Assembly (NCBI RefSeq): GCF_900116205.1
Contig: NZ_FOZS01000002.1
Location: 806,001 to 870,000 of the forward strand
From: Halostagnicola kamekurae
Lineage (GTDB): Archaea; Halobacteriota; Halobacteria; Halobacteriales; Natrialbaceae
Direction: 5' to 3'
Length of the DNA stretch: 64,000 bases
This document shows, in pieces, positions 1 to 64,000 of the stretch (positions are counted from its first letter, which is position 1; every line of letters begins with the position of its first letter). The translations under genes were made by a program, and so were the position numbers. Under the pieces are notes generated by a model that was not told the DNA's origin, did no database searches, and worked only from the letters and a program-made list of their open reading frames with translations.

Positions 1-1479
1 CAAGATCATCCGACCGACGACGTTGGGGAGACTGAGCACGTCGTTGGCACCGGCCGTCCGGAGGCGGCTCACGCTGGCTTCTCGATCGCTCGCGACGATG
101 ATCTCCAGTTCGTCGGCGAGCGACCGCGCGACGAGCGTCGCCAGTATCGCGTCGTCGTCGTTGTCGAGCGCGATCAACAGCGTCTTGGCCTCGGCGATGT
201 CGGCCGCAGTGAGCGTTTCGACTGTCGTCGCGTCACCGACGACGTCGACGAACTGTCCGTCCTCGCGATCGACGAGGGTCGTCTCTATGCCGACCCGCTC
301 GAGCGTCCCCATCGCGGTTCGGCCGACGATACCCGCTCCGACGATCACGACCGGCCCGCGACCACTTTCGTAGCGGTACCTGTTCGAGCCGACGATCGGT
401 TCGACGGCGTCGAGATCACCTTCGTTGCCGACGACGAGCAGCGTCGTGTTCTCGTCGGCGTGAACCGTCGGCGGGAGCGACGTGAGGAAATCACCGCGAA
501 CCCAGACACCGAGAACCGTGACGCCGTGTCGCTCGAGGCGACGAGCGGCGTCGAGGGTCTCGTCGTACAGTTGCCCGTCGGGACCGATCGGGAGTTCGGC
601 CACCTCGAGTTCGCCCGCGGGGTATCTGCTCCCCTCGTCCGTGAGGATGTCTTCGGACAGCTCGATCACGTTTCGAACCTTGTCGCCGAGCGACTTTCCG
701 AGCCGGTGTTTCGGCGAGAGAACCTCGTCGGCGCCCGCGTATCGAAGGTACTGCGCTCTGGACGGATCGGTGACGAGTGCGAGCACCGTCGCATCGACGT
801 CGCGTTCGTCACACGCGAGCACGACCCGGATGTACTGGTGTTCCGTCGCGTCGACCAGAATCGTACTCGCCGTCTCGATCTGTGCAGCCTCGAGCGTCTC
901 CTCGGACGACGGGTCGCCGTAGAGCACCGCGTATCCTCGCTCGTCGAGCGCCAGCGCGCGACTCGAGGATTGCTCGATGATCACGTACGGCGTTCGACTC
1001 GAGTTGAGTTCCTCGACGAGGACCCGCGAGAGTTCGGTGTACCCGACGATGATGACGTGATCCTGCAGATCCCCGATTCGTTCCGGCGGCGTGGGTTCGG
1101 CTATCTCCGCGACCCACGGAACGACGAACACCGGGAAGGCGACGAAGATGTACGCGATACCGGTTAGCTGTATGAGGACGATAAGTGCCGTCATCTGGAG
1201 CGATTCCCAGGGCGCGTCCTGTCCGTAGCCGGTGGTCGTCATCGACTGAACCACGATCTCGAACGCGCGATACCAGTTCCGCGGGTCGTCCTCGAACGCG
1301 GCCATTCCCCAACGGTACACGACGGTGTAGAGAATTACCAACAGCAGTAGCGACCCCACGTAGAGCTCGATCCGCCGTCGCAAACTGAGCACGCTCACCC
1401 ACCCTGCGCCGGTTCGTCGCCAGTATCGCGTCGTGTCGAATCCATTCGATCCGCAGCGGTCTTCACCGCGGACGGTCAT
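1..1479 (-). CDS. Potassium channel with two RCK/TrkA domains, 3' end outside the window
   Basis: Two-transmembrane potassium channel with a cytoplasmic nucleotide-sensing tail. It opens with ATG at 1479 and is still open at the left edge (at least 493 codons). Residues about 36-54 form TM1, the pore loop carries TTTGYGQD at 81-88 (GYG selectivity filter followed by D), and TM2 is about 98-120. A first RCK/TrkA-N-like domain begins near residue 140 with HVIIVGYTELS, which lacks the canonical glycine triplet. A TrkA-C-like stretch follows, and a second RCK domain begins near residue 373 with VVIVGAGIVG, a canonical GxGxxG. This matches MthK-like channels, here with tandem RCK domains on one chain. 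It probably releases or balances K+ in a salt-in cytoplasm. It is divergent from the DUF5798 gene. The start is somewhat uncertain because no clear ribosome site precedes it. Confidence 0.85.
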   Translation of the reverse strand, partial: MTVRGEDRCGSNGFDTTRYWRRTGAGWVSVLSLRRRIELYVGSLLLLVILYTVVYRWGMAAFEDDPRNWYRAFEIVVQSMTTTGYGQDAPWESLQMTALIVLIQLTGIAYIFVAFPVFVVPWVAEIAEPTPPERIGDLQDHVIIVGYTELSRVLVEELNSSRTPYVIIEQSSSRALALDERGYAVLYGDPSSEETLEAAQIETASTILVDATEHQYIRVVLACDERDVDATVLALVTDPSRAQYLRYAGADEVLSPKHRLGKSLGDKVRNVIELSEDILTDEGSRYPAGELEVAELPIGPDGQLYDETLDAARRLERHGVTVLGVWVRGDFLTSLPPTVHADENTTLLVVGNEGDLDAVEPIVGSNRYRYESGRGPVVIVGAGIVGRTAMGTLERVGIETTLVDREDGQFVDVVGDATTVETLTAADIAEAKTLLIALDNDDDAILATLVARSLADELEIIVASDREASVSRLRTAGANDVLSLPNVVGRMIL

Positions 1480-1594
1480 CGTTCTTGGCGGTGAACTCGC
1501 GCGGGGTACTCACCGGCTCTCACCGACGAGATTTTTCGTCGAGACGCGCTCGCGGAGGAAAAGACCTACTAGGCGGACGCCCGAAAGAGTTGGT

Positions 1595-1936
1595 ATGGGA
1601 CTCGGAAGCACTGCGAAGAAGGTCCAGACGATCTCGGACATGGCCGAAAAGATGTACAAACAGGTCCAACAAATTCAGCAGCGGATCATCAACCTCGAGG
1701 AGGAAGTCGATGACACCCACGCCACCACCGAAGAGTTAGATCGACAGCTCACCGAACAGCGGGAATTGCTGCTCGCGATCGCCGAAGAGCAGGGGATCGA
1801 CGGCGAGGCGATCCTGGCCGACGCTGCGGGCGACAACGCGGCGGCCGATTCCGAGACGGACGCCGACTCCGGGACGGATGCCGAGCAAGCGGCGTCCGCG
1901 TCGTCCGACGGATCCGCGACCGCAACCGAACAGTAA
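1595..1936 (+). CDS. DUF5798 family protein
   Basis: Small acidic haloarchaeal protein of 113 residues. I chose ATG at 1595, giving MGLGSTAKKVQ, over the in-frame upstream start at 1433. The upstream extension is basic and unlike a halophile protein, and 1595 reproduces the N-terminus I recall for DUF5798. Residues 10-65 form an amphipathic helix or coiled coil (repeated KVQ, VQQIQQ, LEEEV patterns). Residues 75-113 are a disordered tail of D, A, S and E. No catalytic motif is visible and the function is unknown. It stands alone, divergent from the potassium channel. Confidence 0.8.
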   Translation: MGLGSTAKKVQTISDMAEKMYKQVQQIQQRIINLEEEVDDTHATTEELDRQLTEQRELLLAIAEEQGIDGEAILADAAGDNAAADSETDADSGTDAEQAASASSDGSATATEQ

Positions 1937-2013
1937 CGAATCGATCCGCTGCACTCCCGGAACGCTCAGTTGGCAGGGTGTTCAGTCGATCAGGCTTCCA
2001 GTTTTCGTCGGAG

Positions 2014-2424
2014 TCAGTCGACGAGGCGCCGGTGTTCGACTTTCATACACCGATCCTGGACGGCTTGCCTGCCGGAGTCTTCGACCCGAGCCGCGGCGTC
2101 GTCGTCGCTGATCCCCAGCTGCATCCAGACGACGTCGACGTCTTCGCGCTCGAGCACGTCGTCGACGATCCCGTCGACCTCGTCGCTCGGTCGGAACACG
2201 CAGACGACGTCGATCGACTCCTCGAGGTCATCCAGCGAATCCGCGGCGGGGCGGTCGAAAATCTCCTCTGCGAACGGATTGACCGGGAGGACGTCGTACC
2301 CGTGCTCGAGCAAATACGCCGGCACGTCGTGGGCGGCTTTACCCGACGAACTCGAGCAGCCGACCACGGCGATCGAGTCGTTCTCGAGAATCGTGCGAAG
2401 TTCCTCGTCAGTCTCGACTGGCAT
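2014..2424 (-). CDS. CoA-binding domain protein (YccU-like)
   Basis: Single-domain Rossmann-fold protein of 136 residues. The core is IAVVGCSSSSGKAAHDVP near residues 18-35, then a second strand (YDVLPVNPF), a DVVCVF strand and VVWMQLGI near the C-terminus. This order is that of the CoA_binding_2 family, whose members bind CoA or related nucleotides. Their physiological role is mostly unassigned. Size is normal for the family. It lies 57 bp downstream of the prenyltransferase gene on the same strand and may be cotranscribed with it. Confidence 0.85.
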   Translation of the reverse strand: MPVETDEELRTILENDSIAVVGCSSSSGKAAHDVPAYLLEHGYDVLPVNPFAEEIFDRPAADSLDDLEESIDVVCVFRPSDEVDGIVDDVLEREDVDVVWMQLGISDDDAAARVEDSGRQAVQDRCMKVEHRRLVD

Positions 2425-2481
2425 AGCGGTTCGTAGGATCCGTGTCTGTAAACGTCTGTGGGGTGTTCCGGTCGTCTCTCG

Positions 2482-3333
2482 TCACAGGATCCCGAGCAAC
2501 TCGTCCACGCGACCCGCGATGAACGCCAGCGCCGCGAGAAACGTCCCGTATTTGAGCACCGACTGACCAGCCGTCGGATCGTCGAAGCTTCGCATCCCCG
2601 CATACAGCATCACCAGATCGGCGGGGATCACGACGACGAGGTACGCGAGCCCGAAGAACTCGAGCAGATACGGGAGCGGACTCGCTAGCACTCCGATCAC
2701 CAGCAGGAAGAGCGCGACAAGCAATGCGCGGCGCTCACCGATCGCGATCGGGAGCGTGTTGAGCCCCTCCGCCCGATCGCCGTCGACGTCCTCAACGTCT
2801 TTGATGATCTCACGCGTCAGCGTCGCGACCGCGGCGAGCAAACAGAGGACGCTCGCCGCCTCGAGCTCGCCGACCGCCGCGCCGCCGAAGAGGAACGTGC
2901 TCCCGACGAGGTAAGCGACGAGCGCGTTGCCGATTCCAGGCAGCCCCTTGAACACCTCCGTGTACGCGATCAGAGCGAGCAGGTTGACCCCCGCGATCGC
3001 GATGGCGAGCGTCGGGAGTGTAAGCGACAGTCCAACCGCCGCGAGAAAGAGCACGACGCTGAACGCGAGCGCCCCGTTCGGGCTCACAGCGCCGCGCGGG
3101 ATCGCGCGCTCGGGCTGATTGATCCGATCGATTTCCCTGTCGAAGTAGTCGTTGATCGCGTTTCCGGCACCCACGGCCAATCCCGTCGCTGCGACGGCGC
3201 TTCCCACCGCGACCGGGGCTTCCGTCAGGCCGCCCGCGACGAACGCACCGATACACGTGAGGACGCTCGCGGCGATCACGTTCACCGGGCGCGTCAACTC
3301 GAGTAACCCCCGCGCGGTCTCCGCCGCTGTCAT
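2482..3333 (-). CDS. UbiA-family geranylgeranylglyceryl-phosphate geranylgeranyltransferase (DGGGP synthase)
   Basis: Integral membrane prenyltransferase of 283 residues that attaches the second geranylgeranyl chain to make digeranylgeranylglyceryl phosphate, the archaeal ether-lipid core. The first Asp-rich motif is NDYFDREID at about 61-69 and the second is in IIKDVEDVDGDR near 170-180; both bind Mg-diphosphate in UbiA enzymes. Eight or nine hydrophobic segments fill the rest. The N-terminus LLELTRPVNVIAAS is typical of the archaeal DGGGPS branch rather than menaquinone or heme O synthases. Other UbiA specificities cannot be excluded from sequence alone. Confidence 0.85.
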   Translation of the reverse strand: MTAAETARGLLELTRPVNVIAASVLTCIGAFVAGGLTEAPVAVGSAVAATGLAVGAGNAINDYFDREIDRINQPERAIPRGAVSPNGALAFSVVLFLAAVGLSLTLPTLAIAIAGVNLLALIAYTEVFKGLPGIGNALVAYLVGSTFLFGGAAVGELEAASVLCLLAAVATLTREIIKDVEDVDGDRAEGLNTLPIAIGERRALLVALFLLVIGVLASPLPYLLEFFGLAYLVVVIPADLVMLYAGMRSFDDPTAGQSVLKYGTFLAALAFIAGRVDELLGIL

Positions 3334-3400
3334 ATGCCGGAGTGGTTAGCCCCGAGAGATAAACCATCCGATACGGACTCGCTCCACCCGTCTGTCGCCC

Positions 3401-3580
3401 CTATCGCCACTCCTCGAGATCACAGAGCAAGTTCGGGGCGACGGTGATCCACTGCCCCTGCGTTTCGTCGCCGGTCACACGCCCCGGAATCGCGGTCCAC
3501 GTCTCGTCGTCGTCGGTCACCAGCTCGAGGACGTCACCCGCTGGCTCGTCCGCATTTGGGATGGAGGGTTCGTTCGTCAT
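3401..3580 (-). CDS. Small acidic hypothetical protein, DUF7511-like
   Basis: Protein of 59 residues from ATG at 3580; a GTG codon directly upstream could add one residue. The N-terminal 15 residues are acidic and Pro-rich. A beta-rich core follows (VLELVTDDDETWTAIP, then QWITVAP and a closing LEEWR). The pattern of a TAIP-type strand followed by WITV resembles small haloarchaeal proteins I know as DUF7511, but that assignment is from memory. Function is unknown. Confidence 0.55.
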   Translation of the reverse strand: MTNEPSIPNADEPAGDVLELVTDDDETWTAIPGRVTGDETQGQWITVAPNLLCDLEEWR

Positions 3581-3729
3581 CACGACTCTATCCAGTCTTC
3601 GAACGCCGACCTAATGACCCGTGTGAATATTTTCATCGGCTGAGAACGACCGATGGTCCGGCTCGAACGACAGCCCCGGCAGGTTCAAATCGAGTGACTT
3701 ATACGGAGCCGTCGGGAACGAACTGGTAC

Positions 3730-3804
3730 GGGCGCTTAGCTCAGTCTGGACAGAGTGCTTGGCTTCGGACCAAACCGTCGCGGGTTCAAATCCTGCAGCG
3801 CCCA
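3730..3804 (+). tRNA. tRNA-Arg (anticodon UCG)
   Basis: Cloverleaf readable by eye. The acceptor GGGCGCT pairs with AGCGCCC, followed by discriminator A. The D stem is GCTC/GAGT, the anticodon loop is CTTCGGA giving UCG, and the T stem is GCGGG/CCTGC around TTCAAAT. The anticodon stem has one C-A mismatch at its outer pair. No CCA is encoded and there is no intron. It reads CGA-type arginine codons. Confidence 0.9.
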
Positions 3805-4167
3805 CTCGTAATTTACTTACCGCGCATCCAACCGACGGCATAGCGGTGTTTATGCCATCATCACGCGAAGCGCGCACGAGTTCTTTCAGTATTTGTAGGC
3901 GGGTCCGGCCCGCCATGCGAATTCCTCAACCGAGATTCGCATACGGCCAAACTCATCGGAGACGAGAACACGATAGCCGATCGGCTCGATGGCTTTACCG
4001 CTGTCAGAACACACATACGCTGAACCCGAAGTATACGTTCAGTGCTGTGACTCCTTCGGCCATCAGTGAATCAGTCATTCAGATGATTTGCGGACATACC
4101 GCTGAGTCACTTCGTCAACAATACCTACACCCGAGTGATTATACTGTGCTAAACGCGCATAGTACAC
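3805..4167. other. Intergenic region downstream of tRNA-Arg, lower GC
   Basis: About 360 bp without a convincing intact gene. It contains a GC-rich inverted repeat near 3898-3915 (GGCGGGTCC then GGCCCGCC) that could form a hairpin. It also holds a possible integrase C-terminal remnant, listed separately. Open frames across the tRNA that translate to GAAGFEPAT-type strings are artefacts of the tRNA sequence. Confidence 0.5.
4035..4140 (+). pseudogene. Possible remnant of a tyrosine integrase C-terminus
   Basis: One frame reads SVIQMICGHTAESLRQQYLHP followed by SD. The string VIQ-M-x-GHT-x-QQYLHP resembles the last box of tyrosine recombinases, where a GH pair precedes the active Tyr by about nine residues. 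No other recombinase boxes are recognisable upstream. It sits just downstream of a tRNA-Arg gene, the classic integration target. The match is short, so chance similarity is possible. Confidence 0.3.
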
Positions 4168-4659
4168 ATGACTGGGAGTGGCTCTGTCGAACGGATTTTT
4201 ATCGCACCTGAAGCCGAAGCGGAGATGGAAGAACGGACCAACGTTGAAGCAGTTTCCGGCGCGGGACTCCGAGGTGATCGCTACTTTAGCGAGATCGAGA
4301 CGGGAACCTTCGTCGAGTGGGAGTCAGACGAGGACCGCCCCGATGGGTACGACCTCACGTTGATCGAGCAAGAGGCTGTAGCAGCGATTGAACGCGAAGC
4401 GGGAATCGAACTCGCTCTGGGAGAGCACCGACGAAACATCGAAACCCGCGATGTCGCACTCAATCATCTCGTCGGACAGCGATTCCGTGTCGGTGACGCC
4501 ATCTGTCGAGGAGATCGGCTGTGTGAACCGTGTAATCATCTTCAGCGCATCACTCAGGACGGCGTGTTGCAGGCACTCACCCACCGGGGTGGGCTCCGAG
4601 CGGACATTCTCGAAGATGGAACGATTCGCCCCGGAGACGTCATTGAACCGCTCGAATAA
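4168..4659 (+). CDS. MOSC domain-containing protein
   Basis: Protein of 163 residues covering one MOSC (molybdenum cofactor sulfurase C-terminal) domain. Visible landmarks are GLRGDRYF at 34-40, DLTLIEQEAV at 62-71, HRRNIETRDV at 88-97, VGQRFRVGDA at 102-111, and the family's closing cysteine region CRGDRLCEPC at 113-122. MOSC proteins bind sulfur or molybdenum cofactor and many reduce N-hydroxylated compounds; the substrate here is unknown. Base composition is visibly less GC-rich than in genes outside 3.7-6.4 kb, suggesting acquisition. It is convergent with the cystathionine enzyme gene. Confidence 0.85.
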   Translation: MTGSGSVERIFIAPEAEAEMEERTNVEAVSGAGLRGDRYFSEIETGTFVEWESDEDRPDGYDLTLIEQEAVAAIEREAGIELALGEHRRNIETRDVALNHLVGQRFRVGDAICRGDRLCEPCNHLQRITQDGVLQALTHRGGLRADILEDGTIRPGDVIEPLE

Positions 4660-4770
4660 TTCACACCCTCCCGTTGAGAAACGGTTCGTATTCCCGCTTA
4701 CAGCCGCTCCATCTGGTGGACAGTCGACTCGCTTGCGGATCTGGAGTCAGGATGAAAGAGGGACGTGCGC

Positions 4771-5949
4771 CTACGGTAGCGCCGTCCGGAGATCCTCACA
4801 GAGGTCATCGGCATCTTCGAGGCCAACGGATACCCGGACCAACGTCTCGGGAATCTCAGCCGAATCCTCGCTACGACTGAACTCGTCGGGGATCATCAGT
4901 GACGGCACCTCGAGGAGGCTCTCGATACCGCCGAGACTGGCTCCCGGCGTGAATACCTCGAGGCCCTCGACGAATGCCTCGAGTTCGACGAGTGTACCAT
5001 CGAACTCGAAGGACAGCATCCCGCTGTACCCCGACATCTGCTCACTTGCGAGATCGTGTTGCGGATGGCTTTCAAGACCCGGATAGCGGACACGTGCGAC
5101 CCGATCGTGGCTTTCGAGGAACTTGGCGACTTCCATCGTGTTTCTCTCGTGGCGTTCCATCCGCGCGGGCAGCGTCTTGATGCCTCGCGCAACGAGGTAG
5201 CAGTCGAACGGCGACAGCATATTCCCGAGCCCGACCCGCTGTGCGAACGCCAATTGCTCGAAAACCCCGCTATCGTCGGTGACAACGGCGCCGCCGATCG
5301 AGTCGGAGTGTCCGTTGAGATACTTGGTGGTGCTGTGAACGACGAGGTCAGCACCCAGTTCGAGCGGGGCCTGGTAGTACGGACTCGCAAAGGTGCTGTC
5401 GACGCCGAACAGAACATCGTGACCATCGGAGATGTCGGCTATCGTTTGGATATCACACACCCTGATCAAGGGGTTCGACGGTGTTTCTGCCCAGATCAAG
5501 TCGGTGTCCGCGGTGACCGCATCGGCGACATTGTCTGGGTCACGCGCGTCGACGAAGTCGATGGCAACGCCGAGATGTCCGGCCACGTGTTCCGTGAGCA
5601 GTTTTTCGGTTCCGCTATAGATTGAGTCCGAGGAGACGACGTGGCCTCCCGGGGGAACCAGTGACAGCATCGTCGTCGCTGTGGCGGCCATTCCCGAGGC
5701 GAACGCCAACCCGTGCTCGCCGCCTTCGAGGCGGGCTAACTGCTCTTCGAGGGCTGCCCGCGTCGGGTTGCTCTCGCGCGAATAGTCGTGTTCATTGGCG
5801 TCCTGTCCGCTGGCCCACTCGAACGTACTCGAGAGGTGGATCGGCGGGACGACGTCGTTCGTTCCACTTCTGTGAGGATGGGTTTCGGCTGCGCCGACTG
5901 CGATGGTTGCGAATCGATCCTTGTCGGATTGGCTATTGTGACGTGTCAT
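4771..5949 (-). CDS. Cystathionine gamma-synthase/lyase family PLP enzyme
   Basis: PLP-dependent Cys/Met metabolism enzyme of 392 residues, the normal length. Recognisable points are YSRESNPTR at 56-64 (phosphate-binding Tyr/Arg), AFASGMAAT at 82-90, DSTFASPYYQ near 184-193, and STTKYLNGHSD with the Schiff-base lysine at K209. The family includes cystathionine gamma-synthase, gamma- and beta-lyases and O-acylhomoserine sulfhydrylase; sequence by eye does not separate these. It acts in the cytoplasm in transsulfuration. Upstream on its strand lie IS-like debris and tRNA-Gln. Confidence 0.88.
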   Translation of the reverse strand: MTRHNSQSDKDRFATIAVGAAETHPHRSGTNDVVPPIHLSSTFEWASGQDANEHDYSRESNPTRAALEEQLARLEGGEHGLAFASGMAATATTMLSLVPPGGHVVSSDSIYSGTEKLLTEHVAGHLGVAIDFVDARDPDNVADAVTADTDLIWAETPSNPLIRVCDIQTIADISDGHDVLFGVDSTFASPYYQAPLELGADLVVHSTTKYLNGHSDSIGGAVVTDDSGVFEQLAFAQRVGLGNMLSPFDCYLVARGIKTLPARMERHERNTMEVAKFLESHDRVARVRYPGLESHPQHDLASEQMSGYSGMLSFEFDGTLVELEAFVEGLEVFTPGASLGGIESLLEVPSLMIPDEFSRSEDSAEIPETLVRVSVGLEDADDLCEDLRTALP

Positions 5950-5959
5950 CTGATGTTCA

Positions 5960-6165
5960 CCCCGGGGGACTCGCTCGAACCCGGTTTAGCGCGGTATTCA
6001 GAGGAATGTTTTCAGCCGTGAGGGATAGGCGTGAAGTTCCCGGCGAGGGTGGCCAGAAACCCAAACCCGACTCGGGCGTGGGTCAGCGAGTCGTTGGTTG
6101 CTACCCGTTGTATGCTCCGAGGGGAAGCGCCTTGTTAGGTTCCCGGACGTCGTTCACAATCCCGC
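5960..6165 (-). mobile_element. Possible 3' end (right end) relic of an IS200/IS605-type tnpB element
   Basis: On the minus strand one frame ends REPNKALPLGAYNG, resembling C-termini I remember for haloarchaeal TnpB proteins. It is followed by a structured non-coding tail with a 7-bp inverted repeat (CGACTCG at 6068-6074, CGAGTCG at 6087-6093) and the line GCCGGGAACTTCACGCC. This tail recalls the right-end/guide RNA region of haloarchaeal IS1341-type elements. No transposase body is present. The assignment rests on memory of similar ends and needs a database match. Confidence 0.3.
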
Positions 6166-6189
6166 GGCGGCGGGCATCACGACGTGGAA

Positions 6190-6339
6190 TTAGAGGATAT
6201 CGTCGAGCACCGCACAAACGAACTCTCGCGCCGTGGGAGTGCGAACCGCTGGTAGTACAAACCGCTCTGTCTGGCGGGTAATCGTTGCTGTCGTCTTCAC
6301 AGTGATTTCGCCATCCGGTGACGGACAAACATAACTCAT
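6190..6339 (-). CDS. Possible small ORF, 49 residues, unknown
   Basis: Starts MSYVCPSPDGEITVK and ends REFVCAVLDDIL. A longer in-frame start lies at 6396 but overlaps the tRNA. The composition is plausible for a protein, with two Cys and alternating hydrophobics. No family is recognised and no ribosome-binding site is obvious. It may be a remnant of the neighbouring mobile DNA. Confidence 0.25.
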   Translation of the reverse strand: MSYVCPSPDGEITVKTTATITRQTERFVLPAVRTPTAREFVCAVLDDIL

Positions 6340-6374
6340 AAGCCGTTCTGTTGCTAACCGAGAATTGCGAGCGA

Positions 6375-6447
6375 AGTCCCGTGGTGTAGTGGCCAATCAT
6401 CTGAGCCTTTGGAGCTCAGGACGGCAGTTCGAATCTGCCCGGGACTA
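6375..6447 (+). tRNA. tRNA-Gln (anticodon UUG)
   Basis: The acceptor AGTCCCG pairs with CGGGACT, discriminator A. The anticodon stem TGAGC/GCTCA encloses CTTTGGA, giving anticodon UUG. The T arm is GGCAG-TTCGAAT-CTGCC. No intron and no encoded CCA. Confidence 0.92.
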
Positions 6448-6656
6448 TTATCCCCGTTTCAAATTCTCGAGCCAAGTCGTCCGTTTGACGAGTTGATCTC
6501 TGTACCGATCCGTTTGCATCTTACAGTATATACGTAAACTCTCCACGCAGAGCCGTTTTCGAGAGATATCTCGCGAGGGCACCCGCTCGAGAGTCGTCAA
6601 CCAAATACCCCACGTAACTACGGGAGAACCAACGGGGAGGCAGTTCCACAACCCTC

Positions 6657-6665
6657 TTATAAATA
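6657..6665 (+). promoter_or_regulatory. TATA box of the micro-lipoprotein / beta-helix pair
   Basis: TTATAAATA is centred 23 nt before ATG 6684, so transcription would start at or next to the start codon, giving a leaderless message. The 200 bp between tRNA-Gln and this box holds no gene I can support. Confidence 0.6.
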
Positions 6666-6683
6666 AGCTGACTGGACTGAATT

Positions 6684-6812
6684 ATGAACGGTTCTGCGTT
6701 GCGGCGGCGGGAGGTCCTCGCGACAGTATCCGGCAGTTGCGTTGCCCTCGCAGGGTGTACAACCCATTCCGGATACGGCACGGCGTACGGCCGGGGGTAC
6801 GGAGCGGAGTAA
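6684..6812 (+). CDS. Micro-lipoprotein of 42 residues with Tat-like signal
   Basis: Complete reading frame from ATG 6684 to TAA 6810-6812. The N-terminus has RRREVL, then a hydrophobic stretch and LAGC (Cys25): a short Tat-like signal with a lipobox. After cleavage only about 18 residues remain, a Gly/Tyr-rich tail (SGYGTAYGRGYGAE). The stop lies 2 nt before the GTG start of the beta-helix protein, implying translational coupling. I recall similar GYG-tailed peptides before related haloarchaeal genes, which would make it a real conserved gene rather than a broken signal peptide. Function unknown. Confidence 0.6.
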   Translation: MNGSALRRREVLATVSGSCVALAGCTTHSGYGTAYGRGYGAE

Positions 6813-6814
6813 CC

Positions 6815-8314
6815 GTGGCGGATCAGACACCTCGTCTCGGACTGGGCACGTTCGAGCAGGGCGACGACTGGGATCACACCGATACGGTCGAAGCGGTCGA
6901 TCGGCGGGCGATCGTTCGGGGTCCGATCGCCGAGCGCCCCGCGAAGGGCGAGTACGACGACGAACTCTACCACGCGACCGACCAGCGGATCACCTGGCGC
7001 TGGGACGCCTCGAGCGGCGACTGGGTCCACTTCGGCGGTCGCGGGAGCGCCGACCAGCCGGTTCCGGGAACGAGCCACTTCGAGACGGTCGACGCGGTCC
7101 ACGCGCGCACCGCGGAGACCCCCGTCTGGAACGTCGAGGCCCACGGCATCGAGGGCGACGGGACGGCCGAAGTTGGACGGGCGGTCCACGAACTCTTCAA
7201 GACGGTCGCCAAGGCCGGCGGCGGGATCGTCTACTTCCCGCCCGGCAGATACCGCCTCGAGCGGACCCCGCTGGTGGGCGACGACACGATCGTCGTAGGT
7301 GCCGGTCACTCGACCGTGCTCGAGGGAGTGCGTCCCAACGGTGCGGAAGGGAGAGCGCTCATCTCCAATCGGGGATACGACGCGAGCGGATACGACGGCG
7401 CGTCGAACTGGGGGATTTGCAACGTTCGGATCGACACCCCGGAGACGACCGGGATCATGCCCGCACACGCGAAAAACGTTCGACTAGAGAACATATACGG
7501 TGATTACACCTACAACCACCACATCGACGTCGTCTCGTCGAAAAACGTCGTCGTCGACGGCTACTGGGCGACTCGAGGCGGGGAGAGCGGCTCGGACGCA
7601 CCTGTGCAGTTCGACGCGCAGTACTCGGGGGCGTCCTGGAACGGCGTGTGGGACGGCGGCGAGTACAGTCTCGTCGCGGACGACGACACGCCGACGAGAA
7701 ACTGCACCCTCACGAACTTCGCGATCGAACCGGAAAACGGCCCCGAGTACGGCGTCCAGCTCCACCACGGGAGCACCGAGTCGATCACGATCGCGGACGG
7801 CTACATCACCGGTTGTCAGTATACGGCGATCAGAGCAGACTCCGGCGAGGTGGTTTCAGACCTGAAAATCGATGGCGTGTCGTGTATCGATAACGCGAGG
7901 GGGATCACGCTGGGCCAACTCGAGAGCGGCCGACGAGCGCTGACGATCAGTAACACGACGATCAGAACCGAAGACGGCAGTCGGGCCGCGGGCTCGGGAC
8001 TGTACGCCGCCGGGTTCGACGGCGCTGCGATCTCGAACGTCACCGTCGACGGGCCGTTCACGAACGCGATCATCTTCGACGACATGGACGACCTGAAGAT
8101 GAGCAACGTGACCGCGACGGGAGCGGACCATCAGGCGTTTCGGTTCCGGGAGAACGTCGACGCGACGCTCACGACCGCTCGAGCGGCGGACTGTGGGACC
8201 GTCGGAATCTACGTCGGCCCCGACAGCAGCGTGGCCTACGGCGGCGTCGCGTTCGACGACGTCGGGACGCGGGTCGAAGTCGAGGGAGAGACTCGAGCGT
8301 GGAACGCGTCCTGA
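6815..8314 (+). CDS. Right-handed beta-helix / pectate-lyase-like (GH28-related) protein
   Basis: Protein of 499 residues from GTG 6815 (MADQTPRLGLG); the in-frame ATG at 6737 would overlap the micro-lipoprotein gene and encode basic, unlikely sequence. Residues 1-85 form a conserved haloarchaeal N-domain (DDWDHTDTVEAVD, then ATDQRITWRWD). From about residue 108 (VEAHGIEGDGTAEVGRAV) a Pectate_lyase_3 region begins, with GGGIVYFPPGRYRL. Short repeated coils (NVTVDGP, NVTATGA, ISNTTI) continue to the end, as in beta-helices. It has no signal peptide of its own. It probably binds or cleaves an acidic polysaccharide; catalytic residues cannot be assigned by eye. Confidence 0.75.
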   Translation: MADQTPRLGLGTFEQGDDWDHTDTVEAVDRRAIVRGPIAERPAKGEYDDELYHATDQRITWRWDASSGDWVHFGGRGSADQPVPGTSHFETVDAVHARTAETPVWNVEAHGIEGDGTAEVGRAVHELFKTVAKAGGGIVYFPPGRYRLERTPLVGDDTIVVGAGHSTVLEGVRPNGAEGRALISNRGYDASGYDGASNWGICNVRIDTPETTGIMPAHAKNVRLENIYGDYTYNHHIDVVSSKNVVVDGYWATRGGESGSDAPVQFDAQYSGASWNGVWDGGEYSLVADDDTPTRNCTLTNFAIEPENGPEYGVQLHHGSTESITIADGYITGCQYTAIRADSGEVVSDLKIDGVSCIDNARGITLGQLESGRRALTISNTTIRTEDGSRAAGSGLYAAGFDGAAISNVTVDGPFTNAIIFDDMDDLKMSNVTATGADHQAFRFRENVDATLTTARAADCGTVGIYVGPDSSVAYGGVAFDDVGTRVEVEGETRAWNAS

Positions 8315-8473
8315 GAACTCGAGTGGGTGGACCGGCCCGGTGAACTCGCTTTCGGCGGCCGTTCGACGATCGAGTACTTGGTTCGGCCGATGCGTATTTG
8401 AGTTCCCTTTTGCGAACGTTTGGGATGTGATATCGGGCCAAGGGTTATTCGTGCGCCCCTCCTGATCTAGGAT

Positions 8474-9625
8474 ATGTACGCTCCCGAACTCGTGCAGTTC
8501 GTCGCCGTTCGATCCGTTCCGCTCCAATTCGAGGACGTTTCGGGGGTCGCCCTCGCCGGCGGACTCGTCCTCGTGCTGGCGATCGTCACCGTCTGGCAGA
8601 TGGTCGAGATCGTCGACGCATACGACAGAGGTGCGCTGACGGTCTTCGGGGAGTACCGCAAGCTCCTCGAGCCGGGCCTGAACATCGTTCCGCCGTTCGT
8701 CTCTCGAGTGTATTCGTTCGATATGCGAACCCAGACGCTCGACGTGCCGACCCAGGAGGCGATCACGCGGGACAACTCGCCGGTGACCGCCGACGCCGTC
8801 GTCTACATCCGCGTGATGGACGCAAAGCGCGCGTTCCTCGAGGTCGACGACTACAAGCGGGCCGTCTCGAACCTCGCCCAGACTACCCTCCGTGCCGTCC
8901 TAGGTGACATGGAACTCGACGATACCCTCAGTCGGCGAGAGCGCATCAACGAGCGGATTCGGACCGAACTCGACGAGCCGACCGACGAGTGGGGGATCCG
9001 CGTCGAGAGCGTCGAAGTCCGCGAAGTAACGCCGTCTCGAGAGGTTCAGGGCGCGATGGAGCAGCAGACCTCCGCCGAGCGGAAACGCCGCGCCATGATC
9101 CTCGAGGCGCAGGGTGAACGCCGCAGCGCCGTCGAGAAAGCGGAAGGTGACAAACAGAGCGATATCATCCGCGCGCAGGGTGAAAAACAGAGCCAGATCC
9201 TCGAAGCGCAGGGCGACTCGATTTCGACGGTCCTGCGCGCCCGCTCGGCCGAATCGATGGGCGAGCGAGCGGTTATCGACAAAGGGATGGATACGTTGAC
9301 CGAGATCGGCCAGAGCGAGTCGACGACGTTCGTGCTTCCCCAGGAACTCACCTCGATGGTTGGCCGCTACGGCAAACACCTCTCGGGAAGCGATGTCGAG
9401 TCCGACGGCACCGAACTCGACAGCCTCGAGTTCGACGAGGAGACCCGCGAACTGATCGGCCTCGACGACATCGCCGAGATCATCGGCGAGATCGACGAGC
9501 AAGCCGAGATGGACGTCGAAGCGATGGAACAGCAAGCCCGGGCGATCAAGGAAGGAAAAGGCACGGTCGGGGGACCGAACGCCGAACCCGAAGCGGCCGG
9601 CGGCGACGGCGATACAGACGATTAG
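8474..9625 (+). CDS. SPFH / band 7 (stomatin-prohibitin) membrane protein
   Basis: Protein of 383 residues with one N-terminal membrane anchor (about 23-44). The SPFH domain follows (RGALTVFGEYRKLLEPGLN, VPTQEAITRDNSPVTADAVV). A long helical coiled coil from about 195 contains repeated AQGE/AEGD units (LEAQGERR, KAEGDKQ, RAQGEKQ, LEAQGDS). An acidic tail closes the protein. Family members oligomerise into membrane microdomain scaffolds. No NfeD partner gene is adjacent, unlike many stomatin operons. It is transcribed alone from a start 159 bp after the beta-helix gene. Confidence 0.88.
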   Translation: MYAPELVQFVAVRSVPLQFEDVSGVALAGGLVLVLAIVTVWQMVEIVDAYDRGALTVFGEYRKLLEPGLNIVPPFVSRVYSFDMRTQTLDVPTQEAITRDNSPVTADAVVYIRVMDAKRAFLEVDDYKRAVSNLAQTTLRAVLGDMELDDTLSRRERINERIRTELDEPTDEWGIRVESVEVREVTPSREVQGAMEQQTSAERKRRAMILEAQGERRSAVEKAEGDKQSDIIRAQGEKQSQILEAQGDSISTVLRARSAESMGERAVIDKGMDTLTEIGQSESTTFVLPQELTSMVGRYGKHLSGSDVESDGTELDSLEFDEETRELIGLDDIAEIIGEIDEQAEMDVEAMEQQARAIKEGKGTVGGPNAEPEAAGGDGDTDD

Positions 9626-9746
9626 CCGCTCCCGGGGGGTCCCTTCCGGTCGCATAGCACCTCAACCGGTCGCGTGGAGGACCGCCGCTGCGACCGATCT
9701 CACTGATGATTTTTCTGCGCTCGAAACGTAGTTCCGAGCGATTCGC

Positions 9747-10166
9747 ATGATCGCTCGCGTTCTCGTTCCGGTCGACGGCTCCGAAATGGCGACTTACGCC
9801 CTCGAGTACGCCCTCGAGACGTATCCCGACGCCGATATCACCGCGTTGCACGTCGTCGGGGTTCCATCCGCGATGTGGGGCGAAGCGTCTGGCATCGCCC
9901 TCTCTGACGACATCGAGGAGGCGGCGAAAGACCACGCGAGGGCCGTCCTCGAGGACGCGCGCGAAACCGCGGCGACCTACGACGCGGAACTTGCGACCGA
10001 CATCGAACTCGGCCATCCGGTTCGGGCGATCCTCGAGCGAGCCGACGACTTCGATACGGTCGTCATCGGCGCGCACAGCGGGACGCTCTCGGAGCGGTTG
10101 TTCGTCGGGAACGTCGCCGAGAAGGTCGTCCGTCGGTCGCCCGTGCCGGTGACAGTTGTTCGGTGA
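9747..10166 (+). CDS. Universal stress protein (UspA family)
   Basis: Single UspA domain of 139 residues. The N-terminal strand is RVLVPVDGSEMA, and the C-terminal nucleotide loop is IGAHSGTLSERLFVGNVAEKV, close to the G-2x-G-9x-G pattern of ATP-binding USPs. Its role is probably stress signalling through nucleotide-bound dimers. It lies between the SPFH gene and leuS on the same strand with separate spacing. Confidence 0.9.
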   Translation: MIARVLVPVDGSEMATYALEYALETYPDADITALHVVGVPSAMWGEASGIALSDDIEEAAKDHARAVLEDARETAATYDAELATDIELGHPVRAILERADDFDTVVIGAHSGTLSERLFVGNVAEKVVRRSPVPVTVVR

Positions 10167-10253
10167 GTCGGGTCGGAGCCTGCCGTTCGGAGATGCAGTG
10201 GCGAACAATGATATAGCCGGCACACCCACGTGGAGACAACGGACCCTTCGATA

Positions 10254-12968
10254 ATGACCAGCCACTACGATCACGCGCAGGTACAGGAGTTCTGGCAGTA
10301 TATCTGGGAGCGCGACGACGTGTACGAGCTTTCGGAGGACGCCGTCGATCCGACATATGTGCTCGGCATGTTTCCGTACACGTCCGGGACGCTCCACATG
10401 GGCCACGTCCGCAACTACGCGATCACGGACGCGTACGCCCGCTACCGGCGGATGAACGGCGACGACGTACTCCACCCGATGGGGTGGGACGCCTTCGGAC
10501 TGCCCGCCGAGAACGCGGCCCACGACCGCGCGAGCGATCCGGAATCGTGGACGCAGGCCTGTATCCGACGGATGCGCGAGGAACTCGAGACCATGGGCTT
10601 TGGCTACGACTGGTCTCGGGAGATAACGACATGCGAGCCCGAGTACTACCGGTGGAACCAGTGGCTGTTCAAACGACTGTACGAGGAGGGCCTCGTCGAG
10701 TACGAGGCGGCCTCGGTCAACTGGTGTCCCGATTGTGAGACCGTCCTCGCCGACGCGCAGGTCGAGGTGCGGTCTCACGAGGCGAGCGACGGAGTCGACG
10801 GAGCCGGCGACCGCGAGAGTCGGGACGCACAGACCAGAGTCTGCTGGCGGTGTGAAACGCCGGTCGGTCGCCGCGAACTCGATCAGTGGTTCTTCACGAT
10901 CACCGACTACGCGGAGGAGTTACACGACGGACTCGACGAGCTCGAGGGGTGGCCAGACGGCGTCAGGCAGATCCAGCGAAACTGGATCGGGAGACAGGAG
11001 GGCCACCGTATCTCGTTCGAGGTGACGGCCCCCGACGGTGACGCGGTCGCCGACTTCGAGTCCGTCGACGTGTTCAGCACGCGCCCGGAGACCGTCTACG
11101 GCGCGACGTATCTCGCGGTCTCGCCGGGTCACGAACTCGCTCGAGCGGTCGCCGACACCGACGAAACGGTCGCGGCCTACGTCGACGACGCCCGCGAGCG
11201 CGAGCCCGAGTCGGTCGGCTACGACGGCGTGCGAACGGATCTGACCGCGGTGCACCCGCTGACGGGAGCGGAGCTACCGGTCTACGTCGCCGGGTACGTC
11301 CTGAAAGACGTGGGAACGGGAGCCGTCATGGGCGTTCCGGCGCACAACGAGCGGGACCACGAGTTCGCTCGAGAACACGACCTTCCGATCGAGCGGGTCA
11401 TCGTCCCGGACGGCGAGTCGGTCGACGTCGAATCCGAACCCCATCTCGGCGACGGAACCCTCGCGGGCAGCGGCGAGTACGACGGGCTGTCGTCGTCGGC
11501 TGCCGCCGAACGGATTCCGGCCGAGCACGAGGCGTTCGAGGCGGACGTGACCTACCGGCTCCGGGACTGGCTGATCTCGCGCCAGCGCTACTGGGGGACG
11601 CCGATTCCGGTCGTCCACTGTGAAGACTGCGGCCACGTGCTGGTTCCCGACGAGGAGCTGCCGGTCGAACTGCCGGAGTTCGTCCGGACGACGGGAAACC
11701 CGCTCGAGGCACAGGAGTCGTTCGTCGAGACGACGTGTCCTGACTGCGGCGGCCCCGCCCGGCGCGAGACGGACACGATGGACACATTCGTCGACTCGTC
11801 GTGGTACTTCCTGCGCTTTCTCTCGCCCGATATCGACGACGCTCCGTTCGACGCCGAGCTGGCCGACGAGTGGATGCCGATCGACGTCTACGTCGGCGGC
11901 GACGAACACGCCATCTTGCACCTGCTGTACATCCGATTTTTCACACGGGCGCTCGCCGATCTGGGGCTGCTCGAGATCCGGGAGCCGGTCGAACGGCTCA
12001 TCAGTCAGGGGACGGTACTCTACGACGGCGAGAAGATGTCCGCCTCGAAGGGCAACACCGTCGCGCCCCAGGAGTACGGCGCGGAGACGACGCGGCTGTT
12101 CGTCCTCGCCGCGGCCCACCCCGAGCAGGACTTCGAGTGGACGGCGAACGACGTGCGCGGGGTCTACGACCTCCAGCAGTCGCTGTACGGGATGGCGACG
12201 GCGTTCATCGACGAGACGGACACGCGACTAGAGCGGCGCGAGCACGACGAGTACGTCGACCGGGAAATCGACCGAACGATCGCGACGGTGACCGACGAGT
12301 ACGAGCGGTTTCGCTTCCACCGGGCGGTCTCGGAGATCCAGGGATTGGCTCGACTGCTGCGGCGGTATCGCGGCTACGAGACGCCACAGGAGGAGGTCTA
12401 CCGTCGGGGGCTGTTGACCCTCGCAGCGCTGATCGCGCCCATGGCACCCCACCTCGCGGAGGAACTCTGGAACAAGCTCCGCGGCGACGGCCTCGTCGTC
12501 GAGGCAGCGTGGCCCGAACCCGAACGCGACACCGACGACGCACACGTAGCGCGCCGGCTCGTCGAGACGACGCTCGAGGACGTTCGAGACATCGTCGACG
12601 TGGCCGAAATCGAGGCGCCCGAACGGATCGAACTCGTCGTCGCCGAAGACTGGAAGTACCGCCTCGCCGACCGTCTCGCGGAGACCGACCCGGCAGATGA
12701 GACGGCGGAGTTAGTCGACAGACTCGCGACCGACGACGCCGTCGACGCCGACCGGGCGGCTATCGACGCGTTCGTCGCTGATCGGAACCGACGCCGCGGC
12801 GAACTCGATCCGCTGGCCGACGCGGACCGCGAACGCGAGGTACTCGAGCGCTCGCGGTGGTTGCTCGAAGATGAGTTCGGTGCGGTCGTGACTGTGCGAC
12901 GGGCGACGGAAGCGAGCGAGTTCGGGGAGAAGGCGAGACCGGGCAAACCAGCTATCAACATTCAGTAA
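10254..12968 (+). CDS. leuS: Leucyl-tRNA synthetase, bacterial type
   Basis: Class I aminoacyl-tRNA synthetase of 904 residues that charges tRNA-Leu. I chose ATG 10254 (MTSHYDHAQ) over an in-frame GTG at 10230. The HIGH signature is HMGH at about 48-51 in MFPYTSGTLHMGHVRNYAI. A zinc-type NWCPDCETVLADAQV precedes the editing insertion, and KMSKS is KMSASKGN near 593-600. An anticodon-binding helical domain and a C-terminal domain follow. The motifs match bacterial LeuRS better than the longer archaeal/eukaryal form, as known for haloarchaea. Acidic insertions (for example near 183-196) are halophilic decorations. Confidence 0.95.
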   Translation: MTSHYDHAQVQEFWQYIWERDDVYELSEDAVDPTYVLGMFPYTSGTLHMGHVRNYAITDAYARYRRMNGDDVLHPMGWDAFGLPAENAAHDRASDPESWTQACIRRMREELETMGFGYDWSREITTCEPEYYRWNQWLFKRLYEEGLVEYEAASVNWCPDCETVLADAQVEVRSHEASDGVDGAGDRESRDAQTRVCWRCETPVGRRELDQWFFTITDYAEELHDGLDELEGWPDGVRQIQRNWIGRQEGHRISFEVTAPDGDAVADFESVDVFSTRPETVYGATYLAVSPGHELARAVADTDETVAAYVDDAREREPESVGYDGVRTDLTAVHPLTGAELPVYVAGYVLKDVGTGAVMGVPAHNERDHEFAREHDLPIERVIVPDGESVDVESEPHLGDGTLAGSGEYDGLSSSAAAERIPAEHEAFEADVTYRLRDWLISRQRYWGTPIPVVHCEDCGHVLVPDEELPVELPEFVRTTGNPLEAQESFVETTCPDCGGPARRETDTMDTFVDSSWYFLRFLSPDIDDAPFDAELADEWMPIDVYVGGDEHAILHLLYIRFFTRALADLGLLEIREPVERLISQGTVLYDGEKMSASKGNTVAPQEYGAETTRLFVLAAAHPEQDFEWTANDVRGVYDLQQSLYGMATAFIDETDTRLERREHDEYVDREIDRTIATVTDEYERFRFHRAVSEIQGLARLLRRYRGYETPQEEVYRRGLLTLAALIAPMAPHLAEELWNKLRGDGLVVEAAWPEPERDTDDAHVARRLVETTLEDVRDIVDVAEIEAPERIELVVAEDWKYRLADRLAETDPADETAELVDRLATDDAVDADRAAIDAFVADRNRRRGELDPLADADREREVLERSRWLLEDEFGAVVTVRRATEASEFGEKARPGKPAINIQ

Positions 12969-13176
12969 CCCACGTGAGCGGTACACGGAGAATCGGAACG
13001 CCGCCGACCGATATTGTGTAATTATAAAATCACGTTTGGCCGAGCGTGGGTTCATACCGATAGCAGATAGCTATTTGAAATTTGCCCGGCGTATTTGTCG
13101 ATAAACAGGTCAGATCTCGATAATACGTTCGATAGAAGGACAGTTTTATTTCACCGGATAATAACTATCTGACAGG

Positions 13177-13449
13177 ATGGCAAACGGCGGAGATACGGCC
13201 GATACCTCGATTCGAACAGCGACGAGTCAGGCAGTCGTGGAGGCGGTCGCGACTGCGGAGGGGGTTCCGCCAGCGGAGTTATGCCCGCCAGAGTACGAGC
13301 CGTTACACGACGTGATCGATCCGGAAGCGCTCGACGCGCTCTTTGCACCCCGGAGCCACGGCGGACCCCGACCCGGCGGGACTGTGACGTTTACGTACTG
13401 CGGATATGACGTTACGGTCGAGACTGACGGAACCGTTCGGCTCGATTGA
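13177..13449 (+). CDS. HalOD1 output-domain protein
   Basis: Protein of 90 residues, essentially one HalOD1 domain (helix with AVVEAVATAEGVPPAEL, then PLHDVIDPEALDALF, then a C-terminal beta pair VTFTYCGYDVTVETDGTVRL). The domain is a haloarchaeal output module, often attached to response regulators but here free-standing. A TATA-like TTTTATTT lies about 30 nt upstream of ATG. The 208 bp before it hold no other gene. Confidence 0.85.
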   Translation: MANGGDTADTSIRTATSQAVVEAVATAEGVPPAELCPPEYEPLHDVIDPEALDALFAPRSHGGPRPGGTVTFTYCGYDVTVETDGTVRLD

Positions 13450-13537
13450 TTTCGATCGGATCCGAGACGAGAATCTTCGAGGTCGAGTCTCGTCCGGAAA
13501 AGCAAGACAAATACGCGATCTATCCCAAGACACAGCC

Positions 13538-14146
13538 ATGGCTACCGCGGATGCGCGACGACGGCTCCGAGAACGTCCCCTCGAGACGACGGTGCTCCTC
13601 TCGATTATCGGTTACGCGCTGGTGATCGGGACGTTCGTCCTCGATCTGCCCATCTACCCTGATCTGACCCTCTCGCAGGTGAACACGCTCTCGCATCTGA
13701 CCGCGATCATCAACGCAGTGACGACGGTGTTGCTCGTGCTCGGGTGGTACTGGATCAAAGCCGGCGAGATCGAGAAACACCGCGCCGCGATGGGCAGCGC
13801 GTTCGTCTCGATCATGCTGTTTCTGGTGGTCTACCTCGTTCGCGTCGGCGGCGGCAGCGGCGAGAAGTCGTTTCAGGGACCGGATCTCGTCACGTACGCC
13901 TACCTGATCATGCTCGCGATCCACATCATCCTCTCGATCGTCGCCGTCCCCGTCGTTCTGTACGCGTTGGTTCTCGGGCTTACTCACACGCCCGCGGAAC
14001 TTCGAGAGACCGCCCACGCCCGCGTCGGTCGGATCGCCGCCAGCGCCTGGATTCTGAGTCTCGTGCTGGGCGTCGTCACCTACGTCTTGCTCAACCACGT
14101 CTACGACTACGAACTCGCGGCGATGCTCGTTCCGATCGGCTTCTGA
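13538..14146 (+). CDS. DUF420 membrane protein
   Basis: Integral membrane protein of 202 residues from ATG 13538 (MATADARRRL); upstream in-frame codons overlap the HalOD1 gene and look non-coding. There are about five hydrophobic helices, with histidines typical of DUF420 (NTLSHLTAIINA, KHRAAMGSAF, YLIMLAIHIILS, LLNHVYDYELA). The bacterial relative CtaM helps mature heme-copper oxidase; a similar role here is inference. No oxidase gene is in the window. Confidence 0.85.
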   Translation: MATADARRRLRERPLETTVLLSIIGYALVIGTFVLDLPIYPDLTLSQVNTLSHLTAIINAVTTVLLVLGWYWIKAGEIEKHRAAMGSAFVSIMLFLVVYLVRVGGGSGEKSFQGPDLVTYAYLIMLAIHIILSIVAVPVVLYALVLGLTHTPAELRETAHARVGRIAASAWILSLVLGVVTYVLLNHVYDYELAAMLVPIGF

Positions 14147-14199
14147 ACGAAATCTCTTTTCGGTCCGGTCGAACGGTGACCAGTTGGAACGCTGAACGG

Positions 14200-14973
14200 T
14201 CAGTCCGTTCGCGGAATCGAGTACGCCCCGAACGCGAAGGCGACGACCGCGAGCGCGGCGAGGATACCGAGATTTGCGAGTGCAGGCTCGAGCCCGAACA
14301 CCGATGCGGTCCCCGCGTCGGGGTACGTCGCGGCTCGCACCCCGCGGGAGAAGTACGTCAGCGGCGAGAGGTTGACCAGCGGGCCGAACCAGCCGGGAAG
14401 CTGCTCGAGCGGGATGAACGTTTCCGAGAGAAAGAGCAGCGGCAGTCCGAGGGCGTTGCTCGCCGCAACCGCGCCGTCCTGGGAATCGGTGTAGCTGCCG
14501 AGCATGGATCCGATCGCACAGAAGCAGACGACCCCCACGAGGATGTACGCGACGACGAGCGGGGAGAACGCGATTTGTGCCCCCGTCAGGACGACGACGA
14601 GCACGAGGATCAGCAGGCTCGCGAGCGCGATGATCGCGGCGTTGACGAGTGTCTGTCCAAGCAGCCACTCCGAGCGAGTCACCGGGGTCGTCGCGAGCTT
14701 TTCGAAGCGGTTGCCCTCGCGGTGGCGAGCGACTTCGCTCCCGAGGCGCGAAAACGGCGTGAAAAGGACGACGACGGCGAGATAGCCGGGGACGTAGTAC
14801 GCCGCCGGCTCTGCGAACAGCCCGCCACCGGTCGGATCGGTCTGGATCAGCGCGCCGAAGATGACGATCAGGATCACCGGGAAGAAGAAGGTGAAAAAGA
14901 CCGCCGTGCGCCGCCTGACGAACGCCCGCCACCCGGCGCTGGTCTGGGCGCGAACGCGTCCGAGTCGGCTCAT
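14200..14973 (-). CDS. ABC-2 type transporter permease
   Basis: Membrane protein of 257 residues with six predicted helices, the ABC-2 pattern (FFTFFFPVILIVIFGALI near 27-44, then LVNAAIIALASLLILVLVVV and the PLTYFSRGVR signature region near 204). The start overlaps the stop of the ATP-binding gene by 4 nt (ATGA), so the two are translationally coupled. Together they form a NatAB/DrrAB-like exporter of unknown substrate. Confidence 0.9.
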   Translation of the reverse strand: MSRLGRVRAQTSAGWRAFVRRRTAVFFTFFFPVILIVIFGALIQTDPTGGGLFAEPAAYYVPGYLAVVVLFTPFSRLGSEVARHREGNRFEKLATTPVTRSEWLLGQTLVNAAIIALASLLILVLVVVLTGAQIAFSPLVVAYILVGVVCFCAIGSMLGSYTDSQDGAVAASNALGLPLLFLSETFIPLEQLPGWFGPLVNLSPLTYFSRGVRAATYPDAGTASVFGLEPALANLGILAALAVVAFAFGAYSIPRTD

Positions 14974-16052
14974 CTGTTCCCCTCCGCGGGCCGGTCTCGA
15001 GCGCCCTCGAGTTCGGCGTTGGCCACCTGCCCTTCGAGTTGCCCCTCGACCGATCCCGAGCGGGCCGTCCGAGCCGCTTCCGCGTCGTCGGCGAGTTCGA
15101 GGTACGCCCGCTCGAGGTCCGGCTCGGACCAGGTGAGGCTGGTGTACTCGATTCCCTCGCCCTCGAGCACGTCGACGACGGCTCCGATGGCGGTCGGCGA
15201 AACGTCCTCGAAGACGAGCGCGCCGTCTCGAGCGTCGATTTCGGCCGCTTCGATCTCGGTAGCACTGATCTCGGCCACATCGGTCTCGGCGGCACCGATT
15301 TCAGCCGCATCGGTTCCGGTTTGACGACCCTCGAGCCCGTCGAAGAGATCGGGCGAGACCCGTTCCGCCGTTTCTATCGTGAGTCGACTCGCGCCGCCGT
15401 ACTCCTCGATCAGTGTCGTCGGCGGCCCGGACGCGACGAGCGAGCCGTCGGCGAGCAACCCGACCCGGTCTGCCAACCGCTCGGCCTCGGCCATGTCGTG
15501 GGTGGTCAGCACGACCGTCGTTCCCCCCGCCGCGAGGGCTTCGATCAGTCGCCAGACGGTTCGCCTGCCAGCGGGGTCGATACCCGTCGTCGGCTCGTCG
15601 AGAAAGAGCACGTCGGGGTCGTTTACCAGCGCGCTGCCGACGCAGACGCGGCGTTTCTGGCCGCCCGAGAGGTTCTCGTACCACGTATCGCCCGCGTCCG
15701 CGAGCCCGACGTCCTCGAGGACGGCCTCGGGGTCTCGCGCGTCGTCGTAGAGCCCGGCGTAGTACTCGAGCAGTTCGCGCGCACTGAGCCGATCCGGCGG
15801 GGAGAACTCCTGTGGGAGGACCCCGAGCCGACTCTCGTCGACGGCCGTCGGTGCGCGCTCCCACAGCCGCGCCGTTCCGGCGTCCGGGACCGTCGTGCCG
15901 GTCAGCGAGCGAACGAGCGTCGTCTTGCCGGCCCCGTTCGGCCCGATGAGGGCGAATATCTCGCCGTCCGCGACCGAGAGCGAGACGTTCTCGAGGGCGA
16001 CGGTCTCGCCGTACGTCTTTCGAAGGCTCGAGGCCTCGACTACGGCAGTCAT
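14970..16052 (-). CDS. ABC transporter ATP-binding protein
   Basis: ATPase of 360 residues from ATG 16052 (MTAVVEASSLRKTYG); an in-frame start at 16121 is less likely. Walker A is GPNGAGKTT near 37-45, the signature is LSGGQKRR near 130-137, Walker B is VLFLDEP, and the switch His lies in TTHDMAEAE. After the ATPase core, residues about 230-275 contain a low-complexity stretch with a 10-residue period (xAAEIGAAET type), encoded by an imperfect 30-bp tandem repeat. A C-terminal domain then closes with LERAYLELAD. It pairs with the downstream permease. Confidence 0.92.
   Translation of the reverse strand: MTAVVEASSLRKTYGETVALENVSLSVADGEIFALIGPNGAGKTTLVRSLTGTTVPDAGTARLWERAPTAVDESRLGVLPQEFSPPDRLSARELLEYYAGLYDDARDPEAVLEDVGLADAGDTWYENLSGGQKRRVCVGSALVNDPDVLFLDEPTTGIDPAGRRTVWRLIEALAAGGTTVVLTTHDMAEAERLADRVGLLADGSLVASGPPTTLIEEYGGASRLTIETAERVSPDLFDGLEGRQTGTDAAEIGAAETDVAEISATEIEAAEIDARDGALVFEDVSPTAIGAVVDVLEGEGIEYTSLTWSEPDLERAYLELADDAEAARTARSGSVEGQLEGQVANAELEGARDRPAEGNR
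15237..15320. repeat. Imperfect 30-bp tandem repeat inside the ABC ATPase gene
   Basis: Units begin at 15237, 15267 and 15297 (the last partial), each starting GATyTCrGCCrC on the plus strand. They encode DxAEIxAxEx-type decapeptides in the linker of the ATPase. The reading frame is preserved, so copy-number change would alter linker length only. Confidence 0.75.
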
Positions 16053-16242
16053 GCGTGGCGATAGCCACCCGTTCGGGGTAAGGGGTTCGATTCGGCCGTT
16101 CGTTACGTTCGGTGTGCCCACTCGTTATGCTCGATGTGCTCGCTCGTCAGTGGCAGTACTTTCCAGCGGTCAGCAGCTTCGCTCGTCTCCCGGACATCGC
16201 GAGGTATTTGGGGGCTCGCACCCTCGAGTTTCGCCACCAGCT

Positions 16243-16836
16243 ATGATGGAGCAAGCACAACGGGTGCTGCGCCAAGACCCCGTGATGGCGGATCTCGTCG
16301 ATCGACACGACCTGTCGGTCGAATCGGACTGGACGGCCTACGAGCGGCTGTGTCTCTCCATTATCAACCAGCAGCTTTCGACCGCGAGCGCTGCCGCGGT
16401 TCGAGAGCGGGTCTTCGAGCACTTCGACGGCGAACTGACGCCGACTCGAGTGCTCGAGGCCGAGGAATCCCCGCTCCGGGAGGCGGGGCTCTCGAGAATG
16501 AAAGTCGAGTACCTGAAAAATGCCGCTCGAGCGTTTCAGGAGAACGACTACACGCGATCAGGGTTCGAAGACCACACCGAAGCGGAAGTCCGCGCTCAGC
16601 TCACCGAGATCAAAGGAGTCGGCGAGTGGACCGCGAGAATGTTCCTGCTGTTCGTGCTCGAGCGGCCGGATATCCTCCCGCTGGGAGACCTCGCCGTTCG
16701 TCGGGGGATCGAACAGCTATACGGCGACGGCGAGGAGCTCTCGCGTGACGAGATGCGCGAGATCGCAGAGCGCTGGCGGCCGTATCGGTCGGTCGCGACG
16801 CGGTATATCTGGGCCGAGTACGAATCCGACGACTGA
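16243..16836 (+). CDS. DNA-3-methyladenine glycosylase-like (HhH-GPD) protein
   Basis: Base-excision glycosylase of 197 residues from ATG 16243. It has the helix-hairpin-helix followed by a Gly/Pro-rich loop: EIKGVGEWTARMFLLF near 122-137, then ILPLGDLAVRRG with the catalytic Asp at D149. SIINQQLSTASA near 39-50 is the conserved entry to the HhH-GPD fold. It is shorter than E. coli AlkA because it lacks the N-terminal AlkA domain, as in many archaeal and Mag1-like enzymes. It removes alkylated purines from DNA. Confidence 0.85.
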   Translation: MMEQAQRVLRQDPVMADLVDRHDLSVESDWTAYERLCLSIINQQLSTASAAAVRERVFEHFDGELTPTRVLEAEESPLREAGLSRMKVEYLKNAARAFQENDYTRSGFEDHTEAEVRAQLTEIKGVGEWTARMFLLFVLERPDILPLGDLAVRRGIEQLYGDGEELSRDEMREIAERWRPYRSVATRYIWAEYESDD

Positions 16837-16895
16837 GAATCCGGGAGCTGCGGCGTCGCCTCTCACGCGATAGAGGGCTTTCATCACACGAAACG

Positions 16896-19511
16896 TCACT
16901 CCTCGAGCAGCGACCGCGAGGAGTTCGCCAGAATGAGCAGGCTCGTCGTCGCGACGGCTGCGGTCGCGAAGAACGGGTTCAGCGCGCCGACCAGCGCGAG
17001 CGGGATCACGAGCGCGTTGTAAACGAACGCCAGACCGAGGTTTTGCCTGACCCGTCGCCGCGCGGCGCTCGAGAGCGCGAACGCCTGTTCGACCGACGCG
17101 AGGTCGTCGTCGACGATCGCCAGATCGGAGGCGTCGGAGGCGAGCGCCGTGCCGCTTCCCATCGAGATGCCGAGGTCGGACCGGGCCAGCGCCGGCGCGT
17201 CGTTCGTCCCGTCGCCGACCATCGCCACGCGACCGTCTTCTTGCAGCCGGCGGATGGTCGCGGTCTTCCCGGTCGGCGGCACGTCCGCGAGCACCCGATC
17301 GACGCCCGGGTGCCGGTCGAAGAAGTCGGTCGCGCGTTCGTCGTCGCCGGTCAGTACGACCACGTCGATCCCGTCGTCGCGCAGTTTCGTGACCGTCTCG
17401 TCCCACTCCGATCGCGGTTCGTCGCCGACGATGACGACGCCAACCGCGCGTCCGTCGGCTCCGACGACGACGGGGAGCCGGCCGAACCCGCGGGCGTCCG
17501 CGACTCGAGACTCGATCGCCTCTGCGAGTTCCCAGCCCCGCTCGCTGAACAGATCGGGGTGACCGACGAGTACCCGCCGGCCGTCGACGACCCCCTCGAC
17601 GCCCGCGTCGTGGGTCTGGAACTCTCGAACCCGTCGGTCGTCGGACTCAGAATCGCGGCCGTCGCCGCCGTTCGGTCGCTCGGGCGACGACGTCGAACCG
17701 TCGCCCCCGCCGGAGAATGCCGTGGAATCCTCGTCTTCGGCGGCGAACGCCGACGCGAGCGCCGTCGCCGCCGGATGGGAGGCGCGTCGTTCGACCAGTC
17801 CGGCGGCCGCCAGCACGTCTTCGGGCGCGTCCGCCTCGAGAACGGTCATGTCGCCGGTCGTGAGCGTCCCGGTCTTGTCGAAGACGACCACGTCCACGGC
17901 GCGAAGCCGCTCGAGGACGGTCTCGTCGAAGACGACGATCCCGCGTTCCATCGCGTCGGCGATGCTCGAGGCGACCGAAAGCGGCGTCGCGAGCGCGATC
18001 GCCCACGGGCTCGCGACGATGACGGCGAGGAGCGCACCCATGACGGCCCCCGTCGGCCCGTCGCCGAGGACGAAACGCGCCGCACCGACGAGGACGGCGA
18101 CCGCGACGACCAGCGGAACGAACGTCTCGGCGAGGTCGTCGGCCCGGCGCTGGACGCCGTGGGCGGCGCTCTGGACGTTCCAGACCGCCCGTGTGAGTCG
18201 GTCGATGCTGCTCGTGGTTTCCTCGCCCACTCGCACGACGGCGGCGTCGTTCGTGACGACCGAACCCCCGATCACGGCGTCGCCCGGCGCTTTCGACACC
18301 GGGAGCGATTCGCCGGTGACGACCGACTCGTCGACCGTACACACGCTCTCGACGAGCACGCCGTCGACGGGGATTCGCTCACCCTGGCGAACCAGCACTC
18401 GGTCGCCGGCCTCGAGTGCGTCGACGGGGACTTCGTCTGGCCCGTCGTCCTCGAGACGCCGGGCCCGGTCGACCTGCGAGATCGTCAGCTCGGTGAGTCG
18501 GTTCATCGCGCGGCGCTTGACCGTCGACTCGTAGTACACGGCGGCCATCACCGTCGCCGCGACGACGATGGTGAGGTCGTAGTAGACCTCGTTCCCGCCC
18601 AGTAACACGGAAGCCGTGCCGTAGACGTAGGCGCTGACGATCGTCAGCGCGGCGAGTACGTGCGTGTTCGGTTCGCGCAGTTTCAGGCTGACGTACGCAC
18701 CGCGCAGGAGGGGCATACCGGTCAGGTAGAGGACGACGCCGGTCAGTACGGTAAAGAGGCGCACGAAGAGCATGCTATCGAACGTCTCGAACGATCCCGC
18801 GTACAGCGACAACAGCCACCAGTCGCTGATCGAGGAGAGATAAACCGGGTACAACACCGCGACGAACGGAACCAACAGGAAGGTTCCGAAGACGATGCCG
18901 ACGACGTACCGGATCTCGAGCATGTCCTCGCTTCTGCGCTTTCTGAGCCCGGTCATCTCGCGCGACCGGCGAGTGGTTCCGGTATCGGATGCGCCGCTTT
19001 CGGATTCCGCGGTCGCGTCCGAGCGGAGGTACGCCGTGTACCCAACCCCGCTCAGCGCGTCCCGAAGCTCGGTCTCCGAAACCGTCTCGGGATCGTGATC
19101 GACCCGCACCGTCTCGGTCACGTAACTCGCCGCGACGTCCTCGACGCCCGCCTGCGCGGAGGCGACGGCCTCGAGGAACGATTCGCACGAGGCCGAGTGC
19201 ATGCCGTCGACGCGGAAGAACGTTCGAACGAGTTCGCCCGCAGATCGTTCGTCGGGGCCACTCGATTCGGCGGGCTCACTCGACTCAGGAGAGTCGGTCG
19301 ACTCGGATCGGTCGCTCGACTCAAATTGGTCGCCCGATTCGGGGGGATCGCCGGGCGCGCCGAGGTCATCGTACGCGCCGCGACACCCCGACGAACAGAA
19401 CCCGTCGGGACGAGAGTCGGCGGCCGATCCGTCGACCGATCCGGCCGTGGGCTCGGCCAGCGTCGCTCCGCAGAAGCGACAGCGCTCGCGGTCGGCTCGA
19501 GTGTCGCTCAC
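16896..19511 (-). CDS. CcoI/FixI-like heavy-metal P-type ATPase with altered metal-site motifs
   Basis: P1B-type ATPase of 871 residues. The N-terminus carries CRFC (11-14) and CSSGC (39-43), a cysteine region like that of CcoI/FixI. A long acidic Ser-rich linker follows, then an HMA-like domain whose GMxCxxC is GMHSASC (103-109), so the first Cys is Ser106. The transmembrane metal motif, usually CPC, reads SPWAIALATP with SPW at 501-503. The ATPase machinery is intact: TGES at 399, DKTGTLT with Asp545, SHPAATAL, and GDGTNDAPALA. Relatives export copper for oxidase assembly; metal specificity here is uncertain because of the changed ligands. Another acidic insertion interrupts the nucleotide domain. 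Confidence 0.88.
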   Translation of the reverse strand: MSDTRADRERCRFCGATLAEPTAGSVDGSAADSRPDGFCSSGCRGAYDDLGAPGDPPESGDQFESSDRSESTDSPESSEPAESSGPDERSAGELVRTFFRVDGMHSASCESFLEAVASAQAGVEDVAASYVTETVRVDHDPETVSETELRDALSGVGYTAYLRSDATAESESGASDTGTTRRSREMTGLRKRRSEDMLEIRYVVGIVFGTFLLVPFVAVLYPVYLSSISDWWLLSLYAGSFETFDSMLFVRLFTVLTGVVLYLTGMPLLRGAYVSLKLREPNTHVLAALTIVSAYVYGTASVLLGGNEVYYDLTIVVAATVMAAVYYESTVKRRAMNRLTELTISQVDRARRLEDDGPDEVPVDALEAGDRVLVRQGERIPVDGVLVESVCTVDESVVTGESLPVSKAPGDAVIGGSVVTNDAAVVRVGEETTSSIDRLTRAVWNVQSAAHGVQRRADDLAETFVPLVVAVAVLVGAARFVLGDGPTGAVMGALLAVIVASPWAIALATPLSVASSIADAMERGIVVFDETVLERLRAVDVVVFDKTGTLTTGDMTVLEADAPEDVLAAAGLVERRASHPAATALASAFAAEDEDSTAFSGGGDGSTSSPERPNGGDGRDSESDDRRVREFQTHDAGVEGVVDGRRVLVGHPDLFSERGWELAEAIESRVADARGFGRLPVVVGADGRAVGVVIVGDEPRSEWDETVTKLRDDGIDVVVLTGDDERATDFFDRHPGVDRVLADVPPTGKTATIRRLQEDGRVAMVGDGTNDAPALARSDLGISMGSGTALASDASDLAIVDDDLASVEQAFALSSAARRRVRQNLGLAFVYNALVIPLALVGALNPFFATAAVATTSLLILANSSRSLLEE

Positions 19512-19571
19512 ACGGTGTTCGTTGGGCCGGGGAGCTACAAATACTGCCGGTGTTCGATCGCGCGACGCCGA

Positions 19572-20915
19572 CTACTCCTCTTCTTCGGGCGTGTCTGGTG
19601 CGTCCCGGTCGATGCGCTTGCTCACGTCGACGCGGTAGTTCTCGAGAATGTCTCGGCCGAGGAGAACGGGGTAGTCCATGTGGCCTCGATCTTCGACGCT
19701 GGCGGTGACCGTGTGCCGGTTTCCGCCGACGCCGACGACGATATCGACCACCGGCCGGCTCTTGGAGGTCTTCGAGCTTCCCGACTTGACTCGAGTGACC
19801 GACTTGATCGGCCCGGCGCCGATGTCGGCGGCGAGGCCGGTGTCGATGCTCGTTCGCGTGGCTCCCGTGTCGGATTTCGCCAGCACCGATTTCGACCCGC
19901 TCGTCCCCGAGAGAACGACTTCCTCGGTGTAGCCGATCGTCGCCGGTTCGTCATTGGTCGTCGCCGGCTCCGGCGGCCGCGCCGAGGGCTCCGTGTCGTC
20001 GAGCGTTCGGCTGAGCTCCGTGATCCGGTCGGCGTCGACGTCGCCGCCCGCGCGCTCGATCGCGAGTTTCGCGATGTAGGGGGCCGGGCTGACGCCCGTC
20101 GCCTCGTACAGCCCCTTGAACCCGGCCGTGGGGTTCACCTCGAGGACGTACCAGCCGTCCTCGCCCTCGACGAGGTCGACGCCCGCGTAATCGAGGCCGA
20201 TGGCGGCCGCGGAGTCTCGGGCCATCTCCGCCGCGACGTCGGGGAGGTCGTCCGTCGCGTCTTCGACCGCTCCGCCGAGCGCGACGTTCGTTCGCCAGTC
20301 GTTGTCCGGCGCGTACCGGTACATCGCGCCGACGATTTCGCCGTCGACGACGTAGACGCGCAGGTCGCGGTCCGGCCCCTCGCCCTCGCCGATGAGCTCC
20401 TGTAAGAACGCGTATCGATCGCCGACCTTCGCGTTGACCATGTCGTCGGGACCGACCTTCCACGTGCCGCCGCCGTGGGTTCCGATCGCGGTCTTGTAGA
20501 CGGCCTGCTCGCCGTACTCGTGGCGAGCGGCGTTGAGTCGGTCGCTGCTCAGCGCGAGCAACACGTTCGGAACGCGAACGCCGTTTGCCGCCAGCGTCCC
20601 CGCCGTCGAGAGCTTGTGAATCGCGGTCAACACAGATTCGGGACTGTTGAGCATCGGAACGAGCGGCGAGAACGTGTTGATTAGACCGAGTTCCTCGCAG
20701 GGCTGTTCCGTATTCGAGAGGAGCATCCGGTTCGCGATGATATCGATATCGGGCTCGAGGACGACCGATCCGTCGGCCACGCGCACGCTCGTGTTCTCCT
20801 CGCGAAGCCACTCGGTGTCGTGGCCCAGCGCCTCGACCGCGTTGAGGATCGCCTTCGTCTCTTTGCTCGTGTGAAGACTGAGAACACCGACCGTTACAGA
20901 ATCTGCCGTAGTCAT
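19572..20915 (-). CDS. RimK-like ATP-grasp glutamate ligase fused to RimB-like retropepsin domain
   Basis: Two-domain protein of 447 residues from ATG 20915 (MTTADSVTVGVLSLHT). Residues 1-290 are a RimK/LysX-type ATP-grasp amino-acid ligase (AIGTHGGGTWKV, FLQELIGEGEGPDRDLRVYV, DLVEGEDGWYVLEVNPTAGF). Residues about 325-430 are a retropepsin-like domain (PF05618/RimB type) with AKSDTGATRTSID, the aspartyl-protease DTGA motif, and YPVLLGRDIL. In Pseudomonas, RimK adds glutamates to ribosomal protein S6 and separate RimB is the protease partner; here both activities would sit on one chain. The haloarchaeal substrate is unknown; coenzyme F420 or a protein tail are options. Confidence 0.85.
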   Translation of the reverse strand: MTTADSVTVGVLSLHTSKETKAILNAVEALGHDTEWLREENTSVRVADGSVVLEPDIDIIANRMLLSNTEQPCEELGLINTFSPLVPMLNSPESVLTAIHKLSTAGTLAANGVRVPNVLLALSSDRLNAARHEYGEQAVYKTAIGTHGGGTWKVGPDDMVNAKVGDRYAFLQELIGEGEGPDRDLRVYVVDGEIVGAMYRYAPDNDWRTNVALGGAVEDATDDLPDVAAEMARDSAAAIGLDYAGVDLVEGEDGWYVLEVNPTAGFKGLYEATGVSPAPYIAKLAIERAGGDVDADRITELSRTLDDTEPSARPPEPATTNDEPATIGYTEEVVLSGTSGSKSVLAKSDTGATRTSIDTGLAADIGAGPIKSVTRVKSGSSKTSKSRPVVDIVVGVGGNRHTVTASVEDRGHMDYPVLLGRDILENYRVDVSKRIDRDAPDTPEEEE

Positions 20916-20945
20916 AGTCGACAAACACCGACGACCCGCAAAAAC

Positions 20946-20956
20946 GTTTATAAAAT
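20946..20956 (-). promoter_or_regulatory. TATA box upstream of the RimK-fusion gene
   Basis: On the minus strand the sequence reads TTTTATAAACG, centred about 37 nt before ATG 20915, so the 5' leader would be about 10 nt. Confidence 0.5.
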
Positions 20957-21084
20957 TATCGGCCAATGGTACGTGTGAACGAGACCGTCCATTGCCGCCA
21001 CCAAACGACCATGTATCGGCGATTACGTCCTCCGCGGTGATCTGACATCGGTGTTCAGGTCAGCCATAGAACTGCTATCTGCGT

Positions 21085-22554
21085 TCACGTGACGACCGAC
21101 TGAATCTGCCGGAGGTCGAGCAGCCCACTCGCGACCGCGAGCGTCCCCCACGTGACGACCCCCACCGCGATCGCGCCGACCAGCATGACGAGGTTCGAGA
21201 TCAGCGGCGTGACCAGCAACACGGCGGCGGCCATCACCCCGGTAATCCCGCAAATGCGCCCGAACGAGCGCGCGAGTGACTCGAGGTGCAGGGACAGTTC
21301 GCTGTGGACGATATACAGGTTCACCAGCACGTACACCGTGTGCGTCGCGACGGTCGCGACCGCCGCGCCGACGACGCCGATCGTCGGGATCAGGGCGATG
21401 TTGAGCAGGAGGTTCGCGGTCGACGTTGCGCCCTTCGCAATCGCGCGAGAGCGGGCGCGACCGAGGTAATCTAAGCTATCGCTCGTGAGGTTCGTGACCG
21501 TCTGTAACACGATAAACAGCGAGAACACCTGCACGACCGGGACGGCACCCGCGTACTCGGCTCCGAACACCATCGTCATGAGCGGTTCGGCGACCAGCGC
21601 GAGGCCAACGGCCGCCGGAACGTACAGCAACATCGCGTTCGTCAACGCCGTCTCGTAGATTCGCCGGGCCTCCTCGAGTTGCCCGGCGACCTTCTGCTCG
21701 CCGAAGTTCGGCGAGATCGTGAATCCGAGCGACTCCGCGGGAGCGAGGAGGAAGTCGGAAAGCTGTTTCGCGAGCGTGTAGAACGCGACGGCGACCGGAT
21801 TGAGGAAGAACCCGACGAGGACGATGTCGATCTGTTTGTCGACGACGTTCGCGCTCCGGGTCGCCGTCAGCGGGACGCTGTACTCGAGTACGCGCCGAGA
21901 GAGGCCGTCTTCGAACTCCGCTACCCCCTCGTATTTCCGGTAGACGGTCCGATAGAGCCAGACGAGTCCGACGGCCGCGGCGATCGCGTAGCCGACGATG
22001 TAGCCGAAGAACGCGCCGAGAGCGCCCAGCCCCGCCAGAACGAACAGGACGGCGAACACGAGCCGGGCCGCCCCGCTGATCGCCTGAATCGCGGCGCTGT
22101 AGACGAGTTCGTTGTACCCCTGGAAGACGATCTGCGCGAAGACGTTGAACGAGTTGACCGTGATGTAGACCACGCCGGCGGCCAGAAACGGCGCGGCTCC
22201 GGGGTCGCCCAGCAGGTTCGCGATGTGCTCGTGAAAGAGCAACAGCGTGTAGGCGACGATTCCGATCACGATCAGCTTCGCCGTGACGGTGCTCCGCAGG
22301 AGATGTGGAATCTGACCGGGGTCGTCCTCCCGATACTCGGCGACGTACCGCGCGGCCGACTTGCCCAGCCCGACGTCGGCGAACAGCTGTACCACCGCCA
22401 GTATCCCGATCGCCCAGTACAGTTCCCCGTACCCCGCCGGGTCGAGCAAGTACCTGGCGAGGACGAGCATCAACAGCGAACTCGAGACCATGTAGACGGC
22501 TCGAGCGACGAGCGTCGCTTTGAACCCGCGGACGATGTGCGCTTGTCTATCCAT
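21085..22554 (-). CDS. Polysaccharide flippase (Wzx/MATE-like, oligosaccharide flippase family)
   Basis: Membrane protein of 489 residues from ATG 22554 (MDRQAHIVRGFKATLVAR). About fourteen hydrophobic helices span the chain. Near the N-terminus LARYLLDPAGYGELYWAIGI has the YG-x3-A-type signature of O-antigen flippases, and FLADVGLGKSAARY-like sequence follows. The protein would move lipid-linked glycans across the membrane for S-layer or exopolysaccharide glycosylation. No glycosyltransferase genes are adjacent, so the partner pathway lies elsewhere. Confidence 0.88.
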   Translation of the reverse strand: MDRQAHIVRGFKATLVARAVYMVSSSLLMLVLARYLLDPAGYGELYWAIGILAVVQLFADVGLGKSAARYVAEYREDDPGQIPHLLRSTVTAKLIVIGIVAYTLLLFHEHIANLLGDPGAAPFLAAGVVYITVNSFNVFAQIVFQGYNELVYSAAIQAISGAARLVFAVLFVLAGLGALGAFFGYIVGYAIAAAVGLVWLYRTVYRKYEGVAEFEDGLSRRVLEYSVPLTATRSANVVDKQIDIVLVGFFLNPVAVAFYTLAKQLSDFLLAPAESLGFTISPNFGEQKVAGQLEEARRIYETALTNAMLLYVPAAVGLALVAEPLMTMVFGAEYAGAVPVVQVFSLFIVLQTVTNLTSDSLDYLGRARSRAIAKGATSTANLLLNIALIPTIGVVGAAVATVATHTVYVLVNLYIVHSELSLHLESLARSFGRICGITGVMAAAVLLVTPLISNLVMLVGAIAVGVVTWGTLAVASGLLDLRQIQSVVT

Positions 22555-22833
22555 GTGCGAAGTGCTCCGAGCGAGACGTAGCGGACCGGCTGCCGGCCCG
22601 TGGCCGCTCGATATCGTCACGAACGGCCTTGCTGGGGATTGTAATGGACGAACAACAGCCGGAAACTTCACGCTACACTGACCACTCCTCGCTACGGAAC
22701 GTCCCCGTGCCCACACTATCCTCTCGGACTAACCGCTTCGGTGGTCGAACGCGCTACCGTTCGGTGATCGCACGCGTTAGAAATGGCGACCGCGTTAGGG
22801 GTCGATGATCACGCGCGCTCGCGATATCGAACG

Positions 22834-23586
22834 CTACAGATACGACGCGTCCCAGCGGGTCGCCTTCCGCCGGTTGCCGCAACTGTTACACTCGATGCGG
22901 CCCATGGTGTCCATCGCGTTATCGATCGAGTCGCAGTTCCCACAGAGCCAGCCGTAGCGGTCCTCGAGTTCGTCGGTGCCGTAGGCGGGGTAAAACGGGG
23001 ATTTCGAGCCGCGAACGGCTTCGCCGTAGCTCACGTACACGTTCTCGCCGTCGATTTCGCGTTGGTCGACCGCCTCCCAGTCCTCGTCCTCTTCGGTGCC
23101 CGATTCGGCGTAGATGTTCTCGGTAAAGGTTTCGTCGCCGATATCCACCTCACGCTGTCCCGCCCGTTCGAAGCCGTGATCTTCGTAGAACCGGTTGCCG
23201 CCCTCGTTGTCCGCGAGGACGAAACACCGGACCTGATCCGCGCCTTCCTCGAGCAGCCGCTCCCGCGTGCGGACCAACAGTCGGACGCCCACGCCGCTCG
23301 ATCGGTGGTCGGGGTGGACGTGCAACCAGAGGAGCTGTCCGGTTCCGTACCGCTGTCCCACGAGCACGCTCTGGGAGAACCCCGCGATCTCGCCGTCGCG
23401 TTCGACGACGAGAAACAGCGTGTGGTCGTCGCGAACGTCCTCGGCGAAGGAGTCGCCGTACCACTGCTCGAGAGCGCCAGAAACCGTTTCCTCCGATAGA
23501 AAGTCCGTGTACAGCGACTCGAGCGAGTCCCGTGCGACTCGGCGAATCTCGTCGACGTCTTCTTCGGTTGCCTCACGAAAGTCCAT
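22834..23586 (-). CDS. GNAT acetyltransferase with C-terminal zinc ribbon (DUF5816-like)
   Basis: Protein of 250 residues. Residues 1-150 form a GNAT domain with acetyl-CoA loop DHRSSGVGVRLLVRTRE near 93-109 and FYEDHGFERAG near 132-142. Residues about 170-250 are a separate domain (GSKSPFYPAY, YGWLCGNC, DTMGRIECNSCGNRRKATRW) with two CxxC knuckles, resembling the haloarchaeal DUF5816 zinc ribbon. The fusion suggests acetylation of a protein or nucleic-acid-bound substrate; the target is unknown. Confidence 0.85.
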   Translation of the reverse strand: MDFREATEEDVDEIRRVARDSLESLYTDFLSEETVSGALEQWYGDSFAEDVRDDHTLFLVVERDGEIAGFSQSVLVGQRYGTGQLLWLHVHPDHRSSGVGVRLLVRTRERLLEEGADQVRCFVLADNEGGNRFYEDHGFERAGQREVDIGDETFTENIYAESGTEEDEDWEAVDQREIDGENVYVSYGEAVRGSKSPFYPAYGTDELEDRYGWLCGNCDSIDNAMDTMGRIECNSCGNRRKATRWDASYL

Positions 23587-23693
23587 GCCTCATACTAGCA
23601 TGGCATCGTACAAAACATATGCTATCGGGGGAACGTTCGCCGGTTGGTTCCGCCAGCAGTATACGTTTTATATCTGGCCCCGACAGGGAGAAC

Positions 23694-24782
23694 ATGACCG
23701 ATACTCGTCCCGACGACCCACCCGATACCGAATCGGGCGACGGAGTCGAAAACGACGTCTTCACGTACAACGGCGGTCGCGTCGACCCCGGAGAGTCCGT
23801 CAACATCAGATACGGCATCAGCGAGACGTATCTGGGCGATCCCGTCCGAATCCCCGTAACGGTCGTCAACGGACAGTACCCGGGACCGACGGTCTTTCTC
23901 TCGGCTGCGGCCCACGGCGACGAACTCAACGGCATCGAGGTCGTCCGGGAGGTCGCACACGACTGGGACCACACGGAGTTACACGGGACGCTGGTCTGTT
24001 TGCCTGTCATGAACGTCCCCGGATTCCTCGCTCAGGAGCGGTACCTGCCGATTTACGACCGGGACCTCAACCGATCGTTTCCGGGCAGGGAGGGATCGAC
24101 GAGCGCGCGCCGGATGGCCCACCGGATCTTCACCAACTTCATCGAACCCTGTGACCTCGGGCTGGACTTTCACACCTCGACGCGCGGGCGGACGAACATG
24201 CTCCACGTCCGGGCCGATATGGACCACACCGACATCGTCCGCCTGGCGAACGCGTTCAGTTCGAACGTCATCATCGACGGACAGGGGCCGTCGGGAACCC
24301 TGCGCCGCGAGGCGACCGACGCCGGCGTTCCGACGATCACGATCGAGATGGGCGAGGCCCACCGCTTCCAGCGATCGCTCATCGACCGCGCGCTGACCGG
24401 CGTCGCGAGCGTCTGCGCCGAGTTCGGCCTCCACCGAGACTCCTCCGTCCACTGGCCGGGATGGCGTATCCTGATCGACGACACGGACGAGAAGACCTGG
24501 CTGCGCGCCGACGCAGGCGGGATGGTCGATATGAAACACGGCCGCGGCGAACTCGTCGAGGAAGGCGACGTGATCTGTACGATCACCGACCCGTTCAAAG
24601 AAGAGGAGGACATCGTTTCGGTCGAAGCGCCGTTTACCGGCCTGATCGTCGGCGTTCTCGAGAATCCGGTCGTCTATCCCGGCAACCCGCTCTGTCACCT
24701 CGTCGGACTCGAGCCAGAAACGCGAACCGCCCTCGAGCGCGAGCGGACCGACGTGGACCCGTTGTTGCGCTACCTCGAGTGA
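23694..24782 (+). CDS. Succinylglutamate desuccinylase/aspartoacylase family protein (M14-like)
   Basis: Zinc carboxypeptidase-fold amidohydrolase of 362 residues from ATG 23694. Zinc and substrate landmarks are AAAHGDELNGIEVVR (HxxE) near 67-81, DLNRSFPG near 125-132, DFHTSTRGR near 161-169 (third zinc ligand His) and TITIEMGE near 220-227 (catalytic Glu). A C-terminal barrel-like beta domain follows. TATA-like TTTATATC lies about 23 nt upstream and GGGAG directly before the ATG. In bacteria such enzymes often sit near RimK-type ligases; here the RimK fusion is 2.8 kb away. Confidence 0.85.
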   Translation: MTDTRPDDPPDTESGDGVENDVFTYNGGRVDPGESVNIRYGISETYLGDPVRIPVTVVNGQYPGPTVFLSAAAHGDELNGIEVVREVAHDWDHTELHGTLVCLPVMNVPGFLAQERYLPIYDRDLNRSFPGREGSTSARRMAHRIFTNFIEPCDLGLDFHTSTRGRTNMLHVRADMDHTDIVRLANAFSSNVIIDGQGPSGTLRREATDAGVPTITIEMGEAHRFQRSLIDRALTGVASVCAEFGLHRDSSVHWPGWRILIDDTDEKTWLRADAGGMVDMKHGRGELVEEGDVICTITDPFKEEEDIVSVEAPFTGLIVGVLENPVVYPGNPLCHLVGLEPETRTALERERTDVDPLLRYLE

Positions 24783-24926
24783 CCCGCGGCGACGATCCGA
24801 CCGCAGTCGGTCTCGACTGTCGACTCCGACGGCGCCCGAAACTGCTAACCAGCGCGTTCGGAACTGACGACCGTCTCGGAGTATGCAGGTCGGTCGTTTA
24901 TCGACGGCGATCACGACACCACGGGT

Positions 24927-25139
24927 ATGAGCGAACGAAGCGACCGGTTCCTGATTCTCCTGATCGCGGCCACCGGACTGCTCGTACTGCTCGTCGGCTG
25001 GGAACTGGCCATCGTGGAGGCGCTCCAGCGGGACCTCGCCGGCCGAGTCGAAGTCGTTCTGTACGTCTCGGTGATCGCCGTATTCCTGTTGGTCGGTGTC
25101 GGTGCGTGGGTCGAAACCAGACGGATCGACGAGAATTGA
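24927..25139 (+). CDS. Small two-helix membrane protein, unknown
   Basis: Protein of 70 residues with two hydrophobic segments (about 7-26 and 42-60) joined by a charged loop (EALQRDLAGRVE), ending RRIDEN. No family recognised. It sits alone between the M14-type gene and the small zinc protein. Confidence 0.6.
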   Translation: MSERSDRFLILLIAATGLLVLLVGWELAIVEALQRDLAGRVEVVLYVSVIAVFLLVGVGAWVETRRIDEN

Positions 25140-25200
25140 GACTAAGACCGGCTGACACGTCGGCCAAAACATGAAAAACAGTAGAACGTGACTCGGCGGT

Positions 25201-25374
25201 ATGGCTCAGGAAGCGAATTGTCCACACTGCTCTGAGGACGTCTCGGTCGACATCGATTGGACTGTACTTCGAACACGAAAGAAGCCGCCGTCGGTCACGA
25301 GTGACTTCTCGAAATCCGCGGTGTGCTCCGAATGCGGCGAAAAATTCGCTTGCAAGGTCGACACTCCGTACTGA
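25201..25374 (+). CDS. Small zinc-ribbon protein, 57 residues
   Basis: ATG 25201 to TGA 25372-25374. Cysteine pairs CPHC (7-10) and CSEC (42-45) flank a hydrophilic middle, a zinc-ribbon arrangement, with one extra Cys near the end (FACKVD). No function can be assigned; such microproteins often bind nucleic acid or partner proteins. Confidence 0.65.
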   Translation: MAQEANCPHCSEDVSVDIDWTVLRTRKKPPSVTSDFSKSAVCSECGEKFACKVDTPY

Positions 25375-25451
25375 GCGGCGTGAAACTCGGCGTCTCGCCG
25401 ATTAGGTGCTCGTCGGTATCGTCGGCGCGGCGAAGTTGAGCGGCAATTGGC

Positions 25452-25472
25452 AAGAACTTTAAAATAGTTCTT
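25452..25472 (+). promoter_or_regulatory. TATA-like box inside a 7-bp dyad
   Basis: AAGAACT and AGTTCTT are perfect inverted repeats around TTAAAAT. The core TTTAAAAT is a plausible TATA box centred 25 nt before ATG 25487. A dyad over a TATA box is a typical place for a repressor operator. Confidence 0.4.
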
Positions 25473-25486
25473 CTCTAAACAACGAA

Positions 25487-25678
25487 ATGGGGCAGGGAGG
25501 GATAGGCATCTTTGCCGAACGGTACTCGTTACCGACGTTCCCATACCCCGAACTGATATATGTCGAAAAGGCCTCCCCCGGCCTTTTCTACGACATGCTC
25601 CCTTACTGGACGTGGTCTACGCCAGACCGTCGAGCGTGGCGTCTCCCCAATAGACCGGGACAAGTGTCAATACAATAG
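25487..25678 (+). CDS. Possible leaderless small ORF or RNA, 63 residues
   Basis: Open frame starting MGQGGIGIFAERYSLP. Its ATG lies where a leaderless transcript from the TATA-like box at 25458-25466 would begin. No family recognised. The frame runs through a strong hairpin at 25561-25595, which encodes VEKASPGLFYD. A structured RNA is therefore an equal possibility. Confidence 0.3.
   Translation: MGQGGIGIFAERYSLPTFPYPELIYVEKASPGLFYDMLPYWTWSTPDRRAWRLPNRPGQVSIQ
25561..25595. repeat. Strong inverted repeat (13-bp stem with one bulge)
   Basis: TGTCG then AAAAGGCC, a TCCCCC loop, GGCCTTTT, a CTA bulge and CGACA. Every stem pair is Watson-Crick. No T-run follows, so a simple terminator is unlikely. 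Confidence 0.6.
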
Positions 25679-25825
25679 AGTGAATGTTCCTGTAGATTCG
25701 GGTTCCGAGAACAGTTCATCCCCGATTCACTCCGCTGTGAGTTGTATTTTTCCGGTTTCGTCGCTCGACTTCGAATCCAAGAAGTAACTTCTATACCCCC
25801 GCGGGCTAACCCACCACATGAGTGT

Positions 25826-26257
25826 ATGAGTCAGTCTTACAATCGCGGTCTCATCGAGGACTTCGGCCGGTGGAAGGAGTTCTCGGCTGGGATGTGGGCG
25901 TGGATTTTCCACAAATTCACCGGGTGGATGCTAATCGGCTACCTGTTTACCCACATCGCCGTGTTGAGCACAGCAATCGGTGCGGCGAACGGACAGATGA
26001 TGATGGTCGGCGGTGAAGAGGTGAACGTGTTTACGGGCACGATTCAGGGCCTCGAGGGACTCTTTATCGTTCGCGTCCTCGAGGTCGGACTCCTCGCGGT
26101 CGCAGTCTTTCACATCTTAAACGGCGTGCGACTGCTGATGGTCGATCTCGGGATCGGCCTCGAGTCCCAGAACAAGAGTTTCTACGCTTCGCTGGTTCTG
26201 ACGGGAGCGATCACCGTCGCGAGCGTTCCGACGTTCCTCTCGGGGGTGGGCTTCTGA
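25826..26257 (+). CDS. sdhC: Succinate dehydrogenase cytochrome b subunit
   Basis: Membrane anchor of 143 residues, start ATG 25826 (MSQSYNRGL) with in-frame upstream codons rejected as non-coding. Three helices; [15 protein letters not shown] near 32-46 and HILNGVRLL near 98-106 give the conserved histidine for heme b. First gene of sdhCDBA; its stop overlaps the sdhD start (TGATGG). Acts in the cytoplasmic membrane, passing electrons from the iron-sulfur subunit to quinone. Confidence 0.93.
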
Positions 26258-26628
26258 TGGCGGAGCGTTATTCCTCGTTCACGCCCGGCGGGACCGGCTG
26301 GCTCCTCCAGCGGATCACCGCCGCGTTTCTGGTCGTCGTACTGGCGTTTCACTTCTTCCAGTTGCACTTCGTGACACACGCCGCCGAAGTCACCTTCGCG
26401 GGGACTCAGGCGCGAATGGAAAACCCAGGGTACTTCCTCGCGATGGTGCTGTTCCTGATCACGGCCGCGTTCCACGGCGTTAACGGTATCTACAACGCGC
26501 TCGTCAACCAGGGACTCTCCGGAACCCCGAAGAAAGTCGTCCTGGCTATTCTCACGCTCTCGGGGCTCGCACTCGTCGCACAGGGTATCTACGTCGCGAT
26601 CGTCATGGCGGGAGGGAGCATTTCATGA
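26257..26628 (+). CDS. sdhD: Succinate dehydrogenase second membrane anchor
   Basis: Protein of 123 residues with three hydrophobic helices. Conserved histidines lie in AFHFFQLHFVTHAAE and in AAFHGVNGIYNAL, the latter matching the heme/quinone region of sdhC. Overlaps sdhC by one base and sdhB by four (ATGA). Completes the anchor of complex II. Confidence 0.9.
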   Translation: MAERYSSFTPGGTGWLLQRITAAFLVVVLAFHFFQLHFVTHAAEVTFAGTQARMENPGYFLAMVLFLITAAFHGVNGIYNALVNQGLSGTPKKVVLAILTLSGLALVAQGIYVAIVMAGGSIS

Positions 26629-27503
26629 GCACACAACAGCAAGAACAACCCGACACGCAGGAAGCACCGGCGGACCCCGAGATGAAAGGGGCCGAGTCGC
26701 CCCAGCAGGAGCGACTCGAGAAGAAAGAACAGGGACTGGCCGAAGCCGAATCGGTCGACGAATCCGACGTTGAGGGCGAGTCGATTCACCTGAAGGTGTT
26801 CCGGTACGACCCCGAGGTGAGCGGCAAACAGGAGCCGCGATTCGACGAGTTCCACGTCCCCTTCGAGAAGGGGATGACCGTCCTCGACGCGTTGATCTTC
26901 GCGCGCGACGAGTTCGACTCGTCGCTTACCTTCCGACACTCCTGTCGGCAGGCGATCTGCGGATCGGACGCCTTCTTCATCAACGGCTCGCAGCGACTGG
27001 GCTGTAAAACTCAGATCTCGTCGCTCCAGCAGCCGATCCGCGTCGAACCGCTTCCCCACCAGGAGGTCGTCAAGGACCTGGTCGTCGACATGGACCACTT
27101 CTACGACCAGATGCACGCCGTCGAGCCGTACTTCCAGCAGGAAGACCTCCCCGAGGGCGAACTCGAGGAGCAACGACAGGACCGCGAGAACCGCGAGAAG
27201 GTAAAGATGTCCACGCGCTGTATCTGGTGTGGCGCGTGTATGTCCTCGTGTAACATCGCGGCCGGCGACAACCAGTACCTCGGTCCGGCGGCGATCAACA
27301 AAGCGTACAAGTTCGCGATGGACGAACGCGAGGACGAGGAAATCAAAGAGCACCGACTTCGGATCCTAGAGCAGGAACACGGCGTCTGGCGCTGTCAGAC
27401 CCAGTTCTCCTGTACCGATGTCTGTCCGAAAGACATCCCCCTCACGGAGCACATTCAGGAGCTCAAACGTGAGGCAGTCAAGAAGAACCTGAAATTCTGG
27501 TAA
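26625..27503 (+). CDS. sdhB: Succinate dehydrogenase iron-sulfur subunit
   Basis: Protein of 292 residues, about 50 longer than bacterial SdhB because of an acidic N-terminal extension. The [2Fe-2S] site is CRQAICGSDAFFINGSQRLG plus Cys, with Asp in place of the third Cys as in E. coli. The [4Fe-4S] ligands are CIWCGACMSSC and the [3Fe-4S] ligands lie in CQTQFSCTDVCP. Third gene of the operon, overlapping sdhD. Confidence 0.95.
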   Translation: MSTQQQEQPDTQEAPADPEMKGAESPQQERLEKKEQGLAEAESVDESDVEGESIHLKVFRYDPEVSGKQEPRFDEFHVPFEKGMTVLDALIFARDEFDSSLTFRHSCRQAICGSDAFFINGSQRLGCKTQISSLQQPIRVEPLPHQEVVKDLVVDMDHFYDQMHAVEPYFQQEDLPEGELEEQRQDRENREKVKMSTRCIWCGACMSSCNIAAGDNQYLGPAAINKAYKFAMDEREDEEIKEHRLRILEQEHGVWRCQTQFSCTDVCPKDIPLTEHIQELKREAVKKNLKFW

Positions 27504-27506
27504 ACT

Positions 27507-29351
27507 ATGTACGAACACGACGTAATCGTGGTCGGCGCGGGCGGTGCCGGCCTCAGGGCAGCGGTCGCGGCGCACGAGGCGGGAGCGGACGTGGCGATGG
27601 TCACGAAGCTACACCCGGTTCGAAGCCACACCGGCGCGGCGGAGGGCGGTATCAACGCCGCACTCCGCGAGGGCGACGACTGGGAACTCCACGCCTACGA
27701 CACGATGAAGGGCTCTGACTACCTCGGCGACGCGCCGGCGGTCGAAACGCTGGCCCAGGACGCCCCCGAGGAGACGATCTCCTTAGAGCACTGGGGGATG
27801 CCCTTCTCTCGAGAGGACGACGGCCGCGTCTCACAGCGACCGTTCGGTGGCCTCTCCTTCCCGCGGACGACCTACGCCGGCGCGGAGACCGGCCACCACC
27901 TGCTGCACACGATGTACGAGCAGGTCGTCAAACGCGGCATTCAGGTCTACGACGAGTGGTACGTGATGAACCTCGCGACCTCCGACGAACCCGATCCGAA
28001 CGATCGGACCTGCCACGGCGTCGTCGCCTACGACGTCCAGTCGGGGCAAGTCGAGGGATTCAAAGCGAACGACGGCGTGATCCTCGCGACCGGCGGCCCC
28101 GGACAGGCGTTCGATCACACGACCAACGCCGTCTCCTGTACGGGCGACGGCCACGCGATGGCCTATCGCGCGGGCGTGCCGCTCGAGGACATGGAGTTCA
28201 TCCAGTTCCACCCGACGACGCTCCCCTCGACCGGCGTGTTACTCTCAGAAGGTGTCCGCGGCGAGGGCGGCATCCTCTACAACGACGAGGGCGAGCGGTT
28301 CATGTTCGAGTACGGCTACGCGAACAACGACGGCGAACTCGCCTCTCGAGACGTCGTCGCGCGGGCCGAACTGACGGAAGTCAGCGAAGGGCGAGGCGTC
28401 GAAGACGAGTACGTCCACCTCGATATGCGCCACCTCGGCGAGGAGCGAATTCTCGATCGACTCGAGAACATCCTCCACCTGGCGGAGGACTTCGAGGGCG
28501 CCGACGGTCTGGTCGAGCCGATGCCGGTCAAACCCGGCCAGCACTACGCGATGGGCGGCATCGAGACGGACGAAAACGGTGCGACCTGCGTCGACGGGCT
28601 CTACGCGGCCGGCGAGTGTGCCTGCGTGTCCGTCCACGGCGCGAACCGCCTCGGCGGAAACGCGCTCCCGGAGCTCATCGTCTTCGGCAAACGAGCGGGC
28701 TATCACGCCGCGGGCGGCGACCTCGGCGAGGCCGAGATCGAAACCGGCTACACCGATTCCGTCGAGGACGAAGACGACACCGAGTTCCCGGTCCAGCCGG
28801 GTTCGGCCGGTCTCGAGCCGGCGGGCGACGACGTCGCGGCCGACGGCTCCGGGCAGGTCGCCGACGCCGACGGAGTGCTCGAGCGAGCCGTCGAAACCGA
28901 GTCCGAGCGCATCGACCGACTGATGAACAAAGACGAGGGCGTCCAGCACGCCGAAATCCGCTCGAAGCTCCAGAAGGCGATGACCGACTACGTCAACGTC
29001 TTCCGGACCGAAGAGGGGATCAAGCAGGCTCTCGAGATCATCCGCGAGTGCCGGGAGGAGTACCGCGACGTCTACGTCGCAGACCCCTCGACGACGTTCA
29101 ACACCGACCTCCAGATGACCTACGAGACCCGGAACTTGATCGACGTGGCCGAGACGATCGCACTCGGCGCGCTCGTCCGCAACGAGTTCCGCGGTGCCCA
29201 CTGGCGACAGGAAAACCAGATCCGCGACGACGAGAACTGGCTCAAACACACGCTGGTCTCCTGGAACGGCGGCAAGCCGTCGATCTGGTACCGGCCGGTC
29301 CTCCTCGAGGGCGAGGACAAAACCTACGAGCCCAAAGAGCGCAGCTACTGA
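27507..29351 (+). CDS. sdhA: Succinate dehydrogenase flavoprotein subunit
   Basis: Catalytic subunit of 614 residues that oxidises succinate to fumarate with FAD. The Rossmann start is VVGAGGAGLRAAVAA. RSHTGAAEGGINAAL near 39-53 holds the histidine for covalent FAD. Active-site regions are FIQFHPTTLPSTG and the conserved HGANRLGGNAL near the C-terminal half. An acidic insertion of about 45 residues (around 410-455, rich in D/E/G) separates the FAD and helical domains. It starts 3 bp after sdhB. Confidence 0.95.
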   Translation: MYEHDVIVVGAGGAGLRAAVAAHEAGADVAMVTKLHPVRSHTGAAEGGINAALREGDDWELHAYDTMKGSDYLGDAPAVETLAQDAPEETISLEHWGMPFSREDDGRVSQRPFGGLSFPRTTYAGAETGHHLLHTMYEQVVKRGIQVYDEWYVMNLATSDEPDPNDRTCHGVVAYDVQSGQVEGFKANDGVILATGGPGQAFDHTTNAVSCTGDGHAMAYRAGVPLEDMEFIQFHPTTLPSTGVLLSEGVRGEGGILYNDEGERFMFEYGYANNDGELASRDVVARAELTEVSEGRGVEDEYVHLDMRHLGEERILDRLENILHLAEDFEGADGLVEPMPVKPGQHYAMGGIETDENGATCVDGLYAAGECACVSVHGANRLGGNALPELIVFGKRAGYHAAGGDLGEAEIETGYTDSVEDEDDTEFPVQPGSAGLEPAGDDVAADGSGQVADADGVLERAVETESERIDRLMNKDEGVQHAEIRSKLQKAMTDYVNVFRTEEGIKQALEIIRECREEYRDVYVADPSTTFNTDLQMTYETRNLIDVAETIALGALVRNEFRGAHWRQENQIRDDENWLKHTLVSWNGGKPSIWYRPVLLEGEDKTYEPKERSY

Positions 29352-29453
29352 ATTCGAACTCGTTTTCGTAACTCTACCCCGCCGCACAGGTGGGTACTCC
29401 CGTCTCGAGAACGCGGCGTTCCGTCTCGGGTTGGGTTTGGGTCCGATCGCTTC

Positions 29454-29648
29454 TTACCAGCCGATGGCCTCTACCATGTCCACGCCGACGCCGAGATGCT
29501 CGATGACCTTGTACCCGACGTAGATCCCGACGATGCCCATTATTCCGGGGAGCTCCGGCGGAGCCGGAATCGGGACGTTGAGAAATCGGAACAGCGCGCC
29601 GGTCGCCACCCCGACCAGGAGTGCGATGACAGTGAGTTGGGTCGACAT
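29454..29648 (-). CDS. XapX domain membrane protein
   Basis: Protein of 64 residues with two hydrophobic helices, LTVIALLVGVATGALFRFL near 5-23 and a second around 35-50. The PIPAPPELPGIMGIVGIYVG centre is the hallmark of the XapX family. Function is unknown; it is a stand-alone membrane microprotein convergent with sdhA. Confidence 0.85.
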   Translation of the reverse strand: MSTQLTVIALLVGVATGALFRFLNVPIPAPPELPGIMGIVGIYVGYKVIEHLGVGVDMVEAIGW

Positions 29649-29907
29649 TCACCTCTTACTCCCAAATCGGTGTACAAAAATCGGTCCGTCTGACTCTCCC
29701 GGCCGTAGAACATCTGATACCCGGTAACAGTGCACATCGATTCGACGATTCCCGAAATCGGTTGCGCAGGCAGGCGTCCGGCGACGTGGCTCATATCGAC
29801 GACCGACGAATTCCGTTACGACACGTCGCAGTCGCCCGTTTTCCCCGCCTGTTTTCGACGATCGTTGTAGTGTAGATTTATTATCGTCGAAACAGACAGC
29901 ATCGAGT

Positions 29908-30132
29908 ATGACACGCTCAGCGACGACGACTCTCGACGCGTCGATCCCGACCGATCTCGACTCCGCGCGGGCCAAACTCGTCTATCTCTATCTCGCTGCG
30001 ACCGGCGGCGCGACTGCTGACGACCTCTGTGACGATCTCGAAGTCACGAAGGGGACCGTCCTCTCGATCGCGGGAACCCTTCAAGAGCGCGGGTATCTCG
30101 AGCGACGGGACGGCCGATACGAACTCGCGTAG
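29908..30132 (+). CDS. Small helix-turn-helix regulator, 74 residues
   Basis: Single winged-helix DNA-binding domain: KLVYLYLAATGGATADDLC then DDLEVTKGTVLSIAGTLQER (recognition helix) and GYLERRDGRYEL (wing). No ligand domain is present. A TATA-like ATTTATTA about 28 nt upstream suggests a leaderless message. The target is unknown. Confidence 0.8.
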   Translation: MTRSATTTLDASIPTDLDSARAKLVYLYLAATGGATADDLCDDLEVTKGTVLSIAGTLQERGYLERRDGRYELA

Positions 30133-30187
30133 GTGCTTTGACAGCGCCTCGAGCGAAGTGCCGATACTGACTCGCGGCGCTCGCTGA

Positions 30188-31003
30188 CTACAGTTCGATC
30201 CGTTCAACGAGCTGATCGCGATTCTCGTTCGTGTTGACGGCGACGATACGGATCTCGTCCTCGAGACCCGATCCGCGAAGCTTCGCTTTCAGGAGGTTGT
30301 CGACCTGATAGACGCCGGCGGCGTTCGTCATCTCGATCTCGACCATGACCGGTCGACTCTCGCCCTCGTGTAACGACACGCGGTTGATCGCCTGACTCGA
30401 GAGCGTGTTGATCCCGCGCCCGCCCTGTTCGTAGGGGATCCGCGATCGACCGCGTTCCATGTCCAGTGCGTCCGCGACGCGGATGATCCCGCCCTCGGTC
30501 GTCAGCGGCGTTTCGGCGGTGTGATGACAGATGATCGCGTGGAGGACCTCGCCTTTCATCCGAACGCAGTCCGCGAGGTCGTAGAACTCCGGTAACACCC
30601 GATCGAGGACGTCGGCCGCGAGGGGGATTGAGTAGTAGGCGTGTTGGTCGCGATGGACGACGTGCCCAATGTCGTGTAGCGTCGCCGCGAGGGTGATGAT
30701 CACCGACTCGTCGGCTTCGGAGAGGCCCTGCTGGCTCGCCCCGTTGAACTCGACGCTCCCGGCCTTGAGTAGATCGTACAGACAGAGCGCGCGGTTGCGA
30801 ACGATCTCGATGTGTTTCGCGCCGTGATCGTTGTACCCCTTTCGATCAACTGCGTTGACGTTCTGGGCCTCGAGATAGGTCTGAATCTCCTCGTCGGTCG
30901 TGACGAACTCGAGCACCTCGTTGCACTTGTCGTCGGGAAAGTGGTGCTCCTCGTCGGGGACGTAGACGCGGCGAGTGTCCTCGGTCGCTGAAGCGTCGCT
31001 CAT
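30188..31003 (-). CDS. HD domain phosphohydrolase
   Basis: Metal-dependent phosphohydrolase of 271 residues. H-bearing motifs in order are NDHGAKHIEIVRNRAL near 58-73, LHDIGHVVHRDQ near 109-120 (the HD pair), and AIICHHTAETP near 155-165, then VADALDMERGRSR with the closing Asp. This is the archaeal HD family with a C-terminal beta domain (VEIEMTNAAGVYQVDNLLKA). The substrate is unknown; nucleotides or cyclic nucleotides are typical for the fold. Confidence 0.85.
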   Translation of the reverse strand: MSDASATEDTRRVYVPDEEHHFPDDKCNEVLEFVTTDEEIQTYLEAQNVNAVDRKGYNDHGAKHIEIVRNRALCLYDLLKAGSVEFNGASQQGLSEADESVIITLAATLHDIGHVVHRDQHAYYSIPLAADVLDRVLPEFYDLADCVRMKGEVLHAIICHHTAETPLTTEGGIIRVADALDMERGRSRIPYEQGGRGINTLSSQAINRVSLHEGESRPVMVEIEMTNAAGVYQVDNLLKAKLRGSGLEDEIRIVAVNTNENRDQLVERIEL

Positions 31004-31087
31004 ATGCGGTGGTCGCCTGCGGAGTAAAAAAGCCCTCCGCCAGTCGGAACCGTCGAACTGGCGGCCAATCGGACTCGAGTTCGTCGA

Positions 31088-31567
31088 TCAGGACGCGTCG
31101 GCGACCGCGTCTTCGACTTCGGCGTACTCCGGTTCGACGCCCGGATCATCCGTCACCCACGAGTAGGTGATTTCGCCGTCGCCGTTGATCACGAAGACGG
31201 AGCGTTTTGCGACGCCGTGGACGCCGAGGTCGTCGAAGTCCATGCGAATGTCGTAGTCGTCGATGATCTCCTTTTCGAAGTCGCTCAGCAGGCCGAACTC
31301 GAGGTCGTTCTGGTCGCGGAACTCGTTGAGCGAGAACGGGGAGTCGACGCTGACTCCGTACACCGTCGCGTCGACGTCGTTGAACGCCGAGAGGCGGTCT
31401 TGGAACGTACACATCTCGGTCGTACAGACGCCCGTGAACGCGCCGGGGAAGAACGCGAGGACGATCGGGGCCTCGTCAGCGAGGCGGTCCGAGAGCGTAA
31501 AGGAGTCGATATCGCCGTTTGCGAGCGGTGCCGTGAAATCTGGTGCAACGTCGCCGGTTTCTGGCAT
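31088..31567 (-). CDS. Peroxiredoxin (AhpC/TSA, BCP-like)
   Basis: Thiol peroxidase of 159 residues from ATG 31567; a GTG codon lies just upstream. The peroxidatic loop is PGAFTGVC (PxxxTxxC) with Cys48, and a second Cys lies five residues later (CTTEMC), an arrangement seen in BCP-type enzymes. Other supports are VYGVSVDSPFSLNEF and KRSVFVINGDGEI. It reduces hydrogen peroxide or alkyl peroxides in the cytoplasm. Confidence 0.92.
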   Translation of the reverse strand: MPETGDVAPDFTAPLANGDIDSFTLSDRLADEAPIVLAFFPGAFTGVCTTEMCTFQDRLSAFNDVDATVYGVSVDSPFSLNEFRDQNDLEFGLLSDFEKEIIDDYDIRMDFDDLGVHGVAKRSVFVINGDGEITYSWVTDDPGVEPEYAEVEDAVADAS

Positions 31568-31570
31568 CAC

Positions 31571-32018
31571 TTGAGGTAGTGCGTTGAGCGAAAAGACAGT
31601 TTCGTTCGCGAGACAGTCTCGTCGCGTGTTCGATCCCGTTGCGTAACTCGAGCGTACGACTCGCGTTCGGGGCGGATACTGCCCGTCCGAGCTCGATAGT
31701 CACGCGCTACGTCCGATCAGGGACCGCACTCTGGTCTCGACTCGCCATCCACACTCTCGGTCTCGCACTGACGTTTCACTCTCCCGCGACGCGCTCGCCC
31801 GATTCGGTGCCCACGAGTCCGGGGAGCGACCCAGCGGTTCGATCGGGTTCGCCTCGAGCGGGCCCGAATTGCAGTACTGTACCATCTACGGTCCGCCTTC
31901 GAGTGGTCGAAGACCCCGCCGGACGGTATAGCCCCCTCACGCGGGCGTTCAGCCACTCGTTGCCTAGCTATGTGGTCCAAAAAGGTTATAATTGACAGCG
32001 GATAAGCCACGCGTAGAG
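31571..32018. other. Intergenic region before tatA
   Basis: About 450 bp between the divergent peroxiredoxin and tatA genes. Open frames here are basic, Ser/Arg-rich and look like chance frames. The only element I can support is the tatA promoter at its end. Confidence 0.5.
31986..31992 (+). promoter_or_regulatory. TATA box of tatA
   Basis: TTATAAT within AAAAAGGTTATAATTG, centred 30 nt before ATG 32019, giving a very short or absent leader. Confidence 0.55.
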
Positions 32019-32345
32019 ATGGCACTCGAAACTGCACCGCTGTTTGCTCCCATTCCAGGGGGGACGGAACTATTAGTCATCCTTTTCATCGCGATTTTGC
32101 TCTTCGGAGCGAACAAGATCCCAAAACTCGCTCGGTCGACGGGAGAGGCGATGGGCGAATTCCAGAAGGGGCGTGAAAAGGTCGAAACTGAACTCGAGGA
32201 GATGCGAGAAACCGGTACCTACGACGACGTAGACGACGAGGAGGACGAGGAATCCAACTTCGTCGATACGGAGCCCGTGACTTCCGACGACGACACCGAT
32301 ACCGACTCGGATACCAACACGGAGACGGAAACACAGTCGAACTGA
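32019..32345 (+). CDS. tatA: Sec-independent protein translocase TatA
   Basis: Pore-forming Tat component of 108 residues from ATG 32019 (MALETAPLFAPIPG); the in-frame TTG at 31992 is rejected because it overlaps the promoter. One membrane helix (ELLVILFIAILLF) is followed by the FGxxKIPKLARSTGEAMGEF hinge and amphipathic helix, then a long acidic tail rich in D, T and E. No tatC is in the window. Haloarchaea export many folded proteins by Tat. Confidence 0.92.
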   Translation: MALETAPLFAPIPGGTELLVILFIAILLFGANKIPKLARSTGEAMGEFQKGREKVETELEEMRETGTYDDVDDEEDEESNFVDTEPVTSDDDTDTDSDTNTETETQSN

Positions 32346-32360
32346 CCTGGTTCTCGAACA

Positions 32361-32433
32361 GGGCGTGTGGCCTAGCGGAGAGGGCAGGAGGTTCCTAACC
32401 TTCTGATCGTGGGTTCGAATCCCGCCACGCCCG
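32361..32433 (+). tRNA. tRNA-Arg (anticodon CCU)
   Basis: The acceptor GGGCGTG pairs with CACGCCC, discriminator G. The anticodon stem GGAGG/CCTTC (one G-U) encloses TTCCTAA, giving CCU, which reads AGG. The T arm is GTGGG-TTCGAAT-CCCGC. No encoded CCA. Confidence 0.92.
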
Positions 32434-32846
32434 TGCAGCGAGCCACGAAGTGGCGAGCGAACCGGCATGGCGGGATTCGAATAAGAGAACGGCGAGCGAA
32501 GCGAGCCGTTCGCGTCGTTCGAATCCCGCCCGCGCCCATTTTGTTGCAAGTAACTGCGGGGAGTGAAAACGACACCTCGACATTCGAGCAAGATGATGGC
32601 AAGTGGAGCGACCCGTTCGAGCAGTTCGAATCACACCCACCAGCCTGCGCGCGCCTCCGTTCGTCGTACGACGGACACGCAATTCGAAGTTGACCGCGCT
32701 CGTGCGGGCGAGCAAGTTCCCGGGTCTCGGTTCGAATCCCGTATTGTGACTCGAGTCACTGAACCACCGGTACTGGCCGAGGTTTCGAAACTATTCTCGA
32801 GCACGGATCGGCGTCGAAAAGCGCTCGAAGACTGCGCTCCTCGAGG
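32434..32846. other. tRNA-downstream field of T-arm fragments
   Basis: No gene. The region holds several short copies of the tRNA-Arg 3' region: an inverted 13-nt copy (32469-32481), a direct copy with degenerate acceptor (32518-32538), and weaker TTCGAATC-type copies near 32624 and 32731. These look like old attachment-site scars. ORFs reading GGIRTTRTAR-type strings here are artefacts. Confidence 0.5.
32469..32530. repeat. Nested inverted repeat made from tRNA 3' sequence
   Basis: The outer arms GGCGGGATTCGAA and TTCGAATCCCGCC are perfect complements, and the right arm equals the T-arm of the tRNA-Arg 105 bp upstream. The inner arms GAACGGC and GCCGTTC are also perfect. Loop GAGCGAAGCGA. 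Confidence 0.7.
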
Positions 32847-33740
32847 TCACTCGTCGACGTCGAGTACAGTTAACAGCTCCGCGTGGTCGCTCGAGTCGGC
32901 CTCGATATCGGCCGAGTCCTCGAGCAGGCGATCGGTGAAATGGCGTCGGGCCGCCGGATCGCGAGCGATCTCGGTCTGGAGGGAGTCGACTTTCTCGCGG
33001 TCCGCGCTCGCGCTTCGGTTGATCCACATTCTCAGATACTCGAAGAAGACATCGTCGTCGTTTCTGGGCGCGACGTCCCTGGTCGCCTCGGTGGCCCACT
33101 GTTCGACTCGCATGACGATCGCCTTTCGGTGCGCCCACGGCAGGTCGACGAGCCGGTCGGTGTCGACTCCGACGAACGACTCGGCGGCGGCGGTCGCCTC
33201 GACTGTCGACGAATTCGGCGACCCGGATTCGCGGTCCCGGTCGCCCGCAGCGTCTGCTACGAGGACGTCGACCGTCTCCCAGCGTCGCAGCGGGATTTCG
33301 CCCTCGCGCTCGGTCCGGTAGAGATAGTAACCGAACGCAGAGAGCAACAGCGACGTGAAGATAGTCGGAAACGCCGCCAACAGGCCGATCATGATGATCA
33401 TCGCGCCGTGTGGACCGCGGGGTTTGTACTCGAACGAACGGAAGCCGATCGAGTCGGTCCCGAGGACCGCGGAGATTCGGCCGTCGGTGCCGTTCCCTCC
33501 CTCGTCGGTATCGCCCCTCGTCCCGTCGGAACGCGAGCGTTCGGATCGGATACCTTCCGGGCCCGCGTCGGCGGCTGCCCCCGAGTCGAGTCGATCCGTC
33601 TCGAGTCTCGACTCGAGGCGGTCCTCGATCGATCGGGCCACCGCATCGAGGTCGGCGGTCTCGTACTGACTCGTCTCACTCGCCGGCGCTTCCTCGAGCG
33701 TCGACCGGGTGTACTCGAGCCGCGCGGTTCGGTCGCTCAT
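32847..33740 (-). CDS. Haloarchaeal membrane protein of unknown function
   Basis: Protein of 297 residues. Residues 1-105 are acidic and probably disordered, except a helix near 30-50 (LDAVARSIEDRLESRLETDRL). A membrane hairpin near 110-143 (MIIMIGLLAAFPTIFTSLLL, then SAFGYYLYRTERE) is followed by a soluble helical domain from about 180 containing WAHRKAIVMRVEQWATEATRD and YLRMWINRSASADREKV. No recognised family and no catalytic motif. It is an orphan next to the tRNA scar region. Confidence 0.65.
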   Translation of the reverse strand: MSDRTARLEYTRSTLEEAPASETSQYETADLDAVARSIEDRLESRLETDRLDSGAAADAGPEGIRSERSRSDGTRGDTDEGGNGTDGRISAVLGTDSIGFRSFEYKPRGPHGAMIIMIGLLAAFPTIFTSLLLSAFGYYLYRTEREGEIPLRRWETVDVLVADAAGDRDRESGSPNSSTVEATAAAESFVGVDTDRLVDLPWAHRKAIVMRVEQWATEATRDVAPRNDDDVFFEYLRMWINRSASADREKVDSLQTEIARDPAARRHFTDRLLEDSADIEADSSDHAELLTVLDVDE

Positions 33741-33807
33741 AGGGTTACCGAGAGAACTCCGCTGTATAAGCGTGTTCAGTTATTCCCGGGGTCCGGGAGC
33801 CGACCGG

Positions 33808-33966
33808 TCACGCGTCGGGAATCGTAAACTCGCTCGCACCGCAGTGACAGCCCTGTGGCGACCCGATCGCGTACACGGACCCGTCCTCGAATTTTCGTAC
33901 GGCGTGGTAGGCGCCACACGCGGTACAGACGCCAAGCGTCTTCGTTACCGATGGCTGTCGTGACAT
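33808..33966 (-). CDS. Zinc-ribbon microprotein, 52 residues
   Basis: Short frame from ATG 33966 to TGA 33810-33808. The metal ligands are CTAC (14-17) and CHC in GCHCGASEF (41-43), a CxxC/CxC knuckle pair. The pattern CxxCGxxxA then GxxxxIG then CxCG is shared with the protein at 60338-60529, so the two look like paralogues. Confidence 0.7.
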   Translation of the reverse strand: MSRQPSVTKTLGVCTACGAYHAVRKFEDGSVYAIGSPQGCHCGASEFTIPDA

Positions 33967-34187
33967 ACCCCACCGACTCGAGCGCGCGGTAATGTAACGG
34001 TCCGACCGTTCAAATCGATCGACAGTGTTTCTCGAGCGAAATTCACTTTAGCGGGACTATCAGCTCGATTGCTCGAGTTGCAAGTATACGCGGTGAGATC
34101 CGGTCCAACGGCTAGGATGGGCGGAATTCACGCCTATCGGTCCGGTCGAACCGACCTGACACCGTTCGAACGGCGCTTCGAGCCGAT

Positions 34188-34583
34188 TTACTCGTTCAAA
34201 TGCGATCGGTACCCTTTCGGCTCGAACCCGCGCCGGCAGATGACGCGCTTGCGCCCGACGCTTACGGCGCTGACTTCGTCGTCGTTTTCCATGTCGTCGA
34301 TGACGTCCATTAGGTGTTCCTGGGTCCAGCCGGTCTCCTCGAGGACGGTGTTTTCGTCGACGCGGCCGCCGCGCTTGACGAGCATTCTGAGTACCTTGTC
34401 CTCGTCCGGCAGCTCCCGTTCGTCGACGCCGTACTCCACCTGTTCGGCGTAGCTCAACGTTTCGTCCGCGTCGGTCGCCGAGCGGTCGGTCTCGTCCGCA
34501 GACGACCCCTCGGACGTGCTCGCGTCGGATTCGCCGCTCTTCCAGAGCGACGACAGCCGGGTCCAGATCGCATCAAATGGCAT
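34188..34583 (-). CDS. Winged-helix DNA-binding protein with acidic N-terminus
   Basis: Protein of 131 residues. The first 45 residues are an acidic Ser/Thr/Asp-rich segment after a short amphipathic start (MPFDAIWTRLSSLW). Residues 58-125 are a winged-helix domain: EDKVLRMLVKRGGRVDEN, TVLEETGWTQEHLMDVID (recognition helix), and wing SVGRKRVICRRGF. It resembles haloarchaeal membrane-linked HTH proteins, but here no membrane helix precedes the domain. Confidence 0.75.
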   Translation of the reverse strand: MPFDAIWTRLSSLWKSGESDASTSEGSSADETDRSATDADETLSYAEQVEYGVDERELPDEDKVLRMLVKRGGRVDENTVLEETGWTQEHLMDVIDDMENDDEVSAVSVGRKRVICRRGFEPKGYRSHLNE

Positions 34584-34774
34584 ACGTATTACCCTCCACA
34601 GAGATACTCGGTAGTCAGGCGTACTTCTCCCGTCGTCTTGTGTTTTTCGCGTTTCATATGTAATCCTCGTCGCTGTAATCGGTCTCGTCTACGGTGACGC
34701 CCAGGACGGCGAAAGCCGCCAGCCTTGCGACGTGCAAGGTGACTACGTGGTCGTCAGTTCCGACAGGTCAGCGG

Positions 34775-35005
34775 TCACAAACGTGTGCGAACCTCTCGCA
34801 CGATATCGTCGACGTCGTAGCTGTCGGTCGATTTGTCGAACACGACGTCGCCGTCACATCGGACGACGAACACGCCGTCGGCACCCGTCTCGAGCGTGAC
34901 CGACTCGAGTTGTTGACCGAACGACGTCAAGAGCGCGCGCTGGACGTCGATCGCCCGCGAGAGGAACCCGCACGGGACGCAGTACTCGATTTCGACCGTT
35001 GCCAT
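34775..35005 (-). CDS. Rdx family (SelT/SelW/SelH-like) thioredoxin-fold protein
   Basis: Protein of 76 residues with the CxxC redox pair CVPC at 9-12 right after strand VEIEY, then SRAIDVQRALLTSFG helix, LESVTLETGADGVF strands and a closing helix IVREVRTRL. This is the normal form of the Rdx family, with Cys where vertebrate SelW has selenocysteine. A redox role is inferred; partners are unknown. Confidence 0.88.
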   Translation of the reverse strand: MATVEIEYCVPCGFLSRAIDVQRALLTSFGQQLESVTLETGADGVFVVRCDGDVVFDKSTDSYDVDDIVREVRTRL

Positions 35006-35075
35006 ATGCGTCCGTTCGCGACCCTGCTACAAATCATACCGGGTCTCGTGCCACCGTGTGACCGCGAGTCGCGGC

Positions 35076-35867
35076 TCACCGACGACGGCTTCGGTAGCGC
35101 TCGACGAGGTGCTCGAGCGTCTCGTGGTGGTTCGTCGTGTGCGGCGCGGTCAACGGCGAGATACTGATTCGTCCGTTGACGATGGCGTGGCGGTCGGTCC
35201 CCGGCGGGTCGGAGATCGATTCAGGGTCCATCTCCTCCCAGACGCGGTCCCGGAGTCGAATCGAGCCGTCGTTCATCGTGGCGTCCATCTCGTAGCGTTT
35301 CGACGGGCGGGTGATCTCGACGTCCGCCGGCGCGCCGTCGGGCATCGGCACGTTGACGTTGAGATACGCCGCGTGCTCGAAGATCGCCGTCTCGAGGGCG
35401 TGCTCGGCCAGAAAGGACGTGATCCGCGTCGCCTCTGCGAACGACTCGGCCTCGAGGACGATCTCGTCGAACGAACGGTCACCGGTCGCGGGGACGTACA
35501 GCGAGGTCGCGATCGCGGGCACGTCGAAGAAGGCCGCCTCGACGGCGGCGCTGATCGTTCCCGACCGGCCGAGCACGTACTCGCCGAGGTTCGCGCCGCC
35601 GTTACAGCCCGAGACCACGAGGTCGGGTTCCGGACCGAGTTCGGCCAGCCCCGCGACGACGCAGTCGGAGGGCGTCCCCTCGAGCGCGTAGCCGAGTTCG
35701 TGATCGAACACGTCCGCCTCGTGGGAGATCGATCGACCGACCGCGCTCTGATCGGAACGGGGCGCGACGACGGTGACGTTCGCGACCGCAGACAGCGCGT
35801 CGTAGAGCGCCCGAATGCCGGGGCTGTCGATCCCGTCGTCGTTCGTCAGCAGGATCTCGAGGGCCAT
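35076..35867 (-). CDS. surE: 5'/3'-nucleotidase SurE
   Basis: Survival-protein nucleotidase of 263 residues. The metal-binding start ILLTNDDGIDSPGI is at 5-18, APRSDQSAVGRSIS follows, and the SGCNGGANLGEYVLGRSGT region near 85-103 contributes further ligands. It dephosphorylates nucleoside monophosphates. Length and motif order are normal. It lies downstream of the Rsm22-family gene on the same strand. Confidence 0.93.
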   Translation of the reverse strand: MALEILLTNDDGIDSPGIRALYDALSAVANVTVVAPRSDQSAVGRSISHEADVFDHELGYALEGTPSDCVVAGLAELGPEPDLVVSGCNGGANLGEYVLGRSGTISAAVEAAFFDVPAIATSLYVPATGDRSFDEIVLEAESFAEATRITSFLAEHALETAIFEHAAYLNVNVPMPDGAPADVEITRPSKRYEMDATMNDGSIRLRDRVWEEMDPESISDPPGTDRHAIVNGRISISPLTAPHTTNHHETLEHLVERYRSRRR

Positions 35868-35918
35868 ATCGGTTCGCTCGAAGGGAATCAGGAAAAGCCC
35901 ACCGTTTGGGAACTCGGC

Positions 35919-37454
35919 TCAGACGAGGCGATCGACGACGGTCTCTTCGTCCACGACGAGGTTGTACGCGCCCTCGTCGTCGTTCCAGAGCGCGAGCGCG
36001 CCGTCGAACGAGCAGACCTCCCCGTAGTCGGCTTCGATCAGCGCGCGGTTCATCGCCGTCTCGTTCGTGAGGACCGCGTAGTGCTCGACGTCCTCGCTGC
36101 CGTCGCTGATCTTGAAGACGGGATTGGCCGAACCCCGCCCCTCGTCGTCGCTCAGCGAGTGGCTCAGCTTCGCGGCGACGAGGTCGATCCGGTTCGGCAC
36201 GTGGCGGTCCATCTCGGCCATCTTGGCCCACGACCCCGACTCGAGCGACAGATCGATTTCGCGCTTTCCGTCGCGTCGCAGAATCGAGGCGGAAAACTGG
36301 ACGTCGACGTTGACGAACTCGCCGGGCGCGTACGCCTCGTCGGTTTCGTCGGCGGCGTCCTCGAGCCGTCGTTGAAACGTCGGGACCGCGAGGTCGGGCC
36401 GGACGTCGAACGACCAGCCGCGATCGGAGGGCCGTTCGCCCGGCCAGAGCCGAACGGCGGGCCCGTAGACGGTGATCGTCTCGCCCTCGCGGTTCGACGG
36501 GTCCGCCTGTCGCCATCCGAGCGTCTCTCCCGCTCCGATCGCGTCGTCTTCGACCCGCCGCTCGAGCCGGCGAAGCTGGATGCTCGTCTGCTTGTCCGCC
36601 GGGGCAATCGCGACCACCGCCCCGTCGGGCGCGAGTACCTCCATCGCGGACCTGAGGACGGTCTCCGGCTCCTCGAGTTCGCTCAGGACGTTCGCGATCA
36701 CGACGAGGTCGAAGCCGTCGTCCGCTCGCGTCGGATCGAACGCCTCGCTGCTCGCGGCGGCCGGATCGAACGTCTCGACGGTCGTTCGATGCACCGTCGT
36801 GTGGACGTTTCGGCCCGTCTCCTCGAGGAGTGCCTCGAGCACGTCCGCCGCGGCGGCACTCGGCTCGACCGCGTGGTACTCGAGTAGCGAGTCGTCGGGC
36901 AGGAAGTCCGCCAGTCCGAGCGCGGGGCCGCCGACGCCGGCGCCGATATCGAGCACGCGGAGGTTTCGCCCGAGCAAACCGCGCGCCGCCAGCGAATCGA
37001 GGGCGTACTGCGTAGCGGCGTAGTAGCCCGGCAGGTGATAGATCGCGTACCCGGCCGCGACGTCTTCGTCGTACTCGACGGGCGCGCCCTCGAGGTACTG
37101 CGCTTTGAACCGGCGGATCGTCGAGCGGAGGAGATCGCCCGCCGCGCCCTCGGCCCAGTTCGGCCCGTACCGGTCCGCCAGAAGCGACTCCACCCGCTTT
37201 TCGTACGCCGGCGGAAACCGCTCGACGGGCCCACGACGGGGCGAAACCGGGTCGTCGCCGGCGGGGACGAAGGTGCCGTCCTCTCGCTCTAACAACTCGA
37301 GGTCCGCCGCCTGTTCGCGCAGATCCTGCCGGACGACGGCGGGGTGGGGCGTGTCCTCGACGTACTCGCAGATCTCCTCCGGATCGATCGGTCTGACGTT
37401 GCGGAGGTACTTCGCGTTCGACCGGACGGCCTCGCGTCGCTCGCTCACGTTCAT
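35919..37454 (-). CDS. Rsm22-family class I SAM methyltransferase
   Basis: Protein of 511 residues from ATG 37454 (MNVSERREAVRSNAKYLR); an in-frame start at 37544 lies inside the tyrA gene. After a helical N-domain, the SAM site is LRVLDIGAGVGGPALGLADF near 163-182, with FDLVVIANVLSELEEPE near 235-251 as the motif IV region and DGAVVAIAPADKQ following. A C-terminal beta domain begins near 350. Rsm22 acts on the small-subunit rRNA or ribosome assembly in mitochondria; I see no clear cysteine cluster here. Its start overlaps the end of tyrA by 4 nt. Confidence 0.8.
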   Translation of the reverse strand: MNVSERREAVRSNAKYLRNVRPIDPEEICEYVEDTPHPAVVRQDLREQAADLELLEREDGTFVPAGDDPVSPRRGPVERFPPAYEKRVESLLADRYGPNWAEGAAGDLLRSTIRRFKAQYLEGAPVEYDEDVAAGYAIYHLPGYYAATQYALDSLAARGLLGRNLRVLDIGAGVGGPALGLADFLPDDSLLEYHAVEPSAAAADVLEALLEETGRNVHTTVHRTTVETFDPAAASSEAFDPTRADDGFDLVVIANVLSELEEPETVLRSAMEVLAPDGAVVAIAPADKQTSIQLRRLERRVEDDAIGAGETLGWRQADPSNREGETITVYGPAVRLWPGERPSDRGWSFDVRPDLAVPTFQRRLEDAADETDEAYAPGEFVNVDVQFSASILRRDGKREIDLSLESGSWAKMAEMDRHVPNRIDLVAAKLSHSLSDDEGRGSANPVFKISDGSEDVEHYAVLTNETAMNRALIEADYGEVCSFDGALALWNDDEGAYNLVVDEETVVDRLV

Positions 37455-38269
37455 TCCGGATCGCCTCCCTCGTGGCTCGCGTCGGCGGCGTCGGCGGTCC
37501 GATCCCTGTCCGCAACCGACCCCGGCGTCGTATCCTCGCGCCACCGTTCAGCGATCGACTCGTACAGCCGTTCGAACTCCTCGCCGTCCGCCTCGGCGAT
37601 CTGTGCCGCGGCGTCGGCGACGGCGTCCGCGCCGTCGAAGGTCCGCTGAATCTCCCCGTAGACGTGCGGGGTTCCGCCCGTCACCGTCTTCGCGAGGTCC
37701 TCGATACCGTCGTAGACCGGCGTTTCGAACCCGTCGGGAACCTCCCGAGCGGCGAGCGCGAACGCGAGGATCGCCGCGTGGGTCCGTGCCTGAATCGTCT
37801 CCATGGCCTCGTCGTGTTCCGCGACCGTCGTCTCGAGCAGGTCGTTCCCGGCGGCCGTGAGGTCCTCGAGCAACCGCTCGGTCGTCTGCCCGTTCGCTTC
37901 GCGAACGACCGCGACCGTCCCCGGTGCCCGCTCGGGGGCGAAAAGCGGGTGGAGACTGACGCGCTCGATATCGCTCGCGTGGGCGTTCATCGCTTCGATC
38001 GGAGCCGCCATCACGCCCGACACGTCGAGGATCGCCCGCTCTGCGACCGGCGCGTACTCGGCGACCGCCTCGCCGACGTGGGCCATCGGGACGGCGAGAC
38101 AGACGGCGTCGTACCCCCCTTCGTTCTCGAGATCCGCGACGCGTCCGTTCGTCGCCGCCGCTGCGTCCGCCGCAGCGTCGGGATCGATATCCGTGTACGC
38201 GATCGTCGCGTCGACGGCGCTACCGAACCAGGTCCCCATCGATCCGCCGCCGACGATCAGTACGTCCAT
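37451..38269 (-). CDS. tyrA: Prephenate dehydrogenase
   Basis: NAD(P)-dependent enzyme of 272 residues of tyrosine synthesis, converting prephenate to 4-hydroxyphenylpyruvate. The Rossmann start is VLIVGGGSMGTWFG at 3-16. DVSGVMAAPIEAM near 82-94 and the substrate His in RVSLHPLFAPERAPG near 103-117 match archaeal TyrA. A helical dimerisation domain follows (HAAILAFALAAREVP). The C-terminal 30 residues are an acidic tail. It leads a two- to three-gene run with the Rsm22-family gene and surE. Confidence 0.9.
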   Translation of the reverse strand: MDVLIVGGGSMGTWFGSAVDATIAYTDIDPDAAADAAAATNGRVADLENEGGYDAVCLAVPMAHVGEAVAEYAPVAERAILDVSGVMAAPIEAMNAHASDIERVSLHPLFAPERAPGTVAVVREANGQTTERLLEDLTAAGNDLLETTVAEHDEAMETIQARTHAAILAFALAAREVPDGFETPVYDGIEDLAKTVTGGTPHVYGEIQRTFDGADAVADAAAQIAEADGEEFERLYESIAERWREDTTPGSVADRDRTADAADASHEGGDPE

Positions 38270-38451
38270 CGGAACCCACTACCCGCCGACGTTGCAAAAA
38301 CGGTTCGATCGACGGCGTTTCGGGCGCTCGAAAGCGTACGAGGGCGGTCGAGTCGTCGACGAATCCTCGGCGCTCGCCGATTGGAAGACGGCGTTCTCCG
38401 ATCGACGGACCGGGGAATGGTTCTTTCACCGTGGCACCCATCCCTGCGGGT

Positions 38452-38904
38452 ATGTACGACTCGATTCTCGTGGGGACCGACGGGAGCGACGACGCCTCGG
38501 CCGCCGTGCGAGACGCCGTGTCGCTGGCTCGAGCGCTCGAGGTCCCGCTGTACGGCGTCGCCGTCGTCGAAACCCGAACGGCGTACGATACCGGCCTCGT
38601 CGACCCCGAGGAGGCCGAAGAACGGCTTCGGGCTCGGGCACAGGACTCCCTCGAGGCCCTCGAGCGGGCGGCGTCGGACGCGGGCGTGTCGGTCACCACG
38701 TCGGTGCGGAGCGGGCCGCCCCACGAGGAGATTCTGGCGTACGCCGACGAACGCGACGTCGGGCTGGTCGTCGTCGGCTCACACGGCCGGTCGTCGTTTC
38801 GACGGGCGCTACTCGGGAGCACGGTCGATGCGATCCTTCGGCTCTCCGAGCGACCGGTCCTCGTCGTCGACGACGAGGACGCCGCTGCGGGCGACTCGAG
38901 CTAA
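38452..38904 (+). CDS. Universal stress protein
   Basis: UspA domain of 150 residues from ATG 38452 (MYDSILVGTDGSDDAS). The ATP-binding loop is VVGSHGRSSFRRALLGSTVD, which fits G-2x-G-9x-GS exactly, then PVLVVDD. First of the USP genes around the acetate locus. Confidence 0.92.
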   Translation: MYDSILVGTDGSDDASAAVRDAVSLARALEVPLYGVAVVETRTAYDTGLVDPEEAEERLRARAQDSLEALERAASDAGVSVTTSVRSGPPHEEILAYADERDVGLVVVGSHGRSSFRRALLGSTVDAILRLSERPVLVVDDEDAAAGDSS

Positions 38905-38980
38905 TATCTGCCCCGACGGCGTCACGGGGGCGGCCCGGTCGGGGCGAAGGTTTACTGTCGTCGTCGTGAATTACCGCACT

Positions 38981-39427
38981 ATGACACTACTCGCTCCCTA
39001 CGACGGGTCGGAGCTGGCGACCAGCGCGCTCGAGAAGGCGACCGAGTTCAGCGACATGTTAGACGAGGAACTCGTCGTCCTGACGGTGATTCCTGACGAC
39101 GCGGAGTACGCACAGGAACGCGGCTGGATCACTCGAGGCGAGCCGTTCGACGCCGATGCCATCGCCGACGGTATCCGCGACCGCGCGCTGTCGGTCGCGC
39201 CGTCGGCGACGTTCCGAACCGAACGGGTCGACTCGGACGAGCCGACCGCGACGGCGACTACGGACGTCGTCCGCGCGATTCGACTCGTCGCCGGGGAACT
39301 CGAGGCCTCCGTCGTCTTCATCGGCTCGGAGAACGCCGGCTCGGTCATCGCGCCGCTCTCGAGCGTCGGCAGCCCCGTCGCGAACGACCAGCGCTACGAC
39401 GTGTACGTCGTTCGGCACACGGACTGA
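38981..39427 (+). CDS. Universal stress protein-like, degenerate nucleotide loop
   Basis: Protein of 148 residues. The N-terminal strand MTLLAPYDGSELATSALEKA and the overall fold fit UspA. The C-terminal loop is FIGSENAGSVIAPLSSVGSP, without the normal G-2x-G-9x-G spacing, so ATP binding may be lost. It is 77 bp after the previous USP gene and 129 bp before acs. Confidence 0.8.
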   Translation: MTLLAPYDGSELATSALEKATEFSDMLDEELVVLTVIPDDAEYAQERGWITRGEPFDADAIADGIRDRALSVAPSATFRTERVDSDEPTATATTDVVRAIRLVAGELEASVVFIGSENAGSVIAPLSSVGSPVANDQRYDVYVVRHTD

Positions 39428-39555
39428 GTCGGATCGACGGTTGGTCGGTGAGTACGACGCCGCAGGGCGTTCGCCGGCGGAGCGACGAAACCGGCAAGAA
39501 ACACGCAAGTCGACAGAACGTTTATTCGTCTCTCGTCCGTCGATTGGAACAAGAT

Positions 39556-41529
39556 ATGGTCGACCCGAACGGGTGGGACCGAGACGTGTCCGCGCCCACC
39601 GGCCCGCAACACAGCCCGCCGGACTCGTTCGTTTCGCAGGCGAACGTCTCCGACGCCGACGTGTACGCGACGTTCGAAGACACCTGGCCGGAGTGTTGGG
39701 AACGGGCGGCCGAGTTGCTCGAGTGGGACCGTTCCTACGACACCGTTCTCGAGACAGCGGACGCGCCCTTTTACCGCTGGTTCGATGGCGGTCGGCTCAA
39801 CGCGTCGTACAACTGCCTCGACCGTCACGTCGAGTCGGGGCGGAAGAACCACGCCGCGATCCGCTGGGAGGGAAAACACGGCGAGACGCGGACCTACACC
39901 TACCGGGACCTGTACGTCGAGGTCAACGAGTGTGCCGCTGCGTTGCGATCGCTCGGCGTCGAGGAAGACGACGTCGTGACGATCTACCTGCCGATGATCC
40001 CGGAGCTGCCGATCGCGATGCTGGCCTGTGCCCGCATCGGCGCGCCCCACTCGGTGGTGTTCGCCGGGCTCTCGGCCGACGCGCTGTCGACGCGCATGGA
40101 CGCGGCCAGTTCGGAGTACCTGCTCACCTGCGACGGCTACTACCGCCGCGGCGACGCGTTCAACCAAAAGAGCAAGGCCGACAACGCCGTGATCGATCTC
40201 GATCAGGACGTCGAGACCGTCGTCGTCGACCGACTCGGCGAGGACCTCCCCCACGTGCTCGGCGAGAACGAACGGGACTATCACGAGTTGCTCGAGGAGT
40301 TCTACGGGGAGACGGTCGAGCCGGTCTCGCGCGACGCCGACGACATGCTGTTCGTCATGTACACCTCCGGGACGACGGGCGAACCGAAAGGCGTCGTCCA
40401 CGCGACCGGGGGGTACCTGACGAACGTCGCCTGGACGAGCCACGCCGTCCTCGACATCAAACCGGAGGACACCTACTGGTGTGCCGCGGACATCGGCTGG
40501 ATCACCGGCCACTCCTACATCGTCTACGGCCCGCTCGCGCTCGGGACGACCACCGTCCTCTACGAGGGGTCGCCCGACTATCCCGACCGCGATCGACTCT
40601 GGGAGATCGTCGACAGGAACGCGGTCGACGTCTTCTATACCGCGCCGACGGCTATCCGCGCGTTCATGAAGTGGGGCGAGGAGTATCCGAATCGCCACGA
40701 TCTCTCCTCGCTACGCCTGCTCGGGAGCGTCGGCGAGCCGATCAGTCCGCGCCCGTGGGAGTGGTACCACGAGCACGTCGGCAACGGAGACTGCCCAATC
40801 GTCGACACCTGGTGGCAGACCGAAACCGGCGGGATCGCCGTCTCGACGCTCCCGGGGGTCGACGAGATGAAACCCGGCGCGGCGGGCCCGTCGCTTCCCG
40901 GAATCGACGCTCGAGTCGTCGGCGCCGGCGGCGAGCCCGTCGAGCCAGGTCAGGCGGGCTACCTGACCCTCGCCCAGCCGTGGCCCGGGATGGTCAAGAC
41001 GCTCTACGAGGGCGACGACCGGTTCGTCGAGGAGTACTGGCGGCGGTTTTCCGATCCCGAGGCCGACGAGTGGGTCTACTTCAGCGGCGACGCGGCCCGG
41101 GTCGACGAGGACGGCTACATCACCGTCCTCGGCCGCGTCGACGACGTCATCAACCTCGCGGGTCACCGGCTGAGCACGATGGAGATCGAAGGGGCGATCG
41201 CGGACACCGACGGCGTCGCCGAAGCAGCCGTCGTCGGTCGGACCGCCGACTCGAGCGACACCGAAATCTACGCGTACGTGAGCACCGAGCGCCGCGTCGA
41301 CGACGAGGCGGCCGTCCGTTCTCGGATCGAATCGAGCATCGAAAGTGCGATCGGCCCGCTGGCGCTGCCGGAAGCGATCGTCTTCACGCCGGAACTGCCC
41401 AAGACGCGTTCGGGCAAGATACTCCGTCGACTCCTCGAGGACGTGGCGAACGGCGAGGAACTGGGCGATACGAGCGCCCTTCGAAACCCCGAGATCGTCG
41501 GCGAAATCCAATCCGCCTCGCGGGAGTGA
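39556..41529 (+). CDS. acs: Acetate-CoA ligase (AMP-forming), first copy
   Basis: Acetyl-CoA synthetase of 657 residues from ATG 39556 (MVDPNGWDRDVS); the in-frame ATG at 39448 gives a basic leader and overlaps the likely TATA box TTTATTC near 39520. Adenylation motifs: YTSGTTGEPKGVVH near 270-284, TWWQTETGG near 418-426, YFSGDAARVDEDGYITVLGR near 510-530, then the PKTRSGKILRR catalytic lysine near the C-terminus. It activates acetate through acetyl-AMP. A second, clearly related copy lies 2.8 kb downstream. Confidence 0.92.
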   Translation: MVDPNGWDRDVSAPTGPQHSPPDSFVSQANVSDADVYATFEDTWPECWERAAELLEWDRSYDTVLETADAPFYRWFDGGRLNASYNCLDRHVESGRKNHAAIRWEGKHGETRTYTYRDLYVEVNECAAALRSLGVEEDDVVTIYLPMIPELPIAMLACARIGAPHSVVFAGLSADALSTRMDAASSEYLLTCDGYYRRGDAFNQKSKADNAVIDLDQDVETVVVDRLGEDLPHVLGENERDYHELLEEFYGETVEPVSRDADDMLFVMYTSGTTGEPKGVVHATGGYLTNVAWTSHAVLDIKPEDTYWCAADIGWITGHSYIVYGPLALGTTTVLYEGSPDYPDRDRLWEIVDRNAVDVFYTAPTAIRAFMKWGEEYPNRHDLSSLRLLGSVGEPISPRPWEWYHEHVGNGDCPIVDTWWQTETGGIAVSTLPGVDEMKPGAAGPSLPGIDARVVGAGGEPVEPGQAGYLTLAQPWPGMVKTLYEGDDRFVEEYWRRFSDPEADEWVYFSGDAARVDEDGYITVLGRVDDVINLAGHRLSTMEIEGAIADTDGVAEAAVVGRTADSSDTEIYAYVSTERRVDDEAAVRSRIESSIESAIGPLALPEAIVFTPELPKTRSGKILRRLLEDVANGEELGDTSALRNPEIVGEIQSASRE

Positions 41530-41682
41530 CGGGACCGAACGTGTCGGTCGTTTCGTCTCTCTCGAATCCTCGAAACGAAACTCGAGAGCTGATTCGCTGC
41601 TATCGAGTGATCGATTGAAAAGGAGGTGATTCTGGCGAACGAGTCGATACTACTATGTTCGTCGTCGTAGAAAGCGCGAAGC

Positions 41683-44004
41683 ATGACGCTCGCGGAGCCC
41701 GATTCGCCGACGCTGACGGCCGACCGGTACGACCGGCTTCTCGAGGCCGCGGAAACGTATCGGGAAGCGCTCGTCGTCAGGCTCTGTGGGGAGGTCGGCG
41801 TTCGTCCCGCCGAACTCGCGCGACTCTCGAGCGACGACATCGATCGAGTCGGAACGGATCCGCCGCGATACCTACTCAGGATTCCGCCCGAAGAGAGCGA
41901 GTCGAACGCGGGTCTGGAGGCCCCAGCCGAGCGGACGCGGACCGCCTATCTCCCGACTGAAATACGCCGAGAGCTAGAGCGCTACGTTCGGAGCAACGGT
42001 ATCGGAGACGCGGATCGGATTTTTTCGGTGACGCCGCGACGCCTTCAGATGCTCGTCGCCGACGTCGCCGACCGGGCGGGCGAGCGCGCGAACGACGAGT
42101 CGCTCTCGTCCGTCTCCTCGAGCGACCTGCGGCGATACTTCGCGCGATCGTCGCTGGTCGACCACGAGATCGATCCGCGGGTGGTAAAGACGGCGGGTGG
42201 ATGGCAGAGCTTCGAAGCGCTCGAGGCGTATCTCTCGGAACCGACGGACGAGGCGATCGTAAACGCGTTCGAGACCGTCGAGGACGGAACCCGATCGACC
42301 GAGAACACCGCGGTGAGAGACGACGATGGCCTCGTCAAGTCGATACTGGCCGCGACCGATCGGTGTGCGCTCGTTAGACTGGATGCCGACGGCTACGTCG
42401 AACGCTGGAACCGAAGCGCCGCGTCGACCCTCGGATTCGACGCCGGCGAGATCGTCGGCACGCACGCGTCCGCTTTTTATGCCGATGACGAATCCGCCCT
42501 CGAGAGTAAACTCTCCGAGGCGACGTCCGAGTCGCCCGTCGAGGACGATAGCTGGTTCGTCCGCCGGGACGGGAGTCGCTTTCGAGCGACCGAACTCATC
42601 GTTCCCCTCCGCGAAGGGCCGGAAGACGGTGGGTTCGGCCTGCTCGTCCACGATATCTCGACGTATCACGACCGACTCGAGTCAGAACGCTCGAGGAACG
42701 ATCGACTCGAGGGATTCGACGCGGTCGCCCGTCGATTCCGGGCCGTAGCCCAGGGACTCCTGTCGGCCTCGACCCACGACGAGGTCGAGACCGAGTGCTG
42801 TCGCGCCCTCGTCGACGGGCCGGCCTATCGATATGCCTGGATCGATCGGACGGGTCGAACGGGCAAACGGACGAACTGGCGCACCTCGAGCGCTATCAGT
42901 CCTGGAGGAGCCGATCGGTTGCGTCCCGATACGTGGGGCGATGGAGCCGCGACGGCCGACGCCAATCGCGGATCGGACACCGGCGGACTCGACGGCGAGT
43001 CGGCCTCGAACTCGAGCGGTCGATCCGTCCGTTCCGACGGGAGACCCGACGACGCGGGCGGTCCCAGTGAGACGCCGCCGGCCGGGTCGGATGGCGAGCC
43101 GCCAGCCGAACGGACGGTCGTCACGGACGTCGCTGGACGGGTCGACGAGGAGTACGTCGAGGGAACGCTCGCCCGCGTTTGTGTCTCGTACGGGGACACC
43201 GTCTACGGGACGCTCTCTGTCGTCACAGACCGCGAGGACGCCTTCGACCGGAACGAACTCGACTGGCTCGAGACGATCGGGCGGCAGGTCGGGTACGCCA
43301 TCGCGGCCGTTCGCCGGCGCAACCTCCTGCTGTCGGATACAGTCGTCGAACTCGAGTTCGTCTGCCGAGACGAGCAGTCTTTCTTCGTCGACGCGTCCGC
43401 CCAGCTCGATTGCCGGTTCGAAATCGACTCGTTCGTCCCCGTCTCCGAGTCGACGCAGCTCTACTACGTGACGCTGCAGGACGGCTCGCCGGCCACGGTG
43501 TTCGAACTGGCCGAGTCCGATCCGGGGATCGGCGACTGTCGGTTGATCGAAACCTACGAGGACGGCTGGCGCGTCGAGTTCATCGTCGAGGGCTCGTGTC
43601 CGACGCTGACGCTCACCGAGTACGGCGTGACCGTTCTCGAGTCCGTCGTCGAGAATGGGGAGGCGACGATCGCCGCCGAGTGTGCGGGCGGTGCCGATCT
43701 CCGGACGATCGTCGACGGGCTGCGCTCGGTCTTTCCGGACTCCGAACTCGCCGGCAAACGAGAGGTCGAACGGACCGTCCAGACGGCCGCCGAGTTCCGT
43801 AACGGGCTCGCAGATCGACTCACGGATCGACAGGAATCGGCCCTGCGGGCGGCGTACTTCGGCGGGTACTACGACTGGCCGCGAGAGAGCACCGCCGAGG
43901 AGGTCGCGGACGCGATGGGTGTTTCCTCGCCGACGCTGCACAACCACTTGCGGAAGGGACAGCACGAACTTCTCCGGACGTTTTTCGACGCCGGCAGTGA
44001 ATAA
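41683..44004 (+). CDS. Bat-type (bacterioopsin activator) regulator with recombinase-like N-domain
   Basis: Multidomain regulator of 773 residues. Residues 1-190 look like a tyrosine-recombinase catalytic fold: VGVRPAELARLSSDDID (Arg41), SSDLRRYF (Arg150, with Ser147 where His is usual), AGGWQSFEALEAYL (Trp174, Tyr183). Residues about 216-330 are a PAS domain (LVRLDADGYVERWN). A GAF-like domain from about 345 is interrupted by a low-complexity insertion near 410-475. A Bat-specific region follows. The C-terminus (about 711-770) is the HTH_10 domain: LTDRQESALRAAYFGGYY then SSPTLHNHLRKGQHELL. Placed between two acs genes, it may sense acetate or redox state and regulate them. Confidence 0.85.
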   Translation: MTLAEPDSPTLTADRYDRLLEAAETYREALVVRLCGEVGVRPAELARLSSDDIDRVGTDPPRYLLRIPPEESESNAGLEAPAERTRTAYLPTEIRRELERYVRSNGIGDADRIFSVTPRRLQMLVADVADRAGERANDESLSSVSSSDLRRYFARSSLVDHEIDPRVVKTAGGWQSFEALEAYLSEPTDEAIVNAFETVEDGTRSTENTAVRDDDGLVKSILAATDRCALVRLDADGYVERWNRSAASTLGFDAGEIVGTHASAFYADDESALESKLSEATSESPVEDDSWFVRRDGSRFRATELIVPLREGPEDGGFGLLVHDISTYHDRLESERSRNDRLEGFDAVARRFRAVAQGLLSASTHDEVETECCRALVDGPAYRYAWIDRTGRTGKRTNWRTSSAISPGGADRLRPDTWGDGAATADANRGSDTGGLDGESASNSSGRSVRSDGRPDDAGGPSETPPAGSDGEPPAERTVVTDVAGRVDEEYVEGTLARVCVSYGDTVYGTLSVVTDREDAFDRNELDWLETIGRQVGYAIAAVRRRNLLLSDTVVELEFVCRDEQSFFVDASAQLDCRFEIDSFVPVSESTQLYYVTLQDGSPATVFELAESDPGIGDCRLIETYEDGWRVEFIVEGSCPTLTLTEYGVTVLESVVENGEATIAAECAGGADLRTIVDGLRSVFPDSELAGKREVERTVQTAAEFRNGLADRLTDRQESALRAAYFGGYYDWPRESTAEEVADAMGVSSPTLHNHLRKGQHELLRTFFDAGSE

Positions 44005-44285
44005 CGAGCCGTCGGGTTCGATAACTGTCTCGCGAAAGTAGCCCTGACTCGCGCCTACGTATCTAGACTCGAGACCGAATATCCGCCATGATTGCTGATA
44101 GCATACCGTATACGATCCACTCACGATCGCAGGTCTCGGCGGTCCACGGCGTCGAAACCTCGAAGTTCGATAATTGTGCTCCGACAGCAGAGAAATTAAT
44201 GATATTTAGTTATGTTATTCCGTTGTGGTTTTACACAGCTAGATACTCCGTTTAGTACCCTGGTTCGTCATTGATTGGGTGTACC
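44005..44285 (+). promoter_or_regulatory. Intergenic control region upstream of the second acs
   Basis: About 280 bp, AT-richer than its surroundings towards the 3' side (near 44200-44215). A weak TATA-like TTTAGTA sits about 34 nt before the acs start at 44286. No gene is visible. It is a likely place for the neighbouring Bat-type regulator to act. Confidence 0.4.
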
Positions 44286-46262
<1,977 letters not shown>

Positions 46263-46320
46263 GACAACCCGCTCGATTTTCAAAAATACCACTCGAGGGG
46301 GAACTACGATTCACAGACAT

Positions 46321-46767
46321 ATGCCAGATAATAACACTCACGACTCGACTGACAAACGGGCTGCAACGGACGGGGGGGTCGCCGGACAGGCTGGCCAATC
46401 CCATCGAAATACGGACTACCTCAGTTCGGAGGTCAACCTCCTGAACCCGAGCACGCCGTTCATGCGCGATCACCTTCGCATCGTCTGGACGGGATTCATC
46501 ATCTGGGTACTCGCCGTGTTCGGTCCGGTGACGGCGACGTACGTCGCCACCGACGCGATGACGGTCCAGATGCCAGTGCTCGGCTTCCCGCTCCATTACT
46601 TCCTCGTCGCGTTCGGTGCGCCGACGAGCGCGTTGATCCTCTCGTTCTGGTATTCGCGCAAGCGAGACGCGTTAGACGAGAAGTATGGCATCGATCACGC
46701 AACCGTTGAGGGAACCGACCACGGGAGCGGTGACGCGGCGGCCGCTGACGGGGGTGTCAACGAATGA
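46321..46767 (+). CDS. DUF4212 small subunit of a sodium:acetate-type symporter
   Basis: Protein of 148 residues. After a 45-residue acidic leader there are two membrane helices (IVWTGFIIWVLAVFGPVTATYV near 56-77 and HYFLVAFGAPTSALILSFWY near 92-111), the DUF4212 layout. It overlaps the large symporter gene by 4 nt (ATGA). DUF4212 proteins accompany VC_2705-type sodium:solute symporters. Confidence 0.88.
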   Translation: MPDNNTHDSTDKRAATDGGVAGQAGQSHRNTDYLSSEVNLLNPSTPFMRDHLRIVWTGFIIWVLAVFGPVTATYVATDAMTVQMPVLGFPLHYFLVAFGAPTSALILSFWYSRKRDALDEKYGIDHATVEGTDHGSGDAAAADGGVNE

Positions 46768-48455
46768 CGGGGGTTTCGTTCGTGCCGCTTCAAGAGAGTC
46801 TCCTTCCGGAGTCACTCAACATCTCGTTCAAGCTCCTCCCGGCTCTGCTCGTCCTCGGGATGCTCGGACTGTTCCTCGCGATCGGCTTCGTCTTCCGCGT
46901 GGCAGACACCGAAGACATGTGGGTCGCCGGCCGTTCGATCGGGAACTTAGAGAACGGGATGGCGATCGGTGCGAACTGGATGTCGGCGGCGTCCTATCTC
47001 GGGATGGCGGCCTCGATCGCACTGGCGGGCTTTTACGGGCTCGTGTACGTCGTCGGCTGGACGACGGGGTACTTCATCCTGCTCATCTTCATGGCCGCGC
47101 AACTGCGCCGATTCGGGAAATACACCGCGCCGGACTTCGTCGGCGACCGCTTCAACTCCGACAGCGCGCGCGCCATCGCGGCCGTGACGACGTTCCTCAT
47201 CGGCTTCGTCTACGCCATCGGGCAGGCGAAGGGGATGGCCCTGGTCGGCCTGTACATCTTCGGCGACTACGGCGGCCTCATTCCCGGCCTCGACGGCTAC
47301 CAGGTGATGGTCGTCGCCATGATGGTCATCACCGTCGGCTACCTCACCCTGTCGGGCATGATGGGTGCCACGAAGAACCAGGCCGTCCAGTACGTCATCC
47401 TCATTCTGGCGTTCGTCGTCGGCCTCTTCGTCGTCGGCTACACGAACGGCTACTCGACGGTGCTTCCCCAGCTCGAGTACGGAATGTTGATAAACGACCT
47501 CGGCAGCGAGTTCAGCGAACCGTTCACGGACTCGAGTTACTACCTCTGGATCGCGACGACGTTCTCGCTGATCGTCGGGACCTGCGGATTGCCCCACGTG
47601 CTGGTGCGGTTCTACACGGTCGAGAGCGAGCGAACGGCCCGCTGGTCGACCGTCTGGGGGCTGTTCTTCATCTGCATCCTCTACTGGAGCGCCCCCGCGT
47701 TCGCGGCGTTCGGGACCGACCTCTACAGTCAGAACGTCGGCCCGACCTACGGCGATCCGGGGATGACCAGTGCGGCCAGTGAGGTCATCGTCGTGCTGGC
47801 GGCCCAGCTGTCGAACCTGCCCCAGTGGTTCGTCGGCATCGTCGCGGCAGGCGGTATCGCAGCAGCTATCGCGACGGTCGCCGGCCTCTTCATCGCCGGT
47901 TCCTCGGCGATCAGCCACGACATCTACACGAACATCATCAACGAGGACGCGACCCAGCGCCAGCAGATCCTCGTCGGTCGCCTCTCGATCGTCGCTCTCG
48001 GCGTGCTGACGACGCTCGCCGCGCTCGACCCCGCGTCGTCGATCGCCGCGCTCGTCGGCTACGCGTTCGCGCTCGCCGGTTCCGTGCTGTTCCCGATGTT
48101 CTTCCTTGGAATGTGGTGGGAGAACGCAAACCGTCAGGGCGCGCTCGCCGGCATGATCACTGGACTGGTCGGCTGGTCGATCCCGATGATAAACGAGATC
48201 GTCCCGAACTACGTGGGCGGCCTCGAGGCCCCGCTGTCGGCGGGTCTGGCACAGTGGATGCCCGCGATCGGCTCGGCGCTGATTACCTTGCCGATCGTCT
48301 TCGCGGTCACCATCGTCGTTTCGCTGGTGACCGAGGAGCCGGACATGGAGACCAAGCGGATCGTGCGGCAGTGTCACAGTCCCGAGCCGATGCGCCAGCA
48401 ACAGACTGCAGAAGACGTCGTAACCGACGGGGGCGAGACCCCCGCGGACGACTGA
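46764..48455 (+). CDS. Sodium:solute symporter, VC_2705 family (acetate permease-like)
   Basis: SSS-family transporter of 563 residues with about 13-14 membrane helices. Landmarks are MWVAGRSIGNLENGMAIGANWMSAA near 53-77 (SSS entry loop), LPHVLVRFYTVESERTARWS near 275-294, and IVAAGGIAAAIATVAGLFIAGSSAI near 356-380. The C-terminus has an acidic cytoplasmic tail. With the DUF4212 subunit and acs upstream, acetate (or another short-chain acid) uptake is the best guess. Confidence 0.9.
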   Translation: MTGVSFVPLQESLLPESLNISFKLLPALLVLGMLGLFLAIGFVFRVADTEDMWVAGRSIGNLENGMAIGANWMSAASYLGMAASIALAGFYGLVYVVGWTTGYFILLIFMAAQLRRFGKYTAPDFVGDRFNSDSARAIAAVTTFLIGFVYAIGQAKGMALVGLYIFGDYGGLIPGLDGYQVMVVAMMVITVGYLTLSGMMGATKNQAVQYVILILAFVVGLFVVGYTNGYSTVLPQLEYGMLINDLGSEFSEPFTDSSYYLWIATTFSLIVGTCGLPHVLVRFYTVESERTARWSTVWGLFFICILYWSAPAFAAFGTDLYSQNVGPTYGDPGMTSAASEVIVVLAAQLSNLPQWFVGIVAAGGIAAAIATVAGLFIAGSSAISHDIYTNIINEDATQRQQILVGRLSIVALGVLTTLAALDPASSIAALVGYAFALAGSVLFPMFFLGMWWENANRQGALAGMITGLVGWSIPMINEIVPNYVGGLEAPLSAGLAQWMPAIGSALITLPIVFAVTIVVSLVTEEPDMETKRIVRQCHSPEPMRQQQTAEDVVTDGGETPADD

Positions 48456-48458
48456 ACC

Positions 48459-48917
48459 ATGTACGACAGAATACTCGTTCCGACCGACGGGAGCGACACG
48501 GCCGAAGAGGCGGTCGAGCATGCGCTCGATCTCGCCGACAAGTACGGGGCCGAAGTCCACGCCCTGTACGTGGTCGATACCAACGCGATGAGTCTCAGCC
48601 TCGGCGGCGAACAGCTCGACCGAATCGAGCAGGGCCACTACGGCGAGATGGACGAAGTCCGTGAGCGCGCCGAGACGGCCACGGGCTACGTAGCCGATCG
48701 CGCCGCCGAACTGGGGATCGACGTCGTCGAGCACGTCTCGGCGGGACGACCCCACGACATGATCGCCAACTACGTCACGAGCAACGACATCGAACTCGTC
48801 GTCATGGGATCGCACGGACGCACCGGCGTCCGTCGGGCGCTGCTCGGCAGCGTCACCGAGCGGACCCTACGATCGACTCGCGCTCCGGTACTGGTCATCG
48901 ACAGCGACGAGGAGTAA
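48459..48917 (+). CDS. Universal stress protein
   Basis: UspA domain of 152 residues (MYDRILVPTDGSDTAEEAV). The ATP loop VMGSHGRTGVRRALLGSVTE is canonical. It begins 3 bp after the symporter gene, so it is cotranscribed with the uptake system, a pairing also known in bacteria. Confidence 0.93.
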   Translation: MYDRILVPTDGSDTAEEAVEHALDLADKYGAEVHALYVVDTNAMSLSLGGEQLDRIEQGHYGEMDEVRERAETATGYVADRAAELGIDVVEHVSAGRPHDMIANYVTSNDIELVVMGSHGRTGVRRALLGSVTERTLRSTRAPVLVIDSDEE

Positions 48918-49026
48918 CGCGGCTCGAGCTTTTTTTGACGGCACCGAGTAACCAATCGAGAACGGTGACTGTCACTGCGAACAACGTCTGGACCGGCGGC
49001 GAGACGTCGCCGATGCACTCGCGTGA

Positions 49027-49248
49027 TTACCGGTCCTGCTGGCGGACCGCCAGTTCGACGTTCCACACGAAGCCGAAGTAGGCGACGATCCCCGCGAGCA
49101 TGAGCATGTAGTACACCCACGTCGGCGGCTCGAGGAAGTAGGCGACGACCTCGACTAACGTCACCCAGACGACCGCGAACGCGAGGTCGGTCAGGATTCC
49201 CCACCGCTGTTCTCGTGCGGTCTGCAGCCACTCGCCGGCCCCCGTCAT
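49027..49248 (-). CDS. Small two-helix membrane protein, unknown
   Basis: Protein of 73 residues with helices at about 20-38 (LAFAVVWVTLVEVVAYFL) and 44-64 (VYYMLMLAGIVAYFGFVWNV), charged ends (REQRWG, VRQQDR). No family recognised. Convergent with the last USP gene. Confidence 0.6.
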   Translation of the reverse strand: MTGAGEWLQTAREQRWGILTDLAFAVVWVTLVEVVAYFLEPPTWVYYMLMLAGIVAYFGFVWNVELAVRQQDR

Positions 49249-49456
49249 CGGCCGCTCACCCGACGATCGAATCCGTACATCGTGTGATCCGTTCGCAGTG
49301 TCACGAAAAAAGGCTATCGACGCACGACGGCGTCTCCGCTTTCCCGGACTCGACTTGTCCGCGAGACCGGTGTAGCTCTTCGATCGATCCCATATTCGGT
49401 AGCGACCAGCGGTCGAAAACGAAACCGCCTAACCGCATCCGAGCGTACCTACGCGT

Positions 49457-50002
49457 ATGCACGACGACAGCGAGGTCGCCGTCCTCCGGCTCGGTCACCG
49501 GCCCGGACGCGACGAGCGGATGACGACCCACGTCGGCCTGACCGCGCGGGCGCTCGGCGCTGATCGGGTGATCTTTCCCGACAACGCCGGCCAATCGCTC
49601 GAGACGGTCGCGGACATCACCGACCGCTTCGGCGGCCCGTTCGACGTCGAACTGACCGAGTCACCGAACGCGATCATCCGAAACTGGGAGGGAGAAGTCG
49701 CCCACCTCACGATGTACGGCGAGCGAATCGAGACCGTCGAGGAGGGGATCCGACGCGCACATTTCACCGACGACCGGCCGCTGTTGCTCGTCGTCGGCTC
49801 CGAGAAAGTCTCCTTCGACGTCTACGAAGCGGCCGACTGGAACGTCGGCGTCACCAACCAGCCCCACTCGGAGGTCGCCGGGCTGGCGGTCTTTCTCGAC
49901 CGGCTCTACGAGGGCCGCGAGTTCGACAGAGAGTGGCAGGACGCAGATCGGCGCGTCGTTCCCAAAGCGACCGGCAAACGCGTCGAATCGGTCGGCGAGT
50001 GA
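49457..50002 (+). CDS. trm56: tRNA (cytidine(56)-2'-O)-methyltransferase
   Basis: Archaeal aTrm56 of 181 residues, a SPOUT-family enzyme that 2'-O-methylates C56 in the T loop of tRNAs. Landmarks are VLRLGHRPGRDERMTTHVGL near 9-28, HLTMYGERI near 82-90, LLLVVGSEKVSFDVYE near 109-124 (SPOUT knot) and NVGVTNQPHSEVAGLAVFLD near 129-148. It is the first of a plus-strand series with tfe and DUF2110. Confidence 0.93.
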   Translation: MHDDSEVAVLRLGHRPGRDERMTTHVGLTARALGADRVIFPDNAGQSLETVADITDRFGGPFDVELTESPNAIIRNWEGEVAHLTMYGERIETVEEGIRRAHFTDDRPLLLVVGSEKVSFDVYEAADWNVGVTNQPHSEVAGLAVFLDRLYEGREFDREWQDADRRVVPKATGKRVESVGE

Positions 50003-50127
50003 GTCGCGAACGGGTCGACTGACGCGCTCGAGTTCGAACGAACGACCGGCGTCCCCGCGGTGGCGAAATCGCCCGGCTCCGTCGTCGCTCAAAAGACTTA
50101 ATGGTCGCATACTATTAGGAGTGGCTA

Positions 50128-50646
50128 ATGGCTTTTGAGGACCTGCTCGAGGATCCAGTCATCCAGAAGTACTTACACGAGCTGGTCGGTCCAACGGGGA
50201 TGCCCGTCGCGGCGGCACCGCCGGACGGGGAAGTGACCGACGAGGAGCTCGCCGAGGATCTGGATCTCGAGTTAAACGACGTTCGCCGGGCGCTGTTTAT
50301 CCTGTACGAGAACGACCTTGCCACGTACCGCCGCCTCCGCGACGAGGACTCGGGGTGGCTCACCTACCTCTGGACGTTCGAGTACGACAACATTCCGGAG
50401 AACCTAGAAGAGGAGATGCACCGACTGCACGAGGCGCTCGAGGACCGCCAGGAGTACGAACGGAATCACGAGTTCTACCTCTGTGAGATCTGTTCGATTC
50501 GCTTCGAGTTCGGCGAGGCGATGGACTTCGGCTTCGAGTGCCCAGAGTGTGGGTCGCCGGTCGAATCGATGGACAACGACCGCCTCGTACACGCGATGGA
50601 CGACCGACTCGCCGCCCTCGAGGACGAACTCAACATCGACGCCTGA
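50128..50646 (+). CDS. tfe: Transcription initiation factor TFE, alpha subunit
   Basis: Basal factor of 172 residues that helps RNA polymerase open promoters. The N-terminal extended winged helix is about 1-95 (VTDEELAEDLDLELNDVRRALF). The C-terminal zinc ribbon has CEIC (113-116) and CPEC (132-135), followed by an acidic tail. It overlaps the next gene by one base (TGATG), so it is cotranscribed with DUF2110. Confidence 0.95.
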   Translation: MAFEDLLEDPVIQKYLHELVGPTGMPVAAAPPDGEVTDEELAEDLDLELNDVRRALFILYENDLATYRRLRDEDSGWLTYLWTFEYDNIPENLEEEMHRLHEALEDRQEYERNHEFYLCEICSIRFEFGEAMDFGFECPECGSPVESMDNDRLVHAMDDRLAALEDELNIDA

Positions 50647-51329
50647 TGGTAGTACTCGCAACGAAACTCTACGTCGGTGGTGATGCACGCGAGCGAGCGA
50701 CGGACTCGCTTCGTTCGCTGGTTGATAACGAAATCGGCGACCTCTCAGTCGAGTTCGAGGTCGGCGTGCGCCACGACGATTTCCCCTCCGTGACGATTGA
50801 GGGAGAGGATGCCGTCGTCGCGCGAAACGTCCTCCGCGAGGAGTTCGGCGAGATCGTCCCCGACCTCGAGGCCGGCGAGACGTACGTCGGAACGCTCGAC
50901 TCGTGGGACGACGACGGGTTCGTCCTCGACGCCGGACAGCCGGTTCGGATCCCGGCCGACGAACTCGGACTCGGTCCCGGTTCCCCGACGCAGGTCCGCG
51001 AACGGTACGGGCTCGTCCAGCACGTGCCCCTCGAGTTCGTCTACGGCGGCGACGGCGAGGACTCGGCTCCGTCACATCTCTCCGAGGACGAACGCGACCG
51101 CCTCTACGAGTGGACCCGCGGTGACGGCCGCCTGAACGTCAACAGCGCGACCCGCGGCGAAGTCCGGGCGACGCTCAACCGCGCCGGCCACGCGCAGGAT
51201 TACATCACCGTCGAACGGCTCGGACTGCTCGAGCAGAGCGTGATCTGCCCGGAAGACACCGACCCGCCGGGGCTGCTCTCGAGCGTCGGCGAGTACCTGC
51301 CCGCAGAGCTCCGGTGTGTCGTCCCGTAA
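50646..51329 (+). CDS. DUF2110 family protein
   Basis: Archaeal protein of 227 residues from ATG 50646 (MVVLATKLYVGGDARERA). It contains an N-terminal alpha/beta part with a beta-barrel-like segment (VGTLDSWDDDGFVLDAGQPV), and a C-terminal helical part with LNVNSATRGEVRATLNRAGH. DUF2110 genes commonly follow tfe in haloarchaea, so a transcription-related role is possible, but no function is known. Confidence 0.88.
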   Translation: MVVLATKLYVGGDARERATDSLRSLVDNEIGDLSVEFEVGVRHDDFPSVTIEGEDAVVARNVLREEFGEIVPDLEAGETYVGTLDSWDDDGFVLDAGQPVRIPADELGLGPGSPTQVRERYGLVQHVPLEFVYGGDGEDSAPSHLSEDERDRLYEWTRGDGRLNVNSATRGEVRATLNRAGHAQDYITVERLGLLEQSVICPEDTDPPGLLSSVGEYLPAELRCVVP

Positions 51330-51335
51330 TCAGCC

Positions 51336-52091
51336 ATGAATCGACGCCTCGCTTTTGGAATCATTGTCGTGGCGTTACTCGCCACTCTCGCGGGTTGTTC
51401 GGCGTTTAACGGGGGGATATCCGACGAAGCGCTCGATCGCGAAGGAGACTACGACGATCTCAGAGAGAGCAACGCAACCGCCAGGATCGACGTCGACAGC
51501 GGCGAGTTCCGCGCCGTTTACGATCTGAACGGGACCGATGAAGTCTCGATGTACCGCTCCTCGCTCTATCAGGACGAACCGATGAACATCCACAGCGTCC
51601 GGTACTGGTATCCGAACGGAACCGAAGTCACCGGCTCCGAGTTAGCAGTCGAGCAGGGGCAGTCGAGAACGAACGTGCAGGTCCCCGATAGCGACGGCAC
51701 GCTCGCGGTTTCGGGGCCGGCGGGTGCGAAAACGTTCCAGTTGCCGGCGTTCGTCGAGGGGAGTTACGAAGTGACGATTCCCGAGAACCACAGGACGTCG
51801 AACTTCCTGTTCGGCAACGTCAACCCCAACGGATACGAACGATCGATCGTCGACGGTCGAGAACGGCTCACGTGGGACAACGTCGATACGGCCGTCTCGC
51901 TGCGGTATTACCACACGCGAGACATCCCGCTGTTTCTCGGACTCGTCGGCGTCGTCGGCGTCCTCGGCGGCGCTGGGGTGGCCTACTACTACCGGCAGGT
52001 CAAACGGTTAGAGCGGCGCCGAAAGAGCATGGGAATCGACCTCGAGTCGGACGACGAAACCGACGACGAGTCGCCGCCGGGGCGTCCGTAG
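51336..52091 (+). CDS. DUF5803 family membrane lipoprotein
   Basis: Protein of 251 residues with a signal peptide and lipobox LAGC (Cys21). A beta-rich exported domain covers about 40-190 (WYPNGTEV, SYEVTIPENH, DNVDTAVSLRYYHTRD), a membrane helix lies near 191-215 (FLGLVGVVGVLGGAGVAYYY), and a basic-then-acidic tail faces the cytoplasm. It begins 6 bp after DUF2110. The combination of lipobox and C-terminal helix anchors it at both ends. Function unknown. Confidence 0.82.
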   Translation: MNRRLAFGIIVVALLATLAGCSAFNGGISDEALDREGDYDDLRESNATARIDVDSGEFRAVYDLNGTDEVSMYRSSLYQDEPMNIHSVRYWYPNGTEVTGSELAVEQGQSRTNVQVPDSDGTLAVSGPAGAKTFQLPAFVEGSYEVTIPENHRTSNFLFGNVNPNGYERSIVDGRERLTWDNVDTAVSLRYYHTRDIPLFLGLVGVVGVLGGAGVAYYYRQVKRLERRRKSMGIDLESDDETDDESPPGRP

Positions 52092-52244
52092 CCGATCGAC
52101 GGCCGCTCGTAGCCGATCGATACCGCATCGATCGTAGGCGACTCGAGAACTCCGCACGGCTGCTCTGGCAAAAGAGTTCTTCACAGTGCGTACAGTATCA
52201 CGACCAGCGGCCAGTCGATACCGATCGGCCGGAGCACCTACGAG

Positions 52245-52760
52245 ATGAACCAGCCCAATTCTGAACCCCAACCGCCGCCCCCTCGAAAAGTAAGCATTTC
52301 TGACGTGGCCGTCGGTGAGGCCCCGGACACCTTCAAATCCTACGGGCTCGGCTCCTGTCTGGCGATCGCCGTGTACGATCCCCGGGCGTCCGTCGGCGGA
52401 CTCGCACACGCGATGTTGCCCACAAGCGATGACGCCGAGACGACCGCGGACCTGCCGGGAAAATACGTCGATACGGCGGTTCGCGCGCTCCGACGGCGGA
52501 CGATCGCGGCGGGCGGGTCCCCCTCGACGCTCGAGGCCAAAATCGCCGGTGGCAGCGATATGTTCGAGTTCGAGAGCCTCGAGGACACCGTCGGCCAACG
52601 CAACATCGCGACGGCGAAGGCGGAACTCGAGGCGCTCGACGTTCCCCTCGTCGCCGAAGACGTGGGCGGCGCCCATGGCCGCACCGTCGAGTTCTCCCTC
52701 AAGACCGGCGCACTCGTCATCGAGACGGCGACTCCGGACCTGGCGGATCGAACGCTGTGA
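52245..52760 (+). CDS. cheD: Chemotaxis protein CheD (receptor glutamine deamidase)
   Basis: Protein of 171 residues. The catalytic Cys is C38 in YGLGSCLAIAVYDP and the His is H55 in GGLAHAMLP, with KIAGGSDMF near 100-108 completing the fold. CheD deamidates transducers and binds CheC. It is isolated from other che genes and ends convergently with the pilus operon, 43 bp away. Confidence 0.9.
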   Translation: MNQPNSEPQPPPPRKVSISDVAVGEAPDTFKSYGLGSCLAIAVYDPRASVGGLAHAMLPTSDDAETTADLPGKYVDTAVRALRRRTIAAGGSPSTLEAKIAGGSDMFEFESLEDTVGQRNIATAKAELEALDVPLVAEDVGGAHGRTVEFSLKTGALVIETATPDLADRTL

Positions 52761-52803
52761 GACGGGGTCGGTCGATCGACCGCTCGAGGTCGCAGAATCG
52801 GTC

Positions 52804-53580
52804 TCAGGCAGATGGGCCAACGCCGACATCGAGTTCGACCACGTGAATCGATAACTGCTCGATTCCGTCGCCGTTCGGTCCTGTACACGTCCACCCGCTG
52901 CCCGTCCGAGTCCATCCCGAACCGAATCCGTCAGCCCAGCCGCGAGCGTCCGCGTCGTCGGTTTCGACGCCGACCTCGAGCGAGCGAACGTCCGAGAACG
53001 TCTCCCGGTAGGCGGTCCCCGTCTCTGTCGCGGTAATCGAAGCGCGTCGAGCGGACTGGTAGGAGTCGCCGTCTTCGGTAATCCGAACCAGCGAAACCAG
53101 TGCCGTCTCGTCCGAACACGTCAACCGGGGCTCGACGATCGGCGTTCGCTCCCCCGTTTCACCCGTCCGAAACACGCCTCCGCCTTCGTATGTGACTGAC
53201 CCCGATTCGCTCTCGTAGACCACTGATCCGAGGCGCCACGATTCGGTTTCGGTGCCTCCGCGATAGTCGATACGGAGGTCGATTTTCGGTCCCGGCTCGC
53301 CAGTCGAAATCTGCCCGCCCGCGACCGCGAGTCGGTGGGTCCGCTCGCGAACGCCCTCGGATCGAACGATATCGTCGAAATCGGCCGACAGTGCGACGAG
53401 CGCCCGATCGACGTCCCGCGTCGACTGCTGTTGTTCGTGTAGCTGTATCGACTGCACGCCGACGAGAGACACCAACGCGACCGAAAGCACCACGGTTCCG
53501 AACAGCAAGACGAACCCGACCAGTTCGGTGACAGCGCGGTCGTCTCCCCGTCCGCATCGCTTCGGGCTGGTTGCGTTCAT
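52804..53580 (-). CDS. Pilin-like protein, DUF7289 family
   Basis: Protein of 258 residues, last gene of the pilus-like operon. The N-terminus GDDRAVTELVGFVLLFGTV near 12-30 is a type IV pilin-like segment: charged stretch, then a hydrophobic helix. The exported part is beta-rich and acidic (LRIDYRGGTETESWRLGSVV) with Cys at about 157 and 232. It overlaps DUF7266 by 4 nt. Confidence 0.78.
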   Translation of the reverse strand: MNATSPKRCGRGDDRAVTELVGFVLLFGTVVLSVALVSLVGVQSIQLHEQQQSTRDVDRALVALSADFDDIVRSEGVRERTHRLAVAGGQISTGEPGPKIDLRIDYRGGTETESWRLGSVVYESESGSVTYEGGGVFRTGETGERTPIVEPRLTCSDETALVSLVRITEDGDSYQSARRASITATETGTAYRETFSDVRSLEVGVETDDADARGWADGFGSGWTRTGSGWTCTGPNGDGIEQLSIHVVELDVGVGPSA

Positions 53581-54065
53581 GGGTTCCAGATACTGAGTTC
53601 CGTTCCGTCGGAGCCGATCACGATGGTCCCCCCTCGAGCCGACGCGTCCGTATCGACGTTCGCGTCGAGGTCGCTGAGCGGAACATAGACCGACTGGTCG
53701 GTACGTTGGGCAGTGAGTTCGAGACAGTGCTCGCCCGCCGACAGCGATTGCTCGAGGTCGTTACAGTCATCGACGAGACCGATCCGATATCTCGAGTTCG
53801 CCACCGTCGTCGGATACTCGAGGGTGACCGTCGTCGCGTTCGCCGTTCCGTCTGTTGTGCGAAATCCATCTACCTGTACCACGTCAGTCGCCAGTCGCTC
53901 GCCGGTCGTCTCGAGGGCGTCGCGAACGCCGCGGTCGGTTCCGGTCTCCAGTACGGTACCGGCGCTACTCAGCAAGAGCGCGATGAGGACCGTCGCGATT
54001 CCCAGCGTCAGCGCGTGAGAGAGCGCGGTCGAAACTCCGCGCTCATCGCGATGAAACCCGATCAC
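53577..54065 (-). CDS. Pilin-like protein, DUF7266 family
   Basis: Protein of 162 residues. The N-terminus DERGVSTALSHALTLGIATV near 7-26 is the pilin-like helix. A Cys pair (DDCNDL and EHCLEL, near 101 and 113) is probably a disulfide in the exported domain. Overlaps its neighbours by 4 nt on both sides. Confidence 0.75.
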   Translation of the reverse strand: MIGFHRDERGVSTALSHALTLGIATVLIALLLSSAGTVLETGTDRGVRDALETTGERLATDVVQVDGFRTTDGTANATTVTLEYPTTVANSRYRIGLVDDCNDLEQSLSAGEHCLELTAQRTDQSVYVPLSDLDANVDTDASARGGTIVIGSDGTELSIWNP

Positions 54066-54925
54066 GACGGATCACCGAACCCCATTATCCTGTGGGTTCT
54101 CTCGCTTGTCGTACTGCCGGTGTCAGAGCGCACCTCGAGGTCGACGAACTCGACGCCCGCCGGATCGCCGCCTCGCGTTCTCGGGTTCGGCCCCCTGCTC
54201 ACAACGTCGTACGAGCCGAGCACCGCGTCGCTCGTCGGATCGACGCGTATCGTCTCGTACTCGATCCCCCGGTCGATAGCGTCGTACTCGCAATCGTCGG
54301 GGACGGTCGCGTTCGCGTCGATACCTCCCGTCAGGAGGTTGAATTCGGCCTCGGTCGATTCGATTCGACAGGACGCTCCCGCGGGTGATCGAAACGACAC
54401 CGCTCCGTCACCCGTCGGCGCAATTGTAATGTTTCGTGTGGCCCCTTCCTCCGGGGTCGCCGTAATGACGATCTCCTCGTCCGAGAGAGCCGCTCCGGGC
54501 TCGATTCGAAACCGCGCTATTTCGCCGTCGAATCGGGGCGGCCCCGCCGCCGGCGACCGAGCGCCGGTGTAGCGTCTGACCTCGCGCTCGTCTTCGAGGA
54601 CCTCCGCGCGGACGCTCAACGTGACTCGCTCGCCCGCGACCGTCGTCCGTCGATACCAGTCGACGTATTCGTCGATTTCGCCTTCGAGATCGGCGTCGAA
54701 CTGGGCCGTCTCGTCGTTTCGCGCGCTCGCCGCGAGCAGTTCGATCCCGTCGACGAGTCCGTGTATCGTCGCCCGCGTGGTTGCGCGATCGTTTCCCGTC
54801 GCGCTCGAGGACGTCGCCTCCGTGTACACAAGTCCGGTGACGACTGCGACGAGCGCGAGGAACACGATCGCCACCGTAATCGCACCAACGAGCAGCACCT
54901 GTCCGCGGTCGCGAGACCCGCTCAC
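54062..54925 (-). CDS. Pilin-like protein, DUF7261 family
   Basis: Protein of 287 residues. SRDRGQVLLVGAITVAIVFL near 4-23 is the pilin-like start. The exported region contains YVDWYRRTTVAGERVTLSVR and two Cys (near 186 and 206). Overlaps the neighbouring genes by 4 nt. Confidence 0.75.
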   Translation of the reverse strand: MSGSRDRGQVLLVGAITVAIVFLALVAVVTGLVYTEATSSSATGNDRATTRATIHGLVDGIELLAASARNDETAQFDADLEGEIDEYVDWYRRTTVAGERVTLSVRAEVLEDEREVRRYTGARSPAAGPPRFDGEIARFRIEPGAALSDEEIVITATPEEGATRNITIAPTGDGAVSFRSPAGASCRIESTEAEFNLLTGGIDANATVPDDCEYDAIDRGIEYETIRVDPTSDAVLGSYDVVSRGPNPRTRGGDPAGVEFVDLEVRSDTGSTTSERTHRIMGFGDPS

Positions 54926-55527
54926 CAGACCGTCACCTCCACGTCTACCACGGCGGCGATCGGGCCGACCTCGCGATCGGACATTGCGGGCGGATCAGAT
55001 TCGTTCGCCGCCGCGGCGACCGTCTCTGTATAGCTCGCGGCCGCGGCGTCCGGACCCGGCTCCGCGTCGGCGCTCGAGTAGACGGTCTCCCGCGCTATCG
55101 AGCCGTCGTGGCGTTCGTAGGCGAACCGGATCCGGTACGCTTCATTTCGGGACGATTCTCCGAACTGCTCGGCCAGTAGCTCCCCGAGGACGAAAGTCTC
55201 GAGTTCGCCACTCGAAAACGCCGTCCCGTCCCAGGCGCGGACGAGCGCCGACAGGTCTCCACCGTCAGACCGGGCCGTGGCGGCGACGAGGAGGGCTTCC
55301 TGTGCCTGTCGCTCGAGTTCGTGCTGTCGATGGCGCTGCTTTGACTCCTCGGTAGCGGCCGTGAGTCCGCCCGTCTGGGACGCCACGAGAACCGCCGCGA
55401 GGACAATCGCGGCCCCGACGACGCCCTCGAGCGTGTACGCTTGCCCGCGATCGGTCTCGTCTCGACTCGACTCGTGACCGCCGCACGGACCCGATCGTGA
55501 CCGCACGCTCGCGTCTCGAACTCCCAT
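54922..55527 (-). CDS. Pilin-like protein, DUF7288 family
   Basis: Protein of 201 residues. I chose ATG 55527 (MGVRDASVRSRSG), which overlaps the stop of DUF7287 (TGATG); an earlier in-frame start exists at 55569. The leader of about 30 residues precedes DRGQAYTLEGVVGAAIVLAA, the pilin-like helix. The following helix QRHRQHELERQAQEALLVAA fits a long pilin spine. Confidence 0.75.
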   Translation of the reverse strand: MGVRDASVRSRSGPCGGHESSRDETDRGQAYTLEGVVGAAIVLAAVLVASQTGGLTAATEESKQRHRQHELERQAQEALLVAATARSDGGDLSALVRAWDGTAFSSGELETFVLGELLAEQFGESSRNEAYRIRFAYERHDGSIARETVYSSADAEPGPDAAAASYTETVAAAANESDPPAMSDREVGPIAAVVDVEVTVW

Positions 55528-56021
55528 CAGCTCCACACCTCCACGACGAGTCGACAGGCGGTTCGACACGCTCGAATATCGGTGACTGACACGAACCGTT
55601 CGACCGTTTCGTCCGGACGACCGCGTACCGCGCTGGTGGCGCGAGTCAGAATCACGGACTCCCGATCGATCGTCTCGAGCGTGATCGTTACCGCCTCGAG
55701 GGGCCGTCCGTTGGCGGTTCGGAGGCCGACCCGCGCCGGAGTAGTCGATTCGTCGAACTCGTTTCGAAAACGGGACCCATCTAACTCGTTCGGATCGTCG
55801 CCGGTTTCGAAGCCGTCGACGACCGCCGTCGCGATTCGATCCGCCTGAGCGCGGTCGGTCCGTTCGTCTGAGGCCTCGTTAGTGTGTAGTGCCCCCGGTA
55901 TCGCCGTGAACGCGAACGCAACGGCCAGCAGGAACACGCCGACGCCGATGGCGAAGTCTTGCGTCGTCTGTCCGCGATCGCCGCGAGCGGATCCCGCAGC
56001 GGCGCGTCGGTCGTCACGCAT
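55527..56021 (-). CDS. Pilin-like protein, DUF7287 family
   Basis: Protein of 164 residues starting directly after the platform gene's stop. DRGQTTQDFAIGVGVFLLAV near 15-34 is the pilin-like helix. The exported part is beta-rich (VGLRTANGRPLEAVTITLET) with two Cys (ACRTAC) near the end, just before a hydrophobic strand. Confidence 0.75.
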   Translation of the reverse strand: MRDDRRAAAGSARGDRGQTTQDFAIGVGVFLLAVAFAFTAIPGALHTNEASDERTDRAQADRIATAVVDGFETGDDPNELDGSRFRNEFDESTTPARVGLRTANGRPLEAVTITLETIDRESVILTRATSAVRGRPDETVERFVSVTDIRACRTACRLVVEVWS

Positions 56022-58019
56022 TCACACCACCACCAGCCAGCTACAAAGCGCGACCGTCGAGAGGGCCAGCACGTACTTGGCCCCGCTCAACAGAGCCGCG
56101 TTTCGAAGGTACCCACACACGAACCCCGACAGGATCGCGTGGATTGTAACCGCGTGAAAGAAAACGACCGAGAGCGTATCCGCATCGAGCGTTGCACCAG
56201 AACCAGTACTCGCCAGTTGTCCAGTGGCGCTCGCCGTGTTCGATCCCGTCGCGGAACCGGACTCGAGGCCGCTCATCGTCTCGACGAACTGTGTCTGTAA
56301 GAGCCCAATGACGGTCAGCATCGTCGCGAATGTCATGACGACGATGGCGATCTGTACACGCGTCCGGGATCTGCGTTCCGCCTCGAGGTCGTCGTGGGTT
56401 TCACTCGCTGCCGCAGCGGTCCGTAACACCGGCGTGACGTGGTTCGTCGCTTTCTGTGCGTCGGCGACGAGCCGCGTCGTTCGGGCGAGTCGCGGGATGT
56501 GATAGCAGTTCGCGAACTCGAACAGCGACTCGTCGAGTCGCCGCCCGTAGGCGACCTTCGTGTGAATCGCGTCGAGCTCGGCGGCGAGAGCGCCACTGGC
56601 GGTTCGCGAAACGGTCCGGATCGACTCGAGGAGCGTTTGCCCCGTATCGTTCGCGCTCGAGAGCGTTCGGAGCGTCTCCGAGAGCGCGTCGGCGAGCGCG
56701 CGACGACGGCGTCGATTCCACTCGTAGAAGACCGCAATCGGCGTCAAGACGGTAAATAGAGGAACGTACAGGTATCGTATCGTTACGACGATTGAGTCTC
56801 CGATTCCGCCGCTCGACGGAAATGCACTCGCACCGACCAGCGCGGACCCTGCGACAGCGAGTATCGCAGCGGGAACCGTGACTGCGAGCGTCGCCAGAGG
56901 GTGATCGCGAAAGAACCGATGCGGATTCCGAGCGGCCGTCCGGACGCGGTGTAGCCACGCCCGTCTCGCGATTCGAGTCCGAATCCGCGGCTGATCGCCG
57001 GTGGGAGCGACGACGTGCCAGCCGAACGTGTCCCACTCGCGCGCCGACTCGCTTCGTGCGGTCGAACGTCCCTCGAGAGTCCCCGTCCCTGGGTCGTCGC
57101 GTTTGACCGTGGATATGAGCACGAGAAACCCGACCCCGATCGCAGGGATCAGTCCGTAGACGGCCAGATACAACACGGCGTCTATCGTGGCCGCGCCCGG
57201 CACCAGTTGCATCACGACCACGACGACGACCACTAGCAGCGGAAACAGCGAAACGGTTAGGTACAGCTCGCCGATAAGCTCGAGCGTGTCGAGCGTTTGC
57301 TCCTGTCGCTGTCTGGCGTTTTTCGCGTGTCTGTCCGTCTTCTCCGCGAGAAAAACCTCGAAGTCGCCGCCGCTGTTGATAGTCGAGAGGAGATCTAGCA
57401 GGAACTGTGCCAATTCGTCACTCGGCGTTTCGCGCGCCCGCGTTCGAATCGCGGTTCGGTAATCGACGCCGGCGTATTCGACTTCCCTTCGAATACTTCG
57501 GAACGCGAGCGCGACGTCCCCGTAGGCGTCTTCCGCGTCGGCGAGCGCCTCGAAGACCTCGAGGTGATCGAGGCCGCCGACCGACAGCGCGTACATATAC
57601 GCGATGGCGTCGGGGAGCAACGCGTCGATCTCGCGTTTCCGGGCCGCGGCTCGAGCAGAGGGAATCGCGAGCATCGAGCAGACGCAGAGTCCACCGCCAC
57701 CCACGCCGCATACCAGCGACGTTACACCGGCTATCGCGATCGTCTCGGACGGCTGGGCCACTCCCCCCACGACGTACCCGAGTATCAAGCCCGCGAGACA
57801 GCAGCCGACTCCGACGAGACAGCCCAGACGGAGCGCTCGAGCCAGATACTCCTGGCCCGTCGCGCTCATTCTCGCCTCTCCGAGTTTTCGCTCGAGCGTC
57901 ATCGAGACCGGCCCTAACAGTGCGTAGAGACGAGACGAACGGGCCAGCGGTAACGCGGGACCGAGTGCATCGGAACTCGATCGCTCACTCTCGGTGGTTG
58001 TCGTCGAACCCGTGCTCAT
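56022..58019 (-). CDS. Type II secretion F (TadC/PilC-like) membrane platform, two-domain
   Basis: Protein of 665 residues with two T2SSF domains. The first cytoplasmic helical bundle (ALLPDAIAYMYALSVGGLDH, then DELAQFLLDLLSTINSGGDF) lies near 135-230, and the second (ALADALSETLRTLSSANDTG, ELDAIHTKVAYGRRLDESLF) near 435-500. Clusters of hydrophobic helices flank each, including a C-terminal one. It would anchor pilus assembly with the ATPase encoded just upstream (overlap 4 nt). Confidence 0.88.
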   Translation of the reverse strand: MSTGSTTTTESERSSSDALGPALPLARSSRLYALLGPVSMTLERKLGEARMSATGQEYLARALRLGCLVGVGCCLAGLILGYVVGGVAQPSETIAIAGVTSLVCGVGGGGLCVCSMLAIPSARAAARKREIDALLPDAIAYMYALSVGGLDHLEVFEALADAEDAYGDVALAFRSIRREVEYAGVDYRTAIRTRARETPSDELAQFLLDLLSTINSGGDFEVFLAEKTDRHAKNARQRQEQTLDTLELIGELYLTVSLFPLLVVVVVVVMQLVPGAATIDAVLYLAVYGLIPAIGVGFLVLISTVKRDDPGTGTLEGRSTARSESAREWDTFGWHVVAPTGDQPRIRTRIARRAWLHRVRTAARNPHRFFRDHPLATLAVTVPAAILAVAGSALVGASAFPSSGGIGDSIVVTIRYLYVPLFTVLTPIAVFYEWNRRRRRALADALSETLRTLSSANDTGQTLLESIRTVSRTASGALAAELDAIHTKVAYGRRLDESLFEFANCYHIPRLARTTRLVADAQKATNHVTPVLRTAAAASETHDDLEAERRSRTRVQIAIVVMTFATMLTVIGLLQTQFVETMSGLESGSATGSNTASATGQLASTGSGATLDADTLSVVFFHAVTIHAILSGFVCGYLRNAALLSGAKYVLALSTVALCSWLVVV

Positions 58020-60262
58020 GGCCCGTGAGTATCCGTCGTGGGTTCGGAATCAGCGCTATCGTCTCCCCGTTCGAGGCGTCTTTCACCCTCGGTGGGACGA
58101 TTGCGACGCGTGTCGATCCGTTCGTCACGGTCGCCCCGATCCCGTTGCGTGTCGGAATCGGGTGGCTTCGCGAGCCAGGGCGGTAACTCGAGCGCCGCTC
58201 GAGACGAAGCGGTACCACTCGGTGGCTGTCTGGTACCCGCGCGGTAGTCGTCGAATAGCGCTTCGTCGGCGCGCTCGAGAACGTTCGCCGCGCGCCTGGC
58301 CGTCTCGGGGGACGAATCCGGGCGCGAAACCTGGCTCTCCGTTTGCGAGCGCTCGATTCTGACGCTCTCCATCTCGCGGAGTGCCGGAAGCGCCTCCTCG
58401 AGTCGGTCGGTCGCCATCAGCGTCCGGATCTTCTCGGAATCCGTCATATACGCCTGAATCGTCGCCGCGACGTCCGCGTAGCTGCCGAGACCGCGCTCGA
58501 TCAGGTACGCGAGCACGACCCGGCGCTCGAAGAGTTCGCGTTCGAGCGTCTCCTGACTCCAGCCTCGATCGACTCGAATCTCTTCGAGGATGCTCGACGT
58601 ACCGGCCTCGCGATAGTCGTCGGTTTTCGCCTGCCACTGGTAGACGTCCTGTACGTTGATCTCGTCGCGTTCGACGTCGTAGTCGTTGATCTCGGTAATA
58701 CATTTGTTTCGACGAACGGTCTCGCCGCCCACCGTCGTCTGGGTCTGGACCGCGACTATATCCAGCGAGCTAAAGACCGGCTTCGAGACGTCGATCGGTG
58801 CCGACGTGAACCGGGTCAGCACCTCGTCGACGGAGTCGGCGTGGAAGGTCGTACAGGTCGTGTGTCCGGTCGACATGACCTGAAACAGGGTTCTACCCTC
58901 CTCACCGCGGATCTCGCCCATCACGATGTAGTCGGGGCGCTGGCGCAACGTCGCCTCGAGGAGGTCGAACTCGTCGACGGCTCCCGTCGAGTCGGCAGTG
59001 GGCGACGGCCGCGTCGTACTCGCGATCCAGTTTCGCTGCGGAAGCGTGACCTCGCGGGTGTCTTCTATCGAGACGACCTTCGCGCTCGAGGGGATAAAGA
59101 GCGAGAGCGCGTTCAGGCTCGTCGTCTTTCCGGAGGCCGTCCCGCCGGCTAACAGCAGGCTCTTCCCGTTTTCGACGGCCAGCCAGAGAAACGCCATCTC
59201 CTCGAGGGTGAAGGTGTGCCAGTTGACGAGGTCTACCGGCGTGTACGGCACGTCGGTAAACTGTCGAATCGTGTAGTTCGTTCCCCGATCGGAGACCTCC
59301 GTTCCGAGCGTCAGCTGCGCGCGCGACCCGTCCGGAAGCGTCGCGTCGACTTGCGGGCGTCGCTTGCTGATCCCGTTTCCGGACCGCTGAGCGAGCGTGA
59401 CGACGAAATCGTCGAGTTCTGTCCGATCGTGGTGGACGTTCGTGATGAGCTGGTCGTACTTCGAGTGATAGACGAACACCGGCGCGTCGTAGCCGTCGAC
59501 CGAGATGTCCTCGACGTTGCGGTCACGTTTGATCCCGTCGATTCGCTGGTAGCCCACGAAATCCCGGCACAACCCGTAGAGGAGCTTTTCGACCTGGTAC
59601 TCGCTGAGTGTCCCCCGATCGTCGGCGAGGACTGCCGCGTCTGGACGCGCCTCGATTCCCGTGAGCGTGCGTCGCTCGTCGGATTCGTCGCTCTCCCTCT
59701 CGCGGAACACCGACGAAATCCGCTCGAGAATCCCGCGATCGTCTCGGTTTCGAGAACGCTCGAGCAGTCCGTACCGCTCGAGTAACTCCCTCGCTTCCGA
59801 TTCGATTACGTCTCGACGATCGGCGACGGCTGCGTCCGCGCTGATCTCTTCGTCGGCGTACGTGATGGTTCGCTCGAGTGTGGCTCCGAGAAAGTCGCGG
59901 ACGTCGCGCTCGCGGTCGGTCAGCGATGGCTCAACGAGGTAGTACTTGCGTTCGTTTTCGCTCGTCGAGTGGAAGATGCTGACGAACGCGTAGGGCTCGT
60001 TCACCCAGTACCGATCGATCTCTCGAAGCGTCGATTTCTGCTCGATCGAGACGGCTTTCTCGAGGTCGTATCGGTTCGTCACCGTGGGAAGCCCGCCGTC
60101 AGTCGAGAAGAACTCGTCGTCGTCGATCGCGTGGCGAACGTCGATCGTTCGTTCGTCGACGATCTCGGCGAGTGCCCTGCCGATGCTGTTCGCCGCCCGG
60201 AGCGTGCGTTCGGTCTGGGACGGTTCTGTCCCCGTTTCGGGGGCGGCCGAACCGATTGTCAT
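58016..60262 (-). CDS. Type II/IV secretion system ATPase (pilus assembly)
   Basis: Assembly ATPase of 748 residues from ATG 60262; ATG 60283 and GTG 60286 are in-frame alternatives, and GGGGAGG sits 12-18 nt before the chosen start. Walker A is LLLAGGTASGKTTSLNAL in the C-half (near 380), an Asp/Glu box (VSIEDTREVTLPQRNW) follows, then the Walker B region with YIVMGEIRGEEGRTLFQ and the STGHTTCTTFHADS histidine box. The N-terminal part (1-300) is divergent, as in archaeal family members. The C-terminal tail is acidic and disordered. First gene of the overlapping operon. Confidence 0.9.
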   Translation of the reverse strand: MTIGSAAPETGTEPSQTERTLRAANSIGRALAEIVDERTIDVRHAIDDDEFFSTDGGLPTVTNRYDLEKAVSIEQKSTLREIDRYWVNEPYAFVSIFHSTSENERKYYLVEPSLTDRERDVRDFLGATLERTITYADEEISADAAVADRRDVIESEARELLERYGLLERSRNRDDRGILERISSVFRERESDESDERRTLTGIEARPDAAVLADDRGTLSEYQVEKLLYGLCRDFVGYQRIDGIKRDRNVEDISVDGYDAPVFVYHSKYDQLITNVHHDRTELDDFVVTLAQRSGNGISKRRPQVDATLPDGSRAQLTLGTEVSDRGTNYTIRQFTDVPYTPVDLVNWHTFTLEEMAFLWLAVENGKSLLLAGGTASGKTTSLNALSLFIPSSAKVVSIEDTREVTLPQRNWIASTTRPSPTADSTGAVDEFDLLEATLRQRPDYIVMGEIRGEEGRTLFQVMSTGHTTCTTFHADSVDEVLTRFTSAPIDVSKPVFSSLDIVAVQTQTTVGGETVRRNKCITEINDYDVERDEINVQDVYQWQAKTDDYREAGTSSILEEIRVDRGWSQETLERELFERRVVLAYLIERGLGSYADVAATIQAYMTDSEKIRTLMATDRLEEALPALREMESVRIERSQTESQVSRPDSSPETARRAANVLERADEALFDDYRAGTRQPPSGTASSRAALELPPWLAKPPDSDTQRDRGDRDERIDTRRNRPTEGERRLERGDDSADSEPTTDTHGP

Positions 60263-60337
60263 AGACGGGGTTCGCCTCCCCATCACTCAAAAACCCATTC
60301 GCTCGAGCGGCGGCGAGAGATTTTTCGCGACCGGCAG

Positions 60338-60529
60338 TCACTCGGCAGTTCCGCTAAACGACGGATCTCCCTCTGAATTATCGACGAGAACGAACGTCGT
60401 CGAGCCGCAACTGCAACTGGTAGTGCCTATCGGTTGAATCCCGCCGGTTGGCCATTGACGAGCAGCATACGCGGATCCGCATTCGACACATTCGGCTAAT
60501 TCCCTGGTGATATCGTCTCTGTTGGCCAT
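60338..60529 (-). CDS. Zinc-ribbon microprotein, 63 residues
   Basis: From ATG 60529 (MANRDDITRELAECVECG); earlier in-frame start at 60604 rejected because its leader looks non-coding. Ligands are CVEC and CSC in SCSCGSTTF. The CxxCGxxxxA then IGTxxCxCG pattern matches the protein at 33808-33966. It lies 75 bp upstream of the pilus ATPase on the same strand and could lead that operon. Confidence 0.72.
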   Translation of the reverse strand: MANRDDITRELAECVECGSAYAARQWPTGGIQPIGTTSCSCGSTTFVLVDNSEGDPSFSGTAE

Positions 60530-60646
60530 TCCTAGGAGCCGGAAGCCCGCTTCGGTATATGGTCTTTTCTGTTCCGGCGATCCAGAGCCGGAGAACCCGG
60601 TCACGAATACCGGACGCCGTTCCGAATCGGAGAGAGCGGACCGGGA

Positions 60647-61405
60647 CTACTGGGCGAGGTAGCCGCCCTCGACGGGCAGCGTGACGCCGGTCACTCGAGA
60701 GGAGAGATCCGATCCGAGGAACAACACCGCGTTGGCGATCTCCTCCGGGTCGGCGAGTCCGGGCATCGGCTCGGTGTTCAGGAACTGCTCTTCCATCTCC
60801 GGATGTTCGTCGATCGTGCGTTCGATCATTTCGGTCTGAACGATGCCGGGGGCGACGGCGTTCGCTCGGATCCCTTCCTCTGCGTACTCGATAGCGGCGT
60901 ACTTCGTCAGTTGACCGACCGCCGCTTTCGCCGCGCCGTAGCCGCTGTACTGGGGAACGGCGACCTCGCCACCGATCGATGAGGCGCTGATAATCGATCC
61001 GCCGTCGTCCGCACGCATCGCCTCGATACCGTACTTCATCCCGTTCCAGACGCCTTTGAGGTTCACGTCGATCACTTGCTCGAACGCGTCGGTATCGTAG
61101 TCCTCGAGGCGGTCGACCGGCCCTTCGATCGCCGCGTTGTTGAACAGCACGTCGAGGCCGCCGTACTCGTCGACGGCCGTTTCGATCATTCGCTCGGCTT
61201 CGTCTGCGTCCGAGACGTCCGCTCGGACGAACGTCGCCTCGCCGCCGTTCGCGGTTATGTCGTCGACCGTTTGCGCGCCGCCGTCCTCGTCCACGTCGGC
61301 GACCACGACGGCCGCACCGTTGTTCGCGAAGGTCTTAGCCGTCGTGCGACCGATTCCCGATGCAGCACCCGTTACGATCGCAGTATCGTCTTCGAGTAAT
61401 TCCAT
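60647..61405 (-). CDS. Short-chain dehydrogenase/reductase
   Basis: NAD(P)-dependent SDR of 252 residues from ATG 61405. Cofactor motif TGAASGIG near 13-20, NNAAIEG near 89-95, catalytic Ser in SIISASSIGG and YxxxK in SGYGAAKAAVGQ near 154-158, then NAVAPGIVQTEM. Asp in VVVADVDEDGG at the second strand points to NAD preference. It is a classical SDR; the substrate (sugar, ketoacyl or other alcohol) is not determinable. Confidence 0.9.
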   Translation of the reverse strand: MELLEDDTAIVTGAASGIGRTTAKTFANNGAAVVVADVDEDGGAQTVDDITANGGEATFVRADVSDADEAERMIETAVDEYGGLDVLFNNAAIEGPVDRLEDYDTDAFEQVIDVNLKGVWNGMKYGIEAMRADDGGSIISASSIGGEVAVPQYSGYGAAKAAVGQLTKYAAIEYAEEGIRANAVAPGIVQTEMIERTIDEHPEMEEQFLNTEPMPGLADPEEIANAVLFLGSDLSSRVTGVTLPVEGGYLAQ

Positions 61406-61408
61406 CAC

Positions 61409-61669
61409 GAAAAGAAACGGTCCGTCGACGGATAGCAGTTCTGGCTACCAGTCGGTATACTGTTACGTTTGACAGCAGTGTATCTCATTCTAGCATATAT
61501 TTCAATTATATTTTACTATGTGTATCACACACCACCCATGTAGGGATGAATGCCGATTGCAAAGGTTGAGTGTGTTAGATCTATGCTCTATACCCCACTG
61601 TTCACCGTTGACAAGGAACAGTTACTTTGGCAAGAATGTTTATGTGATCTACAATCCATTGCACCAGAT
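61409..61669 (+). promoter_or_regulatory. AT-rich divergent promoter region
   Basis: About 260 bp with a long AT-rich block near 61488-61522 (CATATATTTCAATTATATTTTA). TATA-like GTTTATG near 61638-61644 is about 28 nt before ATG 61670. The SDR gene diverges on the other side. An in-frame extension back to 61550 looks non-coding. Confidence 0.45.
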
Positions 61670-62062
61670 ATGGCATATTACGAATCAGATGCGATAACCA
61701 TCGAGTGGGACCAGTCAATCGAGGCCGTCGTCATGGACTGGCACTCGTTCGCGAGCGGAGACGCGTACCGAAACGCCCTCGAGAAGGGTCTAGACCTGGT
61801 CGAAGAGAAGGGCGCGACGAACTGGCTCGCGGATCTCCGCGATCTCGGGACCGTAACGCAGGACGATCAGGAATGGACCCAGGAGGAGTGGCATCCTCGA
61901 GCGTTCGACACGACGCTCTCGAACATCGCGGTTCTCCAGCCCGAAAGCGTCGTTGCGAACATGTCCGTCGACGACCTCGTCGAGGAGTTCGGCTCGAACG
62001 ACAACAAATCGCGGATATTCAGCGACCGAGACGAAGCCGAATCGTGGCTCAAAGCGCGGTAA
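61670..62062 (+). CDS. STAS-like (SpoIIAA-type) protein, 130 residues
   Basis: From ATG 61670 (MAYYESDAITIEWDQ). The order strand (IEAVVMDWHSFASGD), helix (AYRNALEKGLDLVEEKGA), strand (NWLADLRDLGTV), helix (QEEWHPRAF), and VAVLQPES-like strand fits STAS/SpoIIAA-type regulators found in bacteria and some haloarchaea. No phosphorylatable Ser of the classic anti-anti-sigma type is obvious. Isolated gene; partner unknown. Confidence 0.6.
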   Translation: MAYYESDAITIEWDQSIEAVVMDWHSFASGDAYRNALEKGLDLVEEKGATNWLADLRDLGTVTQDDQEWTQEEWHPRAFDTTLSNIAVLQPESVVANMSVDDLVEEFGSNDNKSRIFSDRDEAESWLKAR

Positions 62063-62184
62063 CGGCCTCAATCACGGTCGAGGAGCCGGATCACGACGGG
62101 GAGCCGAATCACGGTCGAAAGCGTGTACGGCAGTTTTGAAATGTGAGGCCGCTCGAGGAGGCCGACGCTCGGACCGTTCGTCGT

Positions 62185-63012
62185 TCAGTTTCGATCCGGC
62201 ATCGTCGACGGGCGAGCGACGGCGTTCATATCCGGTCGGTTCGACGACGGCATCGTCGAGTACATCGTCGACCGCCCCGTCGACGAACCGGTCTCGTCGC
62301 TCTGGGCACCGAAGGTCATCCCATCGGCGAGTCCGCTCTCTTCTTGTTTATCCGGCCGATCGTCGTCCGCTGACTCGTCCTCTCGGTCGTCTTCGCGTTC
62401 GACGTCCTCGTCCGGTTGTTCTCCGCGAGTGCGTCGCTCATCGCGAATTTCCTCGAGTCGGGTCTGCAGCGAACGTAATCCCTCGCCGAATTCCGGGGCG
62501 CTGGTCCCCGTCAACGACTGGACCGTCGACTCGGCCGTCGCCGAATCGTTTTCCTTGGAGTCCCCACCTGACTTCGTCTCCCGCTCTCCGAGGGTTTCGC
62601 GAAGCTCGGTCAGAGCCTCCTCGAGACCGGCGGTCGTCTCCTCGCTTTCTGGTTCGGAGCCCTCGTCTGCGAGCGCCCCGAGACGCGCGAGCGCGATCAG
62701 CGCCCGGAGCTCTCGGAGCTGCGGTTCGGATGCGCGAGCGAACGCCTCCGGAATCGAGTCCGGCTCGCTCCCGTCGGGAAGTTCGTCGAGGCCGAGCGCC
62801 GAAAGCACCGTTCGCGGATCGTTCGAATCGACGAACTCGCGCGCCGCGCTAGCGTGTTCGGCGACCCGCGTCGAGCCGGATTCGCCCCGGTCGCGGAACT
62901 GCTCCAGCGTGACGTCTTCTTCTGCCTCGAGGGTCGCCTGCACCGAAGACAGCAGTTCCGAGAGCCGGTCGCTCGAGTCGTCCGCCGGGATTCGCTCTGC
63001 TTCGCCGCTCAT
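62185..63012 (-). CDS. Acidic helical protein, unknown (third of cluster)
   Basis: Protein of 275 residues. Residues 1-150 are helical (RLSELLSSVQATLEAEEDVTL, LRALIALARLGAL). The rest is acidic and disordered (DEDVEREDDREDESADDD-like runs), ending in a Ser/Thr/Met-rich tail (STMYSTMPSSNRPDMNAV). No known domain. Overlaps the preceding gene by 4 nt, so it is cotranscribed. Confidence 0.6.
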   Translation of the reverse strand: MSGEAERIPADDSSDRLSELLSSVQATLEAEEDVTLEQFRDRGESGSTRVAEHASAAREFVDSNDPRTVLSALGLDELPDGSEPDSIPEAFARASEPQLRELRALIALARLGALADEGSEPESEETTAGLEEALTELRETLGERETKSGGDSKENDSATAESTVQSLTGTSAPEFGEGLRSLQTRLEEIRDERRTRGEQPDEDVEREDDREDESADDDRPDKQEESGLADGMTFGAQSDETGSSTGRSTMYSTMPSSNRPDMNAVARPSTMPDRN

Positions 63013-63647
63013 GATGCCCCCTCGTTCGCCGTCGCGGCGAACGTTCCGTCCTCCGATTCCGAGACCGTCTCGACGATCTGTTCGACCATCTCCTCGCGGC
63101 TGAGGTTCGCCCGCACGTCGACGTCTTTGGCGATCGACTGGAGGTCCGAGTAGGAGACGATCTCGAGAAACTCCACGAGCGTCTCCTTCCGAAGGCCCTC
63201 GAGGTCGTCAGCCCCGGGTTCGCTCTCACCGTCTTCTCCGGCGTCGTCGGATACATCTTCGTCGGCCGCCTTGTCATCGTCGGCCGCTTCGTCACCGCGA
63301 CTGTCCGTTTCGCCAGCTTCGCCTCCCGTCTCATCCCCGTCAGCCGCTGTCTCGCCCTCGAGGGCGTCGACGACGGCGTCGCGAGCCGCCGTCGTGAGGT
63401 CGGACCACAGCTCTGACAGGCTCGTTCCGTTCTCGGATCGATCCGTAATCGCGTCGTGAATCTCTCGCCCGACGGCCCCGCCGAGTTCCCGGCCCACTCG
63501 CGCGCCGAACTCGCCGCCGACCGTCGCCCCGATCGCGTCGGCGTCGACGCTGTCCTCGAGGGATCCGTCGCCGAGCAGGTCGGAGACGGCGACCTGCTCG
63601 CTGATCTCATCGGCGATCAGTTCCCGGAGACCCGTCTCTTCGCTCAT
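63009..63647 (-). CDS. Acidic protein with glycine-zipper and SAP/Rho_N-like end (second of cluster)
   Basis: Protein of 212 residues. Near 40-65 GATVGGEFGARVGRELGGAV has small residues at helical spacing (glycine zipper). The middle is an acidic disordered stretch. Residues about 160-205 (LVEFLEIVSYSDLQSIAKDV, then LSREEMVEQIVETVSE) resemble the helix-loop-helix of SAP or Rho_N modules, which bind nucleic acid; this is inference. Confidence 0.6.
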   Translation of the reverse strand: MSEETGLRELIADEISEQVAVSDLLGDGSLEDSVDADAIGATVGGEFGARVGRELGGAVGREIHDAITDRSENGTSLSELWSDLTTAARDAVVDALEGETAADGDETGGEAGETDSRGDEAADDDKAADEDVSDDAGEDGESEPGADDLEGLRKETLVEFLEIVSYSDLQSIAKDVDVRANLSREEMVEQIVETVSESEDGTFAATANEGAS

Positions 63648-63695
63648 CCGATTCCACCTCGAGACGGGACGTCTCGACTGTGCGGTCCCATCTGA

Positions 63696-64000
63696 TTATT
63701 CCTCGTCGATGTCGTCGCCGCCGTCGTTCTGTTCCTCGTCGGCTCCGCTCTCGTCCGAATCGTCGTCGTTCTCCCCGTCGATCTCATCGTCGTTCGGTTC
63801 GTCCTCGTCGGCTCCGTTTCCGTCGTCGCCCGTCTCGGTTTCGGACTCGTCGCTTGCAGTCTCGTCGTCGCCATCCTCATCCTCCTCGTCGTCGCCATCC
63901 TCATCCTCCTCGTCGTCACCGCCGTCCTCGTCTTCCTCGTCGTCACTGCCGTCCTCGTCTTCCTCGTCGTCACTGCCGTCTTCGCCGTTTTCGTCGGCTT
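63696..64000 (-). CDS. Acidic repeat protein, 5' part outside the window (first of cluster)
   Basis: Open frame entering from the right edge and ending at TAA 63698-63696. The visible 101 residues are a tail of DEEDEDG-type repeats, then DETASDESETETGDD and a final GGDDIDEE. It lies 48 bp upstream of the next gene on the same strand. The N-terminal domain, which would identify it, is not in view. Confidence 0.55.
   Translation of the reverse strand, partial: ADENGEDGSDDEEDEDGSDDEEDEDGGDDEEDEDGDDEEDEDGDDETASDESETETGDDGNGADEDEPNDDEIDGENDDDSDESGADEEQNDGGDDIDEE
63871..63975. repeat. Tandem 24-27 bp repeat encoding acidic tail
   Basis: Two copies of ATCCTCATCCTCCTCGTCGT-type 24-bp units are followed by two nearly identical 27-bp GCCGTCCTCGTCTTCCTCGT-type units. 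They encode D/E-rich repeats in the cut gene and could vary in copy number between strains. Confidence 0.65.

Follow-up and report, generated by a model that had tools for sequence, protein, structure and literature searches.

The PilB4 locus type (HVO_1160 in Haloferax volcanii), the euryarchaeal clade 2 variant, was described by Makarova et al. (2016, Fig. 4B; PMC4858521), who classed it as a type IV pilus and predicted that the operon encodes its own PilA-related major pilin, arCOG03926. The adhesion pili of H. volcanii are made from PilA-type pilins by the PilB3-C3 pair, and the pilB3-C3 operon contains no pilin genes (PMC6491452). PilB4-C4 does not substitute for PilB3-C3 in making these PilA pili (PMC4371748). 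In glucose minimal medium, PilB4 has been detected (PMC7305310).

Here we have analyzed a seven-gene locus of Halostagnicola kamekurae, located in a stretch of 64,000 nucleotides (hereafter, the window), that is most likely, judging from its sequence, a PilB4-type haloarchaeal operon for type IV pilus assembly. The original prediction had presented this machine as uncharacterised; its type has been described as the PilB4 system (PMC4858521) and the operon is widespread in haloarchaea, yet we found no report in the literature of a PilB4 filament or of a mutant phenotype.

Layout, conservation and identity of the operon

The seven ORFs are all encoded on the minus strand and span positions 52804-60262 (Table 1). 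They encode an ATPase of the PilB/VirB11 type, a PilC/TadC platform with two domains, and one member each of the DUF7287, DUF7288, DUF7261, DUF7266, and DUF7289 families; Pfam agrees with the names initially proposed for these five and for the T2SSE and T2SSF proteins. The overlapping or adjacent arrangement was also confirmed: the ATPase and platform genes overlap by 4 nt, the platform and DUF7287 genes are separated by 0 nt, the DUF7287 and DUF7288 genes overlap by 1 nt if DUF7288 starts at 55527, and three further 4-nt overlaps follow. An 88-aa ORF at 60338-60604 showed no conservation alongside the operon.

Table 1. Genes of the H. kamekurae operon, with window coordinates (the arrow marks the predicted cleavage position).
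Feature	Position	Strand	Supporting evidence
PilB4-type assembly ATPase (VirB11/PilB family)	58016-60286	minus	PF00437 E 7.5e-29; PilB3_C E 7.6e-10
PilC/TadC membrane platform, 665 aa, two T2SF domains	56022-58019	minus	PF00482 E 4.2e-23, two stretches
DUF7287 prepilin-like protein	55527-56021	minus	PF23958 E 4.8e-30; signal RG↓QTTQD
DUF7288 prepilin-like protein, probable start ATG 55527	54922-55569	minus	PF23959 E 8.7e-30; signal RG↓QAYTLE
DUF7261 prepilin-like protein	54062-54925	minus	PF23922 E 4.4e-7; signal RG↓QVLLVG
DUF7266 prepilin-like protein, PilA-related	53577-54065	minus	PF23928 E 3.1e-16; signal RG↓VSTA
DUF7289 prepilin-like protein, PilA-related	52804-53580	minus	PF23960 E 4.1e-38; signal RA↓VTEL

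An examination of 51 loci showed the same gene order, indicating that the operon arrangement is not due to chance. All seven genes are found in 36 of these loci and only DUF7261 is missing in 7 others, and the gaps between pilin genes are of at most 30 nt in nearly all loci examined. The operon is kept over many haloarchaeal families: DUF7287 is present in 55 of the 59 sampled genomes of the class Halobacteria, usually within the same operon, and the DUF7289 family reaches 229 of 295 genomes across the phylum. The expectation that the small proteins always accompany the ATPase/platform pair holds in part, since in a minority of loci the pilin cassette has no such pair as neighbor; each of these genomes that was checked encodes the pair elsewhere.

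The ATPase has 756 aa when translated from GTG 60286, or 748 aa from the internal ATG 60262, and carries a C-terminal extension past the PilB3_C-like region. Most of its cassette relatives are longer (about 830-1370 aa) and the ArlI and PilB3 proteins are shorter (554-581 aa), the extra length of the window ATPase over the latter being mainly C-terminal. Its closest PDB relatives are 2oap (E 1.2e-108), which is a type II secretion system protein, and FlaI 4ii7 (E 1.5e-71), and the comparison with PDB chains places it nearer to FlaI, CpaF, and VirB11 than to GspE. In a FastTree phylogeny of 73 ATPases, the cassette ATPases group together, separate from ArlI and PilB3, with a support of 0.87 at the base of the clade (0.983 without G020), and the window ATPase forms a divergent branch among them.

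Of the three ATPase genes of Haloferax massiliensis, that of ArlI lies at 926 kb, that of the cassette at 975 kb, and that of a 578-aa PilB3-like protein at 1092 kb. Their order and spacing match those of the gene numbers HVO_1203, HVO_1160, and HVO_1034, the first and last of which we take to be the H. volcanii ATPase genes alongside HVO_1160, supporting that the cassette ATPase corresponds to PilB4. The ATPase phylogeny and the Haloferax synteny thus identify the locus as the PilB4 type, an assignment in which the PilB4 identity of H. volcanii, absent from the 80 named loci, rests on its relatives, on synteny, and on the control rows of the family searches, where this species carries DUF7287, DUF7288, and DUF7289.

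Signals and folds of the five prepilin-like proteins

The pilin-like N termini noticed in the original prediction are a conserved property of all five families, each operon pilin beginning with a prepilin signal (R-G/A↓Q/V) and a hydrophobic helix. The signal residues are invariant or near-invariant in alignments of 27-43 orthologues per family. The invariant positions are R16, Q18, and D22 in DUF7287 (41 orthologues; the Asp occupies the predicted mature position +5), R41, Q43, and E48 in DUF7288, R7 and Q9 in DUF7261, and R15 in DUF7289, where V17 and S18 are near-invariant. A prepilin-like motif together with an uncharged run of at least 14 residues was detected in 282 of 288 family members versus 100 of the 2286 unrelated ORFs in these loci, an approximate contrast given that only the first 60 residues of the unrelated ORFs were read. 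An acidic residue occupies +5 or +6 in DUF7287 and DUF7288, and these two families, together with DUF7261, may tentatively be considered one related group.

Structure models cover two of the five families. DUF7266 (162 aa) is well modelled as a helix (8-72) with a seven-stranded beta domain (mean pLDDT 88), and DUF7288 as an N-terminal helix (40-98) followed by a beta domain at lower confidence (pLDDT 80). These layouts resemble the pilin folds that had been anticipated, that of DUF7288 less confidently, and Foldseek and VIA-align searches with both models found no known pilin at a significant score. The ribosomal-protein and sensor-domain matches of the DUF7288 model were set aside as reflecting a common alpha/beta arrangement.

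The DUF7266 and DUF7289 sequence profiles matched no PDB chain at E < 0.1. The DUF7266 profile comes nearest to two archaeal pilins of the PilA type, 8gi2 (Natrinema PilA2) and 9myg, with E values of 0.13-0.14 that are suggestive only. DUF7266 and DUF7289 are akin across their N-terminal region (hhalign E 3e-7), and a PilA-type pilin of the H. kamekurae genome matches the DUF7266 model weakly (E 3e-4). DUF7289 may correspond to arCOG02911, which it fits by length and phylum-wide spread. A literature search on the DUF family names returned no papers, and the five families could be renamed as prepilins of the PilB4 system.

What the machine may assemble

An ATPase and a platform encoded in one operon with five prepilin-like proteins agree with the archaeal type IV pilus-type assembly machine proposed at the outset. 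It was also correct that no prepilin peptidase and no obvious major pilin are in view, as far as the window is concerned. The genome encodes both elsewhere: a profile search located the peptidase (PF01478, E 1.6e-8) at C1:262948, and two PilA-type (Pilin_N) pilins lie at C1:372.5 and 701.4 kb. The argument that their absence points to a specialised pseudopilus fails because such unlinked genes are normal in haloarchaea and because there is no secretin in the genome (no PF00263 match at E <= 0.1). The same genome has a separate arl locus (C2:110-118 kb) and a divergent ATPase/membrane-protein pair (L224; C2:189-193 kb). The idea that the PilB4-type operon is the sole type IV machine of H. kamekurae was dropped on account of this pair.

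We somewhat favor a model in which PilB4-C4 assembles a surface pilus whose priming or tip proteins are the five operon pilins and whose shaft is formed by PilA-type pilins, this last being a step that we infer. By what is established for type IV pili, each prepilin would be cleaved at R-G/A↓Q/V by the unlinked peptidase, and PilB4 would drive PilC4 to raise the mature pilins out of the membrane, forming a helical filament that their N-terminal helices hold together. The five operon pilins would be co-made in a fixed order because they form a priming or tip, perhaps base, complex; the PilA-like DUF7266 and DUF7289 would link this complex to the shaft, most of which the stand-alone PilA-type pilins would supply in trans. 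Surface attachment, biofilm formation, or cell contact is its likely role.

Two genomes of the same family as the window, Natrialbaceae, count in favor of the PilA shaft. G047 and G029 have a single type IV ATPase/platform pair, the PilB4-type one, with no other such pair, archaellum included, yet they contain 5 and 4 unlinked Pilin_N genes, respectively. Pilin_N genes need not depend on the PilB4 machine, since another genome (G014) keeps one without a PF00482 platform. The major pilin predicted for the operon itself, arCOG03926 (PMC4858521), would make PilA unnecessary, and the failure of PilB4-C4 to rescue the PilA pili of H. volcanii pilB3-C3 mutants (PMC4371748) counts against the PilA shaft as well. 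Both points speak for a PilB4-type pilus whose shaft is an operon pilin, DUF7266 or DUF7289, with the other four as minor pilins and the outside PilA-type pilins unneeded, as do the small size, PilA-like character, and helix-plus-beta model of DUF7266. We consider this possible but doubtful: DUF7266 is one of five closely packed pilin genes, nothing marks it as an abundant subunit, and the species with a PilB4-type machine alone retain their PilA genes. The divergent pair of H. kamekurae could assemble its PilA pilins instead of PilB4-C4. G047 and G029 are natural single-machine strains for deciding what PilB4 assembles.

That the operon makes no true pilus and forms a short pseudopilus acting as a type II-like secretion piston is improbable. 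The five distinct minor-pilin-like proteins resemble the GspG-K set in number, and the top VIA match of DUF7266 is a pseudopilin chain (2ret_A, EpsI/EpsJ complex), although its Z of 4.5 is within the chance range. Against this stand the missing secretin, the peptidase and PilA-type pilins encoded elsewhere, and the absence of any secreted substrate linked to the operon among the loci examined; to our knowledge, archaea have no outer membrane. The PilB4 locus type is, moreover, filed under type IV pili (PMC4858521). It also seems improbable that the five pilins build their own short membrane-anchored pseudopilus to carry proteins or DNA through the archaeal envelope, with its single membrane and S-layer, without a secretin; if this were true, the operon would encode a type II-like secretion apparatus of archaea, separate from adhesive pili. 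Some archaea and bacteria take up DNA by type IV pili, a general precedent for a competence-like pilus for DNA uptake or cell-to-cell transfer; no ComEC-like or DNA-handling gene was noticed near the operon on a non-dedicated inspection of the window, and we give this role hardly any credence.

Comparison with known systems

The bacterial type II secretion system shares with the operon homologous GspE and GspF proteins and pseudopilin-like proteins; it differs in having an outer-membrane secretin and an ATPase of the GspE kind. The locus shows no sign of a special secretion device. The archaellum has a homologous ATPase and platform (ArlIJ) encoded in its own arl locus, whereas the window ATPase scores 385.8 against a FlaI equivalog cut-off of 550 bits and none of the seven genes encodes an archaellin, suggesting that the operon is not an archaellum locus.

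The PilB3-C3/PilA adhesion pili of H. volcanii (PMC6491452) are closer in kind, with a homologous ATPase and platform, prepilin signals, and PilA-type pilins encoded elsewhere, but PilB3 falls in a separate clade and its operon, unlike that of the window, has no pilin genes. The pil-2 locus of Halobacterium salinarum (PMC4292770) is likewise a co-transcribed seven-gene pilB-pilC-prepilin operon; we take it to be of the clade 4C type, with divergent PilB2/PilC2, setting it apart by its description. With the PilB4 locus of H. volcanii, the operon shares a TadC/PilC partner, its own multi-pilin set, and perhaps the extra N- and C-terminal PilB regions specific to Halobacteria, the window ATPase being extended mainly at its C-terminus. 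It differs from the relatives of this locus in its shorter ATPase on a divergent branch, and from many other genera in that the long convergent DUF7289-family gene adjoining their cassettes is absent from the window. The H. kamekurae locus is a copy of a widespread and already catalogued type IV pilus machine, of a kind already known.

Organization of the operon and its surroundings

All seven ORFs were found on the minus strand of the window, at 52804-60286, and their junctions, in order, are a 4-nt overlap, an abutting pair, a 1-nt overlap and three 4-nt overlaps. Every family guessed in the original prediction was matched by Pfam, the weakest match being that of DUF7261 (30.7 bits, with a cut-off of 27 bits). 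The seven-gene arrangement is accurate as observed and well above chance.

Features of the operon and adjacent genes (window coordinates), with invariant or nearly invariant residues of the predicted PibD-site region
Feature	Position	Strand	Transcription order	Residues
ATPase	58016-60286; internal ATG 60262	-	first	
Two-domain T2SF platform	56022-58019	-	second	
DUF7287	55527-56021	-	third	R16, Q18, D22
DUF7288	54922-55569; probable ATG 55527	-	fourth	R41, Q43, E48
DUF7261	54062-54925	-	fifth	R7, Q9
DUF7266	53577-54065	-	sixth	R9, S12
DUF7289	52804-53580	-	last	R15, V17, S18
88-aa ORF	60338-60604	-		
CheD	52245-52760	convergent with operon		
DUF5803, probable lipoprotein	51336-52091			

The 88-aa ORF directly upstream of the ATPase gene encodes a four-cysteine, zinc-ribbon-like protein; among the other fetched loci, L044 alone has a relative, and that a weak one. 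CheD lies 44 nt from the operon end, and eight further fetched loci (L035, L043, L048, L071, L072, L074, L077, L083) also have it no more than a few kb from the cassette. The DUF5803 gene beside it adjoins the cassette in both congeneric genomes too (L035, L036).

Prepilin signals and predicted folds

The PibD-site residues are conserved in all five small families. Of 288 family members, 282 have a prepilin motif together with an uncharged run of 14 residues, versus 100 of 2286 unrelated ORFs from the same loci, the latter scanned over their first 60 residues only. The DUF7266 and DUF7289 profiles match across the N-terminal 60 residues (93% probability, E 3e-7) and, more weakly, DUF7288 matches DUF7287 and DUF7261 (61%, E 8e-5), suggesting that the five families form two groups along these lines.

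The DUF7266 model (pLDDT 88) has an N-terminal helix of 65 residues followed by seven strands, and in the DUF7288 model (pLDDT 80) a mixed domain comes after a helix of 59 residues; these predicted structures, for two of the five families, show the layout expected of pilins. PDB fold searches with both models returned no significant pilin match.

Conservation and separation of cassette and motor

DUF7287 is present in 55/59 genomes sampled from the class, DUF7288 in 133/148 of the family containing Haloferax, and DUF7289 in 229/295 of the phylum. One genome (G014) has no PF00482 platform, DUF7287 or DUF7289 and keeps one Pilin_N gene, having apparently lost both the classical pilus platform and that of the archaellum.

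Among 51 loci (50 fetched neighborhoods plus the window), 36 carry the full set and seven lack DUF7261 alone, as judged by our profile. Eight have no complete ATPase/platform pair within the fetched stretch: L055 is truncated, its ATPase falling just beyond the edge; L058 is a lone distant DUF7287 match; G002 has the orthologous pair ~1.4 Mb away from its pilin cassette; the only pair found for G021 is a more distant one; and G016, G050, G055 and G058 each carry a complete cassette besides the stray one, which is a second copy. Following up these loci, we found no cassette-bearing genome without a motor. The second five-pilin cassettes, all from family f3 (L060, L070, L082 and L059, respectively), suggest alternative pilin sets sharing one motor. 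In G020, of the window's own genus, there is no single operon: the ATPase/platform genes and the five pilin genes form two convergent units (L036, G020:C3:102300-122299, 2866-10336). Such split loci show that pilin set and motor are separable on the chromosome.

In many haloarchaea outside the window's family, a long DUF7289-family gene, of about 450-500 aa or more, converges on the end of the cassette (L046 5315-6826, L068 5357-6847, L073 5391-6884, many others). This gene, which may encode a large minor pilin or an adhesin, is absent from the window.

Candidate shaft subunits and the PilB4 system

The original prediction of a specialised pseudopilus rested on parts missing from the window, and that argument falls because they are encoded elsewhere in the genome: a prepilin peptidase at C1:262948 and PilA-type pilins at C1:372.5 kb (site RA/VSPVIGIVLMVGITVIMAA) and C1:701.4 kb (site RA/LSPLIGILVMIAVTVVLAA). 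No secretin was found in this genome, and its only other PF00482 platform protein lies within the archaellum locus. At C2:188.5-192.8 kb (L224, G000:C2:184000-200000, 3339-8775), a DUF7311 gene precedes a second ATPase/membrane-protein pair, with a HerA-like ATPase gene divergent from that set. The ATPase of the pair is PilB-like but divergent (680-836 aa), and its gene overlaps that of a 573-aa protein, probably of the membrane, that matches no Pfam family; the pair is probably another type IV-like system, unrecognised by PF00482.

At the sequence level, the machine's parts and their conserved order are visible. By analogy with type IV pilus biology, PibD would cleave the prepilins, pilins would be extracted through PilC by an ATP-driven step, and N-terminal helices would pack helically; an acidic residue, invariant at +5 in DUF7287 and at +6 in DUF7288, may be the counterpart of pilin Glu5. 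The five operon pilins would form a priming or tip complex and PilA-type pilins the shaft. The main argument that this machine polymerises PilA-type pilins comes from G047 and G029, whose sole PF00482 platform and sole PilB-type ATPase are those of the cassette, yet which have five and four Pilin_N genes, respectively, those listed lying far from it; their other PF00437 matches are a short-match ATPase of 677-744 aa in each and one sub-threshold match. The principal alternative, following Makarova et al., would make DUF7266 or DUF7289 the shaft subunit, and the PilA assignment is weakened because pilB4-C4 does not substitute for PilB3-C3 in making PilA pili in H. volcanii (PMC4371748).

Makarova et al. 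described two clade 2 systems in haloarchaea, the PilA-based one (PilB3) and the H. volcanii PilB4 locus type (HVO_1160), with its own pilin set and an ATPase bearing additional N- and C-terminal regions (PMC4858521). Our tree of 73 ATPases places those of the cassettes, that of the window among them, in one clade apart from ArlI and the PilB3-like proteins of 554-578 aa. This cassette also occurs in Haloferax species, where its ATPase is about 1100 aa long. In Haloferax massiliensis, the ATPase genes follow one another at 926 kb (ArlI), 975 kb (cassette) and 1092 kb (PilB3-like), a spacing that fits HVO_1203, HVO_1160 and HVO_1034 of H. volcanii. H. volcanii carries DUF7287, DUF7288 and DUF7289, as control rows of the genome surveys indicate. 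These four observations assign the locus to the PilB4 type, the H. volcanii link being drawn from Haloferax relatives, spacing and control rows.

Published biology on PilB4 is thin: it was detected in H. volcanii in glucose minimal medium only (PMC7305310), and virus infection lowers pilB4-C4 expression in H. gibbonsii (PMC12542753). The window ATPase belongs to a divergent branch, and most of the long N-terminal region is missing from it; the locus is a new member of an already described system.
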